DNA of 64,000 bases from Deltaproteobacteria bacterium (lineage in GTDB: Bacteria; Desulfobacterota; Desulfuromonadia; Desulfuromonadales; BM103): NCBI GenBank assembly GCA_024636215.1, contig JAGXHL010000097.1:11967-75966 (forward strand), in the 5' to 3' direction. Below the pieces are notes generated by a model. The model was not told the origin of the DNA and ran no database searches. It was given only the letters and a program-made list of their open reading frames with translations. Position 1 is the stretch's first letter, and each line of letters opens with the position of its first letter. Made by a program: the position numbers and the translations under genes. Below, one piece after another: positions 1-64,000 of this stretch.

Positions 1-2445
1 GTCGGGATGGGTGTAGGCGACCGTACGGAAGACCCGGGCGACATAAGCCACCGGGAGGTTATACTGCCAGCCGATGCTGCCGGGTTGGCCGGTAAACTTT
101 GCCGGTGGTTGCGGCAAGCTTTGAGGGCGATCGGGAAGGCTTGAGAGCAAGGCGTTCAAAGGTTTCTGGATGCTCTTTTGAGCGGCCTCTTCAGCGGTGA
201 TGGCGACGGCTGTCTGAACTGAAACAAAAAGCCCTGCGGCTATTTCCTTAAACATCTTCGCCAGTTTACTTAAGCCTTGATTGTCAAGTTTGCTAATCTG
301 TTGAATCGTTTGCACCTGGGTCATACCGCTCCACTCTTCGCGCAAGCTTGCAGTGGGCGTGAGCATGGCGGCTGCGGCACGCGAGGCGAAGGAATGACCC
401 GCGCCGGGGATCGAATTCTCCATAGATGTCCTGATCTGGCCGATGACCGTGCGCAAGCGATCAAGGTCGTCAAAATCCGGCCTGGTCAGAATGTCGGTCA
501 GGATCTTGCAAAGGGTCGCTTGATTGCGGTCCAGGCATTTGCTTTTGAGCTCGATAACCGGATGCATGCTGTCGAGATTAAGTGGGCTTTCCAAAAGATT
601 GGTGCCGAAACGAACACCGCCGGTGGCCGCTGTTATACGCCGGGACATGGCCAGATAGTCGTGTCCCGCAGCGCCGATCTGAGGCATCAAGGCACAGAAG
701 ATGGGCAGATAGGGACGTAATGAGACTTCCAGGAAGCCGGTATCGAAGTGCATGTTCAGGTAGCTGATGCCATTGGTCGGTTGGGTGAACCAGAAGGTCT
801 CACAATCGGCTTTCGTCTGCCTGTGAAATGGAGTCACCCTCTCTTCGACCTCGATGTCGGCCAGATCGAGGGTTGGCAGACAGCTTGTGTCGTCCGGAGT
901 CTCCTGTCCTTTTTTCAAGGCGCTGTTCTGCGCCTTGATTTCAGCAATCCTGGTCGCGTCCAGAGTGGCTTTTATGTGCCGAAGGTGAGCAGCGAAGGCT
1001 TGTTCTTCACGTTGGGCATGCTCGGTATCAGGGCGCAGCAGGAGTGTGACCCGGTGCGGGTTATCGAGCAAGTGGCGACGAATCATGTTGGGGAAAAACT
1101 GCGGGTCGGCCGTTGCACTTTTAAGCCGCTCGAGGTTTTGACCGATCATCAGCGTGCTGAAGGGGTCATTGGCATGCAGCCAGGGACCGAACAGGCGCAT
1201 CATCAAGCCCAGGCCGTAAGGGTATTGGTCGCCGGTGACTTCCCGGCTGGCAAACTCGTACTGATGCAGCGCTGCGTCGATACGCTCCTGCGGCAAGCCG
1301 TTTTTTTCAACTTGTCTTAAAGTTTCGATAATCAGAGCTTCGATTTCTGGCAGCTTTTCGGGGTCGGTACCCTGCAGGCCTGCTGTCAGGAAGGTGTCAC
1401 GGTAGTCGTCATGGTAACCGGTGCCCGGCGAGAGGTTGCGCCCAAGGCCTGATTCGATCAGGGCCTGATAGAGGGGGGCGGCAGGGTTACCGAGTAGCAG
1501 GTTGGTGAGAATACCGATGGCGGATCGTTCAAAGGTGTCTTCGATCGGGCAGGTCAGCCAGGCCATTTGCACCATGCTGATCTGCTGTTGTTCGTCGTCA
1601 GGGCCGACCGGGAAGGTCTCTGTCCTTTGTATCGGGGCCGTCAGACGCGACTCCAAAGGGATTTCGCTGTTGACCTCCTGCTGGGTGAAACGGCTTAAGG
1701 CGAGTTTCTCGATCTGCTTGACGTGCTCTTCAAGAGGCAGGTTGCCGTAGGTGAAGATCCAGCTGTTGCTGGGGTGGTAGTAGCTTTCGTGAAAGGAGCG
1801 TAACTGCTGCCAGGACAACTCCGGGATAACGAGCGGCTCGCCTCCGGAATTCTTGCCGTAGCAGGTGGTAGGGAAAAGCGCGGCATTAAGACGCCGCCCC
1901 AATAGCGATGAAGGGTCCGCCATAGCGCCCTTCATCTCATTGAAAACTACACCCTTGATCATCAGGCTGTCCGGGTTGCTTTCGTCGGCGAAGTCGAGAC
2001 GATGGCCTTCCTGGCGAAAATCCTGCTCCCGTAACATGGGGAAGAAGGTTGCGTCGAGGTAGATGCCCATCAGGTTGTAGAAGTCTTTGCGATTCATGCT
2101 TGCAACCGGGTAGAGTGTCCAGTCGGCGGCCGTCATAGCGTTCATGAAGGTATTGAGGCTGCGCTTGAGCATGGTGAAGAAAGGATCGCGTACCGGATAT
2201 TTCTCCGAACCGCAGAGCACGGTATGCTCCAGGATGTGGGCAACCCCGGTGGAATCATTCGGTGGCGTGCGGAAGCCGATGGCGAAGACGTTGTTCGGAT
2301 CATCGCAGGCAAGATGCAGCAGTCTCGCCCCGGTCGGTTTGTGGTTCAGTTTTATGGCGGTCAGGTTCAGTTCCGGAACCGGCAGGCTTTGCTCGACAAT
2401 AAAATTGCCAAGACGCGTGTCCGGCAAGAGGATTTCTTGATTCAT
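1..2445 (-). CDS. M16C-family (PreP/Cym1-like) zinc metallopeptidase, 3' end cut by window edge
   Basis: Large presequence-protease/insulinase-type peptidase; the family degrades short unstructured peptides inside a closed two-half chamber. The reading frame is open for 815 codons from the ATG at 2445 to base 1 with no stop, so roughly the last 150-180 residues of a usual 960-1000 aa protein are outside the window. The inverted zinc motif HILEH is at residues 70-74, followed by TVLCGS; further family marks are FMNAMTAADWTLYP (residues 100-113) and, later, VVFNEMKG, which should hold the downstream zinc-ligand glutamate. No signal peptide, so probably cytoplasmic. The start is supported by GGAG about 6 nt upstream. 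It stands alone here, pointing away from the oxidoreductase terminator. The family call is firm; the physiological substrate cannot be read from sequence. Confidence 0.9.
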   Translation of the reverse strand, partial: MNQEILLPDTRLGNFIVEQSLPVPELNLTAIKLNHKPTGARLLHLACDDPNNVFAIGFRTPPNDSTGVAHILEHTVLCGSEKYPVRDPFFTMLKRSLNTFMNAMTAADWTLYPVASMNRKDFYNLMGIYLDATFFPMLREQDFRQEGHRLDFADESNPDSLMIKGVVFNEMKGAMADPSSLLGRRLNAALFPTTCYGKNSGGEPLVIPELSWQQLRSFHESYYHPSNSWIFTYGNLPLEEHVKQIEKLALSRFTQQEVNSEIPLESRLTAPIQRTETFPVGPDDEQQQISMVQMAWLTCPIEDTFERSAIGILTNLLLGNPAAPLYQALIESGLGRNLSPGTGYHDDYRDTFLTAGLQGTDPEKLPEIEALIIETLRQVEKNGLPQERIDAALHQYEFASREVTGDQYPYGLGLMMRLFGPWLHANDPFSTLMIGQNLERLKSATADPQFFPNMIRRHLLDNPHRVTLLLRPDTEHAQREEQAFAAHLRHIKATLDATRIAEIKAQNSALKKGQETPDDTSCLPTLDLADIEVEERVTPFHRQTKADCETFWFTQPTNGISYLNMHFDTGFLEVSLRPYLPIFCALMPQIGAAGHDYLAMSRRITAATGGVRFGTNLLESPLNLDSMHPVIELKSKCLDRNQATLCKILTDILTRPDFDDLDRLRTVIGQIRTSMENSIPGAGHSFASRAAAAMLTPTASLREEWSGMTQVQTIQQISKLDNQGLSKLAKMFKEIAAGLFVSVQTAVAITAEEAAQKSIQKPLNALLSSLPDRPQSLPQPPAKFTGQPGSIGWQYNLPVAYVARVFRTVAYTHPD

Positions 2446-2524
2446 CGGGGACTCCATTTCATGACGTCATTTTGATGATAATTGTAGCGCACTCCTCACT
2501 TGATTAACAGGAAGGGGGAGAAAT

Positions 2525-2549
2525 AAAAAGCCCCGCTGGGTCGCGGGGC
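2525..2549 (-). terminator. Rho-independent terminator of the AcuI/YhdH-type gene
   Basis: A 7-bp GC stem (GCCCCGC at 2530-2536 pairing with 2543-2549) with a 6-nt loop. Read on the minus strand it is followed by TTTTTATTT. It lies about 40 bp past the stop of the minus-strand oxidoreductase and before the start of the M16C gene, so the two minus-strand genes are probably separate transcripts. Confidence 0.8.
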
Positions 2550-2590
2550 AGAATATTGACATGATTTTTGAAGAAAGGCCAATCTCAGCA

Positions 2591-3577
2591 TTAGAGTTTT
2601 ACCAGGATGCGGCCTCGCAAGCCGCCCTTGAGAATGGCTTGAATATATTCTTCAAGATCCTCAACGCGGACTTCGGTGACCAGAGCTTCAAGATCGACCT
2701 GCCAATCTCCGGCTAGCTTGTTCCAGACCGACAGGCGCTGAGGAGCAGGACACTGGACTGAATCGATGCCGAGCAGACTGACTCCGCGCAGGATGAAAGG
2801 AAAGACGTTGACCGGCAGCTCCGGTGAGCCCACCAGGCCGCAGCAGGTAACGCTGCCGCCATAACAGGTTGATTTGAGCACGGCAGCCAGCATTTCACCG
2901 CCGACGACATCGATGGCACCGGCCCAGCGTTCCTTCATCATCGGACGCTCGGCATTCTCCATGAGTGCTTCTCTTGTGATCACCTCGTGAGCGCCCAGGT
3001 TCTTCAGAAACGCTGCCTGGTCTGCCTTACCGGTCACAGCAACCACTTGATAACCGGCTTTGGCGAGGATGGCTACTGCAACAGAGCCGACCCCTCCGGT
3101 TGCGCCTGTAACCAGGATCTCACCGGCCTCCGGGGCGACCCGCTCTGCCAGGGCCTGCACGGAGAGTCCTGCAGTAAATCCGGCCGTGCCGAGAATCATG
3201 CTGTCGCGCAGGGTCAGGCCGGCAGGCAGGGCGATGGCCCACTCAGCCGGAATGCGAATGTACTCACCATAGCCGCCGGCCGTGTTCATGCCCAGATCCC
3301 AGCCGGTCACCACGACCTGGTCGCCAGCTTTGAAGGTGCCGCTGGCATCCTCAACGACTTCTCCGGCAGCATCAATCCCGGGTGTATGGGGAAAGTTTTT
3401 CGAAACGCCCTGGTTGCCGGTGGCGGAGAGTGCGTCTTTGTAGTTCAGTGAGGAGTATTGCACCTTGATCAGCAGCGGGCCTTCCGGGAGTTCGCTGACA
3501 GAACGCTGACCGATGCTGCGCACGAATTTCTTCTCAGGCTGCTTTTCGACGATCATTGCTTTAAAATGTTCAATCAT
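2591..3577 (-). CDS. acuI: AcuI/YhdH-family NADPH-dependent acrylyl-CoA reductase / quinone oxidoreductase
   Basis: A 328-aa zinc-less MDR-superfamily oxidoreductase of the YhdH/AcuI type. AcuI reduces acryloyl-CoA to propionyl-CoA with NADPH. N-terminal GroES-like fold with the family signature SSLNYKDALSATG (about residues 42-54) and HTPGIDAAGEV; nucleotide-binding part with GATGGVGSVAVAILAKAGY near residue 160. Family length is about 325-330 aa, so it is complete. AAAGGA lies 7-8 nt before the ATG. It is monocistronic, with its own candidate promoter (3649-3678) and terminator (2525-2549). It could instead be a general quinone or enal reductase; the subfamily call is good, the in vivo substrate is inferred. 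Confidence 0.88.
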   Translation of the reverse strand: MIEHFKAMIVEKQPEKKFVRSIGQRSVSELPEGPLLIKVQYSSLNYKDALSATGNQGVSKNFPHTPGIDAAGEVVEDASGTFKAGDQVVVTGWDLGMNTAGGYGEYIRIPAEWAIALPAGLTLRDSMILGTAGFTAGLSVQALAERVAPEAGEILVTGATGGVGSVAVAILAKAGYQVVAVTGKADQAAFLKNLGAHEVITREALMENAERPMMKERWAGAIDVVGGEMLAAVLKSTCYGGSVTCCGLVGSPELPVNVFPFILRGVSLLGIDSVQCPAPQRLSVWNKLAGDWQVDLEALVTEVRVEDLEEYIQAILKGGLRGRILVKL

Positions 3578-3648
3578 TGCAGAGTCCTTTGTTGAGAGGT
3601 TAAAGTCTGTGTTGCCAGTACCGTTTGATTGGTTGTCTGTTGCTGGTT

Positions 3649-3678
3649 ATGTTAGACATGTATCGTGCCTGACATCAA
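3649..3678 (-). promoter_or_regulatory. Candidate sigma70 promoter for the AcuI/YhdH-type gene
   Basis: On the minus strand TTGATG (3678-3673) and TAACAT (3654-3649) are separated by 18 bp. This predicts a transcript start about 65 nt upstream of the ATG at 3577, leaving room for the AAAGGA ribosome site. The match is moderate. Confidence 0.4.
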
Positions 3679-3766
3679 GTACAGACTTTTTAATAGCAAT
3701 AGTACCTCAAAAGATACTGTCGTCCCGCTGAAGGCCTTTGTTGAAGAATCGAACGATCGCTGTGGT

Positions 3767-3935
3767 CTAGCAGTTTGTCAGACTATCCATGAGCCGGCTG
3801 CAAATCCGGCTGTTTGGCCCATATTTCAGCTCCATTTTAGTCCATAGCTACCGCTATGAACCTGCAAATGGGTTAAAATCTGTTCTCAAACATCCAAATT
3901 TTCGCTTCGGCCCGTATAGCCCGACAGGCTCCTAG
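3767..3935. repeat. 169-bp MITE-like dispersed repeat, copy A
   Basis: Begins and ends with CTAG and has imperfect terminal inverted repeats of about 20 bp (CTAGCAGTTTGTCAGACTAT against CTAGGAGCCTGTCGGGCTAT). A second copy of identical length is at 59359-59527; by eye the two differ at ten positions with no gap, about 94% identity. Two small internal hairpins are visible (around 3793-3811 and 3843-3857). No ORF worth calling. It fills most of the 481-bp gene-free stretch 3578-4058 between the oxidoreductase and the sensor kinase; besides this element and the candidate promoter I see nothing else there. Confidence 0.85.
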
Positions 3936-4058
3936 ATTACGTAAAATTTGATCGGTGGCAAGTGGAATTTGCTAAGTTTCTCTCTTTTCATGCCCCCACC
4001 AACCTGTTAAGATCACCTGATTTGTTTTGTGATGTTCTGGTAAGGGGGCCGGAAATTC

Positions 4059-6104
4059 ATGTCTTTTCGCAAACCACTCTCCGTGCAACAAAAAATGACA
4101 GGCATCATCTTTCTCGTCAGTATGCTTGTTTTACTGTTGACGTCAGGGCAGTTTATTTTCTTTGAACTGCAAAATATGAACGATACCGTCCGCAATGAGA
4201 TCGTTTCTCTTTCCAGACTGGTTTCTGCCAACGCACGTTTTCCCCTGGCTGTTAAAGACGATTCCGCCGCCAAGAGTGTGCTTGACTCATTGTCCGCGAA
4301 CAAAGATGTTGTGACCGCTTATCTGCTCGACCCTGATGGCCTCACTCGAGTGGGTTATTCCCGGTCACAAAACAGCTCGGCGCGGATCGATGCAGCTAAA
4401 GCGCTAGAATTTTTCAAGCTCGAGGCCCTCCAGATAGAAGAGGGGCTGCAGACGGGAAACGAGAGCCTCTGGCAAGAGCAGGGTCGTCTCGCGTATTTTA
4501 TGCCGGTCAGCTTTGAGGGCAGTCATGTCGGCTACAGCTACATCAGTATTGAGCTTAACAAACTGCGCAAACAACGTCTTCTCATTGCTTTCGGTTGGCT
4601 GTTGTCCATGGGGGCTGCCGTTCTTGTTACCTACCTGCTGAGTTCCCGTTTACAAAAACATATCTCCGCGCCTTTTGAACAGCTTGTTTCACGGATGAAT
4701 CAAATCTCTCGCGAAAAGCGCCTGGTAGGGTTTGTGCCGAAAGAGACGGAAGATGAGTTCGCGCAGCTCTTTCACGGCTTTGATGAAATGATCCGCGCGC
4801 TCAAAGAGCGCGACCAGATGCTGGAGCGACATCGAAAAAACCTTGAGTTGGAAGTTCAGGTCCGCACCAGGGCGCTCGAGGCCGAAAAAGAGAAGGCAGA
4901 GCAGGCGACTGTCGCCAAGTCGCGTTTTTTGGCCAACATGAGCCATGAGATACGGACGCCGATGATCGGCGTGCTGGGTATGGCAGACCTCCTGAGACAG
5001 CGCCCTCTGGGAGAAGAGGACCAGAATCTGGTTGCCACTATCTATCGCTCCGGCGAAGCCTTGCTTGCGATACTCAATGATATTCTCGACTTTTCCAAGA
5101 TTGAGGCAGGTCACCTCGAGCTTGATTCTGTTGCCTTCGATGTTGCTCAACTGACCGAAGACGTGACGGATATGATGGCCGTGACCGCTCATGCTAAAGC
5201 CCTTGATCTCAGTGTGACAACCTCGGTTGAATCTCCGCTTGTGACTGGAGACCCGGGCCGCCTGCGCCAGGTCCTGTTGAACCTGATCGGCAATGCGATC
5301 AAATTCACCGAGTCCGGCAGTGTCTGGGTAGTCCTTGAAGCTTGTGATAACTCCGCAAAGAAAGAGTGCGATTGCCTCTTTGTTGTCAAGGACACCGGGG
5401 TTGGTATTGCGGAAGACGTCCTCTCAAGAATTTTTGACTCTTTCGACCAGGGTGACAGTAGTACGACGAGAAAATTCGGTGGCACCGGACTCGGGCTGGC
5501 CATCACCAAAGAGTTGGTGCAGTTGATGGGTGGAGAGATTGCTGTGCAGAGTGCGCCGGGTGAGGGCAGCACCTTTAGCGTCCGTTTGTCGATGGCTCTT
5601 GCCGATCAAACAGAAATTCAACGCGTGCTCACGACACCGCCCACTCTGGAGCAGGCTTCTCACGTCGAGGCACTTCAGATTGAACCAGCTGCTGTTTGCG
5701 GCAATCGCCGCGTCCTGCTTGCCGAAGACAACCCGACAACCCAGACCCTGATCTCGATACTGTTTCAGCAGATGGGCCTTGAGTTGATCATCGTTGATAA
5801 CGGGCAGGCTGCCCTCGATTTCCTCGCGACTGAAGAGGTTGACCTGATTCTGATGGATTGCCAGATGCCGATTCTGGACGGTTTCAAGGCCACGTCTCAG
5901 CTTAGGAGCCAAGGGCTGAAGACACCAATTGTTGCCTTGACAGCCTTCGCCCGCAACGAAGATGAAGACCAGTGCCTGAATGCCGGCATGAATGATTTTC
6001 TCAGTAAACCTTTCCGGCAGCATGAATTAAAAAACATTCTATTAAGATGGCTTGGTCCTGAAGCTCTGTCCGAGCCTCTGCTTGATGAATCCGTGAATAA
6101 TTGA
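4059..6104 (+). CDS. Membrane hybrid sensor histidine kinase / response regulator
   Basis: A 681-aa inner-membrane hybrid kinase. Two membrane spans (about residues 12-33 and 173-193) enclose a periplasmic sensor of about 140 residues that looks CHASE8-like (inference from length and position). Next come HAMP (about 195-250), a short coiled coil, HisKA with His296 in SHEIRTPM, and a HATPase domain with N box NLIGNAIKF, DTGVGI and GGTGLGLAI. The C-terminal receiver has phospho-acceptor Asp600 in MDCQMP and the usual LSKPF lysine. No Hpt domain and no DNA-binding partner are adjacent, so a separate phosphotransfer protein would be needed. It lies 46 bp upstream of the first LVIVD gene on the same strand, possibly co-transcribed. 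The signal it senses is unknown. Confidence 0.9.
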   Translation: MSFRKPLSVQQKMTGIIFLVSMLVLLLTSGQFIFFELQNMNDTVRNEIVSLSRLVSANARFPLAVKDDSAAKSVLDSLSANKDVVTAYLLDPDGLTRVGYSRSQNSSARIDAAKALEFFKLEALQIEEGLQTGNESLWQEQGRLAYFMPVSFEGSHVGYSYISIELNKLRKQRLLIAFGWLLSMGAAVLVTYLLSSRLQKHISAPFEQLVSRMNQISREKRLVGFVPKETEDEFAQLFHGFDEMIRALKERDQMLERHRKNLELEVQVRTRALEAEKEKAEQATVAKSRFLANMSHEIRTPMIGVLGMADLLRQRPLGEEDQNLVATIYRSGEALLAILNDILDFSKIEAGHLELDSVAFDVAQLTEDVTDMMAVTAHAKALDLSVTTSVESPLVTGDPGRLRQVLLNLIGNAIKFTESGSVWVVLEACDNSAKKECDCLFVVKDTGVGIAEDVLSRIFDSFDQGDSSTTRKFGGTGLGLAITKELVQLMGGEIAVQSAPGEGSTFSVRLSMALADQTEIQRVLTTPPTLEQASHVEALQIEPAAVCGNRRVLLAEDNPTTQTLISILFQQMGLELIIVDNGQAALDFLATEEVDLILMDCQMPILDGFKATSQLRSQGLKTPIVALTAFARNEDEDQCLNAGMNDFLSKPFRQHELKNILLRWLGPEALSEPLLDESVNN

Positions 6105-6150
6105 TGATGATCGACGCGACCAGCAGCCTTTTCCATGCCTGGCCCTTGTT

Positions 6151-8367
6151 ATGAAAAAACAGCTTCGTGAAATTATTTACTGGGCAGCCCTCCTGTCGAC
6201 CTGCACCTTAACGGTTGTTTCCACCGTTCTCTTCCTGTGGATGCTTGATGTTGACCAACCCATAGCGGCTAAGGACACTGATACGACCATCGTCGCAAAT
6301 GAAGTCTCAGCTGAGCATGACAAGCTGCAGCAATTGTTCGAAAAGGTGGGTGGGAATGGTGAGTTCTCTCGAGTGCTGCTTCCCCTGGGACCGGATGAGG
6401 GCCGTTTGCCGGGATCTGCATGGCTCTGGTCTGAATTTCAAAAGGGCAATCCGGTCGCTGGAGAAAGAACGATAAAAGATGGTTTTGATGGCTTGCAGGG
6501 CGTTGATAACGTCATAGACTTCTCCAGGGGTGCCGTCTCCGAACTCTTCCTGACGCAGAAACCTCGCCAGGTGTTCCGTCGGGGTCGTTTTCTCTACCTG
6601 TTGAATGACAATCAGCAAATCCTGATTATTGACTGTCTCAACCCCGATCAGCCAAGCTTGTCAGGCCATCTGCCATACTCGCTGGTCAAGCATATGGCGA
6701 TGCAGGGCAATATCGCTTATCTGCTGATAGAGCGATCGGGGGTGTCAGCTGGACGTATGCTTCTTGTCGACCTCAAATCTCCCGACAAGCCGCGCAGGAT
6801 CGCACAGTTTGACCTGCCGGAAGACGCTTTTTCCTTTTTCTTTGTTGACTCCCAACTCCTTGTTTACACTGCCTCACAAGGATATAAGAGTAAAAATCGT
6901 ATCTATGTGTATGACGTCAACGATAGTGTCCAACTCCAACTGCTTGGACATATCGAAAGCCCTAACTTTGGCTTGAATTTTTTGCAATTCGACCAATATG
7001 TTTTGGTTCCCGGGGCGCACGAAGGATTGACTCTCTACGACTTCAGCGATCCGTTCACGCCTGTGCAGGTTGCTGCTCTTGACTCCCCGCACATCAATCG
7101 AATGGCCCGGTATGGTGATTTCGTCTTTGCAGCAGGAAGTGATGGACGCATTGTCAGCATTGATTTCAGTGACCCCTTTCAGCCAGCACTTGCGTCAAGT
7201 GCCGAGGAGGTCAAGCATCTTTCCTATCTTTTGGCATACGACGAATATACCTACTATTTTACCTTTAATGGCTACCTGAAGGTGTTTAACTTTCCCCTTG
7301 GCACGTCTCGTAAACATCCCCCTCCAAGCCTTGTGTCTGATGACCCATTGGCATCCTTGCATCCCGGTACGGGTTTCACGCTTCTGGGCACGGCTCCTGC
7401 TGCTTTGCCTGCAGGCGTAACCGCTTCGTTGCCACTCGCCGAGGGGGCGGCAATTGTCGATCAACTGATTTGGCAGGATTGTCTGGTTGTTCTGGATGCT
7501 GAAGGAATCCTCCATTTTTATGATTTGGGAGCGGATCTTTCTCTGAGCTTTCGACAGGAATTAAAACTTTTGACTCCCCGGCGGTGGTTGGCTTCAGGTC
7601 GCGGCCGCCTTTATGTCGGGGGTGGAAAAGACCTCGATATTATTTCACAAAACCTGGAAGGAGTTTTTTCCGTTGCTACTGAAATGGAGTTGTCGGTAAA
7701 CGAGACCTGGGATGGTCTTGTGATTCGAAATGTGTTGTTGCTTGCTGCAGGAAAACAGGGGCTTTTGACCTTCTCCCTGCAGAGGCCCGATGCTCCCGCG
7801 TTAACTTCCGTTTGGGGTCCCCCGCGACATCTGGTCTCCCAGTTTGATGTCCGGCATTTGGCGGCAGTTGATGATGGCCGGGTGCTTTTTTCCGCAGGAG
7901 CCGCAGGCGTTTCGATTGGCCGAGTGGATGATGACAAAAAATTTACCCAGCAAGGTTCATTTCGCTTTTCGTCTCCTGTAAATGCCGTTGCGGTTTATGA
8001 TGGGATAGGACTGGTTGCGACCGGGGAGGAGGTCTCCTTCATCGATGTCAGAGATGCACATTCATTGCAGAACCTTGGTAAGATAACTTTCCCCGAGGTC
8101 GAGCGACTTGCTGTCGCTGCGCCGGATTTGTGGGCTGGTTACGTAGACGCTGTGGGCTGGTCAATTTTCCCTCTGCCGCGTTTCCTGTCGCCAGAAGATG
8201 TTGCATCCTCTCGAGATGAACACATTGTTTCACAATTCAACCTCGAGCCTTTTCGCTACAGGCTCCACCTTTTCAGTAAAGACGAAGTTAGAATAGTCCC
8301 CGGGGTTCTGAGCTTACCTGTTCGTTTGACTGAGCAGATCAAGGGAGGTCGCCCTCATGTCAACTAG
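6151..8367 (+). CDS. Membrane-anchored LVIVD-repeat beta-propeller protein 1
   Basis: 738 aa. An N-terminal signal anchor (about residues 10-33) should leave the bulk of the protein in the periplasm. The rest consists of repeated blades with the LVIVD-type core, for example RMLLVDLKSPDKPRRIA, GLTLYDFSDPFTPVQVA and GRIVSIDFSDPFQPA, alternating with Y/V-rich strands: the pattern of an extracytoplasmic beta-propeller. There are no catalytic residues I recognise. The last 11 nt overlap the next gene, which encodes a protein of the same architecture, so the pair probably arose by duplication and is translated together. The upstream ribosome site is weak. Function unknown; LVIVD proteins are generally taken as cell-surface binding or scaffold propellers. 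Confidence 0.8.
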   Translation: MKKQLREIIYWAALLSTCTLTVVSTVLFLWMLDVDQPIAAKDTDTTIVANEVSAEHDKLQQLFEKVGGNGEFSRVLLPLGPDEGRLPGSAWLWSEFQKGNPVAGERTIKDGFDGLQGVDNVIDFSRGAVSELFLTQKPRQVFRRGRFLYLLNDNQQILIIDCLNPDQPSLSGHLPYSLVKHMAMQGNIAYLLIERSGVSAGRMLLVDLKSPDKPRRIAQFDLPEDAFSFFFVDSQLLVYTASQGYKSKNRIYVYDVNDSVQLQLLGHIESPNFGLNFLQFDQYVLVPGAHEGLTLYDFSDPFTPVQVAALDSPHINRMARYGDFVFAAGSDGRIVSIDFSDPFQPALASSAEEVKHLSYLLAYDEYTYYFTFNGYLKVFNFPLGTSRKHPPPSLVSDDPLASLHPGTGFTLLGTAPAALPAGVTASLPLAEGAAIVDQLIWQDCLVVLDAEGILHFYDLGADLSLSFRQELKLLTPRRWLASGRGRLYVGGGKDLDIISQNLEGVFSVATEMELSVNETWDGLVIRNVLLLAAGKQGLLTFSLQRPDAPALTSVWGPPRHLVSQFDVRHLAAVDDGRVLFSAGAAGVSIGRVDDDKKFTQQGSFRFSSPVNAVAVYDGIGLVATGEEVSFIDVRDAHSLQNLGKITFPEVERLAVAAPDLWAGYVDAVGWSIFPLPRFLSPEDVASSRDEHIVSQFNLEPFRYRLHLFSKDEVRIVPGVLSLPVRLTEQIKGGRPHVN

Positions 8368-10447
8368 CAGGGGTGGGTATTTAAAATACCTGGCATTGCT
8401 GACTTATCTGCTTCTGCTGGCGGTGGTCTTTACTTTGCTGGTCAAGGAATGGCCAGATAAAGAGCCCGTCTTTTCCTTGTCGGGCATTGGCACAAAGATC
8501 AACTCCGGGCAGGTGACCCTTGAGGTTTATGGCGAACATTTTCATTCGGGCATCAAAGGTGTTTTAACCAAAAGCCTGGTCAACGAAGAAGCTTTGCTCT
8601 GGCATCATTACAAGGATATCCCTTTCAGGGTTTTCGATAAGAGGGAAAACCTCTTACTGGCTTCTTACCGAAGCAACAAACTTGTCAGCCTCTCTCTTTC
8701 GGATGAAGCCGCTCCGAAATTGCTCGGTTCGATTGACGTTGCAGGAATTGTTGGCCAGATCAAGCTCATTGACAACATGGCTGTGGTGGGTATGACGCGT
8801 AGCCACGGAGTTTCCATTATTGATATGATTGATCCTGAACGTTTGACAATAGCTGCTCATTTTCCGATCGCAGGATCAGTGTTCAGTATCGTCGAAGGTC
8901 ACGGTTTTGTGTACGTTACAGGTGTCGGTATGGGAGTCGCCCGGCTCGATCTTACCGAGAAAAAACCCGAAATTGTAACCTTTGCGAAGCTGGATTCTCC
9001 ATGGCGCATGGCCATTCAGGGTCAACGACTAGCCGTAGCGACATTGAAAGGTCGTGTCCATCTCTTTGAAATTAGGGGGGCAGGGCAACCCCCGGTTGAG
9101 GTTGGCAGCCTTGATTTCCCGGCTGCGGTATTGGCCGTTAGCTTCACAGGCGAGAAACTTGTTGTTGCAGCTGCTGACAACAGCCTGTCTGCTTTCAGCC
9201 TGTCTGAGTGGCCGGCCTTGGAAACCTTCGCCTTGTTGAATTTGCCCGAAAAGGCTATGGCCGTGGAGACGGTTCCCGGCCAGGAAAGTGTGGTTGTCAG
9301 TCTGGTTTCCAATGGCTTTTCTCTGGTTGATGTCAGTCCGCCCGAAAAGCCTGCTATGCGCAGCTGGCTCAGGCTGCCGCAATCAACTCAAAGCTTAAAG
9401 GTTAACCCGGAACAGATTATCGCCACCGGCAGCGGCGGTTTGCAGGCGTTTTACCTCGCAGGTATGGGCTCTGAAGACCTGTCGCCGCGGGTCTGGGATG
9501 CTGTCGATATACAAGTGCATTATCGTCTGGGGTCCTGGAATGAGTACATTTATGGTTTTGATAAACATGGGGTGGCTAAAATCCTCGGCAAGACTCTGGA
9601 AGAGCCGACTCACCTGAACCGCTATCTACCCCTCATTGATGCCGATGGCATCGGGTTTTATGACCAACAGCAAAACGGCCAGCTGCAAAAACTCGGTTCG
9701 CTAAGCCTGCGGGAGGAGGCTCTGGATGTCCAGTCGCGAGGTGGCTACCTGTATGTTCTGCATCACGAAGGCTTGCGGGTATTCTCCGGAGTAAGTCCCG
9801 AGACGATGGTGGCTATCAGTGATTTGCGGCTCACGGGAAGGCCTCAAAGTTTTGAATTCCTGAGCTCGACAGCAATCATGATCTCTTCCAGGGATCAGGG
9901 CCTGTCGGTTGTGGACATCGAGAGTCCCGAAGAACCAAAAGTGTTGTCCGGCCTGACGCTGCCACGTCATCTGCAAAGCAGTGTCACACGAGATATGTTG
10001 GTCGACGGCTCGCGACTCTATGTCTCCTGGGGCATGGGAGGGGTGCAAATCTTTGACATCAGCACACCACTCCATCCCGCGTTGATTCAGGTTGTTGAAA
10101 CTCCCGGGCATGCAAGGAGAATGGCCCTGCACGATGGCCTTTTGCTGGTTGCCGTTCGGAATTCGGGGCTGTTTGTCATTGATGTTGAAGATCCAGCGCA
10201 AGCGTTACCGGTGGGTCTTTTGCCGGTGCCGTTACGTATTGATCAGATGGCTGTTGCTGAAGATGGTTTAATTATCGGCAGCAGATACGGCGGGACCATG
10301 AAGCTCCCTCTGCCGCAAAGGCTGCATCGGTTGCGCTTGGTCAATGAAGGTGAAATAGAGGTTGATGTCGATACTGTTGAAAAAGGACAATACGTCTATC
10401 TTTATGACCGGCGGTCGGCAGGCCGGATCGCCGTGGATGTGCCCTGA
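8357..10447 (+). CDS. Membrane-anchored LVIVD-repeat beta-propeller protein 2
   Basis: 696 aa, start inside the end of the previous gene (11-nt overlap) and preceded by GGGAGGT at a good distance, which supports ATG 8357. Signal anchor at about residues 9-28. A short segment after it (about residues 40-60) has an IPT/TIG-like VTLEVYGEHF pattern (weak). Multiple LVIVD blades follow: GVSIIDMIDPERLTIAA, GFSLVDVSPPEKPAM, GLSVVDIESPEEPKVLSG, GVQIFDISTPLHPA, GLFVIDVEDPAQALPVG. Predicted periplasmic and tethered to the inner membrane. It is paralogous to the upstream gene. It converges with the TonB-dependent receptor (12-bp gap) without an obvious terminator. Function not known; context with kinase, receptor and TonB suggests a role in an envelope uptake or sensing system (inference). 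Confidence 0.8.
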   Translation: MSTSRGGYLKYLALLTYLLLLAVVFTLLVKEWPDKEPVFSLSGIGTKINSGQVTLEVYGEHFHSGIKGVLTKSLVNEEALLWHHYKDIPFRVFDKRENLLLASYRSNKLVSLSLSDEAAPKLLGSIDVAGIVGQIKLIDNMAVVGMTRSHGVSIIDMIDPERLTIAAHFPIAGSVFSIVEGHGFVYVTGVGMGVARLDLTEKKPEIVTFAKLDSPWRMAIQGQRLAVATLKGRVHLFEIRGAGQPPVEVGSLDFPAAVLAVSFTGEKLVVAAADNSLSAFSLSEWPALETFALLNLPEKAMAVETVPGQESVVVSLVSNGFSLVDVSPPEKPAMRSWLRLPQSTQSLKVNPEQIIATGSGGLQAFYLAGMGSEDLSPRVWDAVDIQVHYRLGSWNEYIYGFDKHGVAKILGKTLEEPTHLNRYLPLIDADGIGFYDQQQNGQLQKLGSLSLREEALDVQSRGGYLYVLHHEGLRVFSGVSPETMVAISDLRLTGRPQSFEFLSSTAIMISSRDQGLSVVDIESPEEPKVLSGLTLPRHLQSSVTRDMLVDGSRLYVSWGMGGVQIFDISTPLHPALIQVVETPGHARRMALHDGLLLVAVRNSGLFVIDVEDPAQALPVGLLPVPLRIDQMAVAEDGLIIGSRYGGTMKLPLPQRLHRLRLVNEGEIEVDVDTVEKGQYVYLYDRRSAGRIAVDVP

Positions 10448-10459
10448 TCTGCTGAGCGC

Positions 10460-12937
10460 TTAAAATTTGTAGGTCATGCCGAGCCAGAACTGGCGGCCGA
10501 GTTCGTAGATGTCGTCGGAGTTGCCGGCCAGAACCTTCTGGTTGAAGACGTTGTTGAGCTCTGCGTTGATCGAAATGGATTGTGCGTTCCTGAAGAGTTT
10601 CTCCCACTTCAGGGTCCAGTCAAAGATCCACGACTCGGGCTGTTTAGCCTCCTCGTAAATATCGTAAGTTAATCCTGAAGGAAGTTCGTAGTCATCGCCG
10701 GTGTTTTCCAAAGTCGTATAGCCGCTACGGTATCTTGTGGCGTTGGTAAAAGTGAAATCGAACGGCAATTTGACGGAATAAACCAGGTTGCCTACAAAAT
10801 CACGATTGAAGTCCGGGCTGGGCAGGTCTGAACGGTCGACCAGGGAATTGCGATACCATACCGGATCAGCGAGGCCGTCATCGTTTTTATCCAACGACTC
10901 GGTGTATTCAGCGTAATCGCTGTTGCTGGTTTCGGTTTCTTGCCAGGTTGCGCCAAGAAACAGGTAGTGGTTACGCCAGGATCTTTCCCAAGAGAGGCTG
11001 GCGGCCTTGTGCTTGCTCTCGCCGTTATTGGTCCACTCCGTGTGAATGTAGCCGGTGTCCGGGTCTTTGTCGAGAAGTCTGCTGGCCAGTTGATCCTCAG
11101 CGTCGCGCTCCAGGTAGTTGATCTCCAGCTGGCCGCCGAATAACTCCTGATTGATACCGACGGTTATCTCTTCTGAATAGGGGGTCTTGAGGTCCGAAAG
11201 CTGTTTTGCCGCGATGGAGGTACGGTCTCTCTCTGCCCATTCCTCAGGTTTGCCATTGTCGAGCCTGGTCGATCTTCTCCAGTTCGTGAATGGTGTCTTT
11301 TGTTCCTCGAGGGCGTAGGTCAGCAGGGTTTTTCCGTAATAACGGTTGAAGCCGGTGTAGACATTCGTCCTGCCGTCACCAAAGACATCATAACCCGCGG
11401 CAAGGCGCGGCGCCAGGTTGGTGTTGTCCTGCAGGTTGTCACTGGAAACTCTCAGGCCTGGACGGAGGGTCAGTTGTCCGATCTCAATCCGGTCTTCAAG
11501 GTAGGCATCGTAGAACTTGATGGTGACTTTTGCACTGTCTTCGGGATAGACGTTTTTGATATACATGAACTGCTGATTGTTGATGCAGTCGATTGCGCCC
11601 TCTTCACAGAGGACCTCGGTGTTTTGTGTTGCCAGAGTGTGGTTGGTGAACTCTTCTGTCCGGTCGAAAGTCCCTTTGATGTTCTCGAAACTGAAACCGT
11701 AGCCAAGATTGTGTTGTATTGTTTGAGCTCCCAGGGGGTCCATTTTGACATGAAGGTTGACTGAGATGGTTTCCTGTTCTTTCTCTATGTCTCCGAAGCC
11801 CCCTTCTTTGCTGTACTTGAATTTTTTGTCGGCATCCGTAACCTCTCCCCAGGGTTTGGAGTCGGTGACCTGCCAGTTGCTGTAAACGTTTGGAGCTTCT
11901 CGGCTGTTGGTACTGCGCGTGTATCCCAGGCCGAACTCAACCGTTGCAGAATCTGTTCGATGCTCAAGGTTTGTTGTCAAGCCATAGGCCTGGTTTTCCA
12001 GGGTGTACTCACTGTTGACGACCTCGTCTTTGAAATAGTCGGCCTCGTAGGGGGCATAGGTCCCCGTGATTGACAGCCTGGTGTCGGGGCTGAAATGTGT
12101 CACGGACTTGAGGAAGAAGTTCTCGATACTTCTGGACTGGTTCTGTTTGTCGATCGTGTAGGAGGGGACATCGATCTGGTAAAGAGGGATTTTTGAGTAG
12201 ACCAGGCTGTAACTGGCGAGAAGACCTGTTTTCTCGGTGATGGGAATGTCCAGTAAAACCGATCCGTCGTATTTGTCAAATTCGGGCTGGACGCCACCGG
12301 CGATCGGGTTGTCGTACTCATCTTCACGGTCTCTGCTTATATGGAACTCGGTCCATTCCGAGCGAGTGTGTCGTACACTGGCTTCTCCACCGAAAACTCC
12401 TGAGGGGTCGCGGGTCTCGATGTCCACGACGCCGCCGGTAAAACTGCCATATCTGGCCGGAACGTTGCTCCTGTAAACGGTGATGTTTTCAACCAGGCTG
12501 GGGTGAAGGAAGTTCTGTTGTGGATGCCCGGGAACGTTATTGGTGTTGTCGATGTCGTTGAAGGTGGGGTCGAGCAGGCTGTTGTTGCTGAAGCCGTCGG
12601 TCACGAAGTTGTTCTCGTAGCTTCGACCTCCTGAAATGGACAGGTCGGGGGGGAGAATCTCGCCGGCGTTGTCAGATGTGCGGTTGAATTCCCCTAACTG
12701 GAGACCGGGTAAAACTCCGAGGGCTTCGTTGATGCTGCCATTTTTTTTCGGCAGCTTTTCAAGCATCTCACGACTCAAGGTTTCGGTTGTCGTTAAGGGC
12801 GCTTCCGCCTGTCCAACAACAGTGACCTGCTCCAAAGTCGGAATCTGTTCCTTGACGTCGGATTCAAGAGCCATAGCGAATTTCGGGAGTATTGCCAGAA
12901 ACAAGAAAACGAGAGTTGTCGCAGTTTTTGAAAACAT
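10460..12937 (-). CDS. TonB-dependent outer-membrane receptor
   Basis: 825 aa. Signal peptide of about 23 residues ending FAMA, then a mature N-terminus with a TonB-box-like EQVTVVG, a plug domain (NEALGVLPGLQLGEFNR, then GGRSYENNFVTDGF, then VYRSNVPARYGSFTGGVVDIETRDP) and a 22-strand-type barrel ending in the aromatic FWLGMTYKF, with the C-terminal Phe typical of outer-membrane proteins. One Cys pair (CEEGAIDC) probably sits in an external loop. Active importer of a scarce ligand (siderophore, cobalamin, sugar or metal chelate) powered by TonB; the substrate cannot be told. Divergently transcribed from a tonB gene 172 bp away, the likely partner. I saw no clear Fur box in the shared upstream region. 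Confidence 0.9.
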   Translation of the reverse strand: MFSKTATTLVFLFLAILPKFAMALESDVKEQIPTLEQVTVVGQAEAPLTTTETLSREMLEKLPKKNGSINEALGVLPGLQLGEFNRTSDNAGEILPPDLSISGGRSYENNFVTDGFSNNSLLDPTFNDIDNTNNVPGHPQQNFLHPSLVENITVYRSNVPARYGSFTGGVVDIETRDPSGVFGGEASVRHTRSEWTEFHISRDREDEYDNPIAGGVQPEFDKYDGSVLLDIPITEKTGLLASYSLVYSKIPLYQIDVPSYTIDKQNQSRSIENFFLKSVTHFSPDTRLSITGTYAPYEADYFKDEVVNSEYTLENQAYGLTTNLEHRTDSATVEFGLGYTRSTNSREAPNVYSNWQVTDSKPWGEVTDADKKFKYSKEGGFGDIEKEQETISVNLHVKMDPLGAQTIQHNLGYGFSFENIKGTFDRTEEFTNHTLATQNTEVLCEEGAIDCINNQQFMYIKNVYPEDSAKVTIKFYDAYLEDRIEIGQLTLRPGLRVSSDNLQDNTNLAPRLAAGYDVFGDGRTNVYTGFNRYYGKTLLTYALEEQKTPFTNWRRSTRLDNGKPEEWAERDRTSIAAKQLSDLKTPYSEEITVGINQELFGGQLEINYLERDAEDQLASRLLDKDPDTGYIHTEWTNNGESKHKAASLSWERSWRNHYLFLGATWQETETSNSDYAEYTESLDKNDDGLADPVWYRNSLVDRSDLPSPDFNRDFVGNLVYSVKLPFDFTFTNATRYRSGYTTLENTGDDYELPSGLTYDIYEEAKQPESWIFDWTLKWEKLFRNAQSISINAELNNVFNQKVLAGNSDDIYELGRQFWLGMTYKF

Positions 12938-13040
12938 GGTAGACTCCCGTGTTGTTGAAAGATTGGTGGGTTAACTCATGAAATAAATGTGGCATTGTTC
13001 AAATATCTCAGGCTTGGTGTCAACCTAGAAAAGAATTAAA

Positions 13041-13051
13041 CGTGATCCACG
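13041..13051. promoter_or_regulatory. Small inverted repeat in the receptor/tonB divergent region
   Basis: CGTG-ATC-CACG is a perfect 4-bp inverted repeat with a 3-nt centre, placed about 100 bp upstream of the receptor start and 60 bp upstream of tonB. It could be an operator for a shared regulator, but a repeat this short occurs often by chance. Nothing else recognisable is in 12938-13109. Confidence 0.2.
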
Positions 13052-13109
13052 TGTTAAAATTGTTCTCCCTGCGTCGTCTTTGGCCTTTTTCTGACGTCTC
13101 TTCAAACGG

Positions 13110-13910
13110 ATGGTTTGCAACGGAATGTTCGCTAATTTACCCCCTGTTCTCAGGCTGATCCTTTTTCTGACCGTCTCTGCAGGCATGCATGGCGGCTTGG
13201 TGTTTTATGATTGGTTGGGCGCACCTGCAGAATCCAGGCTGACGGCAGGTCCTGTGACGATTTCTTTACTTCCTGCAGTCACCGCTTTGCCGAAACAGAC
13301 AAAAACGCAACCCGTGCAGGCTTCGGTTGCCGAACAGCCCAACAAACCAACCCCTCCAGAGAAAAAGTTGCGCGCTCCATCTTTGGCTGAAGTTCATAAG
13401 CCGCAAACCAAAAAGCTCTCACCTGTCACGGCGGTGAAGCCGGTGCAAGAGGAATCTCAAGCTTCCGAACCTGTTTGTCTAACACCGAATGAGATTATTT
13501 CTGAAGTTTCCTCTGCAGACGGCCCCAAGGCTTCTATGGAGACCATAGAGCAGGTTGAGTTGACCTCTTTGCCACCTGGCGAGAGTAAGAAGACGGTCAA
13601 GATGCCTTCTTCATTTAGCTCTTCTTCACTGGTTGAAGCGGTCCCTCATTATCGTAATAACCCTCTCCCGGAATATCCACGCCTGGCAAGAAGAAAACAT
13701 TGGGAAGGTGTGGTCTGGCTGTTGGTTGATGTCTCGCCAGAGGGGAGGGTTGATGATCTTCAGGTTGAGGAAACCTCTGGCCACAAGCTGCTTGACCGTG
13801 CTGCTGAGCGAACGGTCAAGCGCTGGCAATTCTCTCCGGCCACTCGCGGCGGACTGCCTGTTTCCAGCCAGGTCCGCATACCGGTGCGCTTTCGTCTCGA
13901 AAACGGCTGA
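13110..13910 (+). CDS. tonB: Energy transducer TonB
   Basis: 266 aa. N-terminal membrane anchor (about residues 12-32), a long Pro/Lys/Glu-rich periplasmic linker (residues about 60-150) and a C-terminal TonB domain (about 185-264) containing NPLPEYPRLARR, GVVWLLVDVSPEGRVDDLQV and RWQFSPAT. TonB couples the proton motive force of an ExbBD complex to outer-membrane receptors; no exbB/exbD is in this window. The divergent receptor at 10460-12937 is the obvious partner. An alternative start at ATG 13125 would remove five residues. No clear terminator follows. Confidence 0.9.
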   Translation: MVCNGMFANLPPVLRLILFLTVSAGMHGGLVFYDWLGAPAESRLTAGPVTISLLPAVTALPKQTKTQPVQASVAEQPNKPTPPEKKLRAPSLAEVHKPQTKKLSPVTAVKPVQEESQASEPVCLTPNEIISEVSSADGPKASMETIEQVELTSLPPGESKKTVKMPSSFSSSSLVEAVPHYRNNPLPEYPRLARRKHWEGVVWLLVDVSPEGRVDDLQVEETSGHKLLDRAAERTVKRWQFSPATRGGLPVSSQVRIPVRFRLENG

Positions 13911-13978
13911 GTGTACGGGCCTGCAGCTGAAAATGATTTTTTTCTTGAGGCCAATCTATTACAAGTTCAAGTTTAGTC

Positions 13979-14007
13979 TTGCATTATTGATTTTTGCATG
14001 CTAGAAA
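13979..14007 (+). promoter_or_regulatory. Promoter of the tRNA cluster
   Basis: TTGCAT (13979-13984), a 17-bp spacer, then TAGAAA (14002-14007). The predicted start point is a few bases before the first tRNA base at 14017, the layout expected of a tRNA operon promoter. It may also serve tig downstream. Confidence 0.5.
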
Positions 14008-14016
14008 ACCGTTCTT

Positions 14017-14096
<80 letters not shown>

Positions 14097-14099
14097 TAA

Positions 14100-14176
14100 G
14101 CGCCAGTAGCTCAGCTGGACAGAGCAACGGCCTTCTAAGCCGTGGGTCGAGGGTTCGAGTCCTTCCTGGCGCGCCA
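14100..14176 (+). tRNA. tRNA-Arg (anticodon TCT)
   Basis: 77 nt; acceptor GCGCCAG/CTGGCGC, anticodon stem ACGGC/GCCGT with loop CTTCTAA giving TCT, discriminator G, encoded CCA. Only six bases after tRNA-Pro. Confidence 0.97.
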
Positions 14177-14230
14177 TTTGTGGCAATCGGGGCAGGTCTC
14201 CCGGCTCTGGCTTTAAGTTTTATTCTTTGT

Positions 14231-14307
14231 GGTGGGTGTAGCTCAGTCGGTAGAGCACTGGATTGTGGCTCCAGTTGTCGCGGGTTCAATCCCCGTCACT
14301 CACCCCA
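14231..14307 (+). tRNA. tRNA-His (anticodon GTG)
   Basis: Acceptor GTGGGTG/CACTCAC; the extra G at 14231 opposite discriminator C is the G-1 identity element of tRNA-His. Anticodon loop TTGTGGC gives GTG; encoded CCA. Confidence 0.97.
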
Positions 14308-14386
14308 TAATTATTTCGGGCCTGCCTTTTCCCCCGTCAACCCCTCTAATTTTTGTGGCGGTTCTCTAGGGAAAAGCCGGGCCTTA

Positions 14387-14430
14387 CTTGTTTGTGACCA
14401 ATATATGCCTTGTTTGTGACCGATATCTGC
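14387..14430 (+). repeat. 22-bp tandem duplication abutting tRNA-Leu
   Basis: Units 14387-14408 and 14409-14430 share 20 of 22 bases (CTTGTTTGTGACCAATATATGC and CTTGTTTGTGACCGATATCTGC). The second copy ends on the first two bases of tRNA-Leu. Confidence 0.8.
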
Positions 14431-14513
14431 GGGTGTGGTGGAACTGGTAGACACGCTAGATTTAGGATCTAGTGCCGTAAGGTGTGGGGGTTCGACTCCC
14501 TCCACCCGCACCA
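14429..14513 (+). tRNA. tRNA-Leu (anticodon TAG)
   Basis: 85 nt with a long variable arm (class II). Acceptor GCGGGTG/CACCCGC, anticodon stem CTAGA/TCTAG with loop TTTAGGA giving TAG, discriminator A, encoded CCA. Last of the four; the trigger factor gene starts 97 bp on. Confidence 0.97.
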
Positions 14514-14610
14514 TTTAAATTCATAAGTTGATTCAAAATTATTGATTAAAATAATTCCGGTTCCTGCGTTTATGTGCAAGATTCCGGGAGAGGACGTGAG
14601 GAGCGAACCT

Positions 14611-15987
14611 ATGAACGTTACAGTTGAAGATGTCAGCAGCATTAAAAAGAAATTGAGCTTCGAGGTTGCTGCGGACCAGGTTGATAAAGAAATCAGCAGG
14701 GCTTTTAAGAAAATCGGCAAGACCGCCAAGATCAAAGGCTTCCGTGCCGGCAAGATCCCCGAAGCGGTTCTTGAAAAATATTATGGGGCCCAGATGGAGC
14801 AGGAAGTCCTCTCGCGCCTGATCAACGACACCTATTTCAAAGCGCTTCAGGATAATGCGATCCCTGCAGTCGGTGAGCCCAGCATCCTTGACAGTAGCGG
14901 CATCAACAAGGGGCAAGCTTTCACTTATGAGGCGGAGGTAGAGATCAAGCCGGAGGTTACGGCTAAGGACTACACCAAGCTTGCTCTTGAAAAGGAGAAG
15001 TTTGTTGCCGACCCCAAGGTTCTCGAAAGCCGTCTTGAAGAGATGCGCACTTCCCGTGCCCAGGTCGAGCCGACCAGCCGTGAAAAAGCCCGCAAGGGTG
15101 ATTCTGTGGTCATCGATTTTGAAGGTTTTGTGGACGGCGTGGCATTTGAAGGGGGTAAGGGTGACGATTACCTGCTTGAGCTTGGTTCAGATTCTTTTAT
15201 CCCCGGCTTTGAAGACCAGGTCGTTGGCATGCAGCGCGAAGAGGCCAGAGATGTCGAGGTCACTTTCCCTGAAGAGTACGGTCAGGCCGAGCTGGCTGGC
15301 AAACCGGCTGTCTTCAAGGTTGTTATGAAAGAGATCAAGGAGAAGGTTGTCCCCGAGCTTAATGACGAATTTGCCAAAGGCTTCGGAGTTGATACCCTTG
15401 ATGAACTGAAAGCCCAATTACAGACCAGTTACGAGACCCAGGAAAAGAATCGGGTTGAGGGTGACCTGCGAGAGAAGCTGGTTGGCAAGTTGATTGAAAA
15501 CAACCCGATCGAGGTCCCAGAAGCGATGATCGTCAAGCAGCTTGAGTTTATGTATGAGAACATCTGCAACCGGATGCAGTCTCAAGGTATGAAGCCGGAG
15601 ATGCTCGGCATCACTCCGGAGAACTTCCGCGAGAACTATCGTGAGACAGCCATTGAGCAGGTGAGCGGCAACCTGATTCTGGACGCCATCGGCCGCCAGG
15701 AAAATATTGTCGCTGATGAGTCTGAAATTGATGCCAAACTGGAAGAGATCGCTACCATGGCCAACGCTCCGCTCGATATGGTCAAGAAATACTATGCCGG
15801 CGCTGAAGCCCGTAGCGGCCTGATGGCCCAGATCGCCGAAGAGAAGGTGATCAGCTTCCTCCTTGAGAACGCCAAGGTAAAGGACGTTGCTCCCAAGAAA
15901 GAGAAAACGGCGGCTGCCGATAAAGATCCTGCCACTGACAAGGCGAAAAACAAGACTGAGAAGAAAGCTGACAAGGGGGACGCATGA
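14611..15987 (+). CDS. tig: Trigger factor, ribosome-bound chaperone and prolyl isomerase
   Basis: 458 aa from the ATG at 14611, which follows GAGGAG; an upstream in-frame ATG at 14542 lacks a ribosome site and would add non-conserved residues. The N-terminal ribosome-binding domain carries the variant signature GFRAGKIP (about residues 44-51; consensus GFRxGxxP). The central FKBP-like PPIase domain (about 150-240) has [14 protein letters not shown] and GFEDQVVGM. The C-terminal helical cradle ends in an Ala/Lys/Asp-rich tail of about 35 residues. It binds nascent chains at the exit tunnel. The last bases overlap clpP (ATGA), giving the conserved tig-clpP-clpX-lon order of bacterial protein quality control. 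Confidence 0.97.
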
Positions 15988-16577
15988 ACCTGATTCCTAT
16001 GGTCGTTGAGCAAACCGGTCGCGGTGAACGCTCCTACGATATCTACTCTCGCCTGCTCAAAGACCGGATTATTTTTCTGGGCGGCGGTATTGACGATCAT
16101 GTGGCCAATCTGATCATTGCCCAGATGCTTTTTCTCGAGTCGGAAGACTCTGAAAAAGATATCCACCTCTATATCAATTCCCCCGGCGGGGTTGTGACCG
16201 CAGGGCTGGCGATTTATGACACCATGCAGTATCTGAAGGCTCCGGTCTCCACCATTTGTGTTGGCCAGGCCGCCAGTATGGGCGCTCTTCTGTTGGCTTC
16301 CGGTACAGCAGGCAAGCGTTACGCTCTGCCGCACGCCCGCATTATGATTCATCAACCGCTCGGTGGTTTTCAGGGCCAGGCTACTGATATCAGTATTCAC
16401 GCCCGGGAGATTCTGCGCCTGAAGGAGACTCTCAACGGTATCATGGCTGAGCATTCCGGTAAGGATATCACCCAGTTGGCGTCTGATACCGAGCGTGATT
16501 TCTTCATGGGTAGCGAAGCCGCAAAGGAGTATGGTATTATCGACGACATAGTGAGCAGAAAGCCCTCGGCAGTGTGA
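15984..16577 (+). CDS. clpP: ATP-dependent Clp protease proteolytic subunit ClpP
   Basis: 197 aa, complete. Tetradecameric serine peptidase that degrades proteins unfolded by ClpX. The catalytic triad is visible: Ser98 in [11 protein letters not shown], His123 in MIHQPLGG and an Asp near residue 172 in [15 protein letters not shown] near residue 64 forms the substrate loop. The start overlaps tig by 4 nt and is preceded by AAGGGGG. An 85-bp gap separates it from clpX, with no terminator in it. Confidence 0.98.
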
Positions 16578-16662
16578 TCCCTGTTGTTGAAGCGTTTGTG
16601 GCCGGTGGAGTTGTGACCGGCGTGCTTGCGGAAAAGATAAAGTTTTCAAAAGAGGTGAGAGA

Positions 16663-17910
16663 GTGACCCAAAAGAGTGGCAGTGGAGACCAATTGACCTG
16701 CTCGTTCTGTGGTAAAGCACAGGAAGAGGTAAAGAAGCTGATTGCCGGACCGGCGGTTTATATCTGCGACGAGTGTATTGAGCTCTGCAAGGATATTATC
16801 GCTGAGGAAGCCCAGCTTGAAGAGGTTCCTTTAGGTGGCGGTCAGCTGCCTAAACCGGTCGAAATCAAGGATGTCCTTGATGATTTCGTGATCGGCCAGG
16901 AGCGTGCCAAGAAAGTCCTCGCCGTTGCCGTCTACAACCACTACAAGCGTGTCGAGGCTTCCGAGAAGGCCAGTGATGTCGAAGTCCAGAAAAGTAATAT
17001 TCTACTGCTCGGACCGACCGGCAGCGGCAAAACCTTGCTGGCCCAGACTTTGGCCAGGGTCCTGGATGTTCCCTTCGCTATTGCCGATGCAACCAACCTG
17101 ACTGAAGCCGGTTACGTTGGTGAAGACGTCGAGAATATTATCCTGAGCCTTTTGCAAGCCGCTGACTACGACCTGGAAAAAGCCCAGAAGGGCATTATCT
17201 ATATCGACGAGGTCGATAAGATTGCCCGTAAATCAGACTCTCCATCGATTACCCGTGATGTCTCCGGAGAAGGTGTCCAGCAGGCGTTGCTCAAGATCAT
17301 CGAGGGAACGACCGCCAGTGTGCCGCCCAAGGGTGGCCGCAAACATCCGCAGCAGGAGTTCCTCAAGGTTGATACAACCAATATCCTTTTCATCTGCGGT
17401 GGTGCCTTTGCCGGCCTTGAAACTGTGATCGGCCAACGTGTCGGTGCCAAGACCATGGGCTTTGGTGCGGACTCTGCGCAAAAAAAAGAAGAAAAGATCG
17501 GCGAAGTCCTCTGCCGGGTTGAGCCCGGCGACTTGCTTAAGTACGGTTTGATCCCCGAATTTATTGGCCGTCTGCCGATTGTGGCAACGCTTGATGAGCT
17601 GGATGAGGCTGCGCTGGTTCGAATTCTGAACGAGCCTAAAAATGCCCTGGTCAAACAGTATCAGAAGCTCTTCGACATGGAGGGCGTTGACCTACGCTTC
17701 AGTGATGGCGCCCTGGTCGCTGTGGCCGCAGAGGCGCTCAAGCGCAAAACGGGTGCGCGAGGACTGCGCTCGATCCTTGAAAATGCTATGCTTGATGTCA
17801 TGTATGACATCCCTTCCCAGGATCGTGTCAGGGAAGTTATGATCAACGAAGATGTGATTTATAAGGGCACCCAGCCTATTGTAATCTACGAATGCGCCGA
17901 GTCGGCCTGA
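16663..17910 (+). CDS. clpX: ATP-dependent Clp protease ATP-binding subunit ClpX
   Basis: 415 aa beginning at a GTG preceded by AGAGGTGAG. AAA+ unfoldase that feeds tagged substrates to ClpP. The N-terminal zinc-binding domain has Cys13, Cys16, Cys35 and Cys38; Walker A GPTGSGKT at 117-124; Walker [14 protein letters not shown]; the IGF-type ClpP-binding loop region is present as TMGFGAD; sensor and arginine-finger segments are intact. Family length is 415-425 aa. Lon follows after 42 bp, so tig-clpP-clpX-lon is probably one transcription unit with internal promoters possible. Confidence 0.98.
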
Positions 17911-17952
17911 TAGAGTTCCTGTCGGGCTTGTGCTCAGCCGGAAGATATTGTT

Positions 17953-20370
17953 ATGACAGAACTCTCAGAAGACTTCCTGCCTGAATCGGCACGACCAGAT
18001 AAATATCCTGTCCTGCCTCTAAGGGACATCGTTATCTTCCCCCATATGGTTACCCCTTTGTTTGTTGGCCGTCCCCGGTCGATTCAGGCTCTGGAATGGG
18101 CCATGGAGCATGAGAAGCTGGTTTTGCTGGTGACTCAGAGAGACCCCAAGACTGACGATCCCCTTGCGGACGACATGTTTGAGATGGGAACCCTGGGGCA
18201 GGTTGTGCAGATGCTCAAGCTCCCGGATGGGACCGTCAAGGTTCTGATTGAAGGTAAGGTCAGGGCGCGCCTTCTCGATCTCCATTATACCGAAGAATGT
18301 ATCTTTAGTTCTTTGCAGGAGTTGCCGGACCAAGAGATTGACTCGCCTGAGCAGGAAGCCCTGATGCGCAGCGTGAACAACACGTTTGAGTCTTATGCCA
18401 ACCTCAGCAAGAAGATTCCGGCGGAGATGGTCACCTCGATCGCCGGCGTCGAAGAACCCGGTCGCTTTGCCGATACCATTGTTGCGCATTTGACCGTGCA
18501 GATTTCGGACAAGCAGGACGTCCTCGAGGAGCTGGACTCCCTGCAGCGACTGGAAAAGCTGCTGGCACTGATGGAGCGTGAGGTCGAGATCCTGCAGATT
18601 GAAAAAAAGATCCGTAATCGTGTTAAAAGCCAGATGGAACGCAGCCAGAAAGAATACTATCTGAATGAGCAGATGCGCGCCATTCAGAAAGAACTCGGCG
18701 AAAAAGACGAGTTTAAGCAAGAGCTGCGTGAGTTGGAAGATAAAATTGCCAAAGCGCGCATGTCGAAAGAGGCGACTGAGAAAGCGACGGCGGAACTCCG
18801 CAAACTCAAAATGATGTCGCCTATGTCCGCAGAGGCCACGGTTGTTCGCAATTACATCGACTGGCTGGTAGCACTGCCATGGAAGAAGGGGACCAAGGAC
18901 CAGATTGATCTGGCCAGGGCGGAAGAGATTCTCGATGAGGATCATTACGGTCTCGAAAAGGTTAAGGAACGGATCCTCGAGTATCTGGCGGTACAGGCTC
19001 TGGTGAAAAAAATCAAGGGGCCTATCCTTTGCCTGGTCGGCCCTCCCGGTGTCGGTAAAACGTCACTCGGTCGTTCCGTGGCCCGCGCCATGGGGCGCAA
19101 GTTTCTGCGTGTTTCTCTCGGCGGCGTTCGTGACGAGGCTGAGATCCGTGGCCATCGCCGTACCTACATTGGCGCTATGCCCGGCAAGGTGATCCAGGGC
19201 TTGCGCAAGGTCGGTATGCGAAATCCGGTCTTCCTCCTCGACGAGGTCGATAAGATGAGTACGGATTTTCGCGGCGACCCCTCCTCGGCCTTGCTGGAGG
19301 TACTTGATCCGGAGCAGAACAACACCTTTGCCGACCATTTCCTCGACGTTGATTATGACCTCTCTTCCGTGATGTTCATTGCTACGGCCAATACACTGCA
19401 TGCGATCCCCGGGCCATTACGTGATCGTATGGAAGTGATCCACGTAGAAGGTTACACCGAAGAAGAGAAGGTCAACATCGCTGAGCGTTACCTGTTGCCC
19501 AAGCAGTTGGAAACCCATGGACTCAAGTCCGAACAGGTCAAGTTTTCCGAAGCCGCCTTGCTGGAGATTGTGCGTCGCTATACCCGGGAGGCAGGTGTGC
19601 GCAATCTCGAACGTGAGATTGCCAATGTCTTTCGCAAAATTGCCCGACAAGTCGTTAAGGCAGGACAGGCCGGCAAGCGCTTTCAGGTTGGTGAACCGCA
19701 GATCAAAAAATACCTTGGTGTGCCCCGTTACAATTACGGGGTGCGCGAAGAAGAGCATGGTGTCGGTCTGGTCAATGGTCTTGCCTGGACCGAGGTTGGG
19801 GGTGAGTTATTGACCATAGAGGTAACCATCTTGCCTGGTCAGGGCAAGCTCACAGTGACCGGTAAACTCGGTGATGTTATGAAGGAGTCGGCCCAGGCCG
19901 CACTCAGTTATGTCCGCTCCCGTTGGCGTGCTCTGGGTCTGGAAGAAGACTTCTATAGCTCTATCGATATCCATATTCACGTGCCCGAGGGAGCCATTCC
20001 CAAGGATGGGCCTTCTGCCGGTATCACCATGGCGGCGGCTCTTGCTTCAGCCTTGACCGGTTTGCCGGTCGATCAGGATCTGGCCATGACGGGTGAAATC
20101 ACCCTGCGTGGTCGTGTTCTGCCTATCGGCGGTTTGAAAGAGAAACTGTTGGCGGCAAAGCGTGCCGGGATCCACCGCATTCTGATTCCTCAGGAGAATG
20201 AAAAAAATCTGCAAGATGTGCCGATGACGATTCGCCGTGCTTTGCAGATAATCCCGGTCGCGCACATGGATAAGGTCCTTGACGAAGCGATTTTGGGAAG
20301 CTTTTCAGTTTCCTCTGCGGCGGACAATGGCGAATACTCGTTAGAGCCTGAAAAATCGGTGCATCATTGA
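17953..20370 (+). CDS. lon: ATP-dependent Lon protease (LonA)
   Basis: 805 aa, the typical LonA size. N-terminal substrate-recognition domain beginning [16 protein letters not shown], a coiled-coil region (about 190-290), an AAA+ module with Walker A GPPGVGKT at about 363-370 and Walker [11 protein letters not shown], and a C-terminal protease with Ser688 in DGPSAG and Lys731 in GGLKEK forming the Ser-Lys dyad. Degrades misfolded and regulatory proteins in the cytoplasm. GGAAG precedes the ATG. No heat-shock promoter is evident in the 42 bp after clpX, so it is probably read through from upstream. hup follows behind its own strong promoter. Confidence 0.98.
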
Positions 20371-20390
20371 CCGCATTGACCAATTATTGC

Positions 20391-20420
20391 TTGACTAGAT
20401 TTTGGAGCGTCTGATATAAA
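20391..20420 (+). promoter_or_regulatory. Strong sigma70 promoter for hup
   Basis: TTGACT (20391-20396), an 18-bp spacer and TATAAA (20415-20420), about 50 bp upstream of the hup start, in the gap after lon. It fits the high expression expected of HU. Confidence 0.75.
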
Positions 20421-20472
20421 GAACTCCGTTTTCAGCAGGGCTTAATCATTCTTTTACTCGTGGAGGTATGTT

Positions 20473-20745
20473 GTGACTAAGGCTGATCTTGTTAATTCAA
20501 TTGCAGAGAAGGCAGGACTGAGCAAAGCCGATGCAGAGAAGGCACTCAAGGCATTTACGGATGCTGTTACTGATGCTCTGAAGGCTGGTGAGAAGGTCTC
20601 TTTGGTTGGTTTCGGTACTTTCAGCGTGGGCGACCGTGCTGCACGTACTGGCCAGAACCCCCAGACTGGTGCGAAGATTGAAATTCCTGCAGCCAAGGTG
20701 CCCAAGTTCAAGGCTGGCAAGGCATTGAAAGATTCCATCAACTAA
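20473..20745 (+). CDS. hup: HU-family DNA-binding protein
   Basis: 90 aa. Starts at a GTG with GGAGG 6 nt upstream; the nearby ATG at 20469 is followed by an in-frame stop. Standard HU architecture: helical dimer body ([24 protein letters not shown]), then [11 protein letters not shown], the beta-arm [12 protein letters not shown] with the DNA-intercalating proline, and the [10 protein letters not shown] tail. Nucleoid-associated protein that bends DNA. lon-hup linkage is common in proteobacteria. The 3' region holds a CCGGG hairpin (20766-20780) and a long inverted repeat before tRNA-Asp. Confidence 0.97.
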
Positions 20746-20798
20746 ATGTTAAAGACATGATTGTTCCGGGTTCTGCCCGGATCAATTATGGAGAAGTT

Positions 20799-20851
20799 GA
20801 AAATAGGAAACGTTAAAGATAGGTTTTCCCTTGAATGCGTTTCCTATTTTC
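20799..20851 (+). repeat. Perfect 14-bp inverted repeat between hup and tRNA-Asp
   Basis: GAAAATAGGAAACG (20799-20812) pairs perfectly with CGTTTCCTATTTTC (20838-20851) around a 25-nt loop. There is no separate T run downstream, but the right arm itself ends TATTTTC. Possible hup transcript end or mRNA-stabilising hairpin; it ends 11 bp before the tRNA. Confidence 0.6.
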
Positions 20852-20862
20852 TGTCTCTATGC

Positions 20863-20939
20863 GGGGCTGTAGTAGAGTCGGTTACAACATCGGCCTGTCA
20901 CGCCGGAGGTCGCGGGTTCGAGTCCCGTCAGCCCCGCCA
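20863..20939 (+). tRNA. tRNA-Asp (anticodon GTC)
   Basis: 77 nt. Acceptor GGGGCTG/CAGCCCC, discriminator G, encoded CCA, anticodon loop CTGTCAC giving GTC at 20897-20899, T arm GCGGG-TTCGAGT-CCCGT. The D stem GTAG/CAAC contains an A-A mismatch (20874/20886) and the anticodon stem opens with a T-G pair. The aspartate identity bases G10, the GTC anticodon and discriminator G73 are kept, so it is probably functional. Confidence 0.93.
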
Positions 20940-20947
20940 TTTTAATC

Positions 20948-20981
20948 GAGGCGATCCCTGTTGAGGGGGTCGCCTCTTTTT
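20948..20981 (+). terminator. Rho-independent terminator after tRNA-Asp
   Basis: An 11-bp stem GAGGCGATCCC (20948-20958) with GGGGTCGCCTC (20966-20976), containing one G-T pair, a 7-nt loop, then TTTTT (20977-20981). Confidence 0.88.
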
Positions 20982-20998
20982 ATGGCGCTGTCGCCGCG

Positions 20999-21027
20999 TT
21001 GACTTTACTGAGGTTTTTTAATATATT
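20999..21027 (+). promoter_or_regulatory. Promoter of the PPIase-NHL-cytochrome operon
   Basis: TTGACT (20999-21004), a 17-bp spacer and TATATT (21022-21027), just past the tRNA terminator. It leaves an untranslated leader of about 70 nt before the TTG start at 21106. I found no riboswitch-like fold (for instance a GEMM c-di-GMP element) in the leader. Confidence 0.6.
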
Positions 21028-21105
21028 CCGAAGTTGGCAATTGATTCGTATAATTAAAGCTATCTGTACCCATTTGCTCTGGGTTAAGTATGAAGGAGAA
21101 CTCTT

Positions 21106-22074
21106 TTGATTTTTTTTCAGCGTCGGATCGTTTCTGTAGTGCTTGTGTTGATGTTTGCATGCTCGACGACTGGCTTTACTGCTGAGCAACTAGAGGCAAG
21201 GTCTGTTGTTGTGGCTAGAGTTGGTAACATAATGATAACGCAAGAGGATATTGAGCGTCGCATGCAAAACCTTATGCCGATGCAGTTAAGCTTTCATGGC
21301 AATGTCAGTGAAGATAAGTTGTCAGAAATAGAACAGTCCGCTCTGGATGAGTTGATAGTTCGAGCTTATAAAATCCAGTATGCAATTGACGAAGAGATTT
21401 CAATAGACTCAGAATCGTTTGAAACACAATGGCAAAAACAACTAAGCAAAAATTCAAAGTTATCAAATCCAGACTGGGCGTCTGAAGCTAGCAAGTTCAG
21501 GGCAGACTACTATCTAAGCGCACTTGCTCGTGAGGCTGAGACTGTCGCTATCGATGAAAGGGTTAATGTTTCTGATAATGAAGTGAGGGATTACTATCTT
21601 GAGCGTAAAGCTTCGTTTTTCCGTCCCAAGTTGTACACTGTCAGCCATGTCTTTATTAAGGTGGACCCTTCCTCCAATAAGGAAGAATTGGAAGTGAAGC
21701 GTTTGAAAGCAGAAGGTATATACAAAAGAGCAATTTCTGGTGAGGACTTCTATAACCTTGCATACTATGAATCGGATGATCGAAGTAAGTATGTTGGTGG
21801 TAGTCTAGGCTCCTTCCACGCGGGTCAAACAATCTCAGAATTTGACGCGGTCATTAATGAAATGCAGCCAGGAGAAATAGTAGGCCCTCTGCGCACGCGT
21901 TTCGGCTTCCATATAGTCAGGCTTGATGATGTTTCTGAAGAGCGTCAGCTTGAATTCGAAGAAGTCTCTGCCCAAATTCGTTCACGACTTAAAGCGACTA
22001 AACGAGATGAGATCTACAACGCATGGCTTACTACAATGAAGGTGAAGTATCCGATTGAGTATTTCAACAAGTGA
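21106..22074 (+). CDS. Exported parvulin-type peptidyl-prolyl isomerase
   Basis: 322 aa from a TTG start with AAGGAG 8 nt upstream; no ATG fits the signal peptide. A hydrophobic leader (about residues 7-20) ends near FACS, giving either a weak lipobox or a cleaved signal. A SurA/PrsA-like N-terminal segment (VVVARVGNIMITQEDIERRM) is followed by one rotamase domain (about 178-285): YTVSHVFIKVD, YYESDDRSKYVGGSLGSF, GEIVGPLRTRFGFHIVRLDD. Likely a periplasmic foldase. It overlaps the NHL gene and heads an operon with two multiheme cytochromes, so it probably assists their maturation or export (inference). Base composition here is visibly AT-richer than in the clp-lon or secretion blocks. Confidence 0.88.
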   Translation: MIFFQRRIVSVVLVLMFACSTTGFTAEQLEARSVVVARVGNIMITQEDIERRMQNLMPMQLSFHGNVSEDKLSEIEQSALDELIVRAYKIQYAIDEEISIDSESFETQWQKQLSKNSKLSNPDWASEASKFRADYYLSALAREAETVAIDERVNVSDNEVRDYYLERKASFFRPKLYTVSHVFIKVDPSSNKEELEVKRLKAEGIYKRAISGEDFYNLAYYESDDRSKYVGGSLGSFHAGQTISEFDAVINEMQPGEIVGPLRTRFGFHIVRLDDVSEERQLEFEEVSAQIRSRLKATKRDEIYNAWLTTMKVKYPIEYFNK

Positions 22075-23141
22075 TGAGGATCAGGGTGTTTAATCTGCTG
22101 TCTTTTTTCATGCTCTTGTTGGTTCTGCTCCTCAGTACTGGTTGTTCAGGGCCGGTCACGCACACCACCTCTTGGCAGGATGAATCGATCGATCTTGTGT
22201 GGCCAGAAGCTCCAGATGTCCCGCGGATTCGATATCTTCGTGACTTGAGTGGCCCAGGGGGCTTTTTAGAAAAACGTCAGAGCACGAGCCTTTTTCGCTG
22301 GATGTTTGGCGAACAAGAATTTGAACTTCCTCTCCTTAGCCCTTTTGCGGTAGCTGTTAGCAATTCTGGGACTGTTTGGATCGCTGATAATGGTGCACGT
22401 AGTCTCCACCGATTGGATGTGGGGCTCGGTAAATCAGAAGTTTTTCGCGAAATTGCTGGAATTCTCCTGGGGGCACCAAGTGGGGTTGCCGTCGATGACG
22501 TTAGAAAAAGGGTTTTTCTTTCTGATTCTAGGCAATCACGTGTATTCGTCCTTAATTCTAAAGGTGAGTATATTGATAGTTGGGGACCAAAGGGAGGTTT
22601 TAAACGTCCTGCTGGATTGGCGCTTGATGCTGCTGGAAGGTTGCTCGTTGCGGATGCTGTATCGGGTGTTGTTTACGTGTTTAGTTCAGACGGAAACGTT
22701 GTTACTGAGATTCGAAGCAAGCTTAATCAAAATGGTTTTTTTTCTCGACCACTTAATGTTGCCGTTGGGCCGAAGGGCGAGGTGTTGATCCTTGACGCAT
22801 TGTCTTTTCGCGTAGAAGTACAAGATGCTCACGGGAACCTGTTGTCCACTTTAGGCAGCCTAGGTGATGCCGCTGGCTTTTTGGCGCGACCGAAGGGGCT
22901 TGCCGTTGATAGTCGTGGACATGTTTTCATATCTGATTCGGCATTTGACAATATACAGGTGTTCGATTTGGCGGGGAACCTGTTGATGTTTTTCGGGGAG
23001 GCAGGTTCCGGGGCCGGTCAGTTTAATCTGCCAGCCGGTCTTTACGTTGATTCTTCTGATCGTTTGTTCGTCGCAGACTCCTATAACCACCGCATTCAGG
23101 TGTTTCAGTTGCTTGAAAATGCCCCATTGGACGTGAATTGA
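22074..23141 (+). CDS. NHL-repeat (six-bladed propeller) lipoprotein
   Basis: 355 aa from the ATG overlapping the PPIase stop (TGATG); a GTG one codon earlier is also possible. The leader ends in the lipobox STGC, so it is lipid-anchored after cleavage at about Cys26. Six or so NHL blades follow, e.g. SPFAVAVSNSGTVWIADNGA, RPAGLALDAAGRLLVADA, RPLNVAVGPKGEVLILD, RPKGLAVDSRGHVFISDS, LPAGLYVDSSDRLFVADSYN. This is a repeat scaffold without catalytic residues. As I recall, PPIase and NHL genes also lie beside the omcS/omcT filament cytochrome genes of Geobacter sulfurreducens, so it may help to export or organise cytochromes at the outer membrane (inference). Confidence 0.87.
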   Translation: MRIRVFNLLSFFMLLLVLLLSTGCSGPVTHTTSWQDESIDLVWPEAPDVPRIRYLRDLSGPGGFLEKRQSTSLFRWMFGEQEFELPLLSPFAVAVSNSGTVWIADNGARSLHRLDVGLGKSEVFREIAGILLGAPSGVAVDDVRKRVFLSDSRQSRVFVLNSKGEYIDSWGPKGGFKRPAGLALDAAGRLLVADAVSGVVYVFSSDGNVVTEIRSKLNQNGFFSRPLNVAVGPKGEVLILDALSFRVEVQDAHGNLLSTLGSLGDAAGFLARPKGLAVDSRGHVFISDSAFDNIQVFDLAGNLLMFFGEAGSGAGQFNLPAGLYVDSSDRLFVADSYNHRIQVFQLLENAPLDVN

Positions 23142-23248
23142 GTGTTAACTTCATGTCAGATGGCTTGTTTATTGCAATAGTTCAGGGTTCCGTACTGTTT
23201 TTACTTGTCTTGCATTAATTTATATTTCAATAGGTGTATCGATTGATC

Positions 23249-24046
23249 ATGTTACGAGTTAAAATTTATTTTGTCGGTTTTTTTCTTTGGTTTTTCAGTG
23301 TAGTTTTGTTGCCAGCCGTGAGTTTCGCTGTGCCTCTTACTGATACCTCTAACCCACATAATATGTCGAGTAGTGCAACTCACAGCAGTCCCAAGGCACA
23401 GCCTGTTGCCGGTGGAGGTACCGATCAAATTTGTGTTTTTTGCCATACCCCTCATTCAGCAACGCCCGCTTCAACATTATGGAGCCGGCCAGATCCCAGC
23501 ACAGCTTCTTTCCCACTTTATGCAAACGATCTGGTTATTAAAGGGCAGTTAGGGGCTCCGGCTGGTGCCCAGAATCGCAGTCAATATAAAGATGATGGCA
23601 GTGTTGCCTACCCTAACGGTGCCTCGCGTATGTGTCTTTCCTGCCACGATGGGGTAACAGCTATTGGTATCCTTCAGGACAATACTTCTATCGCTATGGT
23701 TGGTGGTCAAAATCTTGTCACAGGGCAGGCTGTTATTGATCTTTCAAGCTCACATCCTATTTCTTTTGTTTATGACAATGCTGTGCTTGCAGATATCGTG
23801 TCCGTGAGAGGGGCCACGTATCAGTTGCCATCATTGGCTGATGATATTGATACACCGCTTGATGGAAACGACAGGATGCAGTGTACCACTTGTCATGACC
23901 CGCATGAGGATACACGCGCAGAGACTGCTCCTGAAAATTTACCTTTCTGGCGCAATACTGTTATTGTTGGTACGACCCTTTATGATGATGTCTGTAACTC
24001 ATGCCATGTGGGAGCAACGCCTGGAACTCCACCTCACCTCCCGTAA
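23249..24046 (+). CDS. Exported tetraheme c-type cytochrome
   Basis: 265 aa from ATG 23249 (a GTG at 23234 would add five residues). Signal peptide ends VSFA near residue 27. Four CXXCH sites: 62-66 (CVFCH), 129-133 (CLSCH), 212-216 (CTTCH), 249-253 (CNSCH). The spacing and landmarks (NPHNMS before the first heme, CVFCHTPH, LSSSHPISF midway, CTTCHDPHE) match a widespread deltaproteobacterial extracellular multiheme family, and the extra His residues are candidate distal ligands. Small tetraheme cytochromes of this size include filament-forming types such as OmcE; assignment to that class is a hypothesis. Located 107 bp after the NHL gene and 14 bp before the octaheme gene. Confidence 0.85.
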   Translation: MLRVKIYFVGFFLWFFSVVLLPAVSFAVPLTDTSNPHNMSSSATHSSPKAQPVAGGGTDQICVFCHTPHSATPASTLWSRPDPSTASFPLYANDLVIKGQLGAPAGAQNRSQYKDDGSVAYPNGASRMCLSCHDGVTAIGILQDNTSIAMVGGQNLVTGQAVIDLSSSHPISFVYDNAVLADIVSVRGATYQLPSLADDIDTPLDGNDRMQCTTCHDPHEDTRAETAPENLPFWRNTVIVGTTLYDDVCNSCHVGATPGTPPHLP

Positions 24047-24060
24047 GGATACGAGAGATT

Positions 24061-25179
24061 ATGAATAGCAGTCTTTCGCACAGGTCATTGAAGCTCCTTC
24101 TGTTTATTGCGGCATTCCTTTTGATTTCATCTTTCTCCGTGTTAGCGAGACAAGAGGGTTTACTCAGCGGAAGCCACGGTAATGCTTCTGTGATGGCAAA
24201 GAGTTGTCGTGCATGCCATCGTGGAATGACTATGGCGTTGAGTGGTGAGGAGAGTGCCTGTTTGTCATGTCATGGGGACGCCATTGCCAGGCAAAGCATG
24301 ATTCAGAATGGTTACTTGAGTCTTGATGGAGGAGGTTCTCTTTATGATGTGGCAAGTGACTTACGTAAACCTTACAACCACCCAGTATTGACCATTCAGG
24401 GTGTGCATAGACAACAAGAACGCTTGCCTGAAGAGGTTGCTAATGCCGCGCGCCATTCAGAATGCGTGGATTGTCACGATCCGCATCTCTCTGAAAAAAA
24501 CAACCCTTTTCGTGGCTTGAAAGGGCGTCGCGTTGGCAATCTGATCACTGATATCGAAAACGAATACGAGTTGTGTTATCGCTGTCATTCTGAAAGTGCG
24601 AATATGCCAGGAGGGTTTTCTGACAAACATGGGGAATTTAAAGCTAGTAACCCATCTTTTCATCCAGTCGAGGAGGAAGGGAAAAACACAAACGTCGTCA
24701 GTCTTAAAGATCCTTATGTCGCGCAAAAAGAAAAGCCAAACCAGGTTTCGCGGATAAGTTGTAGTGATTGTCACGGAAGCGACGATCCTAATGGTGCTAA
24801 AGGCCCCCATGGCTCGAATAATAAAGGGCTTTTATCTCTGAACTACCAGCAGGAAGATGGTAGCTTGGAGAGTGAGCAGGCTTATTCCCTTTGCTATAAA
24901 TGCCATTCGCGTGCAAGTATTTTGTCTGATGAAAGTTTTGCGTATCATTCTCTGCATATTCAAGGCCGGATGGGGAGCTTGGGTGGAGGGACTTCATGTT
25001 TTACTTGCCACGATGCCCACGGCAGCAGCCAGTATCCGCACCTGATCAAATTTAACCAGGATGTTGTCTTTGAAAACGCCCTTGGCGATCTAAACTACAA
25101 GGCTCAAGGCTTTACGGCCCGGCATGGCTCTTGCTCTCTGAACTGCCATGGGGTTGAGCATGTGGATCAAGAGTATTGA
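24061..25179 (+). CDS. Exported octaheme c-type cytochrome with one CX3CH site
   Basis: 372 aa from ATG 24061; the frame is open further upstream but that would overlap the tetraheme gene. Signal peptide ends near LAR, residue 30. Seven CXXCH sites at 49-53, 67-71, 135-139, 172-176, 234-238, 278-282 and 313-317, plus an eighth, CSLNCH (358-363), with three residues between the cysteines. Many free His residues lie in conserved-looking contexts (YNHPVL, DPHLS, KGPHG, DAHGSS), suggesting bis-His ligation. Probably a periplasmic or outer-surface electron carrier acting with the tetraheme protein. Last gene of the operon; a terminator follows. Confidence 0.87.
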   Translation: MNSSLSHRSLKLLLFIAAFLLISSFSVLARQEGLLSGSHGNASVMAKSCRACHRGMTMALSGEESACLSCHGDAIARQSMIQNGYLSLDGGGSLYDVASDLRKPYNHPVLTIQGVHRQQERLPEEVANAARHSECVDCHDPHLSEKNNPFRGLKGRRVGNLITDIENEYELCYRCHSESANMPGGFSDKHGEFKASNPSFHPVEEEGKNTNVVSLKDPYVAQKEKPNQVSRISCSDCHGSDDPNGAKGPHGSNNKGLLSLNYQQEDGSLESEQAYSLCYKCHSRASILSDESFAYHSLHIQGRMGSLGGGTSCFTCHDAHGSSQYPHLIKFNQDVVFENALGDLNYKAQGFTARHGSCSLNCHGVEHVDQEY

Positions 25180-25206
25180 TGGCGGCAAATTTGTCCCGAT
25201 GTCGAG

Positions 25207-25236
25207 TGGCCGGTTTTTTACCGGCCATTTTTCTTT
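25207..25236 (+). terminator. Terminator of the cytochrome operon
   Basis: Perfect 8-bp stem TGGCCGGT (25207-25214) / ACCGGCCA (25220-25227), a 5-T loop, then TTTTTCTTTT. Confidence 0.92.
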
Positions 25237-25303
25237 TCAGTCACCGTAACTTAAGGTGATTTTCATTCAAATTTTTAAAGGGATGTGTTAAATTTCAAGG
25301 CTG

Positions 25304-26509
25304 ATGTCAACCTATCGCTGTAAAATAGGAACCTCTGATGGCCGGGTCCTCGAGAAGGAGTTCGAGGCGGAAAGTCGTGCGGATCTTCAGGCGAATCTCG
25401 AGGAGCAGGGCTTTTTCGTCTTCAAAATCCGCAAGTCTTCTCTGCAATGGCTGCGCAGAAGTGCTGGTGGCGGGGGCTTAAGCGGCCGTCGTTTCCTTGG
25501 TTTAAACCAGGAAATGCTGGTCCTGATCCGCTCAGGTTTGCCGATTCTGCAGGTCCTCGACACGCTGGTTGATCGCATGGAGCCCGGGGGGCTTCTCAAC
25601 ACCCTGCAGGATATTCGTAGCGACGTCAAAGGCGGCAACTCTTTGTCTGACGCCTTCGAACGTTTCCCGAAAATGTTCCCTCAACTCTATGTTGCTTCGT
25701 TACGAGCCGGGGAACAGTCGGGCGATTTGCCGGTTACCCTGGCGCGTTATATCGAATATCAGAAACGTGTCGAGGCGATCAAGGCCAAGGTTCGCAGTGC
25801 GACTTTTTATCCGATCCTGTTGGGGATTGCGGTGACAGTCGTCCTGGCGTTTCTTATGTTGTACGTGATCCCGAGCTTCACCCAGGTCTATGCTGATGCA
25901 AACGTGCAATTGCCTCTTCTGACCCGATTGGTCATCGCCCTGGCCAATGGCATGGTTTCAGGTCTGCCGGTCTGGCTGCCGGCTCTGTTGGTTGCCCTCT
26001 TTCTGGCAAGAGCTTATGTGCATACCGATAGCGGGGCCCTCCAGGCCGATCGTATCAAGCTGAAATTGCCCTTTTTCGGTGAGCTGTTGAATGAATATGC
26101 TCTTTCGACATTCTGTCGAACCTTCGCGACAACGCTTGCCAGCGGCATTCCGATTGTTCAGGCGATGCAGATGTCACGTGCGACCTTGAATAATCGCGTC
26201 CTTGAAACACGCCTCTCCGCGGCGATCAATCGCATCCACGAGGGCTCAAGGATTTCTGAAGCCCTTGAACAGACAGGCAGTTTTCCAATTATTGCCTTAC
26301 GCATGATCGGTGTAGGTGAGACCAGTGGCTCGCTCGTGGATATGCTTACGGATGTCTCCGAATATTATGAGGACGAAGTCGAGCGGCGTCTCGACCGCCT
26401 GACGACCATGGTCGAACCTTTGATGATGATGACCATGGGGCTCTTGATCGGCGGGATTGTGGTTGCCATGTACATCCCGATTTTCCAACTGGCAGGTACA
26501 GTAAACTAG
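25304..26509 (+). CDS. gspF: Type II secretion / type IV pilus inner-membrane platform protein (GspF/PilC family)
   Basis: 401 aa. Two T2SSF domains, each ending in membrane helices: spans near residues 165-190 and 215-240 and a final span near 370-395 (LMMMTMGLLIGGIVVAMYIP). Typical signatures LRAGEQSGDLPVTLARYIEYQ and VGETSGSLVDMLTDVSEYYE occur once per half. The protein connects the secretion ATPase to pseudopilus assembly. First gene of the secretion operon, about 70 bp downstream of the cytochrome terminator. No strong ribosome site. Length matches the family. Confidence 0.93.
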   Translation: MSTYRCKIGTSDGRVLEKEFEAESRADLQANLEEQGFFVFKIRKSSLQWLRRSAGGGGLSGRRFLGLNQEMLVLIRSGLPILQVLDTLVDRMEPGGLLNTLQDIRSDVKGGNSLSDAFERFPKMFPQLYVASLRAGEQSGDLPVTLARYIEYQKRVEAIKAKVRSATFYPILLGIAVTVVLAFLMLYVIPSFTQVYADANVQLPLLTRLVIALANGMVSGLPVWLPALLVALFLARAYVHTDSGALQADRIKLKLPFFGELLNEYALSTFCRTFATTLASGIPIVQAMQMSRATLNNRVLETRLSAAINRIHEGSRISEALEQTGSFPIIALRMIGVGETSGSLVDMLTDVSEYYEDEVERRLDRLTTMVEPLMMMTMGLLIGGIVVAMYIPIFQLAGTVN

Positions 26510-26623
26510 TGGCCTGTTATCTAATTCAAGTGAGTGTAACGTCACAGATGGTCGTTTATCGCCTTGCACTGCTTGGCTCTGAAGACAACATTTGACGCAT
26601 GACAGGACACCAGGACTTTGAAT

Positions 26624-28357
26624 ATGCCGTTTGAACATCGCAAAATAGGTGAAATCCTGATTGAGATGGGGGCCCTTGCCCCGGCTGAAGCGCGCCTTGT
26701 TGTCGAACATCAAAGGGAATCGAGGGCTCGCTTCGGTGAAACGGCAATTGCTCACGGGTTACTTTCCGATGCGCTTGTCGCCCAGGCTCTTGCCCAACAA
26801 TTCGGTCTCGAATACGTTGAGCTGGATAGTGTCATCCCGGACCCGGAGTTGAACGAGAGTTTACCGCCTGACTTGCCCATGCGTTACAATTTTATTCCTT
26901 TGCAGAAAACCGAAGAGGGGCTGGTGATCGCTATCGCCGACCCCACCAACGTTGCCGAGCTTGATGATCTGGAGATGCAGCTTGATATGCAGCTCATCTG
27001 TCAGGTTGCGTCCCGGGACAAGCTTGTCGCCCGCCTTGAGAAGAACCAGGACTCAAAACAGGTTCTGCAGGAAGTCTCGGAAGATTTCAAGCTGCAGCTG
27101 GTCAAGGAGACCGACAAGGGTGAAGAAGTCCTGTCGATTGAAAAACTGACCGATGACAGCAGTCCGATCATCCGACTGATCGATTCAACCCTGTTTGACG
27201 CCCTGAAAAAACGTGCCAGTGATATTCATATTGAGAGCAGTCCCGATGGTGTGCAGATCAAGTATCGGGTTGATGGTGTGTTGTTTCGTGCCACGGAACC
27301 TCTGGACGGTCGCTTTCAGGGGCCGATCATCTCGCGCATCAAGGTTATGAGTGACCTCGATATCTCCGAACGGCGCATCCCCCAGGACGGTCGATTCAAG
27401 GTGCGCATGGCGGGTAAGTCGATCGACTTTCGTGTCTCTATCATGCCGAGTATTTTTGGAGAGGATGCCGTCATTCGTATCCTCGATAAAGAAAGTATCG
27501 CCAAGGATCTGCACGGTTTGACCCTTGATGTCCTCGGCATAGAAGGGCATGAACTGGCCCGCTTCCGGCGCATGATTCGTGAGCCTTATGGCATGGTGCT
27601 GGTTACCGGTCCAACCGGTAGCGGCAAGACGACCACGCTCTATGCGGCTTTGACAGAGATTTTTAACGAACAGGAAAAGATCATCACCATTGAAGATCCT
27701 GTCGAATACCAGCTCAAAGGGGTGGTCCAGATTCCGGTCAACGAGAAAAAAGGCCTGACCTTTGCCCGTGGTTTGCGCTCTATCCTGCGTCACGACCCTG
27801 ACAAGATTATGGTCGGTGAGATTCGTGACCCGGAAACAGCTCAGATCGCTGTGCAGTCGGCTCTTACCGGCCATCTGGTCTTCACGACTGTGCATGCGAA
27901 CAACGTCTTTGATGTCCTGGGCCGTTTCCTGCATATGGGGATTGACGCTTATAACTTTGTCTCCAGCTTAAATTGTGTCGCCGCGCAGCGGTTGATTCGT
28001 AAAATCTGTGTCCACTGCAAACGAACCGTTACTTATGAACGTGAGGACTTTGTCGCCTCCGGTCTTGATTATGATAAGCTCAAGGATCATACCTTCTATG
28101 AAGGTGCGGGTTGCAAGGAGTGCAATGGCCAGGGCTATCATGGACGTACGGCCATTCTGGAACTCCTTGATCTGGATGACAACCTGCGCGATCTGATTAT
28201 CAACAAGGCCTCGGTGAGTCGCCTCAAGGCAGCGGCACGCGCTGCCGGAACGTCGTTCTTGCGCGATTCCGCAATAGAGAAATTGCTAAAAGGGGAGACG
28301 ACGCTGGCTGAAATCAACCGGGTCACCTTCGTTGAAAAGGCGGGGGGCGAATCATGA
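26624..28357 (+). CDS. gspE: Type II secretion / pilus assembly ATPase (GspE/PilB family)
   Basis: 577 aa from ATG 26624, with AGGA 8 nt upstream; a TTG at 26618 is too close to that site. N-terminal MshEN-type domain (KIGEILIEMGALAPAEA, then VAQALAQQFGLEYVELD), which in relatives can bind c-di-GMP. Then N2E and the AAA+ motor: Walker A GPTGSGKT at 329-336, Asp box IIRLIDSTLFDALKKRASDIHIE, His box LTGHLVFTTVHANN. A zinc knuckle is formed by Cys462, Cys465, Cys497 and Cys500. It powers pseudopilin polymerisation. The stop overlaps the next gene (ATGA). Confidence 0.93.
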   Translation: MPFEHRKIGEILIEMGALAPAEARLVVEHQRESRARFGETAIAHGLLSDALVAQALAQQFGLEYVELDSVIPDPELNESLPPDLPMRYNFIPLQKTEEGLVIAIADPTNVAELDDLEMQLDMQLICQVASRDKLVARLEKNQDSKQVLQEVSEDFKLQLVKETDKGEEVLSIEKLTDDSSPIIRLIDSTLFDALKKRASDIHIESSPDGVQIKYRVDGVLFRATEPLDGRFQGPIISRIKVMSDLDISERRIPQDGRFKVRMAGKSIDFRVSIMPSIFGEDAVIRILDKESIAKDLHGLTLDVLGIEGHELARFRRMIREPYGMVLVTGPTGSGKTTTLYAALTEIFNEQEKIITIEDPVEYQLKGVVQIPVNEKKGLTFARGLRSILRHDPDKIMVGEIRDPETAQIAVQSALTGHLVFTTVHANNVFDVLGRFLHMGIDAYNFVSSLNCVAAQRLIRKICVHCKRTVTYEREDFVASGLDYDKLKDHTFYEGAGCKECNGQGYHGRTAILELLDLDDNLRDLIINKASVSRLKAAARAAGTSFLRDSAIEKLLKGETTLAEINRVTFVEKAGGES

Positions 28358-29262
28358 GCAGGTTATTTGTCGGGGTCGACATCCAGCCTGGCGGGCTTTA
28401 CCTCGCGGCTCTCGAACGAAACCGACGCCATACACGTCTGACCGGCTTGCGTTTTGAGAGCCTGGAAGGGGTTCTGGATGTTTCCAGCAGGCAACCGAAT
28501 ATTCGTGATGCCAGGCGCTTTGTTGAAGGCTTGCGACGTGGGGTTGATGCTCTGGCCGGCAAGGAGGAGCGGATCGCCTTGAGTTTGCCTGATCGCGCTG
28601 GCCGCATCTATCTCACCGACGTTGACGCGCCATTTAAAACCCATCAGGAAGGTGTTGATATCCTCAAGTGGAGGCTGAAAGGCCATTTGCCGGCACCGCC
28701 GGGGCAGGTCAAGCTTGATTACCAGGTACTTGAGAAGCGTGATGACGGGCGGCAAAGATGTGTGGTTGCTGCCATGACTTTACCGGTTCTTGAACAATAC
28801 GAAGATCTCGTCAATGAAGCCAATCGGCATGCGATTCAGATCGACTTTCATTCTTTGAATCTCTACAACTACTATCGTCCGCGTCTCGATCTTGGCGGTG
28901 AATTCATCCTGGTTGGTATGGAAACAGGCCTGTTGAGCATTCAATACGTGATCGGGCACAGCCTCTGTTATCAGCGGGTACGGGAATTCAAGGGCGATTC
29001 ACAAAAGGCTTTTCGGGAAATCCATCGAACTCTTGTCGAGGCTTATGAGTCTTTTCCGGCCATGAAACGTTGTGCTATCTTTGCCCACGTTGATCCCGAT
29101 ATGGACGATGAGATTAACGCACTGCTCTCTTCTGCCTTTGAACGTGAAGTCAAGTGTCTTGACCCTGGCCTGAAGCGCTTCGCGGGTGAGGGGAAAACGG
29201 GTGGTTTACAGCCTGTGGGTTCTGTTCTTGCCGCTTTGGGCGCGGCAGAACGTATGATGTGA
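28354..29262 (+). CDS. PilM/GspL-like actin-fold assembly protein
   Basis: 302 aa, cytoplasmic, with an actin-like fold: FVGVDIQPGGLYLAALE at the N-terminus resembles the phosphate-1 loop, IALSLPDRAGRIYLTDVDAP and FILVGMETGLLSIQYV the later strands. In type IV pilus and GspL/M systems this protein couples the ATPase to the PilN/PilO pair. No membrane span, so PilM-like rather than full GspL. Overlaps gspE and the PilN-like gene by 4 nt each, implying translational coupling. Divergent enough that a specific symbol is not warranted. Confidence 0.82.
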   Translation: MSRLFVGVDIQPGGLYLAALERNRRHTRLTGLRFESLEGVLDVSSRQPNIRDARRFVEGLRRGVDALAGKEERIALSLPDRAGRIYLTDVDAPFKTHQEGVDILKWRLKGHLPAPPGQVKLDYQVLEKRDDGRQRCVVAAMTLPVLEQYEDLVNEANRHAIQIDFHSLNLYNYYRPRLDLGGEFILVGMETGLLSIQYVIGHSLCYQRVREFKGDSQKAFREIHRTLVEAYESFPAMKRCAIFAHVDPDMDDEINALLSSAFEREVKCLDPGLKRFAGEGKTGGLQPVGSVLAALGAAERMM

Positions 29263-29822
29263 CGACAATGGAAATTAAACTTAATCTTGCCAGTAAACCC
29301 TATCTGAATCGGCAGAGTGTTCGCCGTTGGATCTCCTTTGCCTGCACCATCGTAGTCTTGTTGCTGCTGTTTAACGTTTATTACCTTTACCAGAACTATC
29401 GGCAATTAAGCCTGCTCGATGACCTTTTTGCGGAGCTTGAGACCCAGGTTGCAAGTGTGCCCGGTGCCCCGGCGACATACTCGACAAGCAATCATGCTGC
29501 TGCAAAAGAGCAGCTTGTCGCTGCAAATGAGTTGGTGTCTGCAGATCAGTTTCGATGGACACATCTGCTGAGCCGGTTTGAAGAGCTTGTCCCAATGGAT
29601 GTGAGCCTCCGCTCAATCCGACCCGATTTCAAGCAAAGTACTGTCCATTTAACCTGTACTGCTCGAGATGTTTCGGCTATGACTAGGTTTATCGACAACC
29701 TGCTCGAGTCGGATGACCTTAATCAGGCTTATCTTGAGAATCATGCCGAGATTGAGATGCAGTCGAATGGCAGAAGTCAGATCCTGACAGGCTTTTCATT
29801 GCAGATTCGGGAGGCCTTCTGA
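29259..29822 (+). CDS. PilN-like inner-membrane assembly protein
   Basis: 187 aa from a GTG overlapping the previous stop (ATG 29268 is an alternative). Short cytoplasmic MEIKLNLASKPYLNR, the classic PilN N-terminus that docks on PilM; a membrane span at about residues 26-48; then a coiled periplasmic region and a ferredoxin-like fold including LLSRFEELVPMDVSLRSIRPD. Pairs with the PilO-like product. Confidence 0.85.
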   Translation: MTTMEIKLNLASKPYLNRQSVRRWISFACTIVVLLLLFNVYYLYQNYRQLSLLDDLFAELETQVASVPGAPATYSTSNHAAAKEQLVAANELVSADQFRWTHLLSRFEELVPMDVSLRSIRPDFKQSTVHLTCTARDVSAMTRFIDNLLESDDLNQAYLENHAEIEMQSNGRSQILTGFSLQIREAF

Positions 29823-30394
29823 TGCGGATCAAAGAACTCCTCAAACTGCTCTGGAGTGCTCATCGCGTCTTTCTGCTTGTGCTCGGCGCTTTGCTGTGCC
29901 TGAATATTTTCCTCTTCGTTTTACTCGGCCAGTTTATTGTGCCTGAAGTCGTTGAAGAGGAGACGCGTTATCTCAAACGACAGACGGAAGTTCGGCAGCT
30001 CCTTCGTAACCAGGGTGGCGCTGCAGAGACGCCTGAACAACGTTATGTCCTTGCCAGTCAGGACCTTGCCAGGTTCGAGCAGGCCATGCCGGAATATCGT
30101 GATTTTACTGCTTTGATTGAGGAGCTGCTGGTTCTTTCCAACCGGGCAGGCTTGAATATCACCCAGATAAGCTATACTTCTGAAGGCTTTAAAGTGGCTG
30201 CACTACTGAAACTCAGCTTGAATTTTAATGTTGAGGGAAACTATGAACAGCTCAAAAAGTTTATCTACTCTCTGGAACAATCAACTCGTCTGATCTCGAT
30301 CAAGCAGCTCAGTCTGCAGAGTGTGGAAGGTGACGCGGTCAAGCTCGGTTTGAATCTCGAGACACTCTTCAGGTCGGGGAGTCGTGAGTCATGA
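29822..30394 (+). CDS. PilO-like inner-membrane assembly protein
   Basis: 190 aa, ATG overlapping the PilN-like stop (TGATG). Membrane span at about residues 15-38, coiled-coil (about 40-80), then a ferredoxin-like periplasmic domain with the PilO-type LIEELLVLSNRAGLNITQIS and NFNVEGNYEQLKKFIYSLEQ. Heterodimer partner of PilN; anchors the PilP-like protein. The stop overlaps the next start by 4 nt. Confidence 0.85.
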   Translation: MRIKELLKLLWSAHRVFLLVLGALLCLNIFLFVLLGQFIVPEVVEEETRYLKRQTEVRQLLRNQGGAAETPEQRYVLASQDLARFEQAMPEYRDFTALIEELLVLSNRAGLNITQISYTSEGFKVAALLKLSLNFNVEGNYEQLKKFIYSLEQSTRLISIKQLSLQSVEGDAVKLGLNLETLFRSGSRES

Positions 30395-31374
30395 ATCGCA
30401 AACGCATGGTCCTGGCGGCCTTGTTGGGTATCCTGGCGCTCTGCCTGATTTACGCCTATCTGGCAACACCGAGGCTCGAAAAAGCCCCGCCGAGGAGTGC
30501 AAGTCCACGCGCTCGCCAAGCGCAAGCGCTTGACAACTTGTCGAAAGACCAGCAAAGCAGGTTTTCTCAAGAGCGTATTGATTTTGCATTCCTCGAAGCG
30601 GATATTAAGGATTTCCCCGGTGCAGCGCGTGACGTGTTCCGGTTCGGTCAACGGCGACCACCGGTGGTTGCTGCCGTGAAGAGACCGCAAGTGCAACAGC
30701 CTGTCATTGTTGCGCCTCCTCCTCCTGTGGTAGAGATGGTGCCAATCGAGGTTGTTCAAAAAGCCTTGTCGCAGTTTACTTTCCTTGGCTTCCTTGATAA
30801 GGAGGGAGAAAAGACGGTTTTCCTCTCCAGCCAAGGCAGCCTGTTTCTCGCCAAACAAGGTGAAAAATTTGGTACCGATTTGGAATTTACTGTCGTGGAT
30901 ATCAGTGGAGATCTTTTACAGGTTCGTCATAGTGGTCGCGAAGGTTTGATCGAGATTCCATTGATTGAACAACAGAAATTAAGCGCTTCAGTGAGCGCGC
31001 CGGCTCGCTTGGCTCCGTCGGCTCCGATCAGTTTGCCGCGGGCCAAAAGTTTTAATCGGAGAATTTTACGTCCTGAAACACCTCAGGAAAGTGAAACCGA
31101 TTTCCCCGAGACGATTGAAGAGAACAACCCTGTAATTGATGAGAACAACCCTTTAACTGATGAGAACAACCCTTTAACTGATGAGAACAACCCTGTTATT
31201 GAAGAGAACAACCCTGTTATTGAAGAGAACAACCCTGTTATTGAAGAGAACAACCCTTTAACTGATGAGAACAACCCTGTTATTGAAGAGAACTACCCCG
31301 AGGGAGCATCTGAGGATGACTTACCTGTTGAAGGGGATGATGTAGAGGGAGAAACCAATGGCTCGAATCAATAA
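30391..31374 (+). CDS. PilP/GspC-like connector protein with C-terminal heptapeptide repeats
   Basis: 327 aa. N-terminal membrane anchor (about residues 7-26), a Pro-rich periplasmic linker, then a small HR/PilP-like beta domain (about 130-200: FTFLGFLDKEGEKTVFLSS, FGTDLEFTVVDISGDLLQVRH) of the kind that links the inner-membrane complex to the secretin. Residues 243-304 are eight exact 7-residue repeats plus a degenerate ninth, consensus [ED]ENNP[VL][IT], and the tail is acidic. The repeat tail is not part of any PilP or GspC I know. It overlaps the secretin gene by 17 nt. Confidence 0.72.
   Translation: MNRKRMVLAALLGILALCLIYAYLATPRLEKAPPRSASPRARQAQALDNLSKDQQSRFSQERIDFAFLEADIKDFPGAARDVFRFGQRRPPVVAAVKRPQVQQPVIVAPPPPVVEMVPIEVVQKALSQFTFLGFLDKEGEKTVFLSSQGSLFLAKQGEKFGTDLEFTVVDISGDLLQVRHSGREGLIEIPLIEQQKLSASVSAPARLAPSAPISLPRAKSFNRRILRPETPQESETDFPETIEENNPVIDENNPLTDENNPLTDENNPVIEENNPVIEENNPVIEENNPLTDENNPVIEENYPEGASEDDLPVEGDDVEGETNGSNQ
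31117..31302 (+). repeat. In-frame 21-bp coding minisatellite (eight units plus one degenerate)
   Basis: Units start at 31117, 31138, 31159, 31180, 31201, 31222, 31243 and 31264; a degraded ninth spans 31285-31302. All share GAGAACAACCCT at the core and alternate between GTTATT- and TTAACT-type ends. Because the period is 21 bp, gain or loss of units keeps the frame. Confidence 0.95.
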
Positions 31375-33904
31375 GGTCCGCTTTGTCGGCTGGGCGCTCG
31401 TGTTACTCGCCGCTCTTCAGGTGAGTGGTTGTTCCGCATACCTGCAAGCAAAACATGCGAGGTCGGCTTTTGAAGAAGCTGAACAGTTCGCTGCTGAAGA
31501 AAATTTTGATCTGGCGATTGTCAAATATAGCGAAGCGGTGAAGCTGGAACCCGCCAGTAAAACCTATAAGCTGAAGCTGGTTTCTGCCCAGACTCGGGCC
31601 GCCGCGACCCATGTCAGAAAAGCGCGTGCCCTGGCCAATGAAGGCAAATATGCTGCGGCGGTGGAAGAATATCGTATCGCAAAAAGCTTTGATCCGAGTG
31701 TGGAAGTCGCGTCTCAGGAAGAACAGGAGATCCTTGATCTTCTCGAAGCCGAAAGGCTCGCGGAAGAAGCTGCAAAATTATGGGGGAAAAGAAACCTTCT
31801 GCCGGCCAGAAAGGCCATTGATGGCGCTTTGAAACTGAATCCGCAGAATGTCCGGGCTTTGGCGATTAAAGACCTTCTCGATCGAGACCAGAAGAAAGTT
31901 GCCATGGACGGCATTGATCTGGATGTGGCGTCTGAAGAACCCATCACCTTGAGTTTCAAAGATGCCAACATCAAGGAAGTTTTTGCTATCCTGTCAAAAT
32001 TGAGCGGCATTAACTTTATCTTTGACGAAGAGATCCGCAACCAGACAATTTCCGTGCTTCTGGAAAAGGCCAGCTTCCTTCAGGCGATGGAACTGATCAT
32101 GCAGATGAACGGGCTGGACAAGAAAGTGCTCAACAGCAAGACGATTATTATTTATCCGCAATCCCGCGAGAAAGACAAACAGTACGGTGACCAGATAATC
32201 CAAACCTTCTACCTGTCACATATCGATGCTAAAAAAGCGGTCAACATGCTGCGCACCATGCTGCAACTGCGCAAAATATTCGTCCACGAAGAGCGCAATG
32301 CCCTGGTTATCAGAGATACGCCGCAGGTTATACGCCTGGCCGAACAGATTCTGTCTGCTGCCGATCGCTCGGATTCCGAAGTACTCTTCGATGTCGAAGT
32401 GCTTTCGGTCAGGGATACTGAAAACCTGACTTTCGGGCCTAAGCTCAGCCAGTACAGTACCACCGTTGGTTTTGGTGCAACAGGAGAGGAGGGTGTTGCA
32501 ACTATTTCCTCACCATTAGTCACAGGGAGTCTCAGCGGGCTGGAGACCTTCTATACTGTTCCCTCCGCCGCTTTCGATTATGCGAAGAGCTTGAGTACGA
32601 CAGAGCTGCTGGCGAGTCCTAAAATCCGGGTCAAGAACAATGAGAAAGCGAAAGTCCATATCGGTAAACGCGACCCGGTCGTGACGACCTCCGGCAGTAC
32701 AACCAGCGAAGGTTTTACCTCTCAGACTGTCCAGTATGTAGACTCCGGCATCAAGCTCGATATTGAACCAACCATACAGCTCGATGGCAGCGTCTTGACC
32801 AAGATAAAACTGGAGGTCAGTACGGCGGAAAGACTCGATGTTGATGATAAAACGGGTGAATCACCGATTGCACTGACAACAACCAATGCAGAAACCGCCC
32901 TGGTGTTGCTTGATGGCGCGCGCACCATCCTTGGCGGCTTGTATGAATCAAACAACACCAACAACAAAACGACCTTGCCTTTTATCGGCGATATCCCGCT
33001 TATCGGCAGTCTGTTTACAAACTTTTCAGATACTGAGGAGAAGCGTGAAATCATCCTGTCTATCACGCCATACATCATCAAGAAAGTCGAAGTTCCAGAC
33101 CTCGATGTTGCAACAATCTGGTCCGGTGGTGAAGATGATCTGAAAGACGGACCTAATTTTGGTGCTTTTGCTCAAAACCTGATGAGTGAAGTCGAGGCGA
33201 CCAAGCCTCAGAGTGCCCCTGCGAGCGAACCCCTGCAGTCTGAAAAGCCTGCTGATGCTGTGACGACAGTAGAAGACGTTTCGCAGGCTGTTGATAGCCC
33301 TGAGGCAACCGAAGGCGCAGCGATCGAAGAAACGGCTGGCTTAGGCGACCCGTCTCCGGTCAAGGGTGAAGGACCGACGGCAACAGAAGTAATCCCGACA
33401 GAAGCAGTGCCGACAGAAGCAGTGTCGTCAGAAGTGATTGCAGAACCTCAGGACGTGGTCCCGCCCCTTGTTCTCGAGATGCCAGACACAGGCTTAACCT
33501 CTTTACAATTTGAGGCACCGGCCGGCGTTGAAAAGGGTCAGGAATTCTCTGTCGCCTTAGAGGTTAAAGATGTTGAAAACCTTTACAGTGCGCCACTTTT
33601 CATTAAATATGATCCGGCGCTTCTTGAACTGATCAATCTCAACGAAGGATCCTTCCTCAAGCAGGATGGCCAGTCCACGGTTTTCTCCAGCAGCCCCAAC
33701 CGCACGACGGGACAGATCATTGTCGGCTACAAACAGGGCACCGGAGGCAAAGGGGCTTCAGGGTCGGGAGTTCTGTTTAATCTGAACTTCAAGGCGCTTG
33801 CCGAGGGTGAAACAACCCTGGAAGTCAATCGTGTCAATTTCCGTAACCCGGAAGGTGCCCGGCTGCAGGTTGCTCCTGAAGCGGTCACGATTGAGATACG
33901 TTGA
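31358..33904 (+). CDS. gspD: Secretin lipoprotein (GspD/PilQ-like) with TPR and C-terminal cohesin domain
   Basis: 848 aa, AGGGAG before the ATG. Lipobox VSGC near residue 25, so it is targeted as a lipoprotein. A TPR-like region (about 35-170) is followed by a secretin N domain (ITLSFKDANIKEVFAILSKL, about 195-215) and N1-type repeats. The secretin barrel (about 400-575) has LLASPKIRVKNNEKAKVHIG and the terminal TLPFIGDIPLIGSLFTN signature. A Glu/Ala/Thr linker with TEAVP-type repeats (about 600-705) leads to a cohesin-like beta-sandwich (about 710-848: ALEVKDVENLYSAPLFIKYDP, LLELINLNEGSFL, GSGVLFNLNFKALAEGETTL). It forms the outer-membrane pore. Its stop overlaps the pseudopilin start. Confidence 0.92.
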   Translation: MARINKVRFVGWALVLLAALQVSGCSAYLQAKHARSAFEEAEQFAAEENFDLAIVKYSEAVKLEPASKTYKLKLVSAQTRAAATHVRKARALANEGKYAAAVEEYRIAKSFDPSVEVASQEEQEILDLLEAERLAEEAAKLWGKRNLLPARKAIDGALKLNPQNVRALAIKDLLDRDQKKVAMDGIDLDVASEEPITLSFKDANIKEVFAILSKLSGINFIFDEEIRNQTISVLLEKASFLQAMELIMQMNGLDKKVLNSKTIIIYPQSREKDKQYGDQIIQTFYLSHIDAKKAVNMLRTMLQLRKIFVHEERNALVIRDTPQVIRLAEQILSAADRSDSEVLFDVEVLSVRDTENLTFGPKLSQYSTTVGFGATGEEGVATISSPLVTGSLSGLETFYTVPSAAFDYAKSLSTTELLASPKIRVKNNEKAKVHIGKRDPVVTTSGSTTSEGFTSQTVQYVDSGIKLDIEPTIQLDGSVLTKIKLEVSTAERLDVDDKTGESPIALTTTNAETALVLLDGARTILGGLYESNNTNNKTTLPFIGDIPLIGSLFTNFSDTEEKREIILSITPYIIKKVEVPDLDVATIWSGGEDDLKDGPNFGAFAQNLMSEVEATKPQSAPASEPLQSEKPADAVTTVEDVSQAVDSPEATEGAAIEETAGLGDPSPVKGEGPTATEVIPTEAVPTEAVSSEVIAEPQDVVPPLVLEMPDTGLTSLQFEAPAGVEKGQEFSVALEVKDVENLYSAPLFIKYDPALLELINLNEGSFLKQDGQSTVFSSSPNRTTGQIIVGYKQGTGGKGASGSGVLFNLNFKALAEGETTLEVNRVNFRNPEGARLQVAPEAVTIEIR

Positions 33905-34398
33905 GTCTGTTGCGTTACATAGCAAAGGCTGAAAGGCAACGTGGCCTGACTCTTCTGGAGATGATTATCGCTCTGGCAATTCTGGCTGTGCTTGCCACGG
34001 TGGTTGTGCCTATGGCTGAAGTCACGGCGATACGGGGCAAAGAGTTGGAACTGAGGCGTTCCTTGCGTGAAATCCGTACCGCTATCGACCATTACAAAGC
34101 TGATTACGATAGAGCCGTGGTCGAAAAAAAGATTATCGCCTCGATCGATGAAACCGGTTATCCAGAGGATCTCGAATCCCTTGTTGAAGGCGATGACTGG
34201 GGAGGTCTCTATCCTTATAAACGCAAATACCTGAGGCGTTTGCCTGCAGACCCCTTTGATGAGTATGATGAGGGGTGGGGGTTGCGTTCCTATGAGGATG
34301 ACCCGGATTCGACTTTTTATAGTGGTAACGATATTTACGATGTTTATTCCCAGAGCCAGCGCTCGGCACTGGATGGGACGCCTTACAACACCTGGTGA
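33901..34398 (+). CDS. Type II secretion pseudopilin 1 (GspG/OxpG-like)
   Basis: 165 aa from a TTG start that overlaps the secretin stop (TTGA). Prepilin peptidase site RG|LTLLE at about residues 14-19 with Glu at +5, followed by a hydrophobic helix (MIIALAILAVLATVVVPMAE). The globular part has the G-type landmarks LPADPFDEYDEGWGLRSYED and SALDGTPYNTW at the C-terminus. Polymerises into the pseudopilus that pushes substrates through the secretin. No prepilin peptidase gene is in the window. Confidence 0.9.
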   Translation: MSLLRYIAKAERQRGLTLLEMIIALAILAVLATVVVPMAEVTAIRGKELELRRSLREIRTAIDHYKADYDRAVVEKKIIASIDETGYPEDLESLVEGDDWGGLYPYKRKYLRRLPADPFDEYDEGWGLRSYEDDPDSTFYSGNDIYDVYSQSQRSALDGTPYNTW

Positions 34399-34811
34399 AC
34401 AGTATGAGCTTGCAAGATAGAAAAAGATCACAGCGAGGTTTTACCCTGATCGAGTTGCTGATCGTCATGAGCATAATCGGTATCCTGGCCAGTATCGTTG
34501 TGCCGAACTATCAGCGTAACCTGATCAAAGCCCGTGAAGCTGTCCTGATGGAAGACCTCCACCAGATGCGCCGTGCCATCGATGCCTATTTCGCAGACCA
34601 TATCAGCTACCCCGAGTCGCTTGAGGACCTGGTCGCAAGCAAATACCTGCGTGCCGTACCCCGCGATCCTTTTACCCAGTCGACCGAAACTTGGGAAGAA
34701 GTTGCGCCAACCCCTTCTCTTGAGGGAGAGTTTGCCGAGGGAGGGCTTGAAGACGTGCATAGCGGCAGTGACCTGATCGGCCTGAATGGTATCCCTTACC
34801 GGGATTGGTAG
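34395..34811 (+). CDS. Type II secretion pseudopilin 2 (GspG-like)
   Basis: 138 aa from a GTG overlapping the preceding stop (ATG 34404 is an alternative). Prepilin cleavage site RG|FTLIE, hydrophobic helix LLIVMSIIGILASIVVPNYQ, then MEDLHQMRRAIDAYFADH, LRAVPRDPFTQ and the C-terminal GLNGIPYRDW. Paralogue of pseudopilin 1. Two G-like pseudopilins and no H/I/J/K set make this a reduced, atypical system. Last gene of the secretion operon. Confidence 0.9.
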   Translation: MNSMSLQDRKRSQRGFTLIELLIVMSIIGILASIVVPNYQRNLIKAREAVLMEDLHQMRRAIDAYFADHISYPESLEDLVASKYLRAVPRDPFTQSTETWEEVAPTPSLEGEFAEGGLEDVHSGSDLIGLNGIPYRDW

Positions 34812-34917
34812 ACGCCGGTGCCGGCAACGATCTGTGTGCGTTCGGAGCAGACTCTTCCGGCTTTACTCGTCAGGATTTGCCTGTCATTCTAATTTCCATA
34901 ATCATAGCTGCAGGATT

Positions 34918-35619
34918 ATGATTCAGCTCTTTAATGTCTGCAAGGCATACCAGCGTGATCAGAACGCACTGAACGATATCACCCTCAAGGTTGAGAAGGG
35001 TGAGTTCGTCTACCTGACCGGGCCATCAGGGGCCGGCAAGTCGACCCTGCTCAAACTCCTTTACTGTGCCGAACGCCCAACGCGCGGACAAATTCTGGTC
35101 AACGGTCGCAACATCACTCGTTACGGAGCCGCCCGTATCCCTTATCTTCGTCGCAATCTCGGTATCATCTTTCAGGATTTCAAATTACTGAATCGGCGTA
35201 GCGTTTTCGAAAATGTCGCCTTTCCTCTAGAGGTTCAGGGTCGCAAGCGATTTGAAATCAGCAAAAAGGTTTACCAGACTCTGAAAAGTGTTGGGCTTGA
35301 ACATCGTCTCAATCATTACCCCTTACAACTCTCCGGTGGCGAACAACAACGGGTTGCCGTGGCGCGGGCCCTGGTGGTTGATCCTTTGATCCTGCTGGCG
35401 GATGAACCGACAGGCAACCTTGACCCGGAAGTGACTCTCGATATTATGGGCCTTTTCAAAGGGGCGAATGCACGCGGCACAACGATTATTATGGCGACCC
35501 ACGATCGCAGCTTGATTCGTGAGTTTCCCAGACGGGTCGTCTCTCTGGAAGCGGGCAGACTTGCCAACGATGACCTGCCGCTGTTCAGAGGGTCTTCCGG
35601 AAAAGCGGGACAATTCTGA
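34918..35619 (+). CDS. ftsE: Cell-division ABC transporter ATPase FtsE
   Basis: 233 aa from ATG 34918; the frame extends upstream to 34786 but that part is unlike FtsE. Walker A GPSGAGKS at 35-42, Q loop IFQDFKLL, signature LSGGEQQRVAVARAL, Walker B LILLADEPTGNLD, H loop ATHD. With FtsX it transmits a cytoplasmic ATP signal across the membrane to activate septal peptidoglycan hydrolases. The end overlaps ftsX (TGATG). The 106-bp gap after the pseudopilin gene shows no promoter I can defend, and the ribosome site is weak. Confidence 0.96.
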   Translation: MIQLFNVCKAYQRDQNALNDITLKVEKGEFVYLTGPSGAGKSTLLKLLYCAERPTRGQILVNGRNITRYGAARIPYLRRNLGIIFQDFKLLNRRSVFENVAFPLEVQGRKRFEISKKVYQTLKSVGLEHRLNHYPLQLSGGEQQRVAVARALVVDPLILLADEPTGNLDPEVTLDIMGLFKGANARGTTIIMATHDRSLIREFPRRVVSLEAGRLANDDLPLFRGSSGKAGQF

Positions 35620-36524
35620 TGTTGATGCGCGCTGGTTATTTTCTGAAACGTGCTTTGCGTAACATAAGGCAAAGCCCTGTGCTGAGCCTGGCCTCGGTTG
35701 GGACCGTTGCGGTGGCTTTGGCCCTGCTGGCTTTTTTTGCCATTGCTGTTCTCAATGTGCAGCAATTGACCGCCTCATGGGGTGAGAACCTGGCAATCGT
35801 TGCTTACCTGGATAAGGTTCCTGAAGCAAAAATTGTTAAAAGCTGGATCAAGGAGATTGAAGCTTACCCCGAGGTTGGCGAGGTGACCTTCGTTTCTCGC
35901 AAGGACGCATTGGAACGTTTCAGTCAGCGCCTTGGCGACGATGCTGATCTGATCGAAGGCCTTGGTGAAGAGGTATTGCCGGCGTCTCTTGAGATCTCTC
36001 TCGCCGATGAATCGCGCAACAAGTCAGCGCTGGATTCTGTCGTTGAACGCATACGCAAGGATCAGCGCTTTTCTGATCTGCAATATGGCCAGGGCTGGCT
36101 GGAGAAGCTGGAGGCTTTTCTCCTTTTGCTGCGCGTGTCCGGCTCTGCTCTTGGCGGTTTTCTGGTATTTGCCGCGTTGGTGATTGTCGCCAACACGATC
36201 AAGCTGACTCTTTACGCGCGTCAGGATGAACTCGAGGCCATGGCAATGGTGGGCGGAACGTCACTGTTCATCAAGCTTCCCTACCTTGTTGAAGGCGCTC
36301 TTCAGGGCCTTTTGGGAGGCGTCGCTGCGCTCGGCTTGAGTTTCCTGGTATTTCGGATCCTGTTGCAAAAAACTCTCGGCAACCTGCTTTTGATCACCGG
36401 TATCGACACCATCCATTTCCTGCCTCCGGTCTGGCAGCTTGCGTTGGTTGTTGGTGGTGGCTTCATAGGCCTGATGGGCAGTCTGTTTGCTTTGCGAAAA
36501 TTTGTACGTTTCGGAGTGTCATGA
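35619..36524 (+). CDS. ftsX: Cell-division protein FtsX
   Basis: 301 aa, four membrane spans in the FtsX arrangement (about 25-47, 172-195, 222-245, 270-290) with a periplasmic loop between spans 1 and 2 (TASWGENLAIVAYLDKVPEA onwards). Mechanotransmits FtsE ATPase cycles to the periplasmic activator encoded next (overlap ATGA). Family length about 300 aa; complete. Confidence 0.95.
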   Translation: MLMRAGYFLKRALRNIRQSPVLSLASVGTVAVALALLAFFAIAVLNVQQLTASWGENLAIVAYLDKVPEAKIVKSWIKEIEAYPEVGEVTFVSRKDALERFSQRLGDDADLIEGLGEEVLPASLEISLADESRNKSALDSVVERIRKDQRFSDLQYGQGWLEKLEAFLLLLRVSGSALGGFLVFAALVIVANTIKLTLYARQDELEAMAMVGGTSLFIKLPYLVEGALQGLLGGVAALGLSFLVFRILLQKTLGNLLLITGIDTIHFLPPVWQLALVVGGGFIGLMGSLFALRKFVRFGVS

Positions 36525-37693
36525 AAAGGCTGTACGGCGTGATCGGTAAAAGTTTCTGCGCGATCTTGTTATGCGGCCTTGCTGGGTCCTTTCATGTGTC
36601 TCCCGTCGTGGCGGATGATCTGGCTGCGAGCAAGGAACGTCTCAACCGGATCGAGAAGCAGATCGAAGACGCTTTGCAAGGGCTGCGCAACAAGGAGTCG
36701 CAAAGCGGTTCTCTCTCGGAAGAACTTGCCCGACTCTCCTCCGAAACACGCCGGATAGAACAGTTGACGCAAAAAAGCAGTCAGCAACTTGCGCAGCTTT
36801 CCGATCGCCTGGAAAAGCAGCAACAGTCCCTCAAAGAGCTTGAAACGCAACAGGCCCGTACTGAGCAACAGCTGCGAAACCGCCTCGTCGTACTCTACAA
36901 AACCGGCGAAGTCGGTTTGATCAAGGCGCTGCTCTCCAAGGCTGAGAGCCCTCGAGAGATTGCTGAAAAGTATACCTTCCTCTCCAGAATGGTACGCTAT
37001 GATCGAGACCTGCTCAGCGAGTACCGCCAACAAACCGAATCCCATCGCGTTCTCCTGGAGGAGCTGGAGGATTTGCAAAGCAAACAGTCTGCTGTGGTCG
37101 AGCGGAGTCAGGAGGAAGCGCAAACGCTGCGCAAAGCCAGGCAAAGCAAACAAGCCCTGCTGACCAAAGTCAAGCAGGACGCAGATCTCCTTGAAGGTGT
37201 TGTCCAGGAACTACGAGCTAAAGCCATGCGTCTCAACGGGCTCGTCAAAAAACTTGAAACAGAGCAGACGCAATCCTATACTGTAACGCTGGATGGCCTT
37301 GCAACCTCAAAGGGACGATTGTTCTGGCCCGTTGCAGGCAAACTCAGGGTCGGGTATGGCACCAGTCGCCATGGTGATCTCGGCACTCTCATAGAGAGCC
37401 ATGGCTTCGATATTGAAGCTGCCGTCGGAACTCCTGTGAAAGCTGCTGCCACCGGTAAAGTCATCTTTGCCAAACCTCTGCGTGGTTATGGTAAACTGAT
37501 GATCATCGATCATGGGCAAAAGTTTTATACGCTCTACGCACACGTGGCACGTTTCACAAAAAATCTCGGAGAGCTGGTTGCTGCTGATGAAGTAGTGGCC
37601 TTCTCCGGTTTTGAAGGTCGGGATGCCGTCTATTTTGAAATCCGTCAGGGGGGCAAGCCCCTGGATCCATCCGACTGGTTGAAGCCGCGTTAA
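36521..37693 (+). CDS. envC: EnvC-like murein hydrolase activator (degenerate LytM domain)
   Basis: 390 aa. Signal peptide of about 32 residues, a long coiled coil (about 38-245) and a C-terminal LytM/M23 fold (about 270-390). The peptidase site is degenerate: the expected HxxxD reads SHGFDIEA and the HxH of active enzymes is replaced by AVYFEIR, so it should activate amidases rather than cut peptidoglycan, as in E. coli EnvC. It directly follows and overlaps ftsX, the arrangement expected for an FtsEX-controlled activator. Confidence 0.9.
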   Translation: MKRLYGVIGKSFCAILLCGLAGSFHVSPVVADDLAASKERLNRIEKQIEDALQGLRNKESQSGSLSEELARLSSETRRIEQLTQKSSQQLAQLSDRLEKQQQSLKELETQQARTEQQLRNRLVVLYKTGEVGLIKALLSKAESPREIAEKYTFLSRMVRYDRDLLSEYRQQTESHRVLLEELEDLQSKQSAVVERSQEEAQTLRKARQSKQALLTKVKQDADLLEGVVQELRAKAMRLNGLVKKLETEQTQSYTVTLDGLATSKGRLFWPVAGKLRVGYGTSRHGDLGTLIESHGFDIEAAVGTPVKAAATGKVIFAKPLRGYGKLMIIDHGQKFYTLYAHVARFTKNLGELVAADEVVAFSGFEGRDAVYFEIRQGGKPLDPSDWLKPR

Positions 37694-37708
37694 TCTCTGG
37701 AGGGAAGT

Positions 37709-39031
37709 ATGCGCCTCAAAAAACGACCTGTTGTTTTGCTCTCCTGCTTGTTGCTGGCCCTGATCCTCAGCATGCTGTCTTTTGACCGTCTTGACGTTCG
37801 ACAAGCCGAGGCCGCGACAGACTATCAGGAATTGCAGCTGTTTACCGATGTTCTGACGATTATTAAACGCAGCTATGTGGAAGAGGTGACGATCAAGGAT
37901 CTGGTTTATGGGGCAATCGATGGCATGCTTGCTTCTCTCGATCCTCATTCTGGGTTCATGTCGCCGGACATCTACAAAGAGATGAAGGTCGACACCCGTG
38001 GCGAATTTGGCGGCCTGGGGATTGAAATATCTTTGCGTGACGGGGTCCTTACGATCGTTGCGCCCATCGAGGACACCCCTGCATCAAGAGCCGGGCTGCT
38101 GGCTGGTGACCATATCCTGAAAATTGAAGATCAGTATACAAAGGATATGGAAATTATGGAGGCTGTACACCTGATGCGCGGCAAGCCGAAAACCTCCATC
38201 AGCATAACAATCATGCGACCAGGTTTTGAGAAACCAGTGCCGTTTACCCTTGAACGAGAAGTCATCAAGGTCAAGAGCGTGAAATCAAAGGTTCTCGAAA
38301 AGGGCTTTGTTTATATCCGCCTGGCCCAGTTCCAGGAACGGACCGGTGAAGAACTCGGTAAAGCTTTGGAGCAGTTGCGAAAAGATCATGACGGCACTTT
38401 CAAGGGGTTGGTCCTGGATCTTCGCAACAACCCCGGCGGCCTTCTGGATCAGGCTATAGAAGTCAGTGATGAGTTCCTCTCCGAGGGCTTGATTGTCTAT
38501 ACCCAGGGACGGGAAGAGGCTGCACAGATGGAATTTTCCGCCATGCATAGTGGTACCGAACCTGACTATCCCATGGTCGTTTTGATCAATGGCGGCAGCG
38601 CCAGTGCCTCGGAGATTGTTGCCGGTGCCCTGCAGGATCATGGCCGTGCAGTGATTATGGGGACGCAAAGTTTTGGCAAAGGCTCGGTACAGACGATTAT
38701 TCCACTGAGTGATGATTCGGGCTTGCGCCTGACGACTGCAAAGTATTACACACCGAACGGCACTTCGATTCAGGCCAGGGGCATTGTCCCTGACATCGAA
38801 GTCTTACCGAGCGAAGTGACAACGGTTGCGGGAATGCAGCATTTTCGAGAAAAAGATCTGAAGAATCATTTTAATACAGAAGTCAATGGCGAGGTTGGTG
38901 CGCCCGGTGAAGAGAACCTGTCCGGTGACGAGAACCTGCCCGATGAGGAAACCCGCAAGGATTATCAATTGATGCGGGCTCTTGACCTGCTGAAAGGCTG
39001 GACGATATTGCAGGGTTTGAAAGCTGCCTGA
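37709..39031 (+). CDS. ctpA: Carboxy-terminal processing peptidase, S41 family
   Basis: 440 aa. Signal anchor (about residues 8-26), PDZ domain (about 95-180: GGLGIEISLRDGVLTIVAPIE, AGLLAGDHILKIE) and an S41 protease core with LDLRNNPGGLLDQAI, catalytic Ser299 in GGSASASE and Lys324 in SFGKGSVQ. The 25-residue Ser-Lys spacing is normal for the family. Acts in the periplasm on the C-termini of envelope proteins, often peptidoglycan hydrolases, which fits the envC-like neighbour. GGAGGG precedes the ATG; 15 bp after envC. Confidence 0.95.
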   Translation: MRLKKRPVVLLSCLLLALILSMLSFDRLDVRQAEAATDYQELQLFTDVLTIIKRSYVEEVTIKDLVYGAIDGMLASLDPHSGFMSPDIYKEMKVDTRGEFGGLGIEISLRDGVLTIVAPIEDTPASRAGLLAGDHILKIEDQYTKDMEIMEAVHLMRGKPKTSISITIMRPGFEKPVPFTLEREVIKVKSVKSKVLEKGFVYIRLAQFQERTGEELGKALEQLRKDHDGTFKGLVLDLRNNPGGLLDQAIEVSDEFLSEGLIVYTQGREEAAQMEFSAMHSGTEPDYPMVVLINGGSASASEIVAGALQDHGRAVIMGTQSFGKGSVQTIIPLSDDSGLRLTTAKYYTPNGTSIQARGIVPDIEVLPSEVTTVAGMQHFREKDLKNHFNTEVNGEVGAPGEENLSGDENLPDEETRKDYQLMRALDLLKGWTILQGLKAA

Positions 39032-39068
39032 ATGAACCCCTTGCCAGTCTGACCGGGAAGAATAGTCG

Positions 39069-40220
39069 ATGAGAAAACCAAGCCAGCGGCGCCGCCCGAA
39101 AAAGCGGCGCCCTGATTTTTTCTTGAAAAACAGACTCTTGTTGCTCATTCTGGGCGTAGCCGGATGTCTGCTGGCAGGCATGGTTTTCTTTGCGCACATG
39201 AAAGAACAGCCATCCGCAGCTGTGCCAAAACCTGTAGCGGCACCGCAGGTGGACCCTCTCAAGAAAGTTCACAACGAGGTTGAGACGTTTCTGGCCTCAC
39301 TGAATGTTGAGGTAAACGAAGTCCAGCGAGATTTAGGTCATAAACCCTCGCGCTACACCCTTGAAGGCAAATTCCCTTCTGCAGGGATGATCGCCGGATT
39401 CAATGCCCGGATCCAGAAGCTTACCGGTGACTACTCTGTTCGTATTCGTGAGTCAAACTCACTGACGATTGAGAAAAACCGGCGGACATTAATTGTTATC
39501 CACTTTCTGCCGCAGGAACCTGACTTGCCTGAGGGACCCCTCGTGGCAATTATCATGGATGATCTTGGACGAAGTCTCGCTACGGCAGAAGCCCTTCTTG
39601 CACTGCAGCAACCGGTGACTTTCGCCATCATTCCCGGTGAGGCCCGGGCGGTTCAAGTGGCCGAGCTTGCTCATGCCGGCGAGCGTGAAGTCATGTTGCA
39701 CACGCCGATGGAGCCACAGGGCTACCCGGCTGTCAATCCCGGAGAAGATGCCCTTTTTGTGGCCTATAGTGATGAGGAAATTCGCAACCGTCTGGATCAA
39801 TTCCTGAAAAATATCCCCTATGTAACCGGAATCAACAATCACATGGGGTCACGTTTTACGGAAAATGCCAGGGCTTTGGCACCTGTCATGAAAATGCTGC
39901 AGGAAAAAGGCTTGTTCTTTGTTGACAGTCGGACGACGGGGCATTCTCTAGCTGCAGAGACAGCGCGCCGTTACAAGGTTCCGACACTGGATCGTGATGT
40001 TTTTTTGGATAATGTTGCCGAGGTCAATGCGATTGTGGGGCAATTGAAGAAACTGGAAGCCAGGGCGCGTAAGCAAGGAATGGCAATCGGTATCTGTCAT
40101 CCTTACCCGGAAACCCTGGAAGCTTTGCGCAGAGAGCTGCCCATTTTGATAGAGCGAGGGATTACCCTGGTACCGGTGTCGGTGCTGCTGCAGAAACAGG
40201 CTGTGGCTCAAGGGAGTTGA
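39069..40220 (+). CDS. Divergent polysaccharide deacetylase family protein (YibQ-like)
   Basis: 383 aa. Basic N-terminus, one membrane anchor (about residues 22-42), a small ferredoxin-like segment and a divergent NodB-type barrel (about 155-375): VAIIMDDLGRSLATAEALLA, PGEARAVQVAELAHAGEREVMLHTPMEP, TGINNHMGSRFTENARAL, FFVDSRTTGHSLAAE, ICHPYPETLEAL. In relatives this group accompanies ftsEX/envC/ctpA loci; enzymatic activity is unproven. The gene overlaps the convergent ParA-like gene by 13 bp, so there is no room for a terminator. Confidence 0.88.
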   Translation: MRKPSQRRRPKKRRPDFFLKNRLLLLILGVAGCLLAGMVFFAHMKEQPSAAVPKPVAAPQVDPLKKVHNEVETFLASLNVEVNEVQRDLGHKPSRYTLEGKFPSAGMIAGFNARIQKLTGDYSVRIRESNSLTIEKNRRTLIVIHFLPQEPDLPEGPLVAIIMDDLGRSLATAEALLALQQPVTFAIIPGEARAVQVAELAHAGEREVMLHTPMEPQGYPAVNPGEDALFVAYSDEEIRNRLDQFLKNIPYVTGINNHMGSRFTENARALAPVMKMLQEKGLFFVDSRTTGHSLAAETARRYKVPTLDRDVFLDNVAEVNAIVGQLKKLEARARKQGMAIGICHPYPETLEALRRELPILIERGITLVPVSVLLQKQAVAQGS

Positions 40221-41608
40221 GTGCCGACCTTGTTCATGATTGCGGAAAAGTTTGCAAAGTTCTGGTCGTAGAGGATTTCTTCCGGCAGGTCGGAGCTGAC
40301 CTTGCGCAAAAGCAGGAAGGCGTCTTCCAGTCGCCCCTGATCGTTAAAGAGCGTTCTCTCGAGAAGAGGAAACAGATCTGACCTTTCTTTGGAGAGCAGG
40401 CGCTTTTCGAACTCCTGCAGTTCGATCGTCTTGTGCGAGACTTCCAGGCCGCTGTCGTCAAAACGATAGAAGGATAGTTTCTGCTGATAGAAGTTTTTCG
40501 TGTGCGGAGCCCTTTGCAAGAGAAAATAAGATCGTTGCGCGGATTCGCGAAACAACTCCCAAACTGGATCATGGCATTCAATGGAGCGCTTCGCTCCATA
40601 GAAGTAGCGGAACACCAGGCTGGTAAAGCATTCTTCCTCGACAAAACCGGACACCTTCAGGTCCGAGGTCTGCGCGAAATAGCCGGCCTTGCCGATGCTC
40701 TCTTTGCCGACCAGGGGATTACCGCAGACCAAACAGTTGCTCGACAGGGTCCTGCGCCGCAATTCATAGGCACTTTGATGCTCAACTTCGGCCTCGGCCA
40801 TGTCTTTGCGATACTCGTCCAGGCGCCTCGTCCCGGTATCGAGGCTGTGCAGATAAACCTGCCGGGCGATGTGGGTCATCTGCAGATGAACTTCGGTCTG
40901 GCGCCCGTGACTGAGGATCGGGTAGATTTTGCCTTCGGGATTGGTATTGAGTGATTCTACCTTGGGGCTTTTGGCAATGAACCCTTCCAGACAGCGGTAG
41001 CCGCGATTGATGGCATAGGCCTTCAATAACTGGTAAGGGTCACGAAAAGGCCCTTCAAAGTGGATGCGACCATCAACCAGACAGGGTAGAATGCGCAAGG
41101 GACGTCGCGAAAGGCCATGTTCATCGAAGAATTCGTAGATGTGCCGGCAGTTGTCCATGGAGGGCGCATCTTTGACAGGAACAATCACCCTGTCTGCAGC
41201 GTAAAGTGCGCTCTGAGTGAATATGTCCAGGTCTGGACGGGTATCAATGATGATGATGCCACCCAGAGATGACTTTGCCAGAGCCCGGGCCAGGGCAGTC
41301 GGGTCTTCCAGCTCCCGGCGCAAGCTGTGCAGTTGTTTGCTGGATGGAATATACTGAACTCCATACTCCCCGACCTCTATGAGGTCGTCTGGGTTGCTGC
41401 CAGAGAAAAGACCGGCAACGTCTCCTCGCTCCTGCTGCCGATTGATTCGGAACATCTGGTCGACTGAGAAATGGTTGTCAAAGCTCAACAGGGTGACTGG
41501 AAGATCTTCGTGAAGGGCTTTCAGGTAAATGGCAAGGTTGGTTGCCAGGGTGGTCTTGCCGACCCCGCCTTTTTCACTTGATATGGTTACGATGTAGGGT
41601 GCAGACAT
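40208..41608 (-). CDS. Orphan ParA/MinD-like ATPase with C-terminal Cys-rich domain
   Basis: 466 aa from ATG 41608 (AAGGGA 5 nt upstream); the frame is open further but would run into xseA. Deviant Walker A KGGVGKTT near residues 14-21 of the ParA type, IIIIDTRPD as Walker B and VPVKDAPSMDNCRHIYEFFDEHGL in the switch region. The ParA part ends near residue 260. The remaining 200 residues are unlike chromosome-partition ParA and contain a CxxC (CLVCGNPL) with further Cys (EEECF), suggesting a metal-binding or ribbon fold. No parB or centromere-like repeats are near. Possible role in positioning a protein complex; function unknown. Confidence 0.78.
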   Translation of the reverse strand: MSAPYIVTISSEKGGVGKTTLATNLAIYLKALHEDLPVTLLSFDNHFSVDQMFRINRQQERGDVAGLFSGSNPDDLIEVGEYGVQYIPSSKQLHSLRRELEDPTALARALAKSSLGGIIIIDTRPDLDIFTQSALYAADRVIVPVKDAPSMDNCRHIYEFFDEHGLSRRPLRILPCLVDGRIHFEGPFRDPYQLLKAYAINRGYRCLEGFIAKSPKVESLNTNPEGKIYPILSHGRQTEVHLQMTHIARQVYLHSLDTGTRRLDEYRKDMAEAEVEHQSAYELRRRTLSSNCLVCGNPLVGKESIGKAGYFAQTSDLKVSGFVEEECFTSLVFRYFYGAKRSIECHDPVWELFRESAQRSYFLLQRAPHTKNFYQQKLSFYRFDDSGLEVSHKTIELQEFEKRLLSKERSDLFPLLERTLFNDQGRLEDAFLLLRKVSSDLPEEILYDQNFANFSAIMNKVGTQLP

Positions 41609-41699
41609 AAGGTTCCCTTGTTGGTTCAGAGTCGCCAATATATAGGGTGAAATTGATGAAAAGTCAAATAAAAACCACAAGATATAGGGGGTGTGGCCA

Positions 41700-42899
41700 A
41701 TGACGGGCGGTCCCCGCAAATTAACGGTCAGCGGCCTGGTTAAACTTCTTCAGGATGTCGTCGAAAGTAACTTTGTCTCGGTGACGGTCGAGGGAGAAAT
41801 CTCAAATTTTGCCGCCCCTGCTTCAGGTCACTGGTATTTTACGCTCAAGGACAGCGGCGCTCAGTTGCGGGGTGTGATGTTCCGCAGCCGCAACCGTCTG
41901 GTTGAGTGTCCGCCCAAAGATGGCGCCCAGGTTGTGTGTTCCGGAACGGTGACGGTTTATGTCGCACGTGGTGAAATGCAGCTGGTCGTTGATACCTTGA
42001 CTCAGGCAGGGCAGGGCCGGCTGCAAGCGGCCTTTGAAGCACGTAAGGCAGAGTTGGCCGCCGAGGGCTTGTTCTCGGAGGAACGCAAGCGACCCTTGCC
42101 GGCTTTCCCGCAATCGGTCGGTATCGTCACCTCGGCCACAGGGGCTGCAATCCATGATATCTGCAATGTTCTGCGTCGGCGTGCGCCCGATATTCATTTG
42201 CTGCTGCGACCTGTCAAGGTCCAGGGCGATGAAGCTGCCGGAGAGATCGCTGCAGCAATCGCTGATCTGAATCAATACGGCGGTCTGGATGTCCTGATCG
42301 TCGGTCGGGGGGGCGGCTCGCTGGAAGATTTGTGGGCTTTTAACGAGGATCTGGTTGCCAGGGCAATCGCTGCGTCCGAAATTCCCGTGATTTCGGCTGT
42401 CGGCCATGAGACGGACTATACCATTGCCGACTTTGTGGCCGATTTGCGCGCACCCACGCCAAGTGCCGCAGCTGAACTGGTTGCCAGGAATCGACAGGAG
42501 CTGGAGGCTCACCTTGATCACTTGATTGTCAGGTTGCAGTCCCGGGTCGATCAGTCCCTTGCTTTGATTGGCGAGCGGCTTGCCGGTCTTGAAATACGGC
42601 TCAGACAGAGATGCAGGGATATCGTCAGCCTGCCTGATGGTGTCAACGCCCTTGTCAACAGGCTCACCCTGGCCATGTCTTCCCGGATGCGGGAATATTC
42701 TGATGCTCTGGGACTTCCTGCCGGCCGGCTCAACTCATTGTCCCCCTTGCTGCAACTGGAGCGCGGCTATGTGCTCGCCAGTAAAGAAGAATCAGGTAAA
42801 GGGCTTGTCAGTACAGAAGACCTTGCAGTCAATGATTTTCTCTGGCTGCGCTTTGCGCGCGGGCAGGTGCGCACCAGGGTCGAGGAGGTCGATTCATGA
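41700..42899 (+). CDS. xseA: Exodeoxyribonuclease VII large subunit
   Basis: 399 aa from ATG 41700 with a G-rich site about 8 nt upstream (a GTG at 41691 is in frame but overlaps that site). N-terminal OB fold (LTVSGLVKLLQDVVESNFVSVTVEGEISNF, residues about 7-36), then the catalytic core with VGIVTSATGAAIHDICNVLRRR and GGGSLEDLWAFNEDLVARAI, and a shortened coiled-coil C-terminal part. Degrades single-stranded DNA with XseB, encoded 1 kb downstream with an M23 gene in between. Divergent from the ParA-like gene, 91 bp apart. Confidence 0.95.
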   Translation: MTGGPRKLTVSGLVKLLQDVVESNFVSVTVEGEISNFAAPASGHWYFTLKDSGAQLRGVMFRSRNRLVECPPKDGAQVVCSGTVTVYVARGEMQLVVDTLTQAGQGRLQAAFEARKAELAAEGLFSEERKRPLPAFPQSVGIVTSATGAAIHDICNVLRRRAPDIHLLLRPVKVQGDEAAGEIAAAIADLNQYGGLDVLIVGRGGGSLEDLWAFNEDLVARAIAASEIPVISAVGHETDYTIADFVADLRAPTPSAAAELVARNRQELEAHLDHLIVRLQSRVDQSLALIGERLAGLEIRLRQRCRDIVSLPDGVNALVNRLTLAMSSRMREYSDALGLPAGRLNSLSPLLQLERGYVLASKEESGKGLVSTEDLAVNDFLWLRFARGQVRTRVEEVDS

Positions 42900-43738
42900 G
42901 ACAGCTCTGCTTTGTCCTGTTGATTGTTCTGTTGCTGGCTTTGCCGGTCTTTGCGGATGAGTTGTCCCTGCGTTCCGGGCAGGTTCATAACGGCGAAGTT
43001 GCCGTGTTGCAATGGCAGGGGACACCGCTCTCTTTTGCAGTGGCGCGTTTTAATGAAGAGGTCTATTACCTTTATCCAGACAGTGATGGGGCGATCGCAT
43101 TATTGCCGGTTGGATTGGATGTTCCTGCAGGTCAATACCCTGTGCTTGCCGCCATGGTCGATCGTCAGGGGCAGACATCAACCACAGAGTTGCTGCTGAC
43201 CGTTGTTGATAAACAACGCCCTGAAGAACGCCTGACCCTCCCGGAGCGTATGGTTACACCGGGCAAGCAGGACCGTGAACGAATCAGCAGGGAAAATAAT
43301 CGCCTAACGGAAGTTTTTGCCGGCAGATCCCCACGTTTCTGGACAACCTTCGAGACGCCGGTCGACGATGCCGTCAATAGTGTCTTTGGCAAACGCAGGG
43401 TATTGAATGGCAAGCCGAAGTCCCCCCACAGCGGCACGGATTTTCGCAGCCCCATGGGAACTCCGGTGCGTCCGATCAGCAATGGGCGAGTCGCACTGGT
43501 CGCCGATCTGTTTTATACTGGCAACACCGTCGTGGTTGACCATGGTGAGGGGCTCTTCTCCTTGTATGCACACCTGTCCGAAGTTCTGGTGGCAGAAGGC
43601 GATGACCTGCTCGTGACTGAGGTCCTTGGCAAGGTCGGCAGTACCGGACGATCAACAGGAGCCCACCTGCATTTGACAGTGAAACTTTTTGGCGAGCGGA
43701 TTGATCCTCTCGCACTTTTGGCTGCATTTAATAATTAA
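42896..43738 (+). CDS. M23 (LytM) family metalloendopeptidase
   Basis: 280 aa. Signal peptide ending VFA at residue 20, an N-terminal beta domain (about 25-105, DELSLRSGQVHNGEVAVLQW) and a complete M23 catalytic domain (about 160-275) with zinc ligands His178 and Asp182 (HSGTDF) and HLH at 257-259. Unlike the EnvC-like protein it should be an active peptidoglycan endopeptidase. The start overlaps the end of xseA by 4 nt; it is inserted between xseA and xseB, so it is probably cotranscribed. A long inverted repeat follows. Confidence 0.92.
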   Translation: MRQLCFVLLIVLLLALPVFADELSLRSGQVHNGEVAVLQWQGTPLSFAVARFNEEVYYLYPDSDGAIALLPVGLDVPAGQYPVLAAMVDRQGQTSTTELLLTVVDKQRPEERLTLPERMVTPGKQDRERISRENNRLTEVFAGRSPRFWTTFETPVDDAVNSVFGKRRVLNGKPKSPHSGTDFRSPMGTPVRPISNGRVALVADLFYTGNTVVVDHGEGLFSLYAHLSEVLVAEGDDLLVTEVLGKVGSTGRSTGAHLHLTVKLFGERIDPLALLAAFNN

Positions 43739-43767
43739 TGCCCATTCGGATACTCAGGATGGAGTGA

Positions 43768-43910
43768 AGTTTTCGATCTGGAAACGAGGAATTTTTCGTC
43801 GAGGCAAGGAAATCAAGGACTGGCGCGGAGGCGTACATCGGTACGCCGCACAAGCCAGCCCGCTGATTGACGCAGCATCGGCGGAAAAGAACCGTTTCCG
43901 GACGAAAACT
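43768..43910. repeat. 143-bp imperfect inverted repeat with a perfect central hairpin
   Basis: Outer arms AGTTTTCG (43768-43775) and CGAAAACT (43903-43910) pair; the arms stay similar inward (GGAAACG against CGTTTCC and AATCAAGG against GATTGACG, with gaps) to a perfect inner hairpin GCGTAC-ATCG-GTACGC (43831-43846). It fills the gap between the M23 gene and xseB. Could be a dispersed palindromic element or a processing/attenuation structure; there is no T run, so not a classical terminator. Confidence 0.7.
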
Positions 43911-43970
43911 GATTAAGTTGCTTGACACCGTGCTCAAGCGCGTGATGTCTTAAAAGCAAAAGGAATCGGA

Positions 43971-44210
43971 ATGCCTGAAGATATGACCTTTGAGCAAGCG
44001 TTGAAAAACCTCGAAGAGGCCGTTGCCCGGCTCGAAAAGGGGCAGATGCCTCTGGATGAGTCCCTGGATTGTTTTGAAGCGGGAGTGCAAAGCGCCAATC
44101 TCTGCCGTAAAAAACTGCAGGCGGTCGAGGGTCGCATTGAGACTTTGATGAAAAATACCGATGGCTCCTTTACCACGGAGCCTTTTGGCGAGCATGATGA
44201 CCAGGATTGA
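43971..44210 (+). CDS. xseB: Exodeoxyribonuclease VII small subunit
   Basis: 79 aa. Helical hairpin with the family signature TFEQALKNLEEAVARLEKG (about residues 5-23) and LDESLDCFEAGVQSANLCRKKL. AAGGA precedes the ATG. It binds XseA, which lies upstream. Its 3' end overlaps the ispA start, the usual xseB-ispA-dxs order. Confidence 0.96.
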   Translation: MPEDMTFEQALKNLEEAVARLEKGQMPLDESLDCFEAGVQSANLCRKKLQAVEGRIETLMKNTDGSFTTEPFGEHDDQD

Positions 44211-45108
44211 GAGCCCCATAAACCTCAAAGACTATCTCAGTGATCGTTCTGCGCGAGTGGATCAGGCTCTGGAGAAATGGTTGCCGTCCGCAGAGTTGAT
44301 GCCCTGGTCCCTGCACCAATCGATGCGCTACTCTGTGTTCGCCGGGGGCAAGCGGCTACGCCCGATTCTGATGATTGCCGCTTGCGAGGCGGTCGGTGGC
44401 TCTGCAGAAAATGTTCTGCATGCCGCTTGTGCCCTGGAAATGATCCATACCTATTCTCTTGTGCACGATGATCTCCCCGCCATGGACGATGATGACTTCC
44501 GGCGCGGGCGTCCCACGAATCACAAGATTTACGGCGAAGCGACAGCCATCCTCGCCGGTGATGCCCTCTTGACCGAGGCGTTCCGGTTGCTGGCCGATGT
44601 GAAGGTCAATGCCGGGATCCCTGCGGAAAACGCCCTGCGGGTGATAGAGATCCTGGCGCGTTATGCCGGCTCACAAGGGATGGTCGGTGGCCAGGTTATC
44701 GACATGGAGTCTGAAGGCAAGGAAATTGATTTTCCAACCCTTGAATATATTCATACCCATAAGACCGGAGCCTTGATTCTGGCCTCTGTCCAGGTGGGTG
44801 TTGTGCTGGGGGGTGGTGATGAAATGCAATTCGAAGCATTAACCCGTTTTGGGGGTGCAGCCGGATTGGCTTTTCAGATCGCAGATGATATTCTGGACGT
44901 GGTTGGTGAAGCGTCTGAATTAGGCAAGCCTATTGGCAGCGATCAGGAACGTGGCAAAGCGACTTATCCGGCTCTGCTTGGCGTCAACGAAGCACGAGAA
45001 CGTGCCAGTGAACTTTGTGAGATTGCCGTTCGAGCACTGAGTCCACTTGGTGATAAAGCCGCGACCTTGCAGTCGCTGGCCCGCTATATTGTTGATCGAA
45101 GCTCATAA
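44194..45108 (+). CDS. ispA: Polyprenyl (geranyl/farnesyl) diphosphate synthase
   Basis: 304 aa from ATG 44194 (ATG 44197 or 44161 also in frame). Class I prenyltransferase: first Asp-rich motif DDLPAMDDDDFRRG, second QIADDILD, plus GGKRLRP and HKTGALI. Two residues separate the aspartates of the first motif (DDxxxxD type), as in bacterial FPP synthases. Condenses IPP with DMAPP/GPP in the cytoplasm to supply farnesyl diphosphate for quinone side chains and lipid carriers. Sits between xseB (17-nt overlap) and dxs (19-bp gap). Confidence 0.95.
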   Translation: MMTRIESPINLKDYLSDRSARVDQALEKWLPSAELMPWSLHQSMRYSVFAGGKRLRPILMIAACEAVGGSAENVLHAACALEMIHTYSLVHDDLPAMDDDDFRRGRPTNHKIYGEATAILAGDALLTEAFRLLADVKVNAGIPAENALRVIEILARYAGSQGMVGGQVIDMESEGKEIDFPTLEYIHTHKTGALILASVQVGVVLGGGDEMQFEALTRFGGAAGLAFQIADDILDVVGEASELGKPIGSDQERGKATYPALLGVNEARERASELCEIAVRALSPLGDKAATLQSLARYIVDRSS

Positions 45109-45127
45109 AGAAACCTTTTAATAATAT

Positions 45128-47008
45128 ATGGTGAATATGTCCGAGTTACTGAAGCTGGAAAATCCTCTTGCCGCTTTGAAGGCCCTTCCTGAAGACCAGT
45201 TGCCGAAATTGGCAGAGGAACTCCGGAATGTTATTGTCAACACTGTCGCTGAAACCGGTGGGCATCTGGCGAGTTCTCTCGGCGTCATCGAGCTAACGAT
45301 TGCGTTACACAGGGTCTTTGAGTCGCCCAAGGATAAGATCGTCTGGGATGTCGGTCATCAGGCCTATGCCCACAAACTGCTGACCGGACGCTTCCAGCGT
45401 TTCAACACTTTAAGGCAACTGAATGGCATCAGCGGCTTTCCGAAGTGCAGTGAGAGCCCTCACGACGCTTTTGGTGTCGGTCACTCCAGTACCTCGATTT
45501 CAGCGGCTCTCGGCATGGCAACGGCACGCGATGCGAAGGGCGGAAAGGAGAGGATTGTTGCTGTAATAGGCGATGGCTCCCTGACCGCTGGCCTCGCGTT
45601 CGAAGCTTTGAATCAGGCCGGACACCTTAAAAAAAACCTTCTCGTCATTCTCAACGACAACGAAATGTCGATTTCTCCAAACGTAGGCGCCCTGTCGTCT
45701 TTTTTCAGTCGACAGCTAACCTCCGATTTTTTTGTACGCCTGAAAAGAGAGACAGAAAACTTCCTCGACAACGTCCCTAAAGTCGGTAAAGACCTGAGGC
45801 GCCTGGCGAAAAAAGCGGAAGAAGCCGTAAAGGGGTTTTTGACTCCCGGGATGCTTTTCGAGGCTTTTGATTTTGATTACGTCGGCCCAATTGATGGCCA
45901 TAAACTGGAAGAGTTACTGCCCACACTGGAAAACATTACCCACATGGACGGTCCTGTGCTCATGCACGTGGTGACCAGAAAGGGCAAGGGCTACCCGCCG
46001 GCTGAAGAAAAACCTCATCTTTATCATGGTGTCGGGCCCTTTGACCCGGTCACGGGTGAAATCAGGAAAGGGAGTGCCGGTCCGCCCAGCTATACGGCGG
46101 TATTCGGCCAGACCTTAACCGAACTGGCAGAAAAAGATGACCGGATTGTGGCTATAACCGCAGCCATGCTCGAGGGCACTGGACTTGCCGCTTTTGCCAA
46201 AAGGTTTCCGGACCGTTGTTTCGATGTCGGCATTGCCGAGCAGCATGCCGTCACCTATGCCGCTGGCATGGCGACCCTCGGCATAAAACCGTTTCTGGCC
46301 ATTTATTCAACCTTTCTGCAGCGAGCCTACGACTGCGTTTTGCATGACGTCTGTTTGCAGAACCTGGCCGTGACCTTTGCCCTGGACCGTGGCGGTCTTG
46401 TCGGAGCTGATGGCCCGACCCATCACGGTGTGTTCGATCTCTCTTTCATGCGACATATCCCGAATCTGGTTTTTGTGATTCCCCGGGATGAGAATTATCT
46501 GCGGCATGCCATGGTAACGGCTCTTGCTTACAACGGTCCTTTTGCCTTCCGTTACCCGAGAGGTGCGGGGACCGGTGTTGCCTTTGAAACGCCGCGTGAG
46601 CTGGTGGTCGGCAAGGCGGAAAAGTTAACGGAGGGTGGAGATGGTGTCATCTTCGCAGTCGGAGCTCTGGTAGAAGAAGCTTTGGCCGCGGCCGAGACCC
46701 TGGCCGGCGAAGGCCTTCATCTCGCTGTCGTAGATCCTGTTTTCCTCAAGCCTCTTGATCAGGAGCTTTTGGTCGCCGAGGCTGAGAACAAAGCTCATGT
46801 TTTTACCCTTGAGGAGAATGTCCTGGAAGGCGGGTTTGGTTCTGCGGTTCTTGAAATGCTAAGCGATGCCGGGGTGCATGTTGCGGTAACGAGAATCGGT
46901 ATACCGGATAAATTTGTTGAACAGGGCAGCCAGGCCGAGTTGAGGTCCCGCTACGGACTCGATGCCGAAGGCATCGTTAAAACAATCAGGAAGACCTTAA
47001 AGACTTAA
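45128..47008 (+). CDS. dxs: 1-deoxy-D-xylulose-5-phosphate synthase
   Basis: 626 aa thiamine-diphosphate enzyme that makes DXP from pyruvate and glyceraldehyde 3-phosphate, the first step of the MEP pathway. ThDP-binding [15 protein letters not shown] then [14 protein letters not shown] (about residues 152-185); transketolase pyrimidine domain [17 protein letters not shown] (about 370); C-terminal domain to 626. Start ATG 45128 is tentative (ATG 45137 equally possible; no clear ribosome site). Follows ispA in what appears to be one unit. The 84 bp to the next, convergent gene show no terminator. Confidence 0.97.
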
Positions 47009-47092
47009 TGTCACGAACCAAAACTTCAAATTATAAAGGGGAACAGAATTTCTGTATGGGCCCTTGCTCATGCTGTTGAAGTGCTCCGAATC

Positions 47093-48967
47093 CTATTTCA
47101 AGACCCCTGCCTTGACCATCAGGTACAGAAAACGGTAGACCTCATAATCCATCAATGACGAAGCAACACAGATCTCGTTGATCGTACGATTGCCGTCGAT
47201 ATGGGTCAGTGTCTCTTCCTGCTGGGGAGAAAGATTTACTTTCTCAAGCTTGTTGCGACCGTCTGAGCAGAACTCCAGAGAGGTGTTCAGGTTGGGCAGC
47301 GTCTGCCTGATTGCCGCCCACTCGGTTTGATGGTGAGAGGCCTCCCGTATCAGAGCTGTAATCTCAAGGGAGACGCTCTCTTCCGGCGGCAGCGAACCAT
47401 CACCACTGTAAATCTGGTAACGACCCTCCGGGTAGAGAATCAGCGAATAGATTGTCACCTTGGCCTGCCGAGTGAGAGCGTGTCTCAGTCCCGCCAGATC
47501 AATCAGACCCAGTTTAAGAAGTGCCTCACCGAAGCGTAATCCGGGTTCCTGTTCGAGCAGGGTCATGGCCTGGTCTCGCTCTTCTGCAGTAATCAAAGTT
47601 TCTCGAACCAACAGATTGCCGAGTTTGTTCCAGCGAACGGCCGATGCATTGATCGTTGAGTGTTGGGTCAATGCTCCGGAAACCTGGCCACCCGCAAAGT
47701 AAACCAGCTTTTCACAGAAGCCCATGGTGATGTGTAAGACCACCGGTTTTGGAAGGTCTGCGCAGCGTTTGAGGAGTTGGGGAACCTTGCCTGGGCCGAG
47801 CCGGCCTTCTTCGATAACAACATCTTCTTCTATTAGTGCCGGTTCCGCAGGATGCGTTTTCTGAAGGGCCGCTTCTTCACTTTTGAAACTTGCCTCCATC
47901 GCCGGGGTCGCTTCCGGACTGAAGGCTGATTGCTTTTTCTTCTTCCAGCGCAGAATAAAGAGAGCGGTCTTAAAAATAATGGCTGTAAAAATAACAAGGA
48001 CAAGGAAAAGTGTAAGACGTCTGTCGGGTGCTGGTTTTGCTGCGGGTTCCTGCTTTTTGTTAGCTTCTTTACTGATCGCTGGAACTGTTGCGGCAGAGGG
48101 TTGAGTCCTGCCTGAAGGCTGATCTTTGATGGCCGCTTCCTGCTGCTTTATCACAGGAGTGGCTTGCTTGGCGACATGTGCCTCAGATGCTGCCTGCTTG
48201 TCTGCCTGCTTGTCTGCCTGCTTGTCTGCCTGCTTGTCTGCAGGGGGGGCAACCTTTTTGCTTTGTGCCAGCGGTATCTCTGCAGCCTTTGTTGAAGTCG
48301 CTGTTGAAGCCCCTGCAACAGGCATTTTTTCAACCTTGGCCTGCTCTGGAGCTTGAGGCGCGGGTGATGAATCTGGCTTGGGGGGGTCTGCCGTGGGCAG
48401 CGGTTCTCTCCTGGGTTCCAGTTTTGGCTGTTTCTTGAGGTTTTGAACAGATGGAGGCTCAGGTGTCACTTTTTTCCGATTCAGGGTTTTTCCCGGCAGG
48501 GTTATACCTGCCAAGCCCATTTGAGACAGGGCTTTGCTTCCGGCGTCGCTTGTTGCCAACTCCAGAAAGCTCTTGTTGATCTGCGTCGTCCTGCTGCCGG
48601 CAAGGTTGCTGCGTACGACCAGAGCCAATGGTGCGTGTGAAGAGTCTTGAACATGAAAATCAGAAATTATAAGCAGGGAGCCAGCAGGATGCCGCTTGAT
48701 AAAAGCCGGGGGAACTATGGCCGCATCGACCTCCTGGAAACGGAGCAACCAGTTGATGAGCTCGGTATCCTTCTCGAAACGCCTGATTTGCACCGGCTCA
48801 CCAGCAATTTTACTGAGCTCTTTGCCTAACTGGTCGATATTGCTTTGAGTTGCGCCGGAGAGTGTTGCCGTCGAAATCAGGCCGATTGTCATTCGAGCAT
48901 CGACAGGCAGACACAAGGCAATCAGTAGTACTGCGTTGCAGAGAATTGTCAGAATGAAATTTTTCAT
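47093..48967 (-). CDS. Transmembrane protein: PhnD-like periplasmic domain, Pro/Lys linker and DUF4388-like cytoplasmic region
   Basis: 624 aa from the ATG at 48967 (GGGG upstream; longer in-frame starts are unlikely because the signal peptide begins here). Signal peptide of about 24 residues, then about 140 residues resembling a truncated phosphate/phosphonate-binding periplasmic domain (MTIGLISTATLSGATQSNID, VDAAIVPPAFIKRHP). A low-complexity Pro/Lys/Ala linker (about 170-318) includes four tandem DKQA units (about 244-259). One membrane span (about 320-341) leads to a C-terminal region (about 385-624) reminiscent of DUF4388/PATAN proteins (GQVSGALTQHSTINASA, LGNLLVRETLITAEERDQAM, SLILYPEGRYQIYSG). 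Topology implies a ligand-sensing input and a cytoplasmic output. Real function unknown; the domain calls are by eye. Confidence 0.68.
   Translation of the reverse strand: MKNFILTILCNAVLLIALCLPVDARMTIGLISTATLSGATQSNIDQLGKELSKIAGEPVQIRRFEKDTELINWLLRFQEVDAAIVPPAFIKRHPAGSLLIISDFHVQDSSHAPLALVVRSNLAGSRTTQINKSFLELATSDAGSKALSQMGLAGITLPGKTLNRKKVTPEPPSVQNLKKQPKLEPRREPLPTADPPKPDSSPAPQAPEQAKVEKMPVAGASTATSTKAAEIPLAQSKKVAPPADKQADKQADKQADKQAASEAHVAKQATPVIKQQEAAIKDQPSGRTQPSAATVPAISKEANKKQEPAAKPAPDRRLTLFLVLVIFTAIIFKTALFILRWKKKKQSAFSPEATPAMEASFKSEEAALQKTHPAEPALIEEDVVIEEGRLGPGKVPQLLKRCADLPKPVVLHITMGFCEKLVYFAGGQVSGALTQHSTINASAVRWNKLGNLLVRETLITAEERDQAMTLLEQEPGLRFGEALLKLGLIDLAGLRHALTRQAKVTIYSLILYPEGRYQIYSGDGSLPPEESVSLEITALIREASHHQTEWAAIRQTLPNLNTSLEFCSDGRNKLEKVNLSPQQEETLTHIDGNRTINEICVASSLMDYEVYRFLYLMVKAGVLK
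48191..48238 (-). repeat. In-frame 12-bp tandem repeat (four units)
   Basis: TGCCTGCTTGTC repeated four times; on the coding strand it encodes DKQA-type units in the linker of the transmembrane fusion protein. Period divisible by three, so copy-number changes keep frame. Confidence 0.95.
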
Positions 48968-49191
48968 AATCCCCGGTTTGGATGAGTGCCACCACCTGAA
49001 AGAATGGCCTGCAAAGTAGTGGGTGGCTGAAGTCATTTTCCTTGAGAGGTGCTGGATCTCAAGCAAAGCTAATGGTTAAATCCGCTAGATAATAGCCAAT
49101 CAGGCGGGTTGAGACAAGCAGTAAACGTCTCAGATTCCTGGACGTTCGCTCTGTGTCTTTTGGCGATAAAAAGAGAAGAGGGTCAAAAGAG

Positions 49192-49222
49192 TTGTTAACC
49201 ACGTTTCCGGCAAGGTTGACAA
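49192..49222 (+). promoter_or_regulatory. Candidate BirA operator upstream of bioW
   Basis: TTGTTAACC (49192-49200), 13 bp, GGTTGACAA (49214-49222): half-sites inverted with one mismatch out of nine. The half-sites match the known bacterial BirA consensus (TTGTnAACC...GGTTnACAA); the spacer is slightly shorter than the 14-16 bp usually seen. The right half covers the -35 box of the bioW promoter, as expected for repression by biotinyl-AMP-bound BirA. The rest of the 285-bp divergent gap (48968-49252) shows nothing further. Confidence 0.72.
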
Positions 49223-49244
49223 TGCTTGGCGGCAATGCTAATTT
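49216..49244 (+). promoter_or_regulatory. bioW promoter
   Basis: Consensus -35 TTGACA (49216-49221), a 17-bp spacer, and TAATTT (49239-49244) preceded by TGC, i.e. an extended -10. The expected start point near 49251 is only 2-5 nt before the bioW ATGATG. Confidence 0.7.
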
Positions 49245-49252
49245 CTTGGCCC

Positions 49253-50062
49253 ATGATGAGCACTCTTTACTCAGTACGAATGCGGGCATCCTCCAACAAT
49301 CGCCATCTTTCCGGAGCAGAACGCATCGTTCCTGTTGATGCCGTTGCTGAGACCACATCTGCTCTGATAGCTCGTGCGTTAAGTGTTCCTCTTGGCCCGC
49401 CTCAAACAATCTATTGTAGCTCAGAGCAAATTGATCCAACAACGATACAATTTTCTAAACTTCCAGATTTGCACAGATATCAGGTTGAGAGCGCTCATGA
49501 AGGTCGCCTGGCGGCCATGCAACTGCTCAACGATGCGGGGCTCACGAAAGGTCGTGCCTATCAGGCCCTTGACCTGCTTGCCGGGGGGGCCGGTCCCGGT
49601 GGGATGGTCATGCGCGGTGCCGTGATTCTGGATGCTCTAACTGGTGAACGGCTGGAAAAAGATGCGGCGCGCGGCGTTCGGGTCTCACGCATGGATCTTT
49701 TCCCTGCATGCCGTTTCGGTGTGGAAGCGCTTTTGGCTGAGGCAGGTCTTGGTCATCACCGCGTTCTGGAAGCCTTGGTCCTTTCGGGGAAGGTCCTGCA
49801 AGCTCCTGGAATTGTTGCCGAGCTCTGCTGGTCCGACGCGCCGGATTATCTGACCGGGTATGTCGCTTCACCCGAATCGGGTTACCAACGCATTTCACAG
49901 CTCAAAGAGCCTGGAGATGTCCGCGGCGGCAGGGTGTTTTTTATCGATCGGACCAAGGTTGCGTTGCCGGAGCTTGTCGACTTCCTGGAACGTCAGACGG
50001 TTCTTTTCAATGCGGCAGGGACAATCTATCCTGAAATGAAATGGGGGACAGAGGATGCGTAA
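49253..50062 (+). CDS. bioW: 6-carboxyhexanoate-CoA ligase (pimeloyl-CoA synthetase) BioW
   Basis: 269 aa from ATG 49253 (the next codon, ATG 49256, is equally possible). Activates pimelate with ATP and CoA to pimeloyl-CoA. Family marks: YSVRMRAS at the N-terminus, HLSGAERIV (about residues 18-26), RGAVILDALTGERLEKD, RGVRVSRMD and GGRVFFIDR. BioW proteins are about 240-260 aa, so complete. No Shine-Dalgarno site lies before the start, and the promoter leaves almost no leader. The end overlaps bioF by 8 nt. First gene of the biotin operon. Confidence 0.93.
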   Translation: MMSTLYSVRMRASSNNRHLSGAERIVPVDAVAETTSALIARALSVPLGPPQTIYCSSEQIDPTTIQFSKLPDLHRYQVESAHEGRLAAMQLLNDAGLTKGRAYQALDLLAGGAGPGGMVMRGAVILDALTGERLEKDAARGVRVSRMDLFPACRFGVEALLAEAGLGHHRVLEALVLSGKVLQAPGIVAELCWSDAPDYLTGYVASPESGYQRISQLKEPGDVRGGRVFFIDRTKVALPELVDFLERQTVLFNAAGTIYPEMKWGTEDA

Positions 50063-51227
50063 GTGGAAAGAGCGACTTGAGCAACTTTCTCAGCAAGGCA
50101 TGTTGCGGACTTTGCGTGTGGTGGACGGACAGGGTCCCACAGTCAATATTGACGGCCGCGAAACCCTGCTGCTCTGTTCCAATAACTATCTGGGCATTGC
50201 AGGGCATCCTGCCTTGATTGAAGCGATGCTTGCCGCGACGCGCCAATATGGCACGGGTTCCGGTGCCAGCCGCCTTGTCTCGGGGAGCATGCCGACGCAT
50301 GCTGCGCTGGAAGAGCGCATTGCTTGCTTCAAGGGCACCGCCTCGGCACTGCTTTTCAATTCCGGTTACGTGGCGAACACGGGTATTCTGCAGGGTCTTT
50401 TTGGTCCGGACGACGTGATCTTTTCCGATGAGCTCAATCATGCCTCGATTATTGACGGTTGCCGTCTGGCGCGTGCACGCACGATCGTTTATCCGCATGG
50501 TGATGTTGATGGCCTGGCAGAACTCATGGCCAGGGAAAAACCTCAACGCAAAGGCCGCTGGTTGATTGTCACCGATGGCGTCTTCAGTATGGATGGTGAT
50601 AAGGCGCCGCTTGCAGAGCTTTGCGAACTGAAGGAAGAGCATGATGCCTTGCTGATGGTTGATGATGCACACGGTACCGGCGTCCTGGGTAAAGAGGGAC
50701 GGGGCACCGGGGAATATTTCAACTGCCTGGATCGTATTGACCTGCATATGGGCACACTCGGCAAGGCTTTTGGCTGTGCCGGGGCTTATCTTGCTGCGGA
50801 GAAGGTCGTTATCAACACGCTGATCAACAACAGCCGCGCTTTTATCTTTTCTACCAGCCTGCCGCCGGGCGTTCCTGCTGCAGCCATGGCGGCTTTCGAT
50901 CTTGTCGATAGTCAAGAAGGGCGCATACTGAGAGATAAGTTGGAAGCAAACCGCAGGCAATTGGCCGGGTTGTTAACGGCAGGCGGCATGAACCTCATGG
51001 GGAGTTCCACCCAGATTATTCCGGTTCTGAGCAAAGAGCCTGACCCGACCATGAAGATGACCGCTCGCTTGCTCGAACAGGGCATCTTTCTACAGGGCAT
51101 ACGCCCGCCAACCGTCAGTCAAGGCCTTTGCAGATTGCGGGCAACTGTCATGGCCAGTCATGAGCCTGCAGACCTAAAACATGCGGCAGCCAGGATTCTC
51201 GCCGTTCACAAGGAGTTTTCAGGGTGA
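50055..51227 (+). CDS. bioF: 8-amino-7-oxononanoate synthase BioF
   Basis: 390 aa PLP enzyme joining pimeloyl-thioester with alanine to form KAPA. SNNYLGIAGHPALIEA (about residues 36-51), GSGASRLVSGSMPTHAALE, DELNHASIIDGCRLARA, the cofactor Asp/His in VDDAHGTGVLG and Lys237 in GTLGKAFGC. GGGGGA lies 7 nt before the ATG inside bioW. It can take pimeloyl-CoA from BioW or pimeloyl-ACP from the BioC/BioH route, both encoded in this operon. Confidence 0.96.
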   Translation: MRKWKERLEQLSQQGMLRTLRVVDGQGPTVNIDGRETLLLCSNNYLGIAGHPALIEAMLAATRQYGTGSGASRLVSGSMPTHAALEERIACFKGTASALLFNSGYVANTGILQGLFGPDDVIFSDELNHASIIDGCRLARARTIVYPHGDVDGLAELMAREKPQRKGRWLIVTDGVFSMDGDKAPLAELCELKEEHDALLMVDDAHGTGVLGKEGRGTGEYFNCLDRIDLHMGTLGKAFGCAGAYLAAEKVVINTLINNSRAFIFSTSLPPGVPAAAMAAFDLVDSQEGRILRDKLEANRRQLAGLLTAGGMNLMGSSTQIIPVLSKEPDPTMKMTARLLEQGIFLQGIRPPTVSQGLCRLRATVMASHEPADLKHAAARILAVHKEFSG

Positions 51228-52030
51228 AGGCCGAGAGGTTTAGCTTGCCTGACGGTGGAACTATGACCTGGTATGAGGCCGGGCGGGGACGACCACTTGT
51301 GCTCCTGCACGGCTGGGGTAGCTCAGCGGCAGTCTTCAGCGAGCTGGTCAGCATGCTTGCCGACGATTTTCGTCTGCTGGTCCCTGACCTTCCCGGTCAT
51401 GGCGCTTCTTCCCCTGCCGCGCAGAATAATCTTGCGAGTATCGCCGCAGCGCTGAATTGCTGGCTTGCGGCCATAGAAGACACCCCTGTTGTCCTGGGCG
51501 GTTGGTCATTGGGCGGGATGCTCGCCCTGGAGATGACCCGGCAAAAGCCCCTGACGGTTGATCGTCTGTTGTTGATTGCAACCACACCACGTTTTACCTC
51601 CGGAGAAAACTGGATGTTTGGCCTGCCGGTTGTGCAGGTCCGTGCCCTGGCCAGAAATCTTGCCCGTCATTTTGAGGCAACCCTCGCGGATTTTTTCAAC
51701 CTGGCCTTTGCAGGCGAAGCTATTTCCAGGCAGCGACTACAGGAAATTCGCAACTTCGCTGTAATGCGAAGCTGCCTTCCTGAGCCGGCTGCGGCGCTGG
51801 AGTTGCTGACGGTTTTCTCCGCACAGAATCAATTGGGGATTTTGTCGCAAATCGATCAACCCGCGCTGGTCATGCATGGAGAGCTGGATCAAATCACCCC
51901 TCTGGAGGCAGGACGCTATCTCGCCGATACACTGCCTCGGGGAGCCTTCCTTAAGTTCCCGGGAGTCGGGCATGGTCCGTTTCTGAGCCGGCCCCGGAAA
52001 GTCGTTGACAGCATTATGGAGTTTTACTGA
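51224..52030 (+). CDS. bioH: Pimeloyl-ACP methyl ester carboxylesterase BioH-like alpha/beta hydrolase
   Basis: 268 aa from a GTG overlapping the bioF stop, with AAGGAG 8 nt upstream. Nucleophile elbow GWSLGG, oxyanion-side LLHGWGSSA, Asp in MHGELDQITPL and His in GVGHGPF complete the triad. BioH removes the methyl group from pimeloyl-ACP methyl ester to end the modified fatty-acid cycle. Its place between bioF and bioC supports this over a generic esterase, though non-orthologous alternatives (BioG, BioK) exist in other bacteria. Confidence 0.88.
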   Translation: MKAERFSLPDGGTMTWYEAGRGRPLVLLHGWGSSAAVFSELVSMLADDFRLLVPDLPGHGASSPAAQNNLASIAAALNCWLAAIEDTPVVLGGWSLGGMLALEMTRQKPLTVDRLLLIATTPRFTSGENWMFGLPVVQVRALARNLARHFEATLADFFNLAFAGEAISRQRLQEIRNFAVMRSCLPEPAAALELLTVFSAQNQLGILSQIDQPALVMHGELDQITPLEAGRYLADTLPRGAFLKFPGVGHGPFLSRPRKVVDSIMEFY

Positions 52031-52863
52031 TGGTTGCGGTCAAGGCCATTGACAGCGAGCGCATGCGCGGCAATTTTACCAGCCATGCCAGGGATTACGA
52101 CAGCTATGCCTCGGTGCAAAAACGGGTCGTTGATCTGCTCATCAGCAAGTTATCTGCCCGTGCAATGAAGCCGGGGATGATACTGGACGTTGGTACCGGA
52201 ACGGGAGCTCTTGCTGCTGCGATACGGACGCTGAACAAAGAGCAACCGCTGGTCATGATGGATATTGCTCACGGCATGACCCGTGAGGCGGCAGAGAGAA
52301 TACCCGGCGCCTTGGCTTGTGATGGTGACGCGCGGTCGCTTCCTTTCGAAGAAGAATCTTTTGCGACCGTCGTTTCAAGTTCCGTCTATCAGTGGGTCGA
52401 CTGTTTGCCCACAGCATTCTCTGAAGTTGCCCGAGCATTAGAACCCGGGGGCTGCTTTGCCCTGGCGTTGTTCGGTGAAAAAACCCTGCACGAGTTGCGC
52501 AGTTCTCACCAACGCGCGATTGCCAGACATGACAAAAGCCGTTCTTCACACGTACAGAGTTTTCCTTCCTGCGATGAAGTTTCTGCCGCCATCGAACAGG
52601 CCGGTTTGTCGTGCCATGAACTCCAGAGCACGATGGAGGTCGAATTCCACAGTGATGTCCCGGACCTGTTGCGGCAACTCAAACAGATCGGTGCCAGTAA
52701 CGCTGCGGCAGATCGTCCACGTGGGCTGGCTTCCCGCCGAATAATGCAATCGATGATGCAGGAATATGAATGCAACTACAGCTGTGACTCCGGCTTGCCG
52801 GCCAGCTACGAGGTGATCATTGCCCTCGCTGAAAAACCGGAAAATGATCACTGCAGGATATGA
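52030..52863 (+). CDS. bioC: Malonyl-ACP O-methyltransferase BioC
   Basis: 277 aa, ATG overlapping the bioH stop (TGATG), GGAG 8 nt upstream. Class I SAM methyltransferase: BioC-type N-terminus MRGNFTSHARDYDSYASVQKR, SAM motif I LDVGTGTGALAAAI (about residues 57-70), then DGDARSLPFEEESFATVVSS and ALEPGGCFALALFG. Methylates malonyl-ACP so that fatty-acid synthesis can build the pimeloyl chain. Last gene of the operon; bioA, bioD, bioB and birA are not in the window. Confidence 0.93.
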   Translation: MVAVKAIDSERMRGNFTSHARDYDSYASVQKRVVDLLISKLSARAMKPGMILDVGTGTGALAAAIRTLNKEQPLVMMDIAHGMTREAAERIPGALACDGDARSLPFEEESFATVVSSSVYQWVDCLPTAFSEVARALEPGGCFALALFGEKTLHELRSSHQRAIARHDKSRSSHVQSFPSCDEVSAAIEQAGLSCHELQSTMEVEFHSDVPDLLRQLKQIGASNAAADRPRGLASRRIMQSMMQEYECNYSCDSGLPASYEVIIALAEKPENDHCRI

Positions 52864-52871
52864 TTGATATA

Positions 52872-52939
52872 AGGACAGGGGCCGCATGCATTGATGCCGC
52901 CCCTGTCCTCTGTGTTTAAATTGTCCTCTGTGTTTAAGT
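52872..52939 (+). terminator. Hairpin after bioC, followed by an 18-bp tandem duplication
   Basis: An 11-bp perfect stem AGGACAGGGGC (52872-52882) / GCCCCTGTCCT (52899-52909) with a 16-nt loop; the downstream T content is poor (CTGTGTTTAAA). TGTCCTCTGTGTTTAAAT (52904-52921) is repeated with one change at 52922-52939, duplicating the 3' flank. Likely the bio transcript end, though not a textbook terminator. Confidence 0.6.
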
Positions 52940-52981
52940 TGTTCGCTCTGCCGTAGCCCGCTACTACATGATGCTGCTTTA

Positions 52982-53284
52982 TTACGCGCAGGCGAAACCC
53001 TGCATCAAAGACTCAACTATTTTGCGGGCTTCGCTGGAGGTCACCTGGTAAAAGACTTCCACGCCGTCACGTTTACCTTCAATAATCCCTTTGTTCTTCA
53101 GCAAGGCAAGGTGCTGTGAAACCGTCGCCTGGGGCAACTCCAGGCATTCCCAGATTTTTTTGACATTGCATGACTGTGACATGAGACCGGCTACGATCTT
53201 CAGCCTGATCGGGTGGCCGAGGACCTTCAGGATTTCTGCTTCGCGATCGAGGCAGATGGATTTATCGAATTCTACGTCCGCCAT
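52982..53284 (-). CDS. ArsR-family transcriptional regulator
   Basis: 100 aa winged helix-turn-helix repressor: ILKVLGHPIRLKIVAGLMSQ, recognition region LPQATVSQHLALLKNKGII, wing KRDGVEVFYQV. Cysteines at 11, 39, 47 and 99 could bind metal or sense redox state, but the classical ELCVCDL metal site of ArsR is replaced by SCNVKKI, so the effector is uncertain. Divergent from the CaCA antiporter gene with 189 bp between, which it may control. A small palindrome near its own start suggests autoregulation. Confidence 0.9.
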   Translation of the reverse strand: MADVEFDKSICLDREAEILKVLGHPIRLKIVAGLMSQSCNVKKIWECLELPQATVSQHLALLKNKGIIEGKRDGVEVFYQVTSSEARKIVESLMQGFACA

Positions 53285-53310
53285 AGTTATAACCCTTTAT
53301 TGTTAAATTG

Positions 53311-53324
53311 AATATATGGATATT
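53311..53324. promoter_or_regulatory. Candidate ArsR-type operator
   Basis: AATAT-ATGG-ATATT, a perfect 5-bp inverted repeat with a 4-bp centre, 27-40 bp upstream of the regulator start. AT-rich short palindromes near the promoter are usual ArsR/SmtB targets. Confidence 0.4.
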
Positions 53325-53473
53325 AATCCTGAGGAATCAGGAAAGTCAAGATTTTCATGTTGGCAGCGTCTTATCCTCGACAGCGGCGGTTGCAGGCATT
53401 AAACTGATGGCCTGATTGTGCTGAAACTTAACACCCGCCTGTTTGGCGACCATTAACAGAAATAGGTTAATCC

Positions 53474-54427
53474 ATGATTTTGGGAAGCATCCTCGTGCTG
53501 GCCGGATTATTACTGCTCTACTACGGGGCCGAGTATTTGGTTACGGGTAGCTCCCGTCTGGCTCTTTCCTTCGGGGTAAGACCCTTGATCGTAGGTCTTA
53601 CAGTCGTTGCCTTTGCGACCAGCATGCCGGAACTGATGGTGTCTCTTTTTGCCGCCTATCGTGGCTCTTCGTCTATGGCGGCCGGCAACATCATCGGTTC
53701 CAATATTGCCAATATTGGTTTGATCCTGGGGGTCGCTGCTCTGATCACTCCGGTGCTTGTTGCACGCTCCACTCTGGTACGTGAGGTGCCGATCATGGTC
53801 GCTGCTTCGCTTGGCGTTTACCTGCTTGCCCTGGACGGAGAACTTGGCTTAGGCAATGGCCTGGTCCTTTTTTCCTGCCTGCTGATTTTTCTTGTCTATT
53901 GTCTGGTGACAGCACGTGAGCTCTCTTTGTCCCAGGATGGAGAGATCACTAAAGCCATTGCCGAGGCGTCCGCTCAGCGGGGCCGCAATATCATTCTAGT
54001 TGTGATCGGAATGGCCGGCCTGGGGCTTGGCGCCGAGCTGATGGTGCGTGGTGCGGTCATGGTCGCGACTCTGTTGGGAGTGTCGGAATTGGTGATTGGC
54101 CTCTCTGTGGTTGCCCTGGGTACCAGCCTCCCTGAACTTGCGGCTTCAGTCATGAGTGCGTGCAAAGGGGAGATGGATATAGGCGTTGGTAACGTGATCG
54201 GCAGCAATATCTTCAATGTCCTCTTTGTTCTGGGAATCTGCCCGATGATCCGACCCATCATAATTGAGCCAAGGGTCATCAATGTTGATTTTCCTGTTAT
54301 GTTGGCCTTTTGCCTGCTGCTGGTCGGCCTGCTGACCATGATGCCGCCCCGGCTTCAACTGGATCGCAAACGCGGTGTGCTGTTACTGGGAGCCTACTTC
54401 CTCTTTATGGTAAGTCTTTTTCAATGA
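53474..54427 (+). CDS. CaCA-family calcium/sodium antiporter (YrbG-like)
   Basis: 317 aa, about ten membrane spans in two inverted halves, each with the alpha-repeat signature: VVAFATSMPELMVSLFAAYRG plus GNIIGSNIANIGLILG (first half) and VVALGTSLPELAASVMSACKG plus GNVIGSNIFNVLFVLG (second half). The paired acidic residues in PEL are the ion-binding sites. Exchanges Na+ (or H+/K+) for Ca2+ across the inner membrane. Overlaps the DUF3108 gene by 4 nt, so an operon with it and the pyrophosphatase is likely. Confidence 0.93.
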   Translation: MILGSILVLAGLLLLYYGAEYLVTGSSRLALSFGVRPLIVGLTVVAFATSMPELMVSLFAAYRGSSSMAAGNIIGSNIANIGLILGVAALITPVLVARSTLVREVPIMVAASLGVYLLALDGELGLGNGLVLFSCLLIFLVYCLVTARELSLSQDGEITKAIAEASAQRGRNIILVVIGMAGLGLGAELMVRGAVMVATLLGVSELVIGLSVVALGTSLPELAASVMSACKGEMDIGVGNVIGSNIFNVLFVLGICPMIRPIIIEPRVINVDFPVMLAFCLLLVGLLTMMPPRLQLDRKRGVLLLGAYFLFMVSLFQ

Positions 54428-55239
54428 TTAGCAGAGTTACTTTGCTGGCGGTTCTTACTTTGACGCTCTTCTTTTTTGCCCCTGTCTGTACCAGGGCACA
54501 AGGTATTGATGTTGCAAAAAATGTTGCGCAGATGGTGGGAGAAAGCTATCGCTACTCCATCGATTTCCTGTTCTTTAAAAGGTTGGCGGAAGGGGAGTTG
54601 CGTCTTTCCAGGACCGAGCAACCTGATGTTTACCGGGCCGAATTGATAGGGCGTACATTGGGCGTTGCCTCCTGGTTGTCCGGAGATCGTACCCAGACTT
54701 ACACGACCTTGATGGCATGGACTCCGGAAGGCTCTTTTCGCAGCATCGAACACACCTCCAGGATTGTTAAACGCAAGTGGGGTAAGTGGCAGGATCGACG
54801 TCGTAAGCATCGCTATGACTATACCAAGGGTATTGTCTTTGAGGAAAAATCAAAGGAAGGTGTCATCAGTTCAACAAAACAACGTAAAATCCCTGAGGGT
54901 CAACAGCCAGTGGATATGTTGACGGCCTTTTACAACTTGCGGGCCGGCGTCTACGGCCCTCTGGTCGCTGGCTCCCGGTTTCTGATCCCCACCTATTCCG
55001 GTAAAGGGTTTGCGGAAATAACTGTGACGGTTTTGCCTGTTGAACGGCGGGCTGAACACGAGTATTTCCCCGCTCATGGTTTACTGCTGTTTGCTGAACT
55101 GGACCCGGATATTTTTGATACCGACAGCGGTAAGCTGTATTTCTGGTTTAATGATGCGGGCGTCCCGGAACGCGGCATCGTTAAAGATGTTATTGGTATG
55201 GGTGATGTTAGAGGAACCCTGATTGTGGAGGATTTATGA
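54424..55239 (+). CDS. Periplasmic DUF3108-domain protein
   Basis: 271 aa from ATG 54424 at the antiporter stop; a longer in-frame version would overlap that gene by 118 bp and lacks a signal peptide. Signal peptide ends TRAQ near residue 25. DUF3108 landmarks: YRYSIDFLFFKRLAEGELRLS, TRIVKRKWGKWQ-type basic stretch (residues about 118-135), PVDMLTAFYNLRAG, LLLFAELDPDIFDTDSGKLYFWFNDAG. Beta-rich envelope protein without known activity. Linked by 4-nt overlaps on both sides. Confidence 0.85.
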   Translation: MISRVTLLAVLTLTLFFFAPVCTRAQGIDVAKNVAQMVGESYRYSIDFLFFKRLAEGELRLSRTEQPDVYRAELIGRTLGVASWLSGDRTQTYTTLMAWTPEGSFRSIEHTSRIVKRKWGKWQDRRRKHRYDYTKGIVFEEKSKEGVISSTKQRKIPEGQQPVDMLTAFYNLRAGVYGPLVAGSRFLIPTYSGKGFAEITVTVLPVERRAEHEYFPAHGLLLFAELDPDIFDTDSGKLYFWFNDAGVPERGIVKDVIGMGDVRGTLIVEDL

Positions 55240-56891
55240 GCCGGATGGAAAAGGTTTTTGTTGTTGGGCACAAGAACCCCGACACAGACTCTATCTGCAG
55301 CGCCATCGCCTATGCCCGCTTGTGCCAGAGGCAGGGTCGCAACAATGTTTTCCCGGCCAGGGTGGGCCATATCAACCGACAGACGGAGTTTGTCCTTGAT
55401 GCACTGGGTCAACAGGCGCCTCTCCTTTTGGCAGATGTTTACCCGCGGTTGCGCGATACCATGGACGGTGAGCCGGCCGTGATCAATGCTGATGCGCCAC
55501 TCATGCAGGCTCTGGATATAATGCGCCAGCGTGACATTCGCATGCTGCCGGTCGTGGACAGTAGCCAGTTCCCCGTTGGGGCGCTGATCCTCAAGCGTCT
55601 CACCGAACATCTCTTCCTGCCGCGAACGGGTCGACCTGTTCGCCAGGTGCTCTCCTCGCCTGAATCGATACGAATCTGTCTGCAGGCGGAAGCTGTCAAT
55701 CTTGTTGACGGAGCCCGCACCGAAAAGCTTGATCTGTTTGTCGGAGCCATGTCTCTGCAGAGCTTTCACCTTCGTCTGGCTGATGTTGACCCAAGACGCA
55801 TCGTGGTTTTTGTTGGTGATCGTCTGGACATCCAGCAGGATGCTGTAGAAATGGGCGTACGTCTTCTGGTTGTGACAGGGGATCAGGACGTGGGAGAGGA
55901 CCTCCTCTCTCTGGCACGGGCGAAGGATGTCTCCATTTTGCGGACCTCTTATGATACCGCGACCAGCGCCATGTTGGCGAGAATGTCGACTCCGGTCCGC
56001 TTCCTGGTGGAGACGGATATCCCCACGGCTCGGCCGAATGACCGTCTCGATGAAATCCGCAAAGTCCTGATGCGCAGTACGGCTCCCGGCGTTATGGTCC
56101 TTGATGACCAAGGAAGAATCAATGGTGTCGCAACCAAATCCAACCTGCTGCGAGCGTCTTCACTTAAACTGATTCTGGTCGATCATAATGAGTTGTCTCA
56201 AGCTGTACCTGGCGCTGACCAGGTCGATATCCTGGAAATCATTGATCATCACCGCCTTGGCAACTTTCATACCGACGCACCCATTCGTTTTATTAATCAG
56301 CCTCTCGGCAGTACCTGCTCTGTGGTGGCGAACCTTTATCGTCAGGCAGGTTTTGAGCCCGAGCAGGAGATCGCGTCGCTGCTGCTCGCCGGACTTCTCT
56401 CCGACACCGTGCTGCTGAAGTCACCAACAACAACCGAGGAAGACCGTGAACTGGTTGGCTGGCTGGAAAAGTACTCCGGTCAGAAAGCCCTGGATTTCGG
56501 CCGGCAGATGTTCCAGGCGGGCAGTACTCTGGCTGCCTATCCCAGCATCGAAGCTTTGCTGACGGCAGACTTTAAGGAGTACGAAGTTGAGGGTCGTAAT
56601 TTTGGTGTCGGCCAGGTTGAGGTGGTCACCTTTCAGGAGTTTGAAGAGCTGAAGGACGCAATCATGCAGGGTCTGGAGGCGCTGGTCGTCGAACGTAAGC
56701 TTGGTTTAGCCGGCTTGCTGGTCACAGATATAGTCGAGCAGAACAGTCAGTTCGTGGTTAAGGGTGACAGGGATTTGATCGCAGCGATTGGTTACCCTCA
56801 ACTGGAGTTCGGTCGCTTCGAACTGAAAGGTGTGCTTTCACGCAAGAAGCAATTGATGCCCCATATGTTGCGGGCACTTAAAACAGCTTGA
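55236..56891 (+). CDS. Manganese-dependent family II inorganic pyrophosphatase with CBS-DRTGG regulatory insert
   Basis: 551 aa, GGAGG before the ATG. The DHH catalytic half is split by a regulatory insert: GHKNPDTDSICSAIAYA (residues about 11-27), then CBS 1 (about 68-125), a DRTGG-like domain (about 130-245) and CBS 2 (about 250-310), then the DHH core again (VDHNELSQAV, EIIDHHRLGNF, PLGSTCSVVANLYRQ) and the DHHA2 domain with SRKKQLMPH. Hydrolyses pyrophosphate; CBS pairs in relatives bind adenine nucleotides (AMP/ADP inhibit, ATP or diadenosine polyphosphates activate). Common in anaerobic Firmicutes and Deltaproteobacteria. Confidence 0.95.
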   Translation: MSRMEKVFVVGHKNPDTDSICSAIAYARLCQRQGRNNVFPARVGHINRQTEFVLDALGQQAPLLLADVYPRLRDTMDGEPAVINADAPLMQALDIMRQRDIRMLPVVDSSQFPVGALILKRLTEHLFLPRTGRPVRQVLSSPESIRICLQAEAVNLVDGARTEKLDLFVGAMSLQSFHLRLADVDPRRIVVFVGDRLDIQQDAVEMGVRLLVVTGDQDVGEDLLSLARAKDVSILRTSYDTATSAMLARMSTPVRFLVETDIPTARPNDRLDEIRKVLMRSTAPGVMVLDDQGRINGVATKSNLLRASSLKLILVDHNELSQAVPGADQVDILEIIDHHRLGNFHTDAPIRFINQPLGSTCSVVANLYRQAGFEPEQEIASLLLAGLLSDTVLLKSPTTTEEDRELVGWLEKYSGQKALDFGRQMFQAGSTLAAYPSIEALLTADFKEYEVEGRNFGVGQVEVVTFQEFEELKDAIMQGLEALVVERKLGLAGLLVTDIVEQNSQFVVKGDRDLIAAIGYPQLEFGRFELKGVLSRKKQLMPHMLRALKTA

Positions 56892-56927
56892 ATCGTTTGA
56901 GTCGAGGTGATGGCGCTGAAAAAAGAT

Positions 56928-56968
56928 AAAAAAGACCCCGCGTAAGGAGGGGGGGGATACGCGGGGTC
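56928..56968 (-). terminator. Terminator of the HAD phosphatase gene
   Basis: Perfect 11-bp stem GACCCCGCGTA (56934-56944) / TACGCGGGGTC (56958-56968). On the minus strand it runs straight into TTTTTTATCTTTTTT. It may also stop the convergent pyrophosphatase transcript, but no T run follows on that strand. Confidence 0.85.
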
Positions 56969-57086
56969 CATAAAGCTCTTCGGCTTGCAGGCAATCGAAG
57001 AGTTGAACTGACTATAACAAAGACTAAATTGGTTGACAACAAAAATTTGAGAAAATTGTGAGAAAATTGTGCGAATGAAAAAAATC

Positions 57087-57725
57087 TCACAACAGCAATG
57101 CCGGCAACTCCTCAACACTGGTTAATAGCATGTCTGCGCCCCTGAAATTGTGGCTTGAGGTGTGCTGCCCGGGAATGACCCAACAGATTAAACCTGCGTT
57201 TTTCGCTGCAGTCAAGCCCCGCGGTGAATCCTCTATGACCAGAGTGCTCTGTGCTGATTGACCACTTCTTCTCAAGGCCAGGAGGTAGGGCTCAGCATTG
57301 GGTTTGCTGTGCGTGTAATCGCCCCGGGTTAACCAGAAATCAAAAAACGTCAACAGTCCTGTACGTTGGTGAATGATTTCAAAGTGGCTTTTGACAGAGC
57401 TTGTGACGATTGCCATCTTGATCTTGCCGTGCAGCGCGTGCAGAGTCTCTCGGACTCCCGGCAGGGTCATGTCTTCCTGGGCAAGCAGTTGAGCATAACG
57501 ATTGTCCCGCCACTCTTTAAGTTCTGCGATCCTATCCTCTGTGTGCCCTTGATTTCTCGCCAGATCAAGCAGACTTTTGCCACTCTTTAATGAAATTTCA
57601 ACAAAGAGCGAGTCATCCAAAGGGATGCCCACCTTGGCCAGAGCTTCCCGGTTGGCCTGAAGATAGTGATGTTCCGTATCGACCAGGACTCCGTCATTGT
57701 CCCAGAATATCTGTTTGAATCTCAT
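57087..57725 (-). CDS. HAD-superfamily phosphatase (beta-phosphoglucomutase-like)
   Basis: 212 aa. Motif I DNDGVLVDTE (residues about 9-18, nucleophile Asp9), a helical cap, motif II AIVTSS, motif III Lys in HSKPNAEPY and motif IV VIEDSPRGLTAAKNAGL. Typical of subclass I HADs acting on small phosphorylated metabolites (phosphoglycolate, beta-glucose-1-phosphate and the like); the substrate cannot be read. An 11-bp tandem TGAGAAAATTG (57048-57069) lies just past its 3' end. Confidence 0.9.
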   Translation of the reverse strand: MRFKQIFWDNDGVLVDTEHHYLQANREALAKVGIPLDDSLFVEISLKSGKSLLDLARNQGHTEDRIAELKEWRDNRYAQLLAQEDMTLPGVRETLHALHGKIKMAIVTSSVKSHFEIIHQRTGLLTFFDFWLTRGDYTHSKPNAEPYLLALRRSGQSAQSTLVIEDSPRGLTAAKNAGLICWVIPGQHTSSHNFRGADMLLTSVEELPALLL

Positions 57726-57784
57726 CTTCTCGTCGCGGGTTTGGTAGGATCATTCGTTAGGCCGAGCGGCTCTATATTTGAATA

Positions 57785-57814
57785 CCAAAAAGGGCGCTGG
57801 ATTTCCAGCGCCCT
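57785..57814 (-). terminator. Terminator of the PpcA-like cytochrome c7 gene
   Basis: 10-bp stem AGGGCGCTGG (57791-57800) / CCAGCGCCCT (57805-57814) with a 4-nt loop; on the minus strand followed by TTTTGGTATT. Confidence 0.85.
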
Positions 57815-57844
57815 TTAAGCTTTAAGCATTTAAGCTTTAAGCAT
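57815..57844. repeat. 15-bp perfect tandem duplication between ppcA and its terminator
   Basis: TTAAGCTTTAAGCAT occurs twice in direct succession (57815-57829 and 57830-57844); each unit itself contains a TTAAGCTTTAA palindrome-like core. Confidence 0.9.
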
Positions 57845-57852
57845 TTGCCAGG

Positions 57853-58125
57853 TTACTTCTTGTGGCAATCGTTACACTTGGTCGGACCATTCATCTCTTT
57901 GTGGCAATCTTTGCAGCTGCCGTGACCTAAAGCCTTGTCGACTTCAATCTTGGCAGGCTCACCTTCGTGACACTTGGTACAGTCGCCGGCAACGGCTTCC
58001 TGGTGAGTTTTGTGATCGAAGGTCACGGTGCCTTTTTTGTTTTCATAGGTGTAGCTGTCGGCAGCGATCGCGACGGTGGCACCTACGAATGCGAGAAGCA
58101 TCATCATGATTACAAGTTTCTTCAT
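57853..58125 (-). CDS. ppcA: Periplasmic triheme cytochrome c7 (PpcA family)
   Basis: 90 aa. Signal peptide of about 21-22 residues (ends VAIAA), mature protein about 69 aa with three CXXCH sites at 49-53 (CTKCH), 71-75 (CKDCH) and 84-88 (CNDCH), plus FDHKTHQ supplying axial His ligands. Size and spacing match the c7 cytochromes of Desulfuromonas and Geobacter, which shuttle electrons from the inner membrane through the periplasm to outer-membrane conduits. GGAGG precedes the ATG. Monocistronic, with a terminator at 57785-57814. Divergent from a membrane-anchored XRE regulator, its likely controller (inference). Confidence 0.95.
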   Translation of the reverse strand: MKKLVIMMMLLAFVGATVAIAADSYTYENKKGTVTFDHKTHQEAVAGDCTKCHEGEPAKIEVDKALGHGSCKDCHKEMNGPTKCNDCHKK

Positions 58126-58233
58126 TGTCTTCCTCCATATTTTGCAGTTAATCTTGCTTGGGCGTTATTGCCCGAAATCTTGTATACAGTTTGTATCCGA
58201 AGCTGCGTCGGAAATCATCAGACATCGAGCAGT

Positions 58234-58251
58234 ATGTCGATAGATGTCGAT
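58234..58251. promoter_or_regulatory. Direct repeats in the ppcA/XRE divergent region
   Basis: ATGTCGAT at 58234-58241 and again at 58244-58251, 10 bp apart (one helical turn), with an inverted GACATC nearby at 58221-58226. Placed in the middle of the 232-bp divergent gap, so a candidate binding site for the neighbouring regulator. No confident -35/-10 pair was found in this gap. Confidence 0.35.
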
Positions 58252-58357
58252 ATTTAATCAAGTAATTACAGTAACATGAAGGTTTAAAAATCGTGTTTGT
58301 CGACTTGGCTTATTTAGCTGTTTACTTGCTGACCAGAGCCTTGGTAGACTCAGTCGC

Positions 58358-59275
58358 ATGTCCCACAACATTTATGAAGATAAATCCTCGACCCTTTGTC
58401 TGGACGCCTCTGAGATCAGACGTATCCGGGAGAGCCAGCAGCTCACCCAGCTTTATGTCAGCAAAGTCGTCGGGGTGACGACTGACACAATTTCGCGTTG
58501 GGAGAATAACCGCTATCCGACCATCCGACGGGAAAATGCCTTGAAGCTGGCTGAGGCGCTGGAAGTTCCCCTCGAAGCCATTCTGCTGAAACCTGTTGAA
58601 GAATTGCAGGAAGAACCTGAGCTGCAGATAAAATCGAAGCTTCCATGGTTCGTCGCCGGCGGTCTGGTTGTTGCTGTGTTGATCGTCCTTGGTGTCATGT
58701 TCTCTGCCTCGCCTCCGACCCCCGCTGCCGTCACTGCCGATCGGATACTGCCTGATTTTGCCGCTCCGGCCAGTTCGATTCCGGTGCAGATTCATTTGAC
58801 GCACAGGTCCCAGAGAGGGGGCGTTATCGTCCGGGAGTACTTCCCGAAGGGGTGGAAAATTCTCCAGGCTAATCCACCGGCCTCCAGCCTGGATAATGTT
58901 AATGGAGTTGCGCGCTGGATTATCAAGGCCGGGGACGACAGGGCGCGAATCGTTTACCTGGTTCAGGTTGATCCTGTCGCCCGGTTAAACTCTGAGGCAA
59001 GTTTTCAAGGCGAGATCGTTGGCAGTAACGAAGGCAGTAAGTCTGCTGTCCCCATTCAGGGAGAACGTCTCATCGATGTTACCCAGAGCCATTGGGCTGA
59101 TGCGAATGGTGATGGTCAGATTGATGATGCGGAGATGCTGGAAGCGTCTTTTACCATTGAAGATATGGCCGGCGTGCATATTGACTGGAGTGACCTGGAG
59201 AAGTTATGGACCGCCGGGCGTTATGCCTGGGATAAAAAGGCCGCTAAATTCCTTCCACAACCCTCAAAACCCTAA
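58358..59275 (+). CDS. Membrane-anchored XRE-type regulator with periplasmic EF-hand
   Basis: 305 aa. N-terminal helix-turn-helix of the XRE/Cro type (about residues 17-75: IRRIRESQQLTQLYVSKVVG, TTDTISRWENNRYPTIRREN), one membrane span (about 97-116), then a periplasmic domain of about 180 residues with beta-rich HLTHRSQRGGVIVREYFPKG and ARIVYLVQVDPVARL. A canonical calcium loop lies at 248-259 (Asp248, Asn250, Asp252, Gln254, Asp256, Glu259). It resembles RodZ only in overall layout. Cytoplasmic DNA binding tethered to a periplasmic calcium-responsive domain suggests one-component transmembrane signalling. It faces the PpcA-like gene. Weak ribosome site. Confidence 0.82.
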   Translation: MSHNIYEDKSSTLCLDASEIRRIRESQQLTQLYVSKVVGVTTDTISRWENNRYPTIRRENALKLAEALEVPLEAILLKPVEELQEEPELQIKSKLPWFVAGGLVVAVLIVLGVMFSASPPTPAAVTADRILPDFAAPASSIPVQIHLTHRSQRGGVIVREYFPKGWKILQANPPASSLDNVNGVARWIIKAGDDRARIVYLVQVDPVARLNSEASFQGEIVGSNEGSKSAVPIQGERLIDVTQSHWADANGDGQIDDAEMLEASFTIEDMAGVHIDWSDLEKLWTAGRYAWDKKAAKFLPQPSKP

Positions 59276-59344
59276 CCTTCTGGAGAGGGAGTCGTTCTGG
59301 CTTTCGTAATATGGGGAGTGATTTCGTCTTCATGCAGCCACGGC

Positions 59345-59548
59345 AAAAGCAGCGCACTCTAGCAGGCTGTCAGACTATCCATGAGCCGGCTGCAAATCCG
59401 GTTGTTTGGCCCATATTTCAGCTCCTTTTTGGTCCATAGCTACGGCTATGAACCTGCAAATGAGCTAAAATCTGTTCTCAAACATCCAAATTTTCGCTTC
59501 GGCCCGTATAGTCCGACAGGCTGCTAGCTTCCTGAGTGCGCTGCTTTT
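59345..59548. terminator. Bidirectional terminator split by the repeat element
   Basis: AGCAGCGCACTC (59348-59359) pairs perfectly with GAGTGCGCTGCT (59534-59545), with A and T runs outside (59345-59347; T run to 59551). Without the 169-bp insert the loop would be about 6-10 nt, a textbook hairpin for the XRE gene on one side and the Cys-rich miniprotein gene on the other. Confidence 0.8.
59359..59527. repeat. 169-bp MITE-like dispersed repeat, copy B
   Basis: Same length and ends (CTAG...CTAG) as copy A at 3767-3935; terminal inverted repeats CTAGCAGGCTGTCAGACTAT / CTAGCAGCCTGTCGGACTAT match at 18 of 20. It is better preserved at the termini than copy A. Inserted in the loop of a terminator hairpin. 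No coding capacity. Confidence 0.88.
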
Positions 59549-59565
59549 TTTAGTCCGTGGTGTGT

Positions 59566-59745
59566 TCAGATCGGTTTGGGCCTGCAGAGGTTTTCTGCTC
59601 TGTTGACCTTGACCCCGCAGTTGGTGCAGACAAACTTTGGATTTTCGTAGAGCTTGTCGATCTCTGCACTGGTTTCGGTCGCCTTCATTTGACACATATG
59701 CAATTCGCAATGTTCTTCAGGATTTAAACAATCATTCTCTGACAT
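59566..59745 (-). CDS. Small cysteine-rich protein with a zinc-ribbon-like C-terminus
   Basis: 59 aa from ATG 59745, with AAGGAG 8 nt upstream; the longer in-frame start has no ribosome site. Cys in CLNPEEHCELHMC and, at the C-terminus, VCTNCGVKVNRAENLCRP, a possible metal site. I do not recognise the family by name. It ends the minus-strand msrA cluster and its transcript would stop at the bidirectional hairpin at 59345-59548. Confidence 0.72.
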   Translation of the reverse strand: MSENDCLNPEEHCELHMCQMKATETSAEIDKLYENPKFVCTNCGVKVNRAENLCRPKPI

Positions 59746-59831
59746 AAGCTTTCTCCTTGAGGTTATTACCTGAACGCTTTGACTCTGGGTTGCGATCAGT
59801 TTCTTTAAAGTTAACGCAATGATTTCATTCG

Positions 59832-60218
59832 TCAACCTGGATCTTTTGTCCCTGGATCTTTGTTCCACCTCTGATACACATAACAATAGATGACGAGATT
59901 CACGCCCAACAGGAGGCCTCCCAGAAGCCACTGCAGGGAAACCGTGAGCTGGTCTGGATAAATCAACGCAACCAGATAATGCTCGATGAAGCTCTCAGAG
60001 TATTGCCGGCCCGATGCCAGCCGGCGGAAATGATTTTCCAGCGGTGTCAGTGGACAGGACCAGCCTGCCCATTCAACCCACACTCCCCAGAACATTGCCG
60101 GCAAATGCAGCCAGAGCCAGAAACCTTTGCGCACAACCAGCAGTCCGCCAAAGAGGACAAAAATTATAAACAGCAGATGCAGCAACAGGGTCAGGTCTGC
60201 TGCTAATCGGTAAGCCAT
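59832..60218 (-). CDS. DUF2784 membrane protein
   Basis: 128 aa with three or four membrane spans. Family pattern: LTLLLHLLFIIFVLFGGLLV, HLPAMFWGVWVEWAGWSCPLTPLEN, then SFIEHYLVALIYP. AGGAG lies 6 nt before the ATG. Function unknown. 3 bp downstream of the alpha/beta hydrolase gene, so in the msrA operon. Confidence 0.88.
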   Translation of the reverse strand: MAYRLAADLTLLLHLLFIIFVLFGGLLVVRKGFWLWLHLPAMFWGVWVEWAGWSCPLTPLENHFRRLASGRQYSESFIEHYLVALIYPDQLTVSLQWLLGGLLLGVNLVIYCYVYQRWNKDPGTKDPG

Positions 60219-60221
60219 TGA

Positions 60222-60986
60222 TCACTCCTGCAATGAGTCAAGAAACTCATTGATGAGTGCAAAGTACCTCGGCCCGTTAACAAACATGATGTCGTTATGA
60301 TTACCCTGCGGGAAGATCTCCAGTTGAACAGGACCTCCACACCAGGTGGCAAGGCGTTCAGCGTGACTGACGTCGATCAAGCCGTCATGGCGGGTGTGAA
60401 GGATTAATGTCGGCTTTGTAAAGTCTGTCATGCTTTGTTTCGTATTCATTGCCGCCATGACGGCTTGCTTCAATCCGTCTGCCGTGGTTGCCAATTCTTC
60501 CGGGCGGACCCTCAGTAACAGTCTTTCCAGCGGGTCGGCTACGGCACTCTCCAGAATCAGACCGGCAATATCGGGGAACAATTGTGCGGCTTTGACCGCG
60601 AAGAGTGAGCCCACGGAACGACCAAAAATGACCAGTTGAGCGGGAGGTTGTCCCGTTGACTCAATAATCTGTTTGACGTCGTCGAGCATCTTGCCGAGTT
60701 GCGGGGCTCCGCTGGAGCCGCCGTAGCCGCGAAATTCAGCGAGCAAGCAGTTGAGTCCCATGCGACCGACCCATTCCGGAAAGCCGTCAAGGTAGTCGGC
60801 CACAACTTCACCGTTGCCATGAAAATGCACCAGGGTCCGCGCTTTTGGGCTGATCTCATGATAGGAGCAGGCCAGTCTCGCTCCGGGGCAGTCAACCCAG
60901 AAGGTTTGCGGTACCGGGTCCGGGCGTGGAAAGAAGTAGCGTTGACTGATGATCGGGTGGTCGAGTAATGAAGGCGTTGATATCAT
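60222..60986 (-). CDS. Alpha/beta hydrolase
   Basis: 254 aa, no signal peptide. Oxyanion-region LVHFHGNGEVVADY (about residues 51-64), nucleophile elbow FGRSVGSLFA, Asp in LHTRHDGLIDV and a late His in FPQGNHNDIMF. Of the BEM46/YfhR type that includes uncharacterised thioesterase- and esterase-like proteins. Overlaps msrA by 4 nt. Substrate unknown. Confidence 0.87.
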   Translation of the reverse strand: MISTPSLLDHPIISQRYFFPRPDPVPQTFWVDCPGARLACSYHEISPKARTLVHFHGNGEVVADYLDGFPEWVGRMGLNCLLAEFRGYGGSSGAPQLGKMLDDVKQIIESTGQPPAQLVIFGRSVGSLFAVKAAQLFPDIAGLILESAVADPLERLLLRVRPEELATTADGLKQAVMAAMNTKQSMTDFTKPTLILHTRHDGLIDVSHAERLATWCGGPVQLEIFPQGNHNDIMFVNGPRYFALINEFLDSLQE

Positions 60987-61528
60987 TTCTCGTCGGCCCA
61001 GAATTTTTTCAGAAACTGATCACGGCCGGAATGGTAGCGATAAGCTTTATATTGCGCCGGGCTCTTCCGGTAATAATCGTGATGGTAGTCTTCTGCAGGA
61101 TAAAAAGTTTCCAAAGCAACGATGTCTATCCTCAAAGGACTGTTAAATCGCCCTGTCGCCGCCAGATCGCTTCGTGACTGCTCGGCAAGTTGCTGCTGCT
61201 CCCGGTTGTGATAAAAAATGGCAGGCCGATATTGCGAGCCACGATCGACAAACTGACCATCAGGGTCCGCCGGGTTGATGTTGCGCCAGAAGACTTCGAG
61301 GAGTTGCGTGTAACTGACTGTCTGTGGGTCGTAAGTGACCTGCAGTGCTTCGGTATGTCCGGTGGTTCCTGAACAGACCTCTTCGTAGGTGGGGTTTTCC
61401 TTGTGCCCGCCTGTGTAGCCGGGGACGGTGGCAATGACGCCGTCGAGGGTATCAAATGGTGGCTGCATGCACCAGAAACAACCACCGGCAAAGGTTGCCA
61501 TGCCCAGGGGGCCTTTTTGCTGTGTCAT
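60983..61528 (-). CDS. msrA: Peptide methionine-S-sulfoxide reductase MsrA
   Basis: 181 aa, complete single-domain enzyme. Catalytic Cys17 in GGCFWC, then YTGGHKENPTYEEVCSGTTGHTEALQVTYDP and YRPAIFYHNREQ. Repairs methionine S-sulfoxide with thioredoxin; protects an anaerobe during oxygen exposure. AGGAG 7 nt before the ATG. First gene of the minus-strand cluster msrA-hydrolase-DUF2784-miniprotein. Confidence 0.96.
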   Translation of the reverse strand: MTQQKGPLGMATFAGGCFWCMQPPFDTLDGVIATVPGYTGGHKENPTYEEVCSGTTGHTEALQVTYDPQTVSYTQLLEVFWRNINPADPDGQFVDRGSQYRPAIFYHNREQQQLAEQSRSDLAATGRFNSPLRIDIVALETFYPAEDYHHDYYRKSPAQYKAYRYHSGRDQFLKKFWADEK

Positions 61529-61623
61529 CAGATGACTCCTGTTTCACGTTTTTCTTCATGGATGTTATCATGGACTGAAGCGTTTTTTTTGAATATATGA
61601 GGGTGTTTGCAAGCGTTTTAAGG

Positions 61624-61629
61624 TATAAT
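61624..61629 (+). promoter_or_regulatory. Candidate -10 element upstream of the unidentified membrane protein gene
   Basis: A perfect TATAAT 48 bp before the ATG at 61677. No convincing -35 hexamer is found at 16-19 bp, so the promoter call is weak. Confidence 0.3.
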
Positions 61630-61676
61630 TCCCTTAACTTAATCTTGGATTAACTCCAAACGACAGTGGGATAGGA

Positions 61677-62498
61677 ATGTTGAAAATTATACCAGGCTTT
61701 ACTGCAATTATTATTATCTTGGTCTGTTTATGCTGCTCTCCTTCATTCGCCCAGTCCGCTGAAGGCGTTCTTGTCACAATCGGGGACCTGGACCCGTCAG
61801 CTTCATCAACCCTCGGAAATGAAGACAGCCTCTACGTCAGGGTTGTTTACGAGAGCGAGAGGCCCCTTCGCTTCCAGGCCATCGGCATGCTCGCCGGCTT
61901 GCCACAACAGGTCGGGGCTATCAGGAATCCAGCTGCATTACATGCTCCGGGCAATGGCGAGGCGCTGGTTTGGGTCAGCTACACCAATCCGACCCATATC
62001 GATGCTGTCGGTGTGACTGTCATGGATGAAAAATGGACAGAACTTTACACTCTTACGCAAGCCGTTGATGTGAAGTGGCAGGGCGTCTCCGCTGAACAGC
62101 CCAGAACCCCTGCAGATTGGGTCAAGGCCTTGCTCCGTGCCGAGCAACGCAAAATCGATTATTTCTACGATCCCTCGCCGAAAAAGTACGGCATGCTTTA
62201 CGACATCGTTTTTATTCTGAGCATGATTGCGATCCCCGCTTATATTCTCCTGCAGCTGCATATGCTGTGGCGTTACCAGTATCGTTGGCGTGAACTTGCC
62301 ATGATTCCCATTTTCCCTTACCTGATCCTGATGTTTTATATGCTTGTTGGCCTGGATATTGATGAATCATTAAAGATTACCTTCCTCTTCCGTTACACAC
62401 CACTGGCGTTTCTCTACCTGGTCGCCCTGTGGTTGGCGAAACGCTTCTGGCAGGATAAACTGCCGCCGCCAAAATTATACAAACCACCAAAAGCTTGA
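61677..62498 (+). CDS. Unidentified exported protein with a C-terminal membrane domain
   Basis: 273 aa; I do not recognise the family. Signal peptide or anchor ending SFAQ near residue 25; a periplasmic beta-sandwich-like region of about 120 residues (LYVRVVYESERPLRFQAIGM, EALVWVSYTNPTHIDAVGVTV); three membrane spans (about 178-200, 208-228, 238-262), and a basic Pro-rich tail. The spacing suggests a periplasmic domain hanging on a small membrane bundle. GGGATAGGA precedes the ATG. It stands alone between the divergent msrA cluster and the radical SAM gene. Confidence 0.75.
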   Translation: MLKIIPGFTAIIIILVCLCCSPSFAQSAEGVLVTIGDLDPSASSTLGNEDSLYVRVVYESERPLRFQAIGMLAGLPQQVGAIRNPAALHAPGNGEALVWVSYTNPTHIDAVGVTVMDEKWTELYTLTQAVDVKWQGVSAEQPRTPADWVKALLRAEQRKIDYFYDPSPKKYGMLYDIVFILSMIAIPAYILLQLHMLWRYQYRWRELAMIPIFPYLILMFYMLVGLDIDESLKITFLFRYTPLAFLYLVALWLAKRFWQDKLPPPKLYKPPKA

Positions 62499-62622
62499 CC
62501 TGACTCGCGTTGGTTGTGTGACCTATGTTATGGAACTTGTTGTCCGTGACCTGTGGCTATGCGATTCCCCTGATCAGGCTTGAAGTCTCAGGAGCCCCAG
62601 CCCATCATGCGCCCCAAACTCA

Positions 62623-62709
62623 TCATGCGGTCCAGCCCATCATAAGCAGGTGTTTAATCAGGTTGATGACGCCCGTGGCCACAAGGATCAGACCTGCAAT
62701 TCTCAGCAT
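62623..62709 (-). CDS. Possible 28-aa hydrophobic miniprotein
   Basis: A short minus-strand ORF reads MLRIAGLILVATGVINLIKH and ends LLMMGWTA, a plausible single membrane span. No convincing ribosome site and no identifiable relative. It lies in the 223-bp gap between the membrane protein and the radical SAM gene. Could be chance. Confidence 0.25.
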   Translation of the reverse strand: MLRIAGLILVATGVINLIKHLLMMGWTA

Positions 62710-62721
62710 CCATTAGGATTA

Positions 62722-63603
62722 ATGATGTTTCAGTACGAAGAGCCGTTGTTCCGACCGCCGAGTGAAGCCACAAGCCTGATTTTTCAGATCACGATCGGAT
62801 GCTCGCAAAATACTTGCAGTTTCTGTGGCATGTACAAACACAAGCGGTTTCGTCTCCGCCCGGTTGAAGAGATTGTGTCCGAGATCGAAGCGATCCCGAC
62901 CCCGTACCGGGCCGGCATTCGCCGGGTTTTTCTGGCCGATGGGGATGCCCTGGTCTACCCGCTGGAGGGCTTACTGCATATGCTCGACCGCCTGGGCGCG
63001 GCCTTTCCGAATCTGACCCGGGTCGGCGCCTATGCCTCGCCGAACAGCCTGACGACCAAAAGCAGCGAAGAGCTGGCTTTGCTGCGTGAACAAAAATTGC
63101 GAATTCTCTATTTCGGCCTGGAGAGCGGCGATGATGACACGCTGCAGCTGGTCAACAAGGGGTTTTCGGCGGCAGTGATGCTCGACTTGTGCCGCAAGGC
63201 GCAGGCCTCCGGCATGAAGTTGTCGGTTACGGCGATCCTGGGCCTGGCCGGTCGCCTGCGAAGTGCGGAACATGCCGCGGGGACGGCTGACTGGATCAAC
63301 CGTCTGTCACCGGAGTATTTTTCGCTGTTGACCCTGTTCAGTCGGCACAATCAGAACTATTTCAAACAGGTGACTCAACAGACGCGGGGCGAAATCCTCG
63401 AAGAGGCCCTGGCGATTGTCAGCCGCCTGTCGCCGAATCGGACCATCCTGCGCTCCAATCACGCATCCAACTTTCTGAACCTGGCCGGCAGCTATCCGAA
63501 AGATAGGGAGCGGCTGATCGCCGATGTCCAGTCCGCGATCGCCATGGCCCGCAGGCATCGGGACTGGTATGATGAATTTCCGGATTATGGTGAGGACTAT
63601 TGA
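62722..63603 (+). CDS. Radical SAM family protein
   Basis: 293 aa from ATG 62722 (AGGA upstream; ATG 62725 also fits; a longer in-frame start at 62650 is unlike the family). The iron-sulfur motif CSQNTCSFC has a CX4CX2C spacing, as in a COG1032-type group with GCS..xCxFCGMY; it is followed by YKHKRFRLRP. Barrel strands: RVFLADGDALVYPLEGLLHML, RVGAYASPNSLTTKS, ILYFGLESGDDDTLQLVNKGFS, LSVTAILGLAGR; RTILRSNHASNFLNL near the C-terminus. No B12 or SPASM domain seen. Substrate unknown. A weak hairpin (63606-63612 / 63641-63647) follows. Confidence 0.88.
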   Translation: MMFQYEEPLFRPPSEATSLIFQITIGCSQNTCSFCGMYKHKRFRLRPVEEIVSEIEAIPTPYRAGIRRVFLADGDALVYPLEGLLHMLDRLGAAFPNLTRVGAYASPNSLTTKSSEELALLREQKLRILYFGLESGDDDTLQLVNKGFSAAVMLDLCRKAQASGMKLSVTAILGLAGRLRSAEHAAGTADWINRLSPEYFSLLTLFSRHNQNYFKQVTQQTRGEILEEALAIVSRLSPNRTILRSNHASNFLNLAGSYPKDRERLIADVQSAIAMARRHRDWYDEFPDYGEDY

Positions 63604-63729
63604 CCAGGAGCGAGATGCCGTGACAAATAGAAAGAGAGGACGCTCCTAAATAACTAAATAACCAAACTTAAATTCTCATCTTTCACAATCCTCTCCCCCC
63701 TGACAACCGCATAGGTAGCGGGGTCAGGG

Positions 63730-63827
63730 TAGCGGGGTCAGGCTTTCAAACTTGCAAACTTTATCAGCGCATCCTTAGTAGCGGGGTCAGGCTTTTAAAC
63801 TTGCAAACTTAATCAGCGCATCCTTTA
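63730..63827. repeat. 49-bp tandem duplication at the 3' end of the transposase-like gene
   Basis: Two units with a 49-bp period start at 63730 and 63779 with TAGCGGGGTCAGGCTTT and continue CAAACTTGCAAACTTTATC or close variants. An extra TAGCGGGGTCAGG lies just upstream at about 63716. The second unit contains the stop and last codons of the minus-strand gene; the first is its untranslated echo. Confidence 0.85.
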
Positions 63828-64000
63828 TTTGAACGACCTTCTCCAATATCTCGGGATCATTTTCCGCTCTATTCTTTAATCTCCGTACAGCAGAACTCAA
63901 TGTAGAAACATCCCTGCCAAGCCATTGACTCAATTCTGCCAATGTTGCGTCACTTTCTTCCATAACGGTCCAGGCCAAAAAGGCACGAAGTTCAGAAATA
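63787..64000 (-). CDS. C-terminal part of a probable REP/IS200-type transposase with DnaA-like helix-turn-helix
   Basis: The frame is open from base 64000 (reading ISELRAFLAWTVMEE) to a stop at 63787, so the 5' part lies beyond the window. The visible 70 residues (ATLAELSQWLGRDVSTLSSAVRRLKNRAE) look like the DnaA-C-type helix-turn-helix found behind the Y1/HUH domain in REP-associated tyrosine transposases. The catalytic HUH part cannot be checked here. GC-rich TAGCGGGGTCAGG repeats beside it fit such elements. Moderate confidence. Confidence 0.5.
   Translation of the reverse strand, partial: ISELRAFLAWTVMEESDATLAELSQWLGRDVSTLSSAVRRLKNRAENDPEILEKVVQIKDALIKFASLKA

Follow-up and report, generated by a model that had tools for sequence, protein, structure and literature searches.

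On balance, the genes at 21106-25179 probably encode a two-chain dodecaheme cytochrome for extracellular electron transfer, with UetJ as its nearest named relative and with a PPIase and an NHL protein as helpers. The reading builds on the gene content of this operon, on the kinship of its tetraheme protein with OmcE, on fused forms of the two cytochromes in other bacteria and on a conserved linkage of the genes. The window is the whole 64,000-nucleotide stretch that was analysed.

Operon architecture

The features of the operon and its surroundings are as follows.

20948-20976, + strand, Rho-independent terminator of the upstream tRNA-Asp unit (fold z -5.7), separating this unit from the operon
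20999-21027, + strand, promoter-like site, candidate only (TTGACT-17-TATATT, 10/12 matches)
21106-22074, + strand, PPIase gene, 322 aa, TTG start (ORF list and Pfam)
22071-23141, + strand, NHL protein gene, 356 aa, overlapping the PPIase stop
23249-24046, + strand, tetraheme gene, 265 aa; a GTG start at 23234 would give 270 aa
24061-25179, + strand, octaheme gene, 372 aa; the ORF-list start at 24001 would give 392 aa
25204-25230, + strand, Rho-independent terminator after the octaheme gene (-18.6 kcal/mol, z -4.7)
25304-34808, + strand, type II secretion-like operon: GspF, GspE/PilB-type ATPase with MshEN, PilM/N/O-like proteins, secretin, two prepilins

The first-pass annotation had described one promoter, four genes and one terminator in AT-richer DNA. 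The ORFs and the Pfam domains of their products (Rotamase/SurA_N, NHL, Paired_CXXCH_1) confirm four collinear genes, and the closing terminator is strong. For the promoter, 20999-21027 is the top site of our scan, but promoter-like sites in the region holding it do not exceed the chance number (6 against 6.4 +/- 2.4). Because of this count and of a gap of 92-107 nt 5' of the tetraheme gene, a single transcript is presumed. In the operon leader, no RNA element beyond tRNAs reached Rfam gathering scores. The tRNA count was 12/14.

The operon has a GC content of 0.46 compared to 0.521 for the whole window, and the lowest-GC of 240 overlapping 4-kb stretches starts at 21001, so that no other 4-kb stretch of the window is richer in AT. 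We rejected the idea that the low GC points to import, since operon GC is also below that of both flanks in 8/10 relatives measured, mostly by a small margin. A horizontally acquired island at tRNA-Asp was likewise set aside as the main story, given that the order ClpX-Lon-HU-tRNA(s)-operon-secretion is common to relatives. The tRNA's final 16-32 nt occur as an exact sequence only once in the window.

The PPIase is of the exported parvulin type with a SurA-like N-terminal domain. The NHL protein carries a signal sequence ending in LSTGC and an NHL beta-propeller. A strict lipobox pattern finds no match in it; a looser Prosite pattern would presumably allow LSTGC as a lipobox. Pfam and signal sequence thus bear out the exported parvulin and the NHL-propeller lipoprotein that had been proposed, the latter as a probable lipoprotein.

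The operon had also been called self-contained. The term fits only in part, as a type II secretion-like operon adjoins it downstream, an adjacency that is mostly conserved. GspE, GspF, secretin and prepilins are all present there, the secretin with a lipobox and a cohesin domain, and ftsE/ftsX follow. None of these secretion genes reaches NCBIfam equivalog cut-offs.

Conservation of gene order

In a survey at the level of the taxonomic order, the octaheme protein was matched in 68 of 136 genomes. By our reading, 49 of these hold the split form found in the window (E <= 2.5e-90), while 14 genomes show the match within frames of 567-682 aa (E 7e-45 to 1.3e-23), with weaker matches below; one genome has both. 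Within the family of a Geobacter sp. genome, the octaheme match is present in 36/48 genomes, 14 of them with the split form at E <= 1.7e-98.

Linkage was read in 48 distinct split-type genomes, with denominators limited to those having enough flanking sequence. The tetraheme gene lies directly upstream of the octaheme gene in all 45 genomes with room (Desulfuromonadales/Geobacteraceae). An NHL gene precedes the tetraheme gene in 44/48, and in 14/14 where at least 1500 nt are available; the PPIase is found in 7 of the 10 with at least 3500 nt upstream. Linkage of NHL, tetraheme and octaheme genes is conserved in these genomes, usually together with the PPIase. GspF follows directly downstream in 40/45 genomes with room and is absent there in the remaining 5/45.

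Fused forms of the two cytochromes

We fetched 80 loci, each with an alignment to the tetraheme protein. In 59 of them, the OmcE-like domain resides inside one ORF with 11-12 heme motifs. Among 60 such fused ORFs, 53 have 12 motifs and 7 have 11; all but one (59/60) match the octaheme protein, 56/60 at 100 bits or more. The fused examples that we read have 11 CXXCH and a terminal CX3CH, and the motifs of the two window proteins add up to exactly this set (4 + 7 + 1). An NHL gene precedes the tetraheme domain by at most 300 nt in 53/59 fused and in 16/20 unfused loci. Since the two chains form one protein in many other bacteria, the two-piece protein is more likely a connector or an end piece of a nanowire than a wire.

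Kinship of the tetraheme protein with OmcE

The tetraheme protein has a signal peptide (by eye) and four CXXCH motifs (23432, 23633, 23882, 23993). Its conserved distal His residues are encoded at 23357, 23453, 23753 and 23903. Its best match among PDB sequences is OmcE (7tfs, E 2.7e-20), ahead of the related 9YUQ protein (E 7.3e-12), and 7tfs is also the only PDB fold match of its AF2 model, which is of low confidence (pLDDT 64.1). Kinship with OmcS or OmcZ was rejected for both cytochromes, as neither has such a PDB sequence match at E up to 10. The family retains four conserved distal His for four hemes (His37 at >=90% in 35 sequences, one row incomplete), a number with which cross-subunit ligation may go either way.

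This kinship raises the possibility, suggested by the first-pass annotation, that the tetraheme protein is itself the polymerising subunit: it would form an OmcE-like nanowire with assistance from PPIase and NHL protein. In such a scenario, the octaheme protein would be a separate surface cytochrome or the wire terminus. An orphan copy of the tetraheme gene in one genome (locus L139) has no octaheme gene nearby, so the protein may act alone. However, in a careful tree of 58 chosen rows, the window protein falls in its own clade (100/99) and outside the OmcE/UetA clade (100/96); the tree does not settle whether the split tetraheme clade nests within the fused N-terminal domains (58/79). The domain is fused rather than free in most fetched loci, as described above, and 43/49 split-type genomes hold another OmcE-family match. 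A role as filament subunit is thus doubtful, and we regard this scenario as rather unlikely. Conserved linkage, OmcE kinship and the adjoining secretion operon speak for the export and filament module originally proposed; the tetraheme protein as polymer subunit is not supported as stated.

Histidine pattern at the proposed junction of the two chains

In each of the 53 twelve-motif fused proteins used, a His lies between hemes 4 and 5. The split octahemes instead carry His39 near the new N-terminus (codon at 24175 in the window), invariant in 41/41 sequences, and the fused proteins have no His in that column. This pattern is as expected if a cis ligand were replaced by a trans ligand. A His that the fused proteins retain in the heme-5 CHxxH is lost in 37/37 window-type octahemes, an observation that we counted against the two chains forming one cytochrome.

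As a refinement of the two-chain cytochrome, the pair could cap or anchor nanowires of the OmcE type. The octaheme protein would replace the next subunit and donate His39 to the last heme of the tetraheme protein, whose N-terminal His37 would plug into an OmcE filament at its open end. Besides the invariance of His39, the fused proteins are consistent with this, as they keep the His37 equivalent in 98% of 53 sequences despite 14 conserved distal His for 12 hemes. A tetraheme protein clustered with an 11-heme protein at locus L049 does fall in the OmcE clade, and OmcS offers a precedent, its N-terminal His16 crossing the subunit interface according to PMC13319180. Against it, ligands are assigned by counting and analogy, the OmcE-type gene of window-type genomes sits in another locus, and 6/49 split-type genomes, some of them fragmented, lack a second OmcE-family match. 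We consider such a cap unlikely. The full picture of a nanowire end fitting, with His37 inserted into the filament, the octaheme protein on the other side and delivery by the adjacent type II-like machine, appears rather improbable.

The octaheme protein

The 372-aa octaheme cytochrome noted initially is confirmed as seven CXXCH motifs and one C-terminal CX3CH (25132), preceded by its own signal peptide (by eye). Its AF2 model is weak (pLDDT 57.1) and, being too poor, yields no meaningful PDB fold match and one meaningless one. Relatives carry source names including cytochrome c3 family and ammonia-forming nitrite reductase, and a weak resemblance to the DmsE-type family is seen for both cytochromes, and to NrfB for the octaheme protein as well. 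These names and resemblances could point to a redox module of the periplasm or outer membrane that has nothing to do with wires, serving for example as electron store or as donor for the secretion system or soluble acceptors. The neighbourhood agrees insofar as no porin lies beside the operon. No other multiheme ORF was found near it in the window, one c7-type triheme lying ~33 kb away. The DmsE-type and NrfB matches are, however, far below curated cut-offs, and strong OmcE kinship and genomic context argue against such a module, which we regard as quite improbable.

Proposed function

For the two-chain cytochrome, the tetraheme chain, with its OmcE fold, would supply the N-terminal third and the octaheme chain the remainder. 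After Sec export and heme attachment, the chains would most likely dock end to end, so that their hemes form a single uninterrupted chain. The NHL lipoprotein, a conserved partner, probably holds the cytochrome at the outer membrane, the PPIase would be a periplasmic folding helper, and the neighbouring type II secretion-like machine probably carries the folded cytochrome across the outer membrane. We infer the binding of the two chains, these helper roles, the export route and the direction of electron flow from sequence and context. Further points noted against a two-chain cytochrome were the weak AF2 models, the loose UetJ tie, the tree that leaves the nesting of the split tetraheme clade unsettled, the lack of porin and triheme genes beside the operon, the orphan L139, the 5/45 genomes lacking adjacent GspF and the terminator between octaheme gene and secretion operon.

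For the question of what initiates and anchors cytochrome nanowires and connects them to the cell, an OmcE-fold protein fused or linked to an octaheme protein, an NHL protein and a secretion operon is a concrete candidate, accessible to gene deletion and imaging. If the end-fitting proposal were true, the Uet pathway would likewise be one that builds nanowires, with UetA as its wire and the OmcE-headed 11-/12-heme protein as its fitting.

Comparison with known systems

The operon joins two literatures, on OmcE nanowires and on Uet electron uptake. We did not meet a link between them in the portions of the literature consulted, which is no claim of its absence from print; in the one review holding both words, omcE occurs only in a reference title.

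OmcE of Geobacter sulfurreducens (PDB 7TFS) resembles the tetraheme protein in having four hemes and four distal histidines, with the heme motifs in the same order. It differs in belonging to a separate clade, and the window type is tied to an octaheme gene in every genome with room, bar one orphan. The OmcE-type genes of split-type genomes occupy another locus, with an NHL gene and a barrel-like protein of 740-795 aa in 12/14 regions read.

A further possible counterpart is OxpG, the atypical type II secretion system that G. sulfurreducens has. It would share secretion genes of the pseudopilin type with the window and has a link to Fe(III) oxide reduction.

PCC3 was considered as well but set aside, because Uet fits the neighbouring genes better. 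At locus L049, genes for a tetraheme protein, a PPIase, a protein of 581 aa that has no Pfam match, trihemes and an NHL protein stand in a single run with an 11-heme ORF, corresponding to the Uet gene list in PMC10734462. Like the window operon, the Uet cluster (Ca. Tenderia, Gallionella) has an NHL gene directly upstream (L049) and a PPIase, UetB being the counterpart in role of the window PPIase. In contrast to the window operon, it has porin and triheme genes alongside, where ours adjoins a secretion operon. UetJ, called undecaheme, is one polypeptide where the window has two; shared are the large heme number and the OmcE-like N-terminal part. Judged by these likenesses, UetJ would be the nearest named relative of the split dodecaheme cytochrome. 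The tie is loose, since the two most Uet-like loci match the octaheme protein weakly (11-heme ORF of L049, 44.7 bits only) or not at all (11-heme ORF of L077, Gallionella).

Also close are unnamed 12-motif fused cytochromes of many phyla (for example L030, L019, L072), which have the same OmcE-like head, octaheme-like body, terminal CX3CH and upstream NHL gene. They are single polypeptides with a linker His, whereas the window has two ORFs with separate stops and the N-terminal His39.

The operon and its surroundings

The first-pass annotation described one promoter, four genes and one terminator in DNA richer in AT than the flanks. Four collinear genes, the AT-rich stretch and the closing terminator are all seen in the ORF, GC and terminator analysis of the window, and among overlapping 4-kb stretches the lowest GC is found at the four-gene operon. 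The single promoter fared less well: the best-scoring promoter-like site of the scan lies at 20999, but such sites are no commoner there than by chance. The upstream boundary is a tRNA-Asp that has its own terminator.

Features of the operon and its flanks (genes from the ORF list; cytochromes also from heme motifs)
Upstream of the operon: HU, Lon (named by eye), ClpX, ClpP and trigger factor
21106-22074, +, PPIase gene
22071-23141, +, NHL protein gene
23249-24046, +, tetraheme gene
24061-25179, +, octaheme gene
25204-25230, strong terminator downstream of the octaheme
25304-34808, type II secretion-like operon downstream of the cytochrome operon
Beyond the type II secretion-like operon: ftsE, ftsX

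The single tRNA-Asp (20863-20939) stands where relatives carry Asp-Val-Asp (12 of 14 relatives' loci scanned; one Asp in L006, none in L010), as if Val and one Asp copy had been lost between repeats. The secretin at 31358-33904 combines a lipobox-like motif with a C-terminal cohesin domain, a combination of which we know no earlier example. The sole further window ORF with more than one heme motif (57856-58164, -) encodes a small c7/class III-type cytochrome with three hemes, and its N-terminus is signal-like. At 6151-12937, two big neighbouring ORFs of 738 aa (no Pfam match) and 696 aa (LVIVD repeats) adjoin a TonB-dependent receptor on the opposite strand.

Fused and split forms

A tetraheme alignment search found more than 80 loci, and the following counts refer to the 80 that were fetched. 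Among the matches listed, 59 of the 80 carry the OmcE-like domain inside an ORF of at least 11 heme motifs, and by record titles these loci span many phyla. They hold 60 fused ORFs, 53 with 12 motifs and 7 with 11. The window octaheme matches 56 of the 60 at 100 bits or more and 3 more weakly, with no match in 1. Fused ORFs inspected as examples contain 11 CXXCH and a terminal CX3CH, the make-up obtained by adding the window tetraheme and octaheme (4 + 7 + 1). By sequence matching, the window tetraheme and octaheme are the two halves of what is one predicted protein in other genomes. In 53 of the 59 fused loci and 16 of the 20 unfused ones, an NHL gene sits no more than 300 nt upstream; several of the exceptions are contig ends.

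In the order of the close relative G002, octaheme matches occur in 68 of 136 genomes; read by eye, 49 have the split form, and 14 have matches in long frames (E 1.3e-23 or better), one genome being counted in both groups. In the family of the Geobacter sp. genome G009, whose set includes the genomes of L012, L014 and L015, 36 of 48 genomes have matches, 14 of these in split form. Linkage was surveyed in 48 distinct split-type genomes, with smaller totals where the flanking sequence ran short. The comparison of gene order suggested by the first-pass annotation bears out conservation, with tetraheme followed by octaheme in 45/45 genomes with room. NHL lies upstream of the pair in 44/48, and in 14/14 where at least 1500 nt upstream are available; GspF comes next after the octaheme in 40/45, and a PPIase gene was found in 7/10. 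Split genes are thus common in Desulfuromonadales and linked to secretion genes; the operon is conserved and its separate parts are ordinary.

Relation to OmcE

The window tetraheme is not the OmcE gene itself. In a quick tree of 150 rows, the Desulfuromonadales split clade (support 99) groups with the fused N-terminal domains (88), and OmcE groups with free tetrahemes (92). In a more careful tree, built on 58 selected rows, the split clade is recovered at 100/99 and an OmcE/UetA clade at 100/96, with the fused domains placed between them by weak branching (58/79).

A second OmcE-family match is present in the match listings of 43 of 49 split-type genomes and absent from those of G004, G014, G015, G074, G083 and G140. 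We inspected 14 OmcE-type regions from 11 genomes picked among the better matches. In 12 of them (L137, L138, L140-L147, L149, L150) the OmcE-type gene recurs, with some rearrangement, beside an NHL gene, cytochromes of 5-25 hemes and a barrel-like protein of 740-795 aa. This protein ends in Phe in 12/12 regions, and outer-membrane barrels often have Phe at the C-terminus; the two tested gave no Pfam match. No PPIase match occurs in any of the 14 regions. L137 contains the 9yuq protein, the tree distance between L115 and the 9yuq stretch being 0, and the genome of L137, G141, also has the split pair. In L139 (G027), an orphan window-type tetraheme at 9157-9963 is 71% identical to the window tetraheme over tree columns, with neither an NHL nor an octaheme match near it in the region inspected. 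In L148 (G054:C1:598000-617000), at 6063-19001, an OmcE-family tetraheme is flanked by a 1006-aa NHL protein and by an ORF with 49 heme motifs, 2629 aa within the stretch and running past its end.

Histidine ligands and a possible filament end

In the fused proteins, 14 distal His positions are conserved at 98% or more, against 12 hemes; split octahemes have 9 in 41/41 sequences plus two at 95%, against 8 hemes. A His in the linker that joins heme 4 to heme 5 is found in 53/53 fused proteins analysed. Split octahemes lack a counterpart of it and instead have a new, invariant N-terminal His39 (37/37 of the window's type, 4/4 other split cases). N-terminal His16 of OmcS is reported to bind a heme in the neighbouring subunit (PMC13319180), and similar ligation across subunits is described for OmcE (PMC12954529, PMC9473688). 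We infer that octaheme His39 would cross to the last heme of the tetraheme. If His39 serves that heme, the tetraheme's N-terminal distal His37 would be free, and we speculate that an OmcE-type filament could receive the pair at its open end. Two points speak against this fit: the ligands were counted rather than seen, and the heme-5 CHxxH His is lost in 37/37 octahemes of the window's type, so that ligand sets have shifted.

The identity of the pair as a dodecaheme cytochrome in two chains, its head having the OmcE fold, looks new against the open-licence papers checked, and it allows the capping or anchoring of wires to be tested concretely.

Comparison with the Uet system

The nearest named system to the window pair is Uet. 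According to PMC10734462, the Gallionella set comprises UetJ (11-12 motifs), the tetraheme UetA, the PPIase UetB, the porin UetC, the trihemes UetDEG and the NHL proteins UetHI; UetJ and uetABCDEFGHIJ are also mentioned in PMC13386937 and PMC12575090. The Uet-like sequences compared are those of L049 and L077. L049 holds, in one stretch, a tetraheme that groups with OmcE in both trees, a PPIase, a 581-aa protein (no Pfam match) and trihemes, then NHL and an 11-heme ORF; L077, a Gallionella locus, has a tetraheme-like gene and an 11-heme gene. The head of each 11-heme ORF is OmcE-like (94-97 bits), but against the window octaheme the body scores only 44.7 bits in L049 and gives no match in L077. 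Given these weak or absent body matches, the window pair is more aptly described as a split member of the family of fused 12-motif cytochromes, to which UetJ may belong as a divergent member or be related as a cousin.
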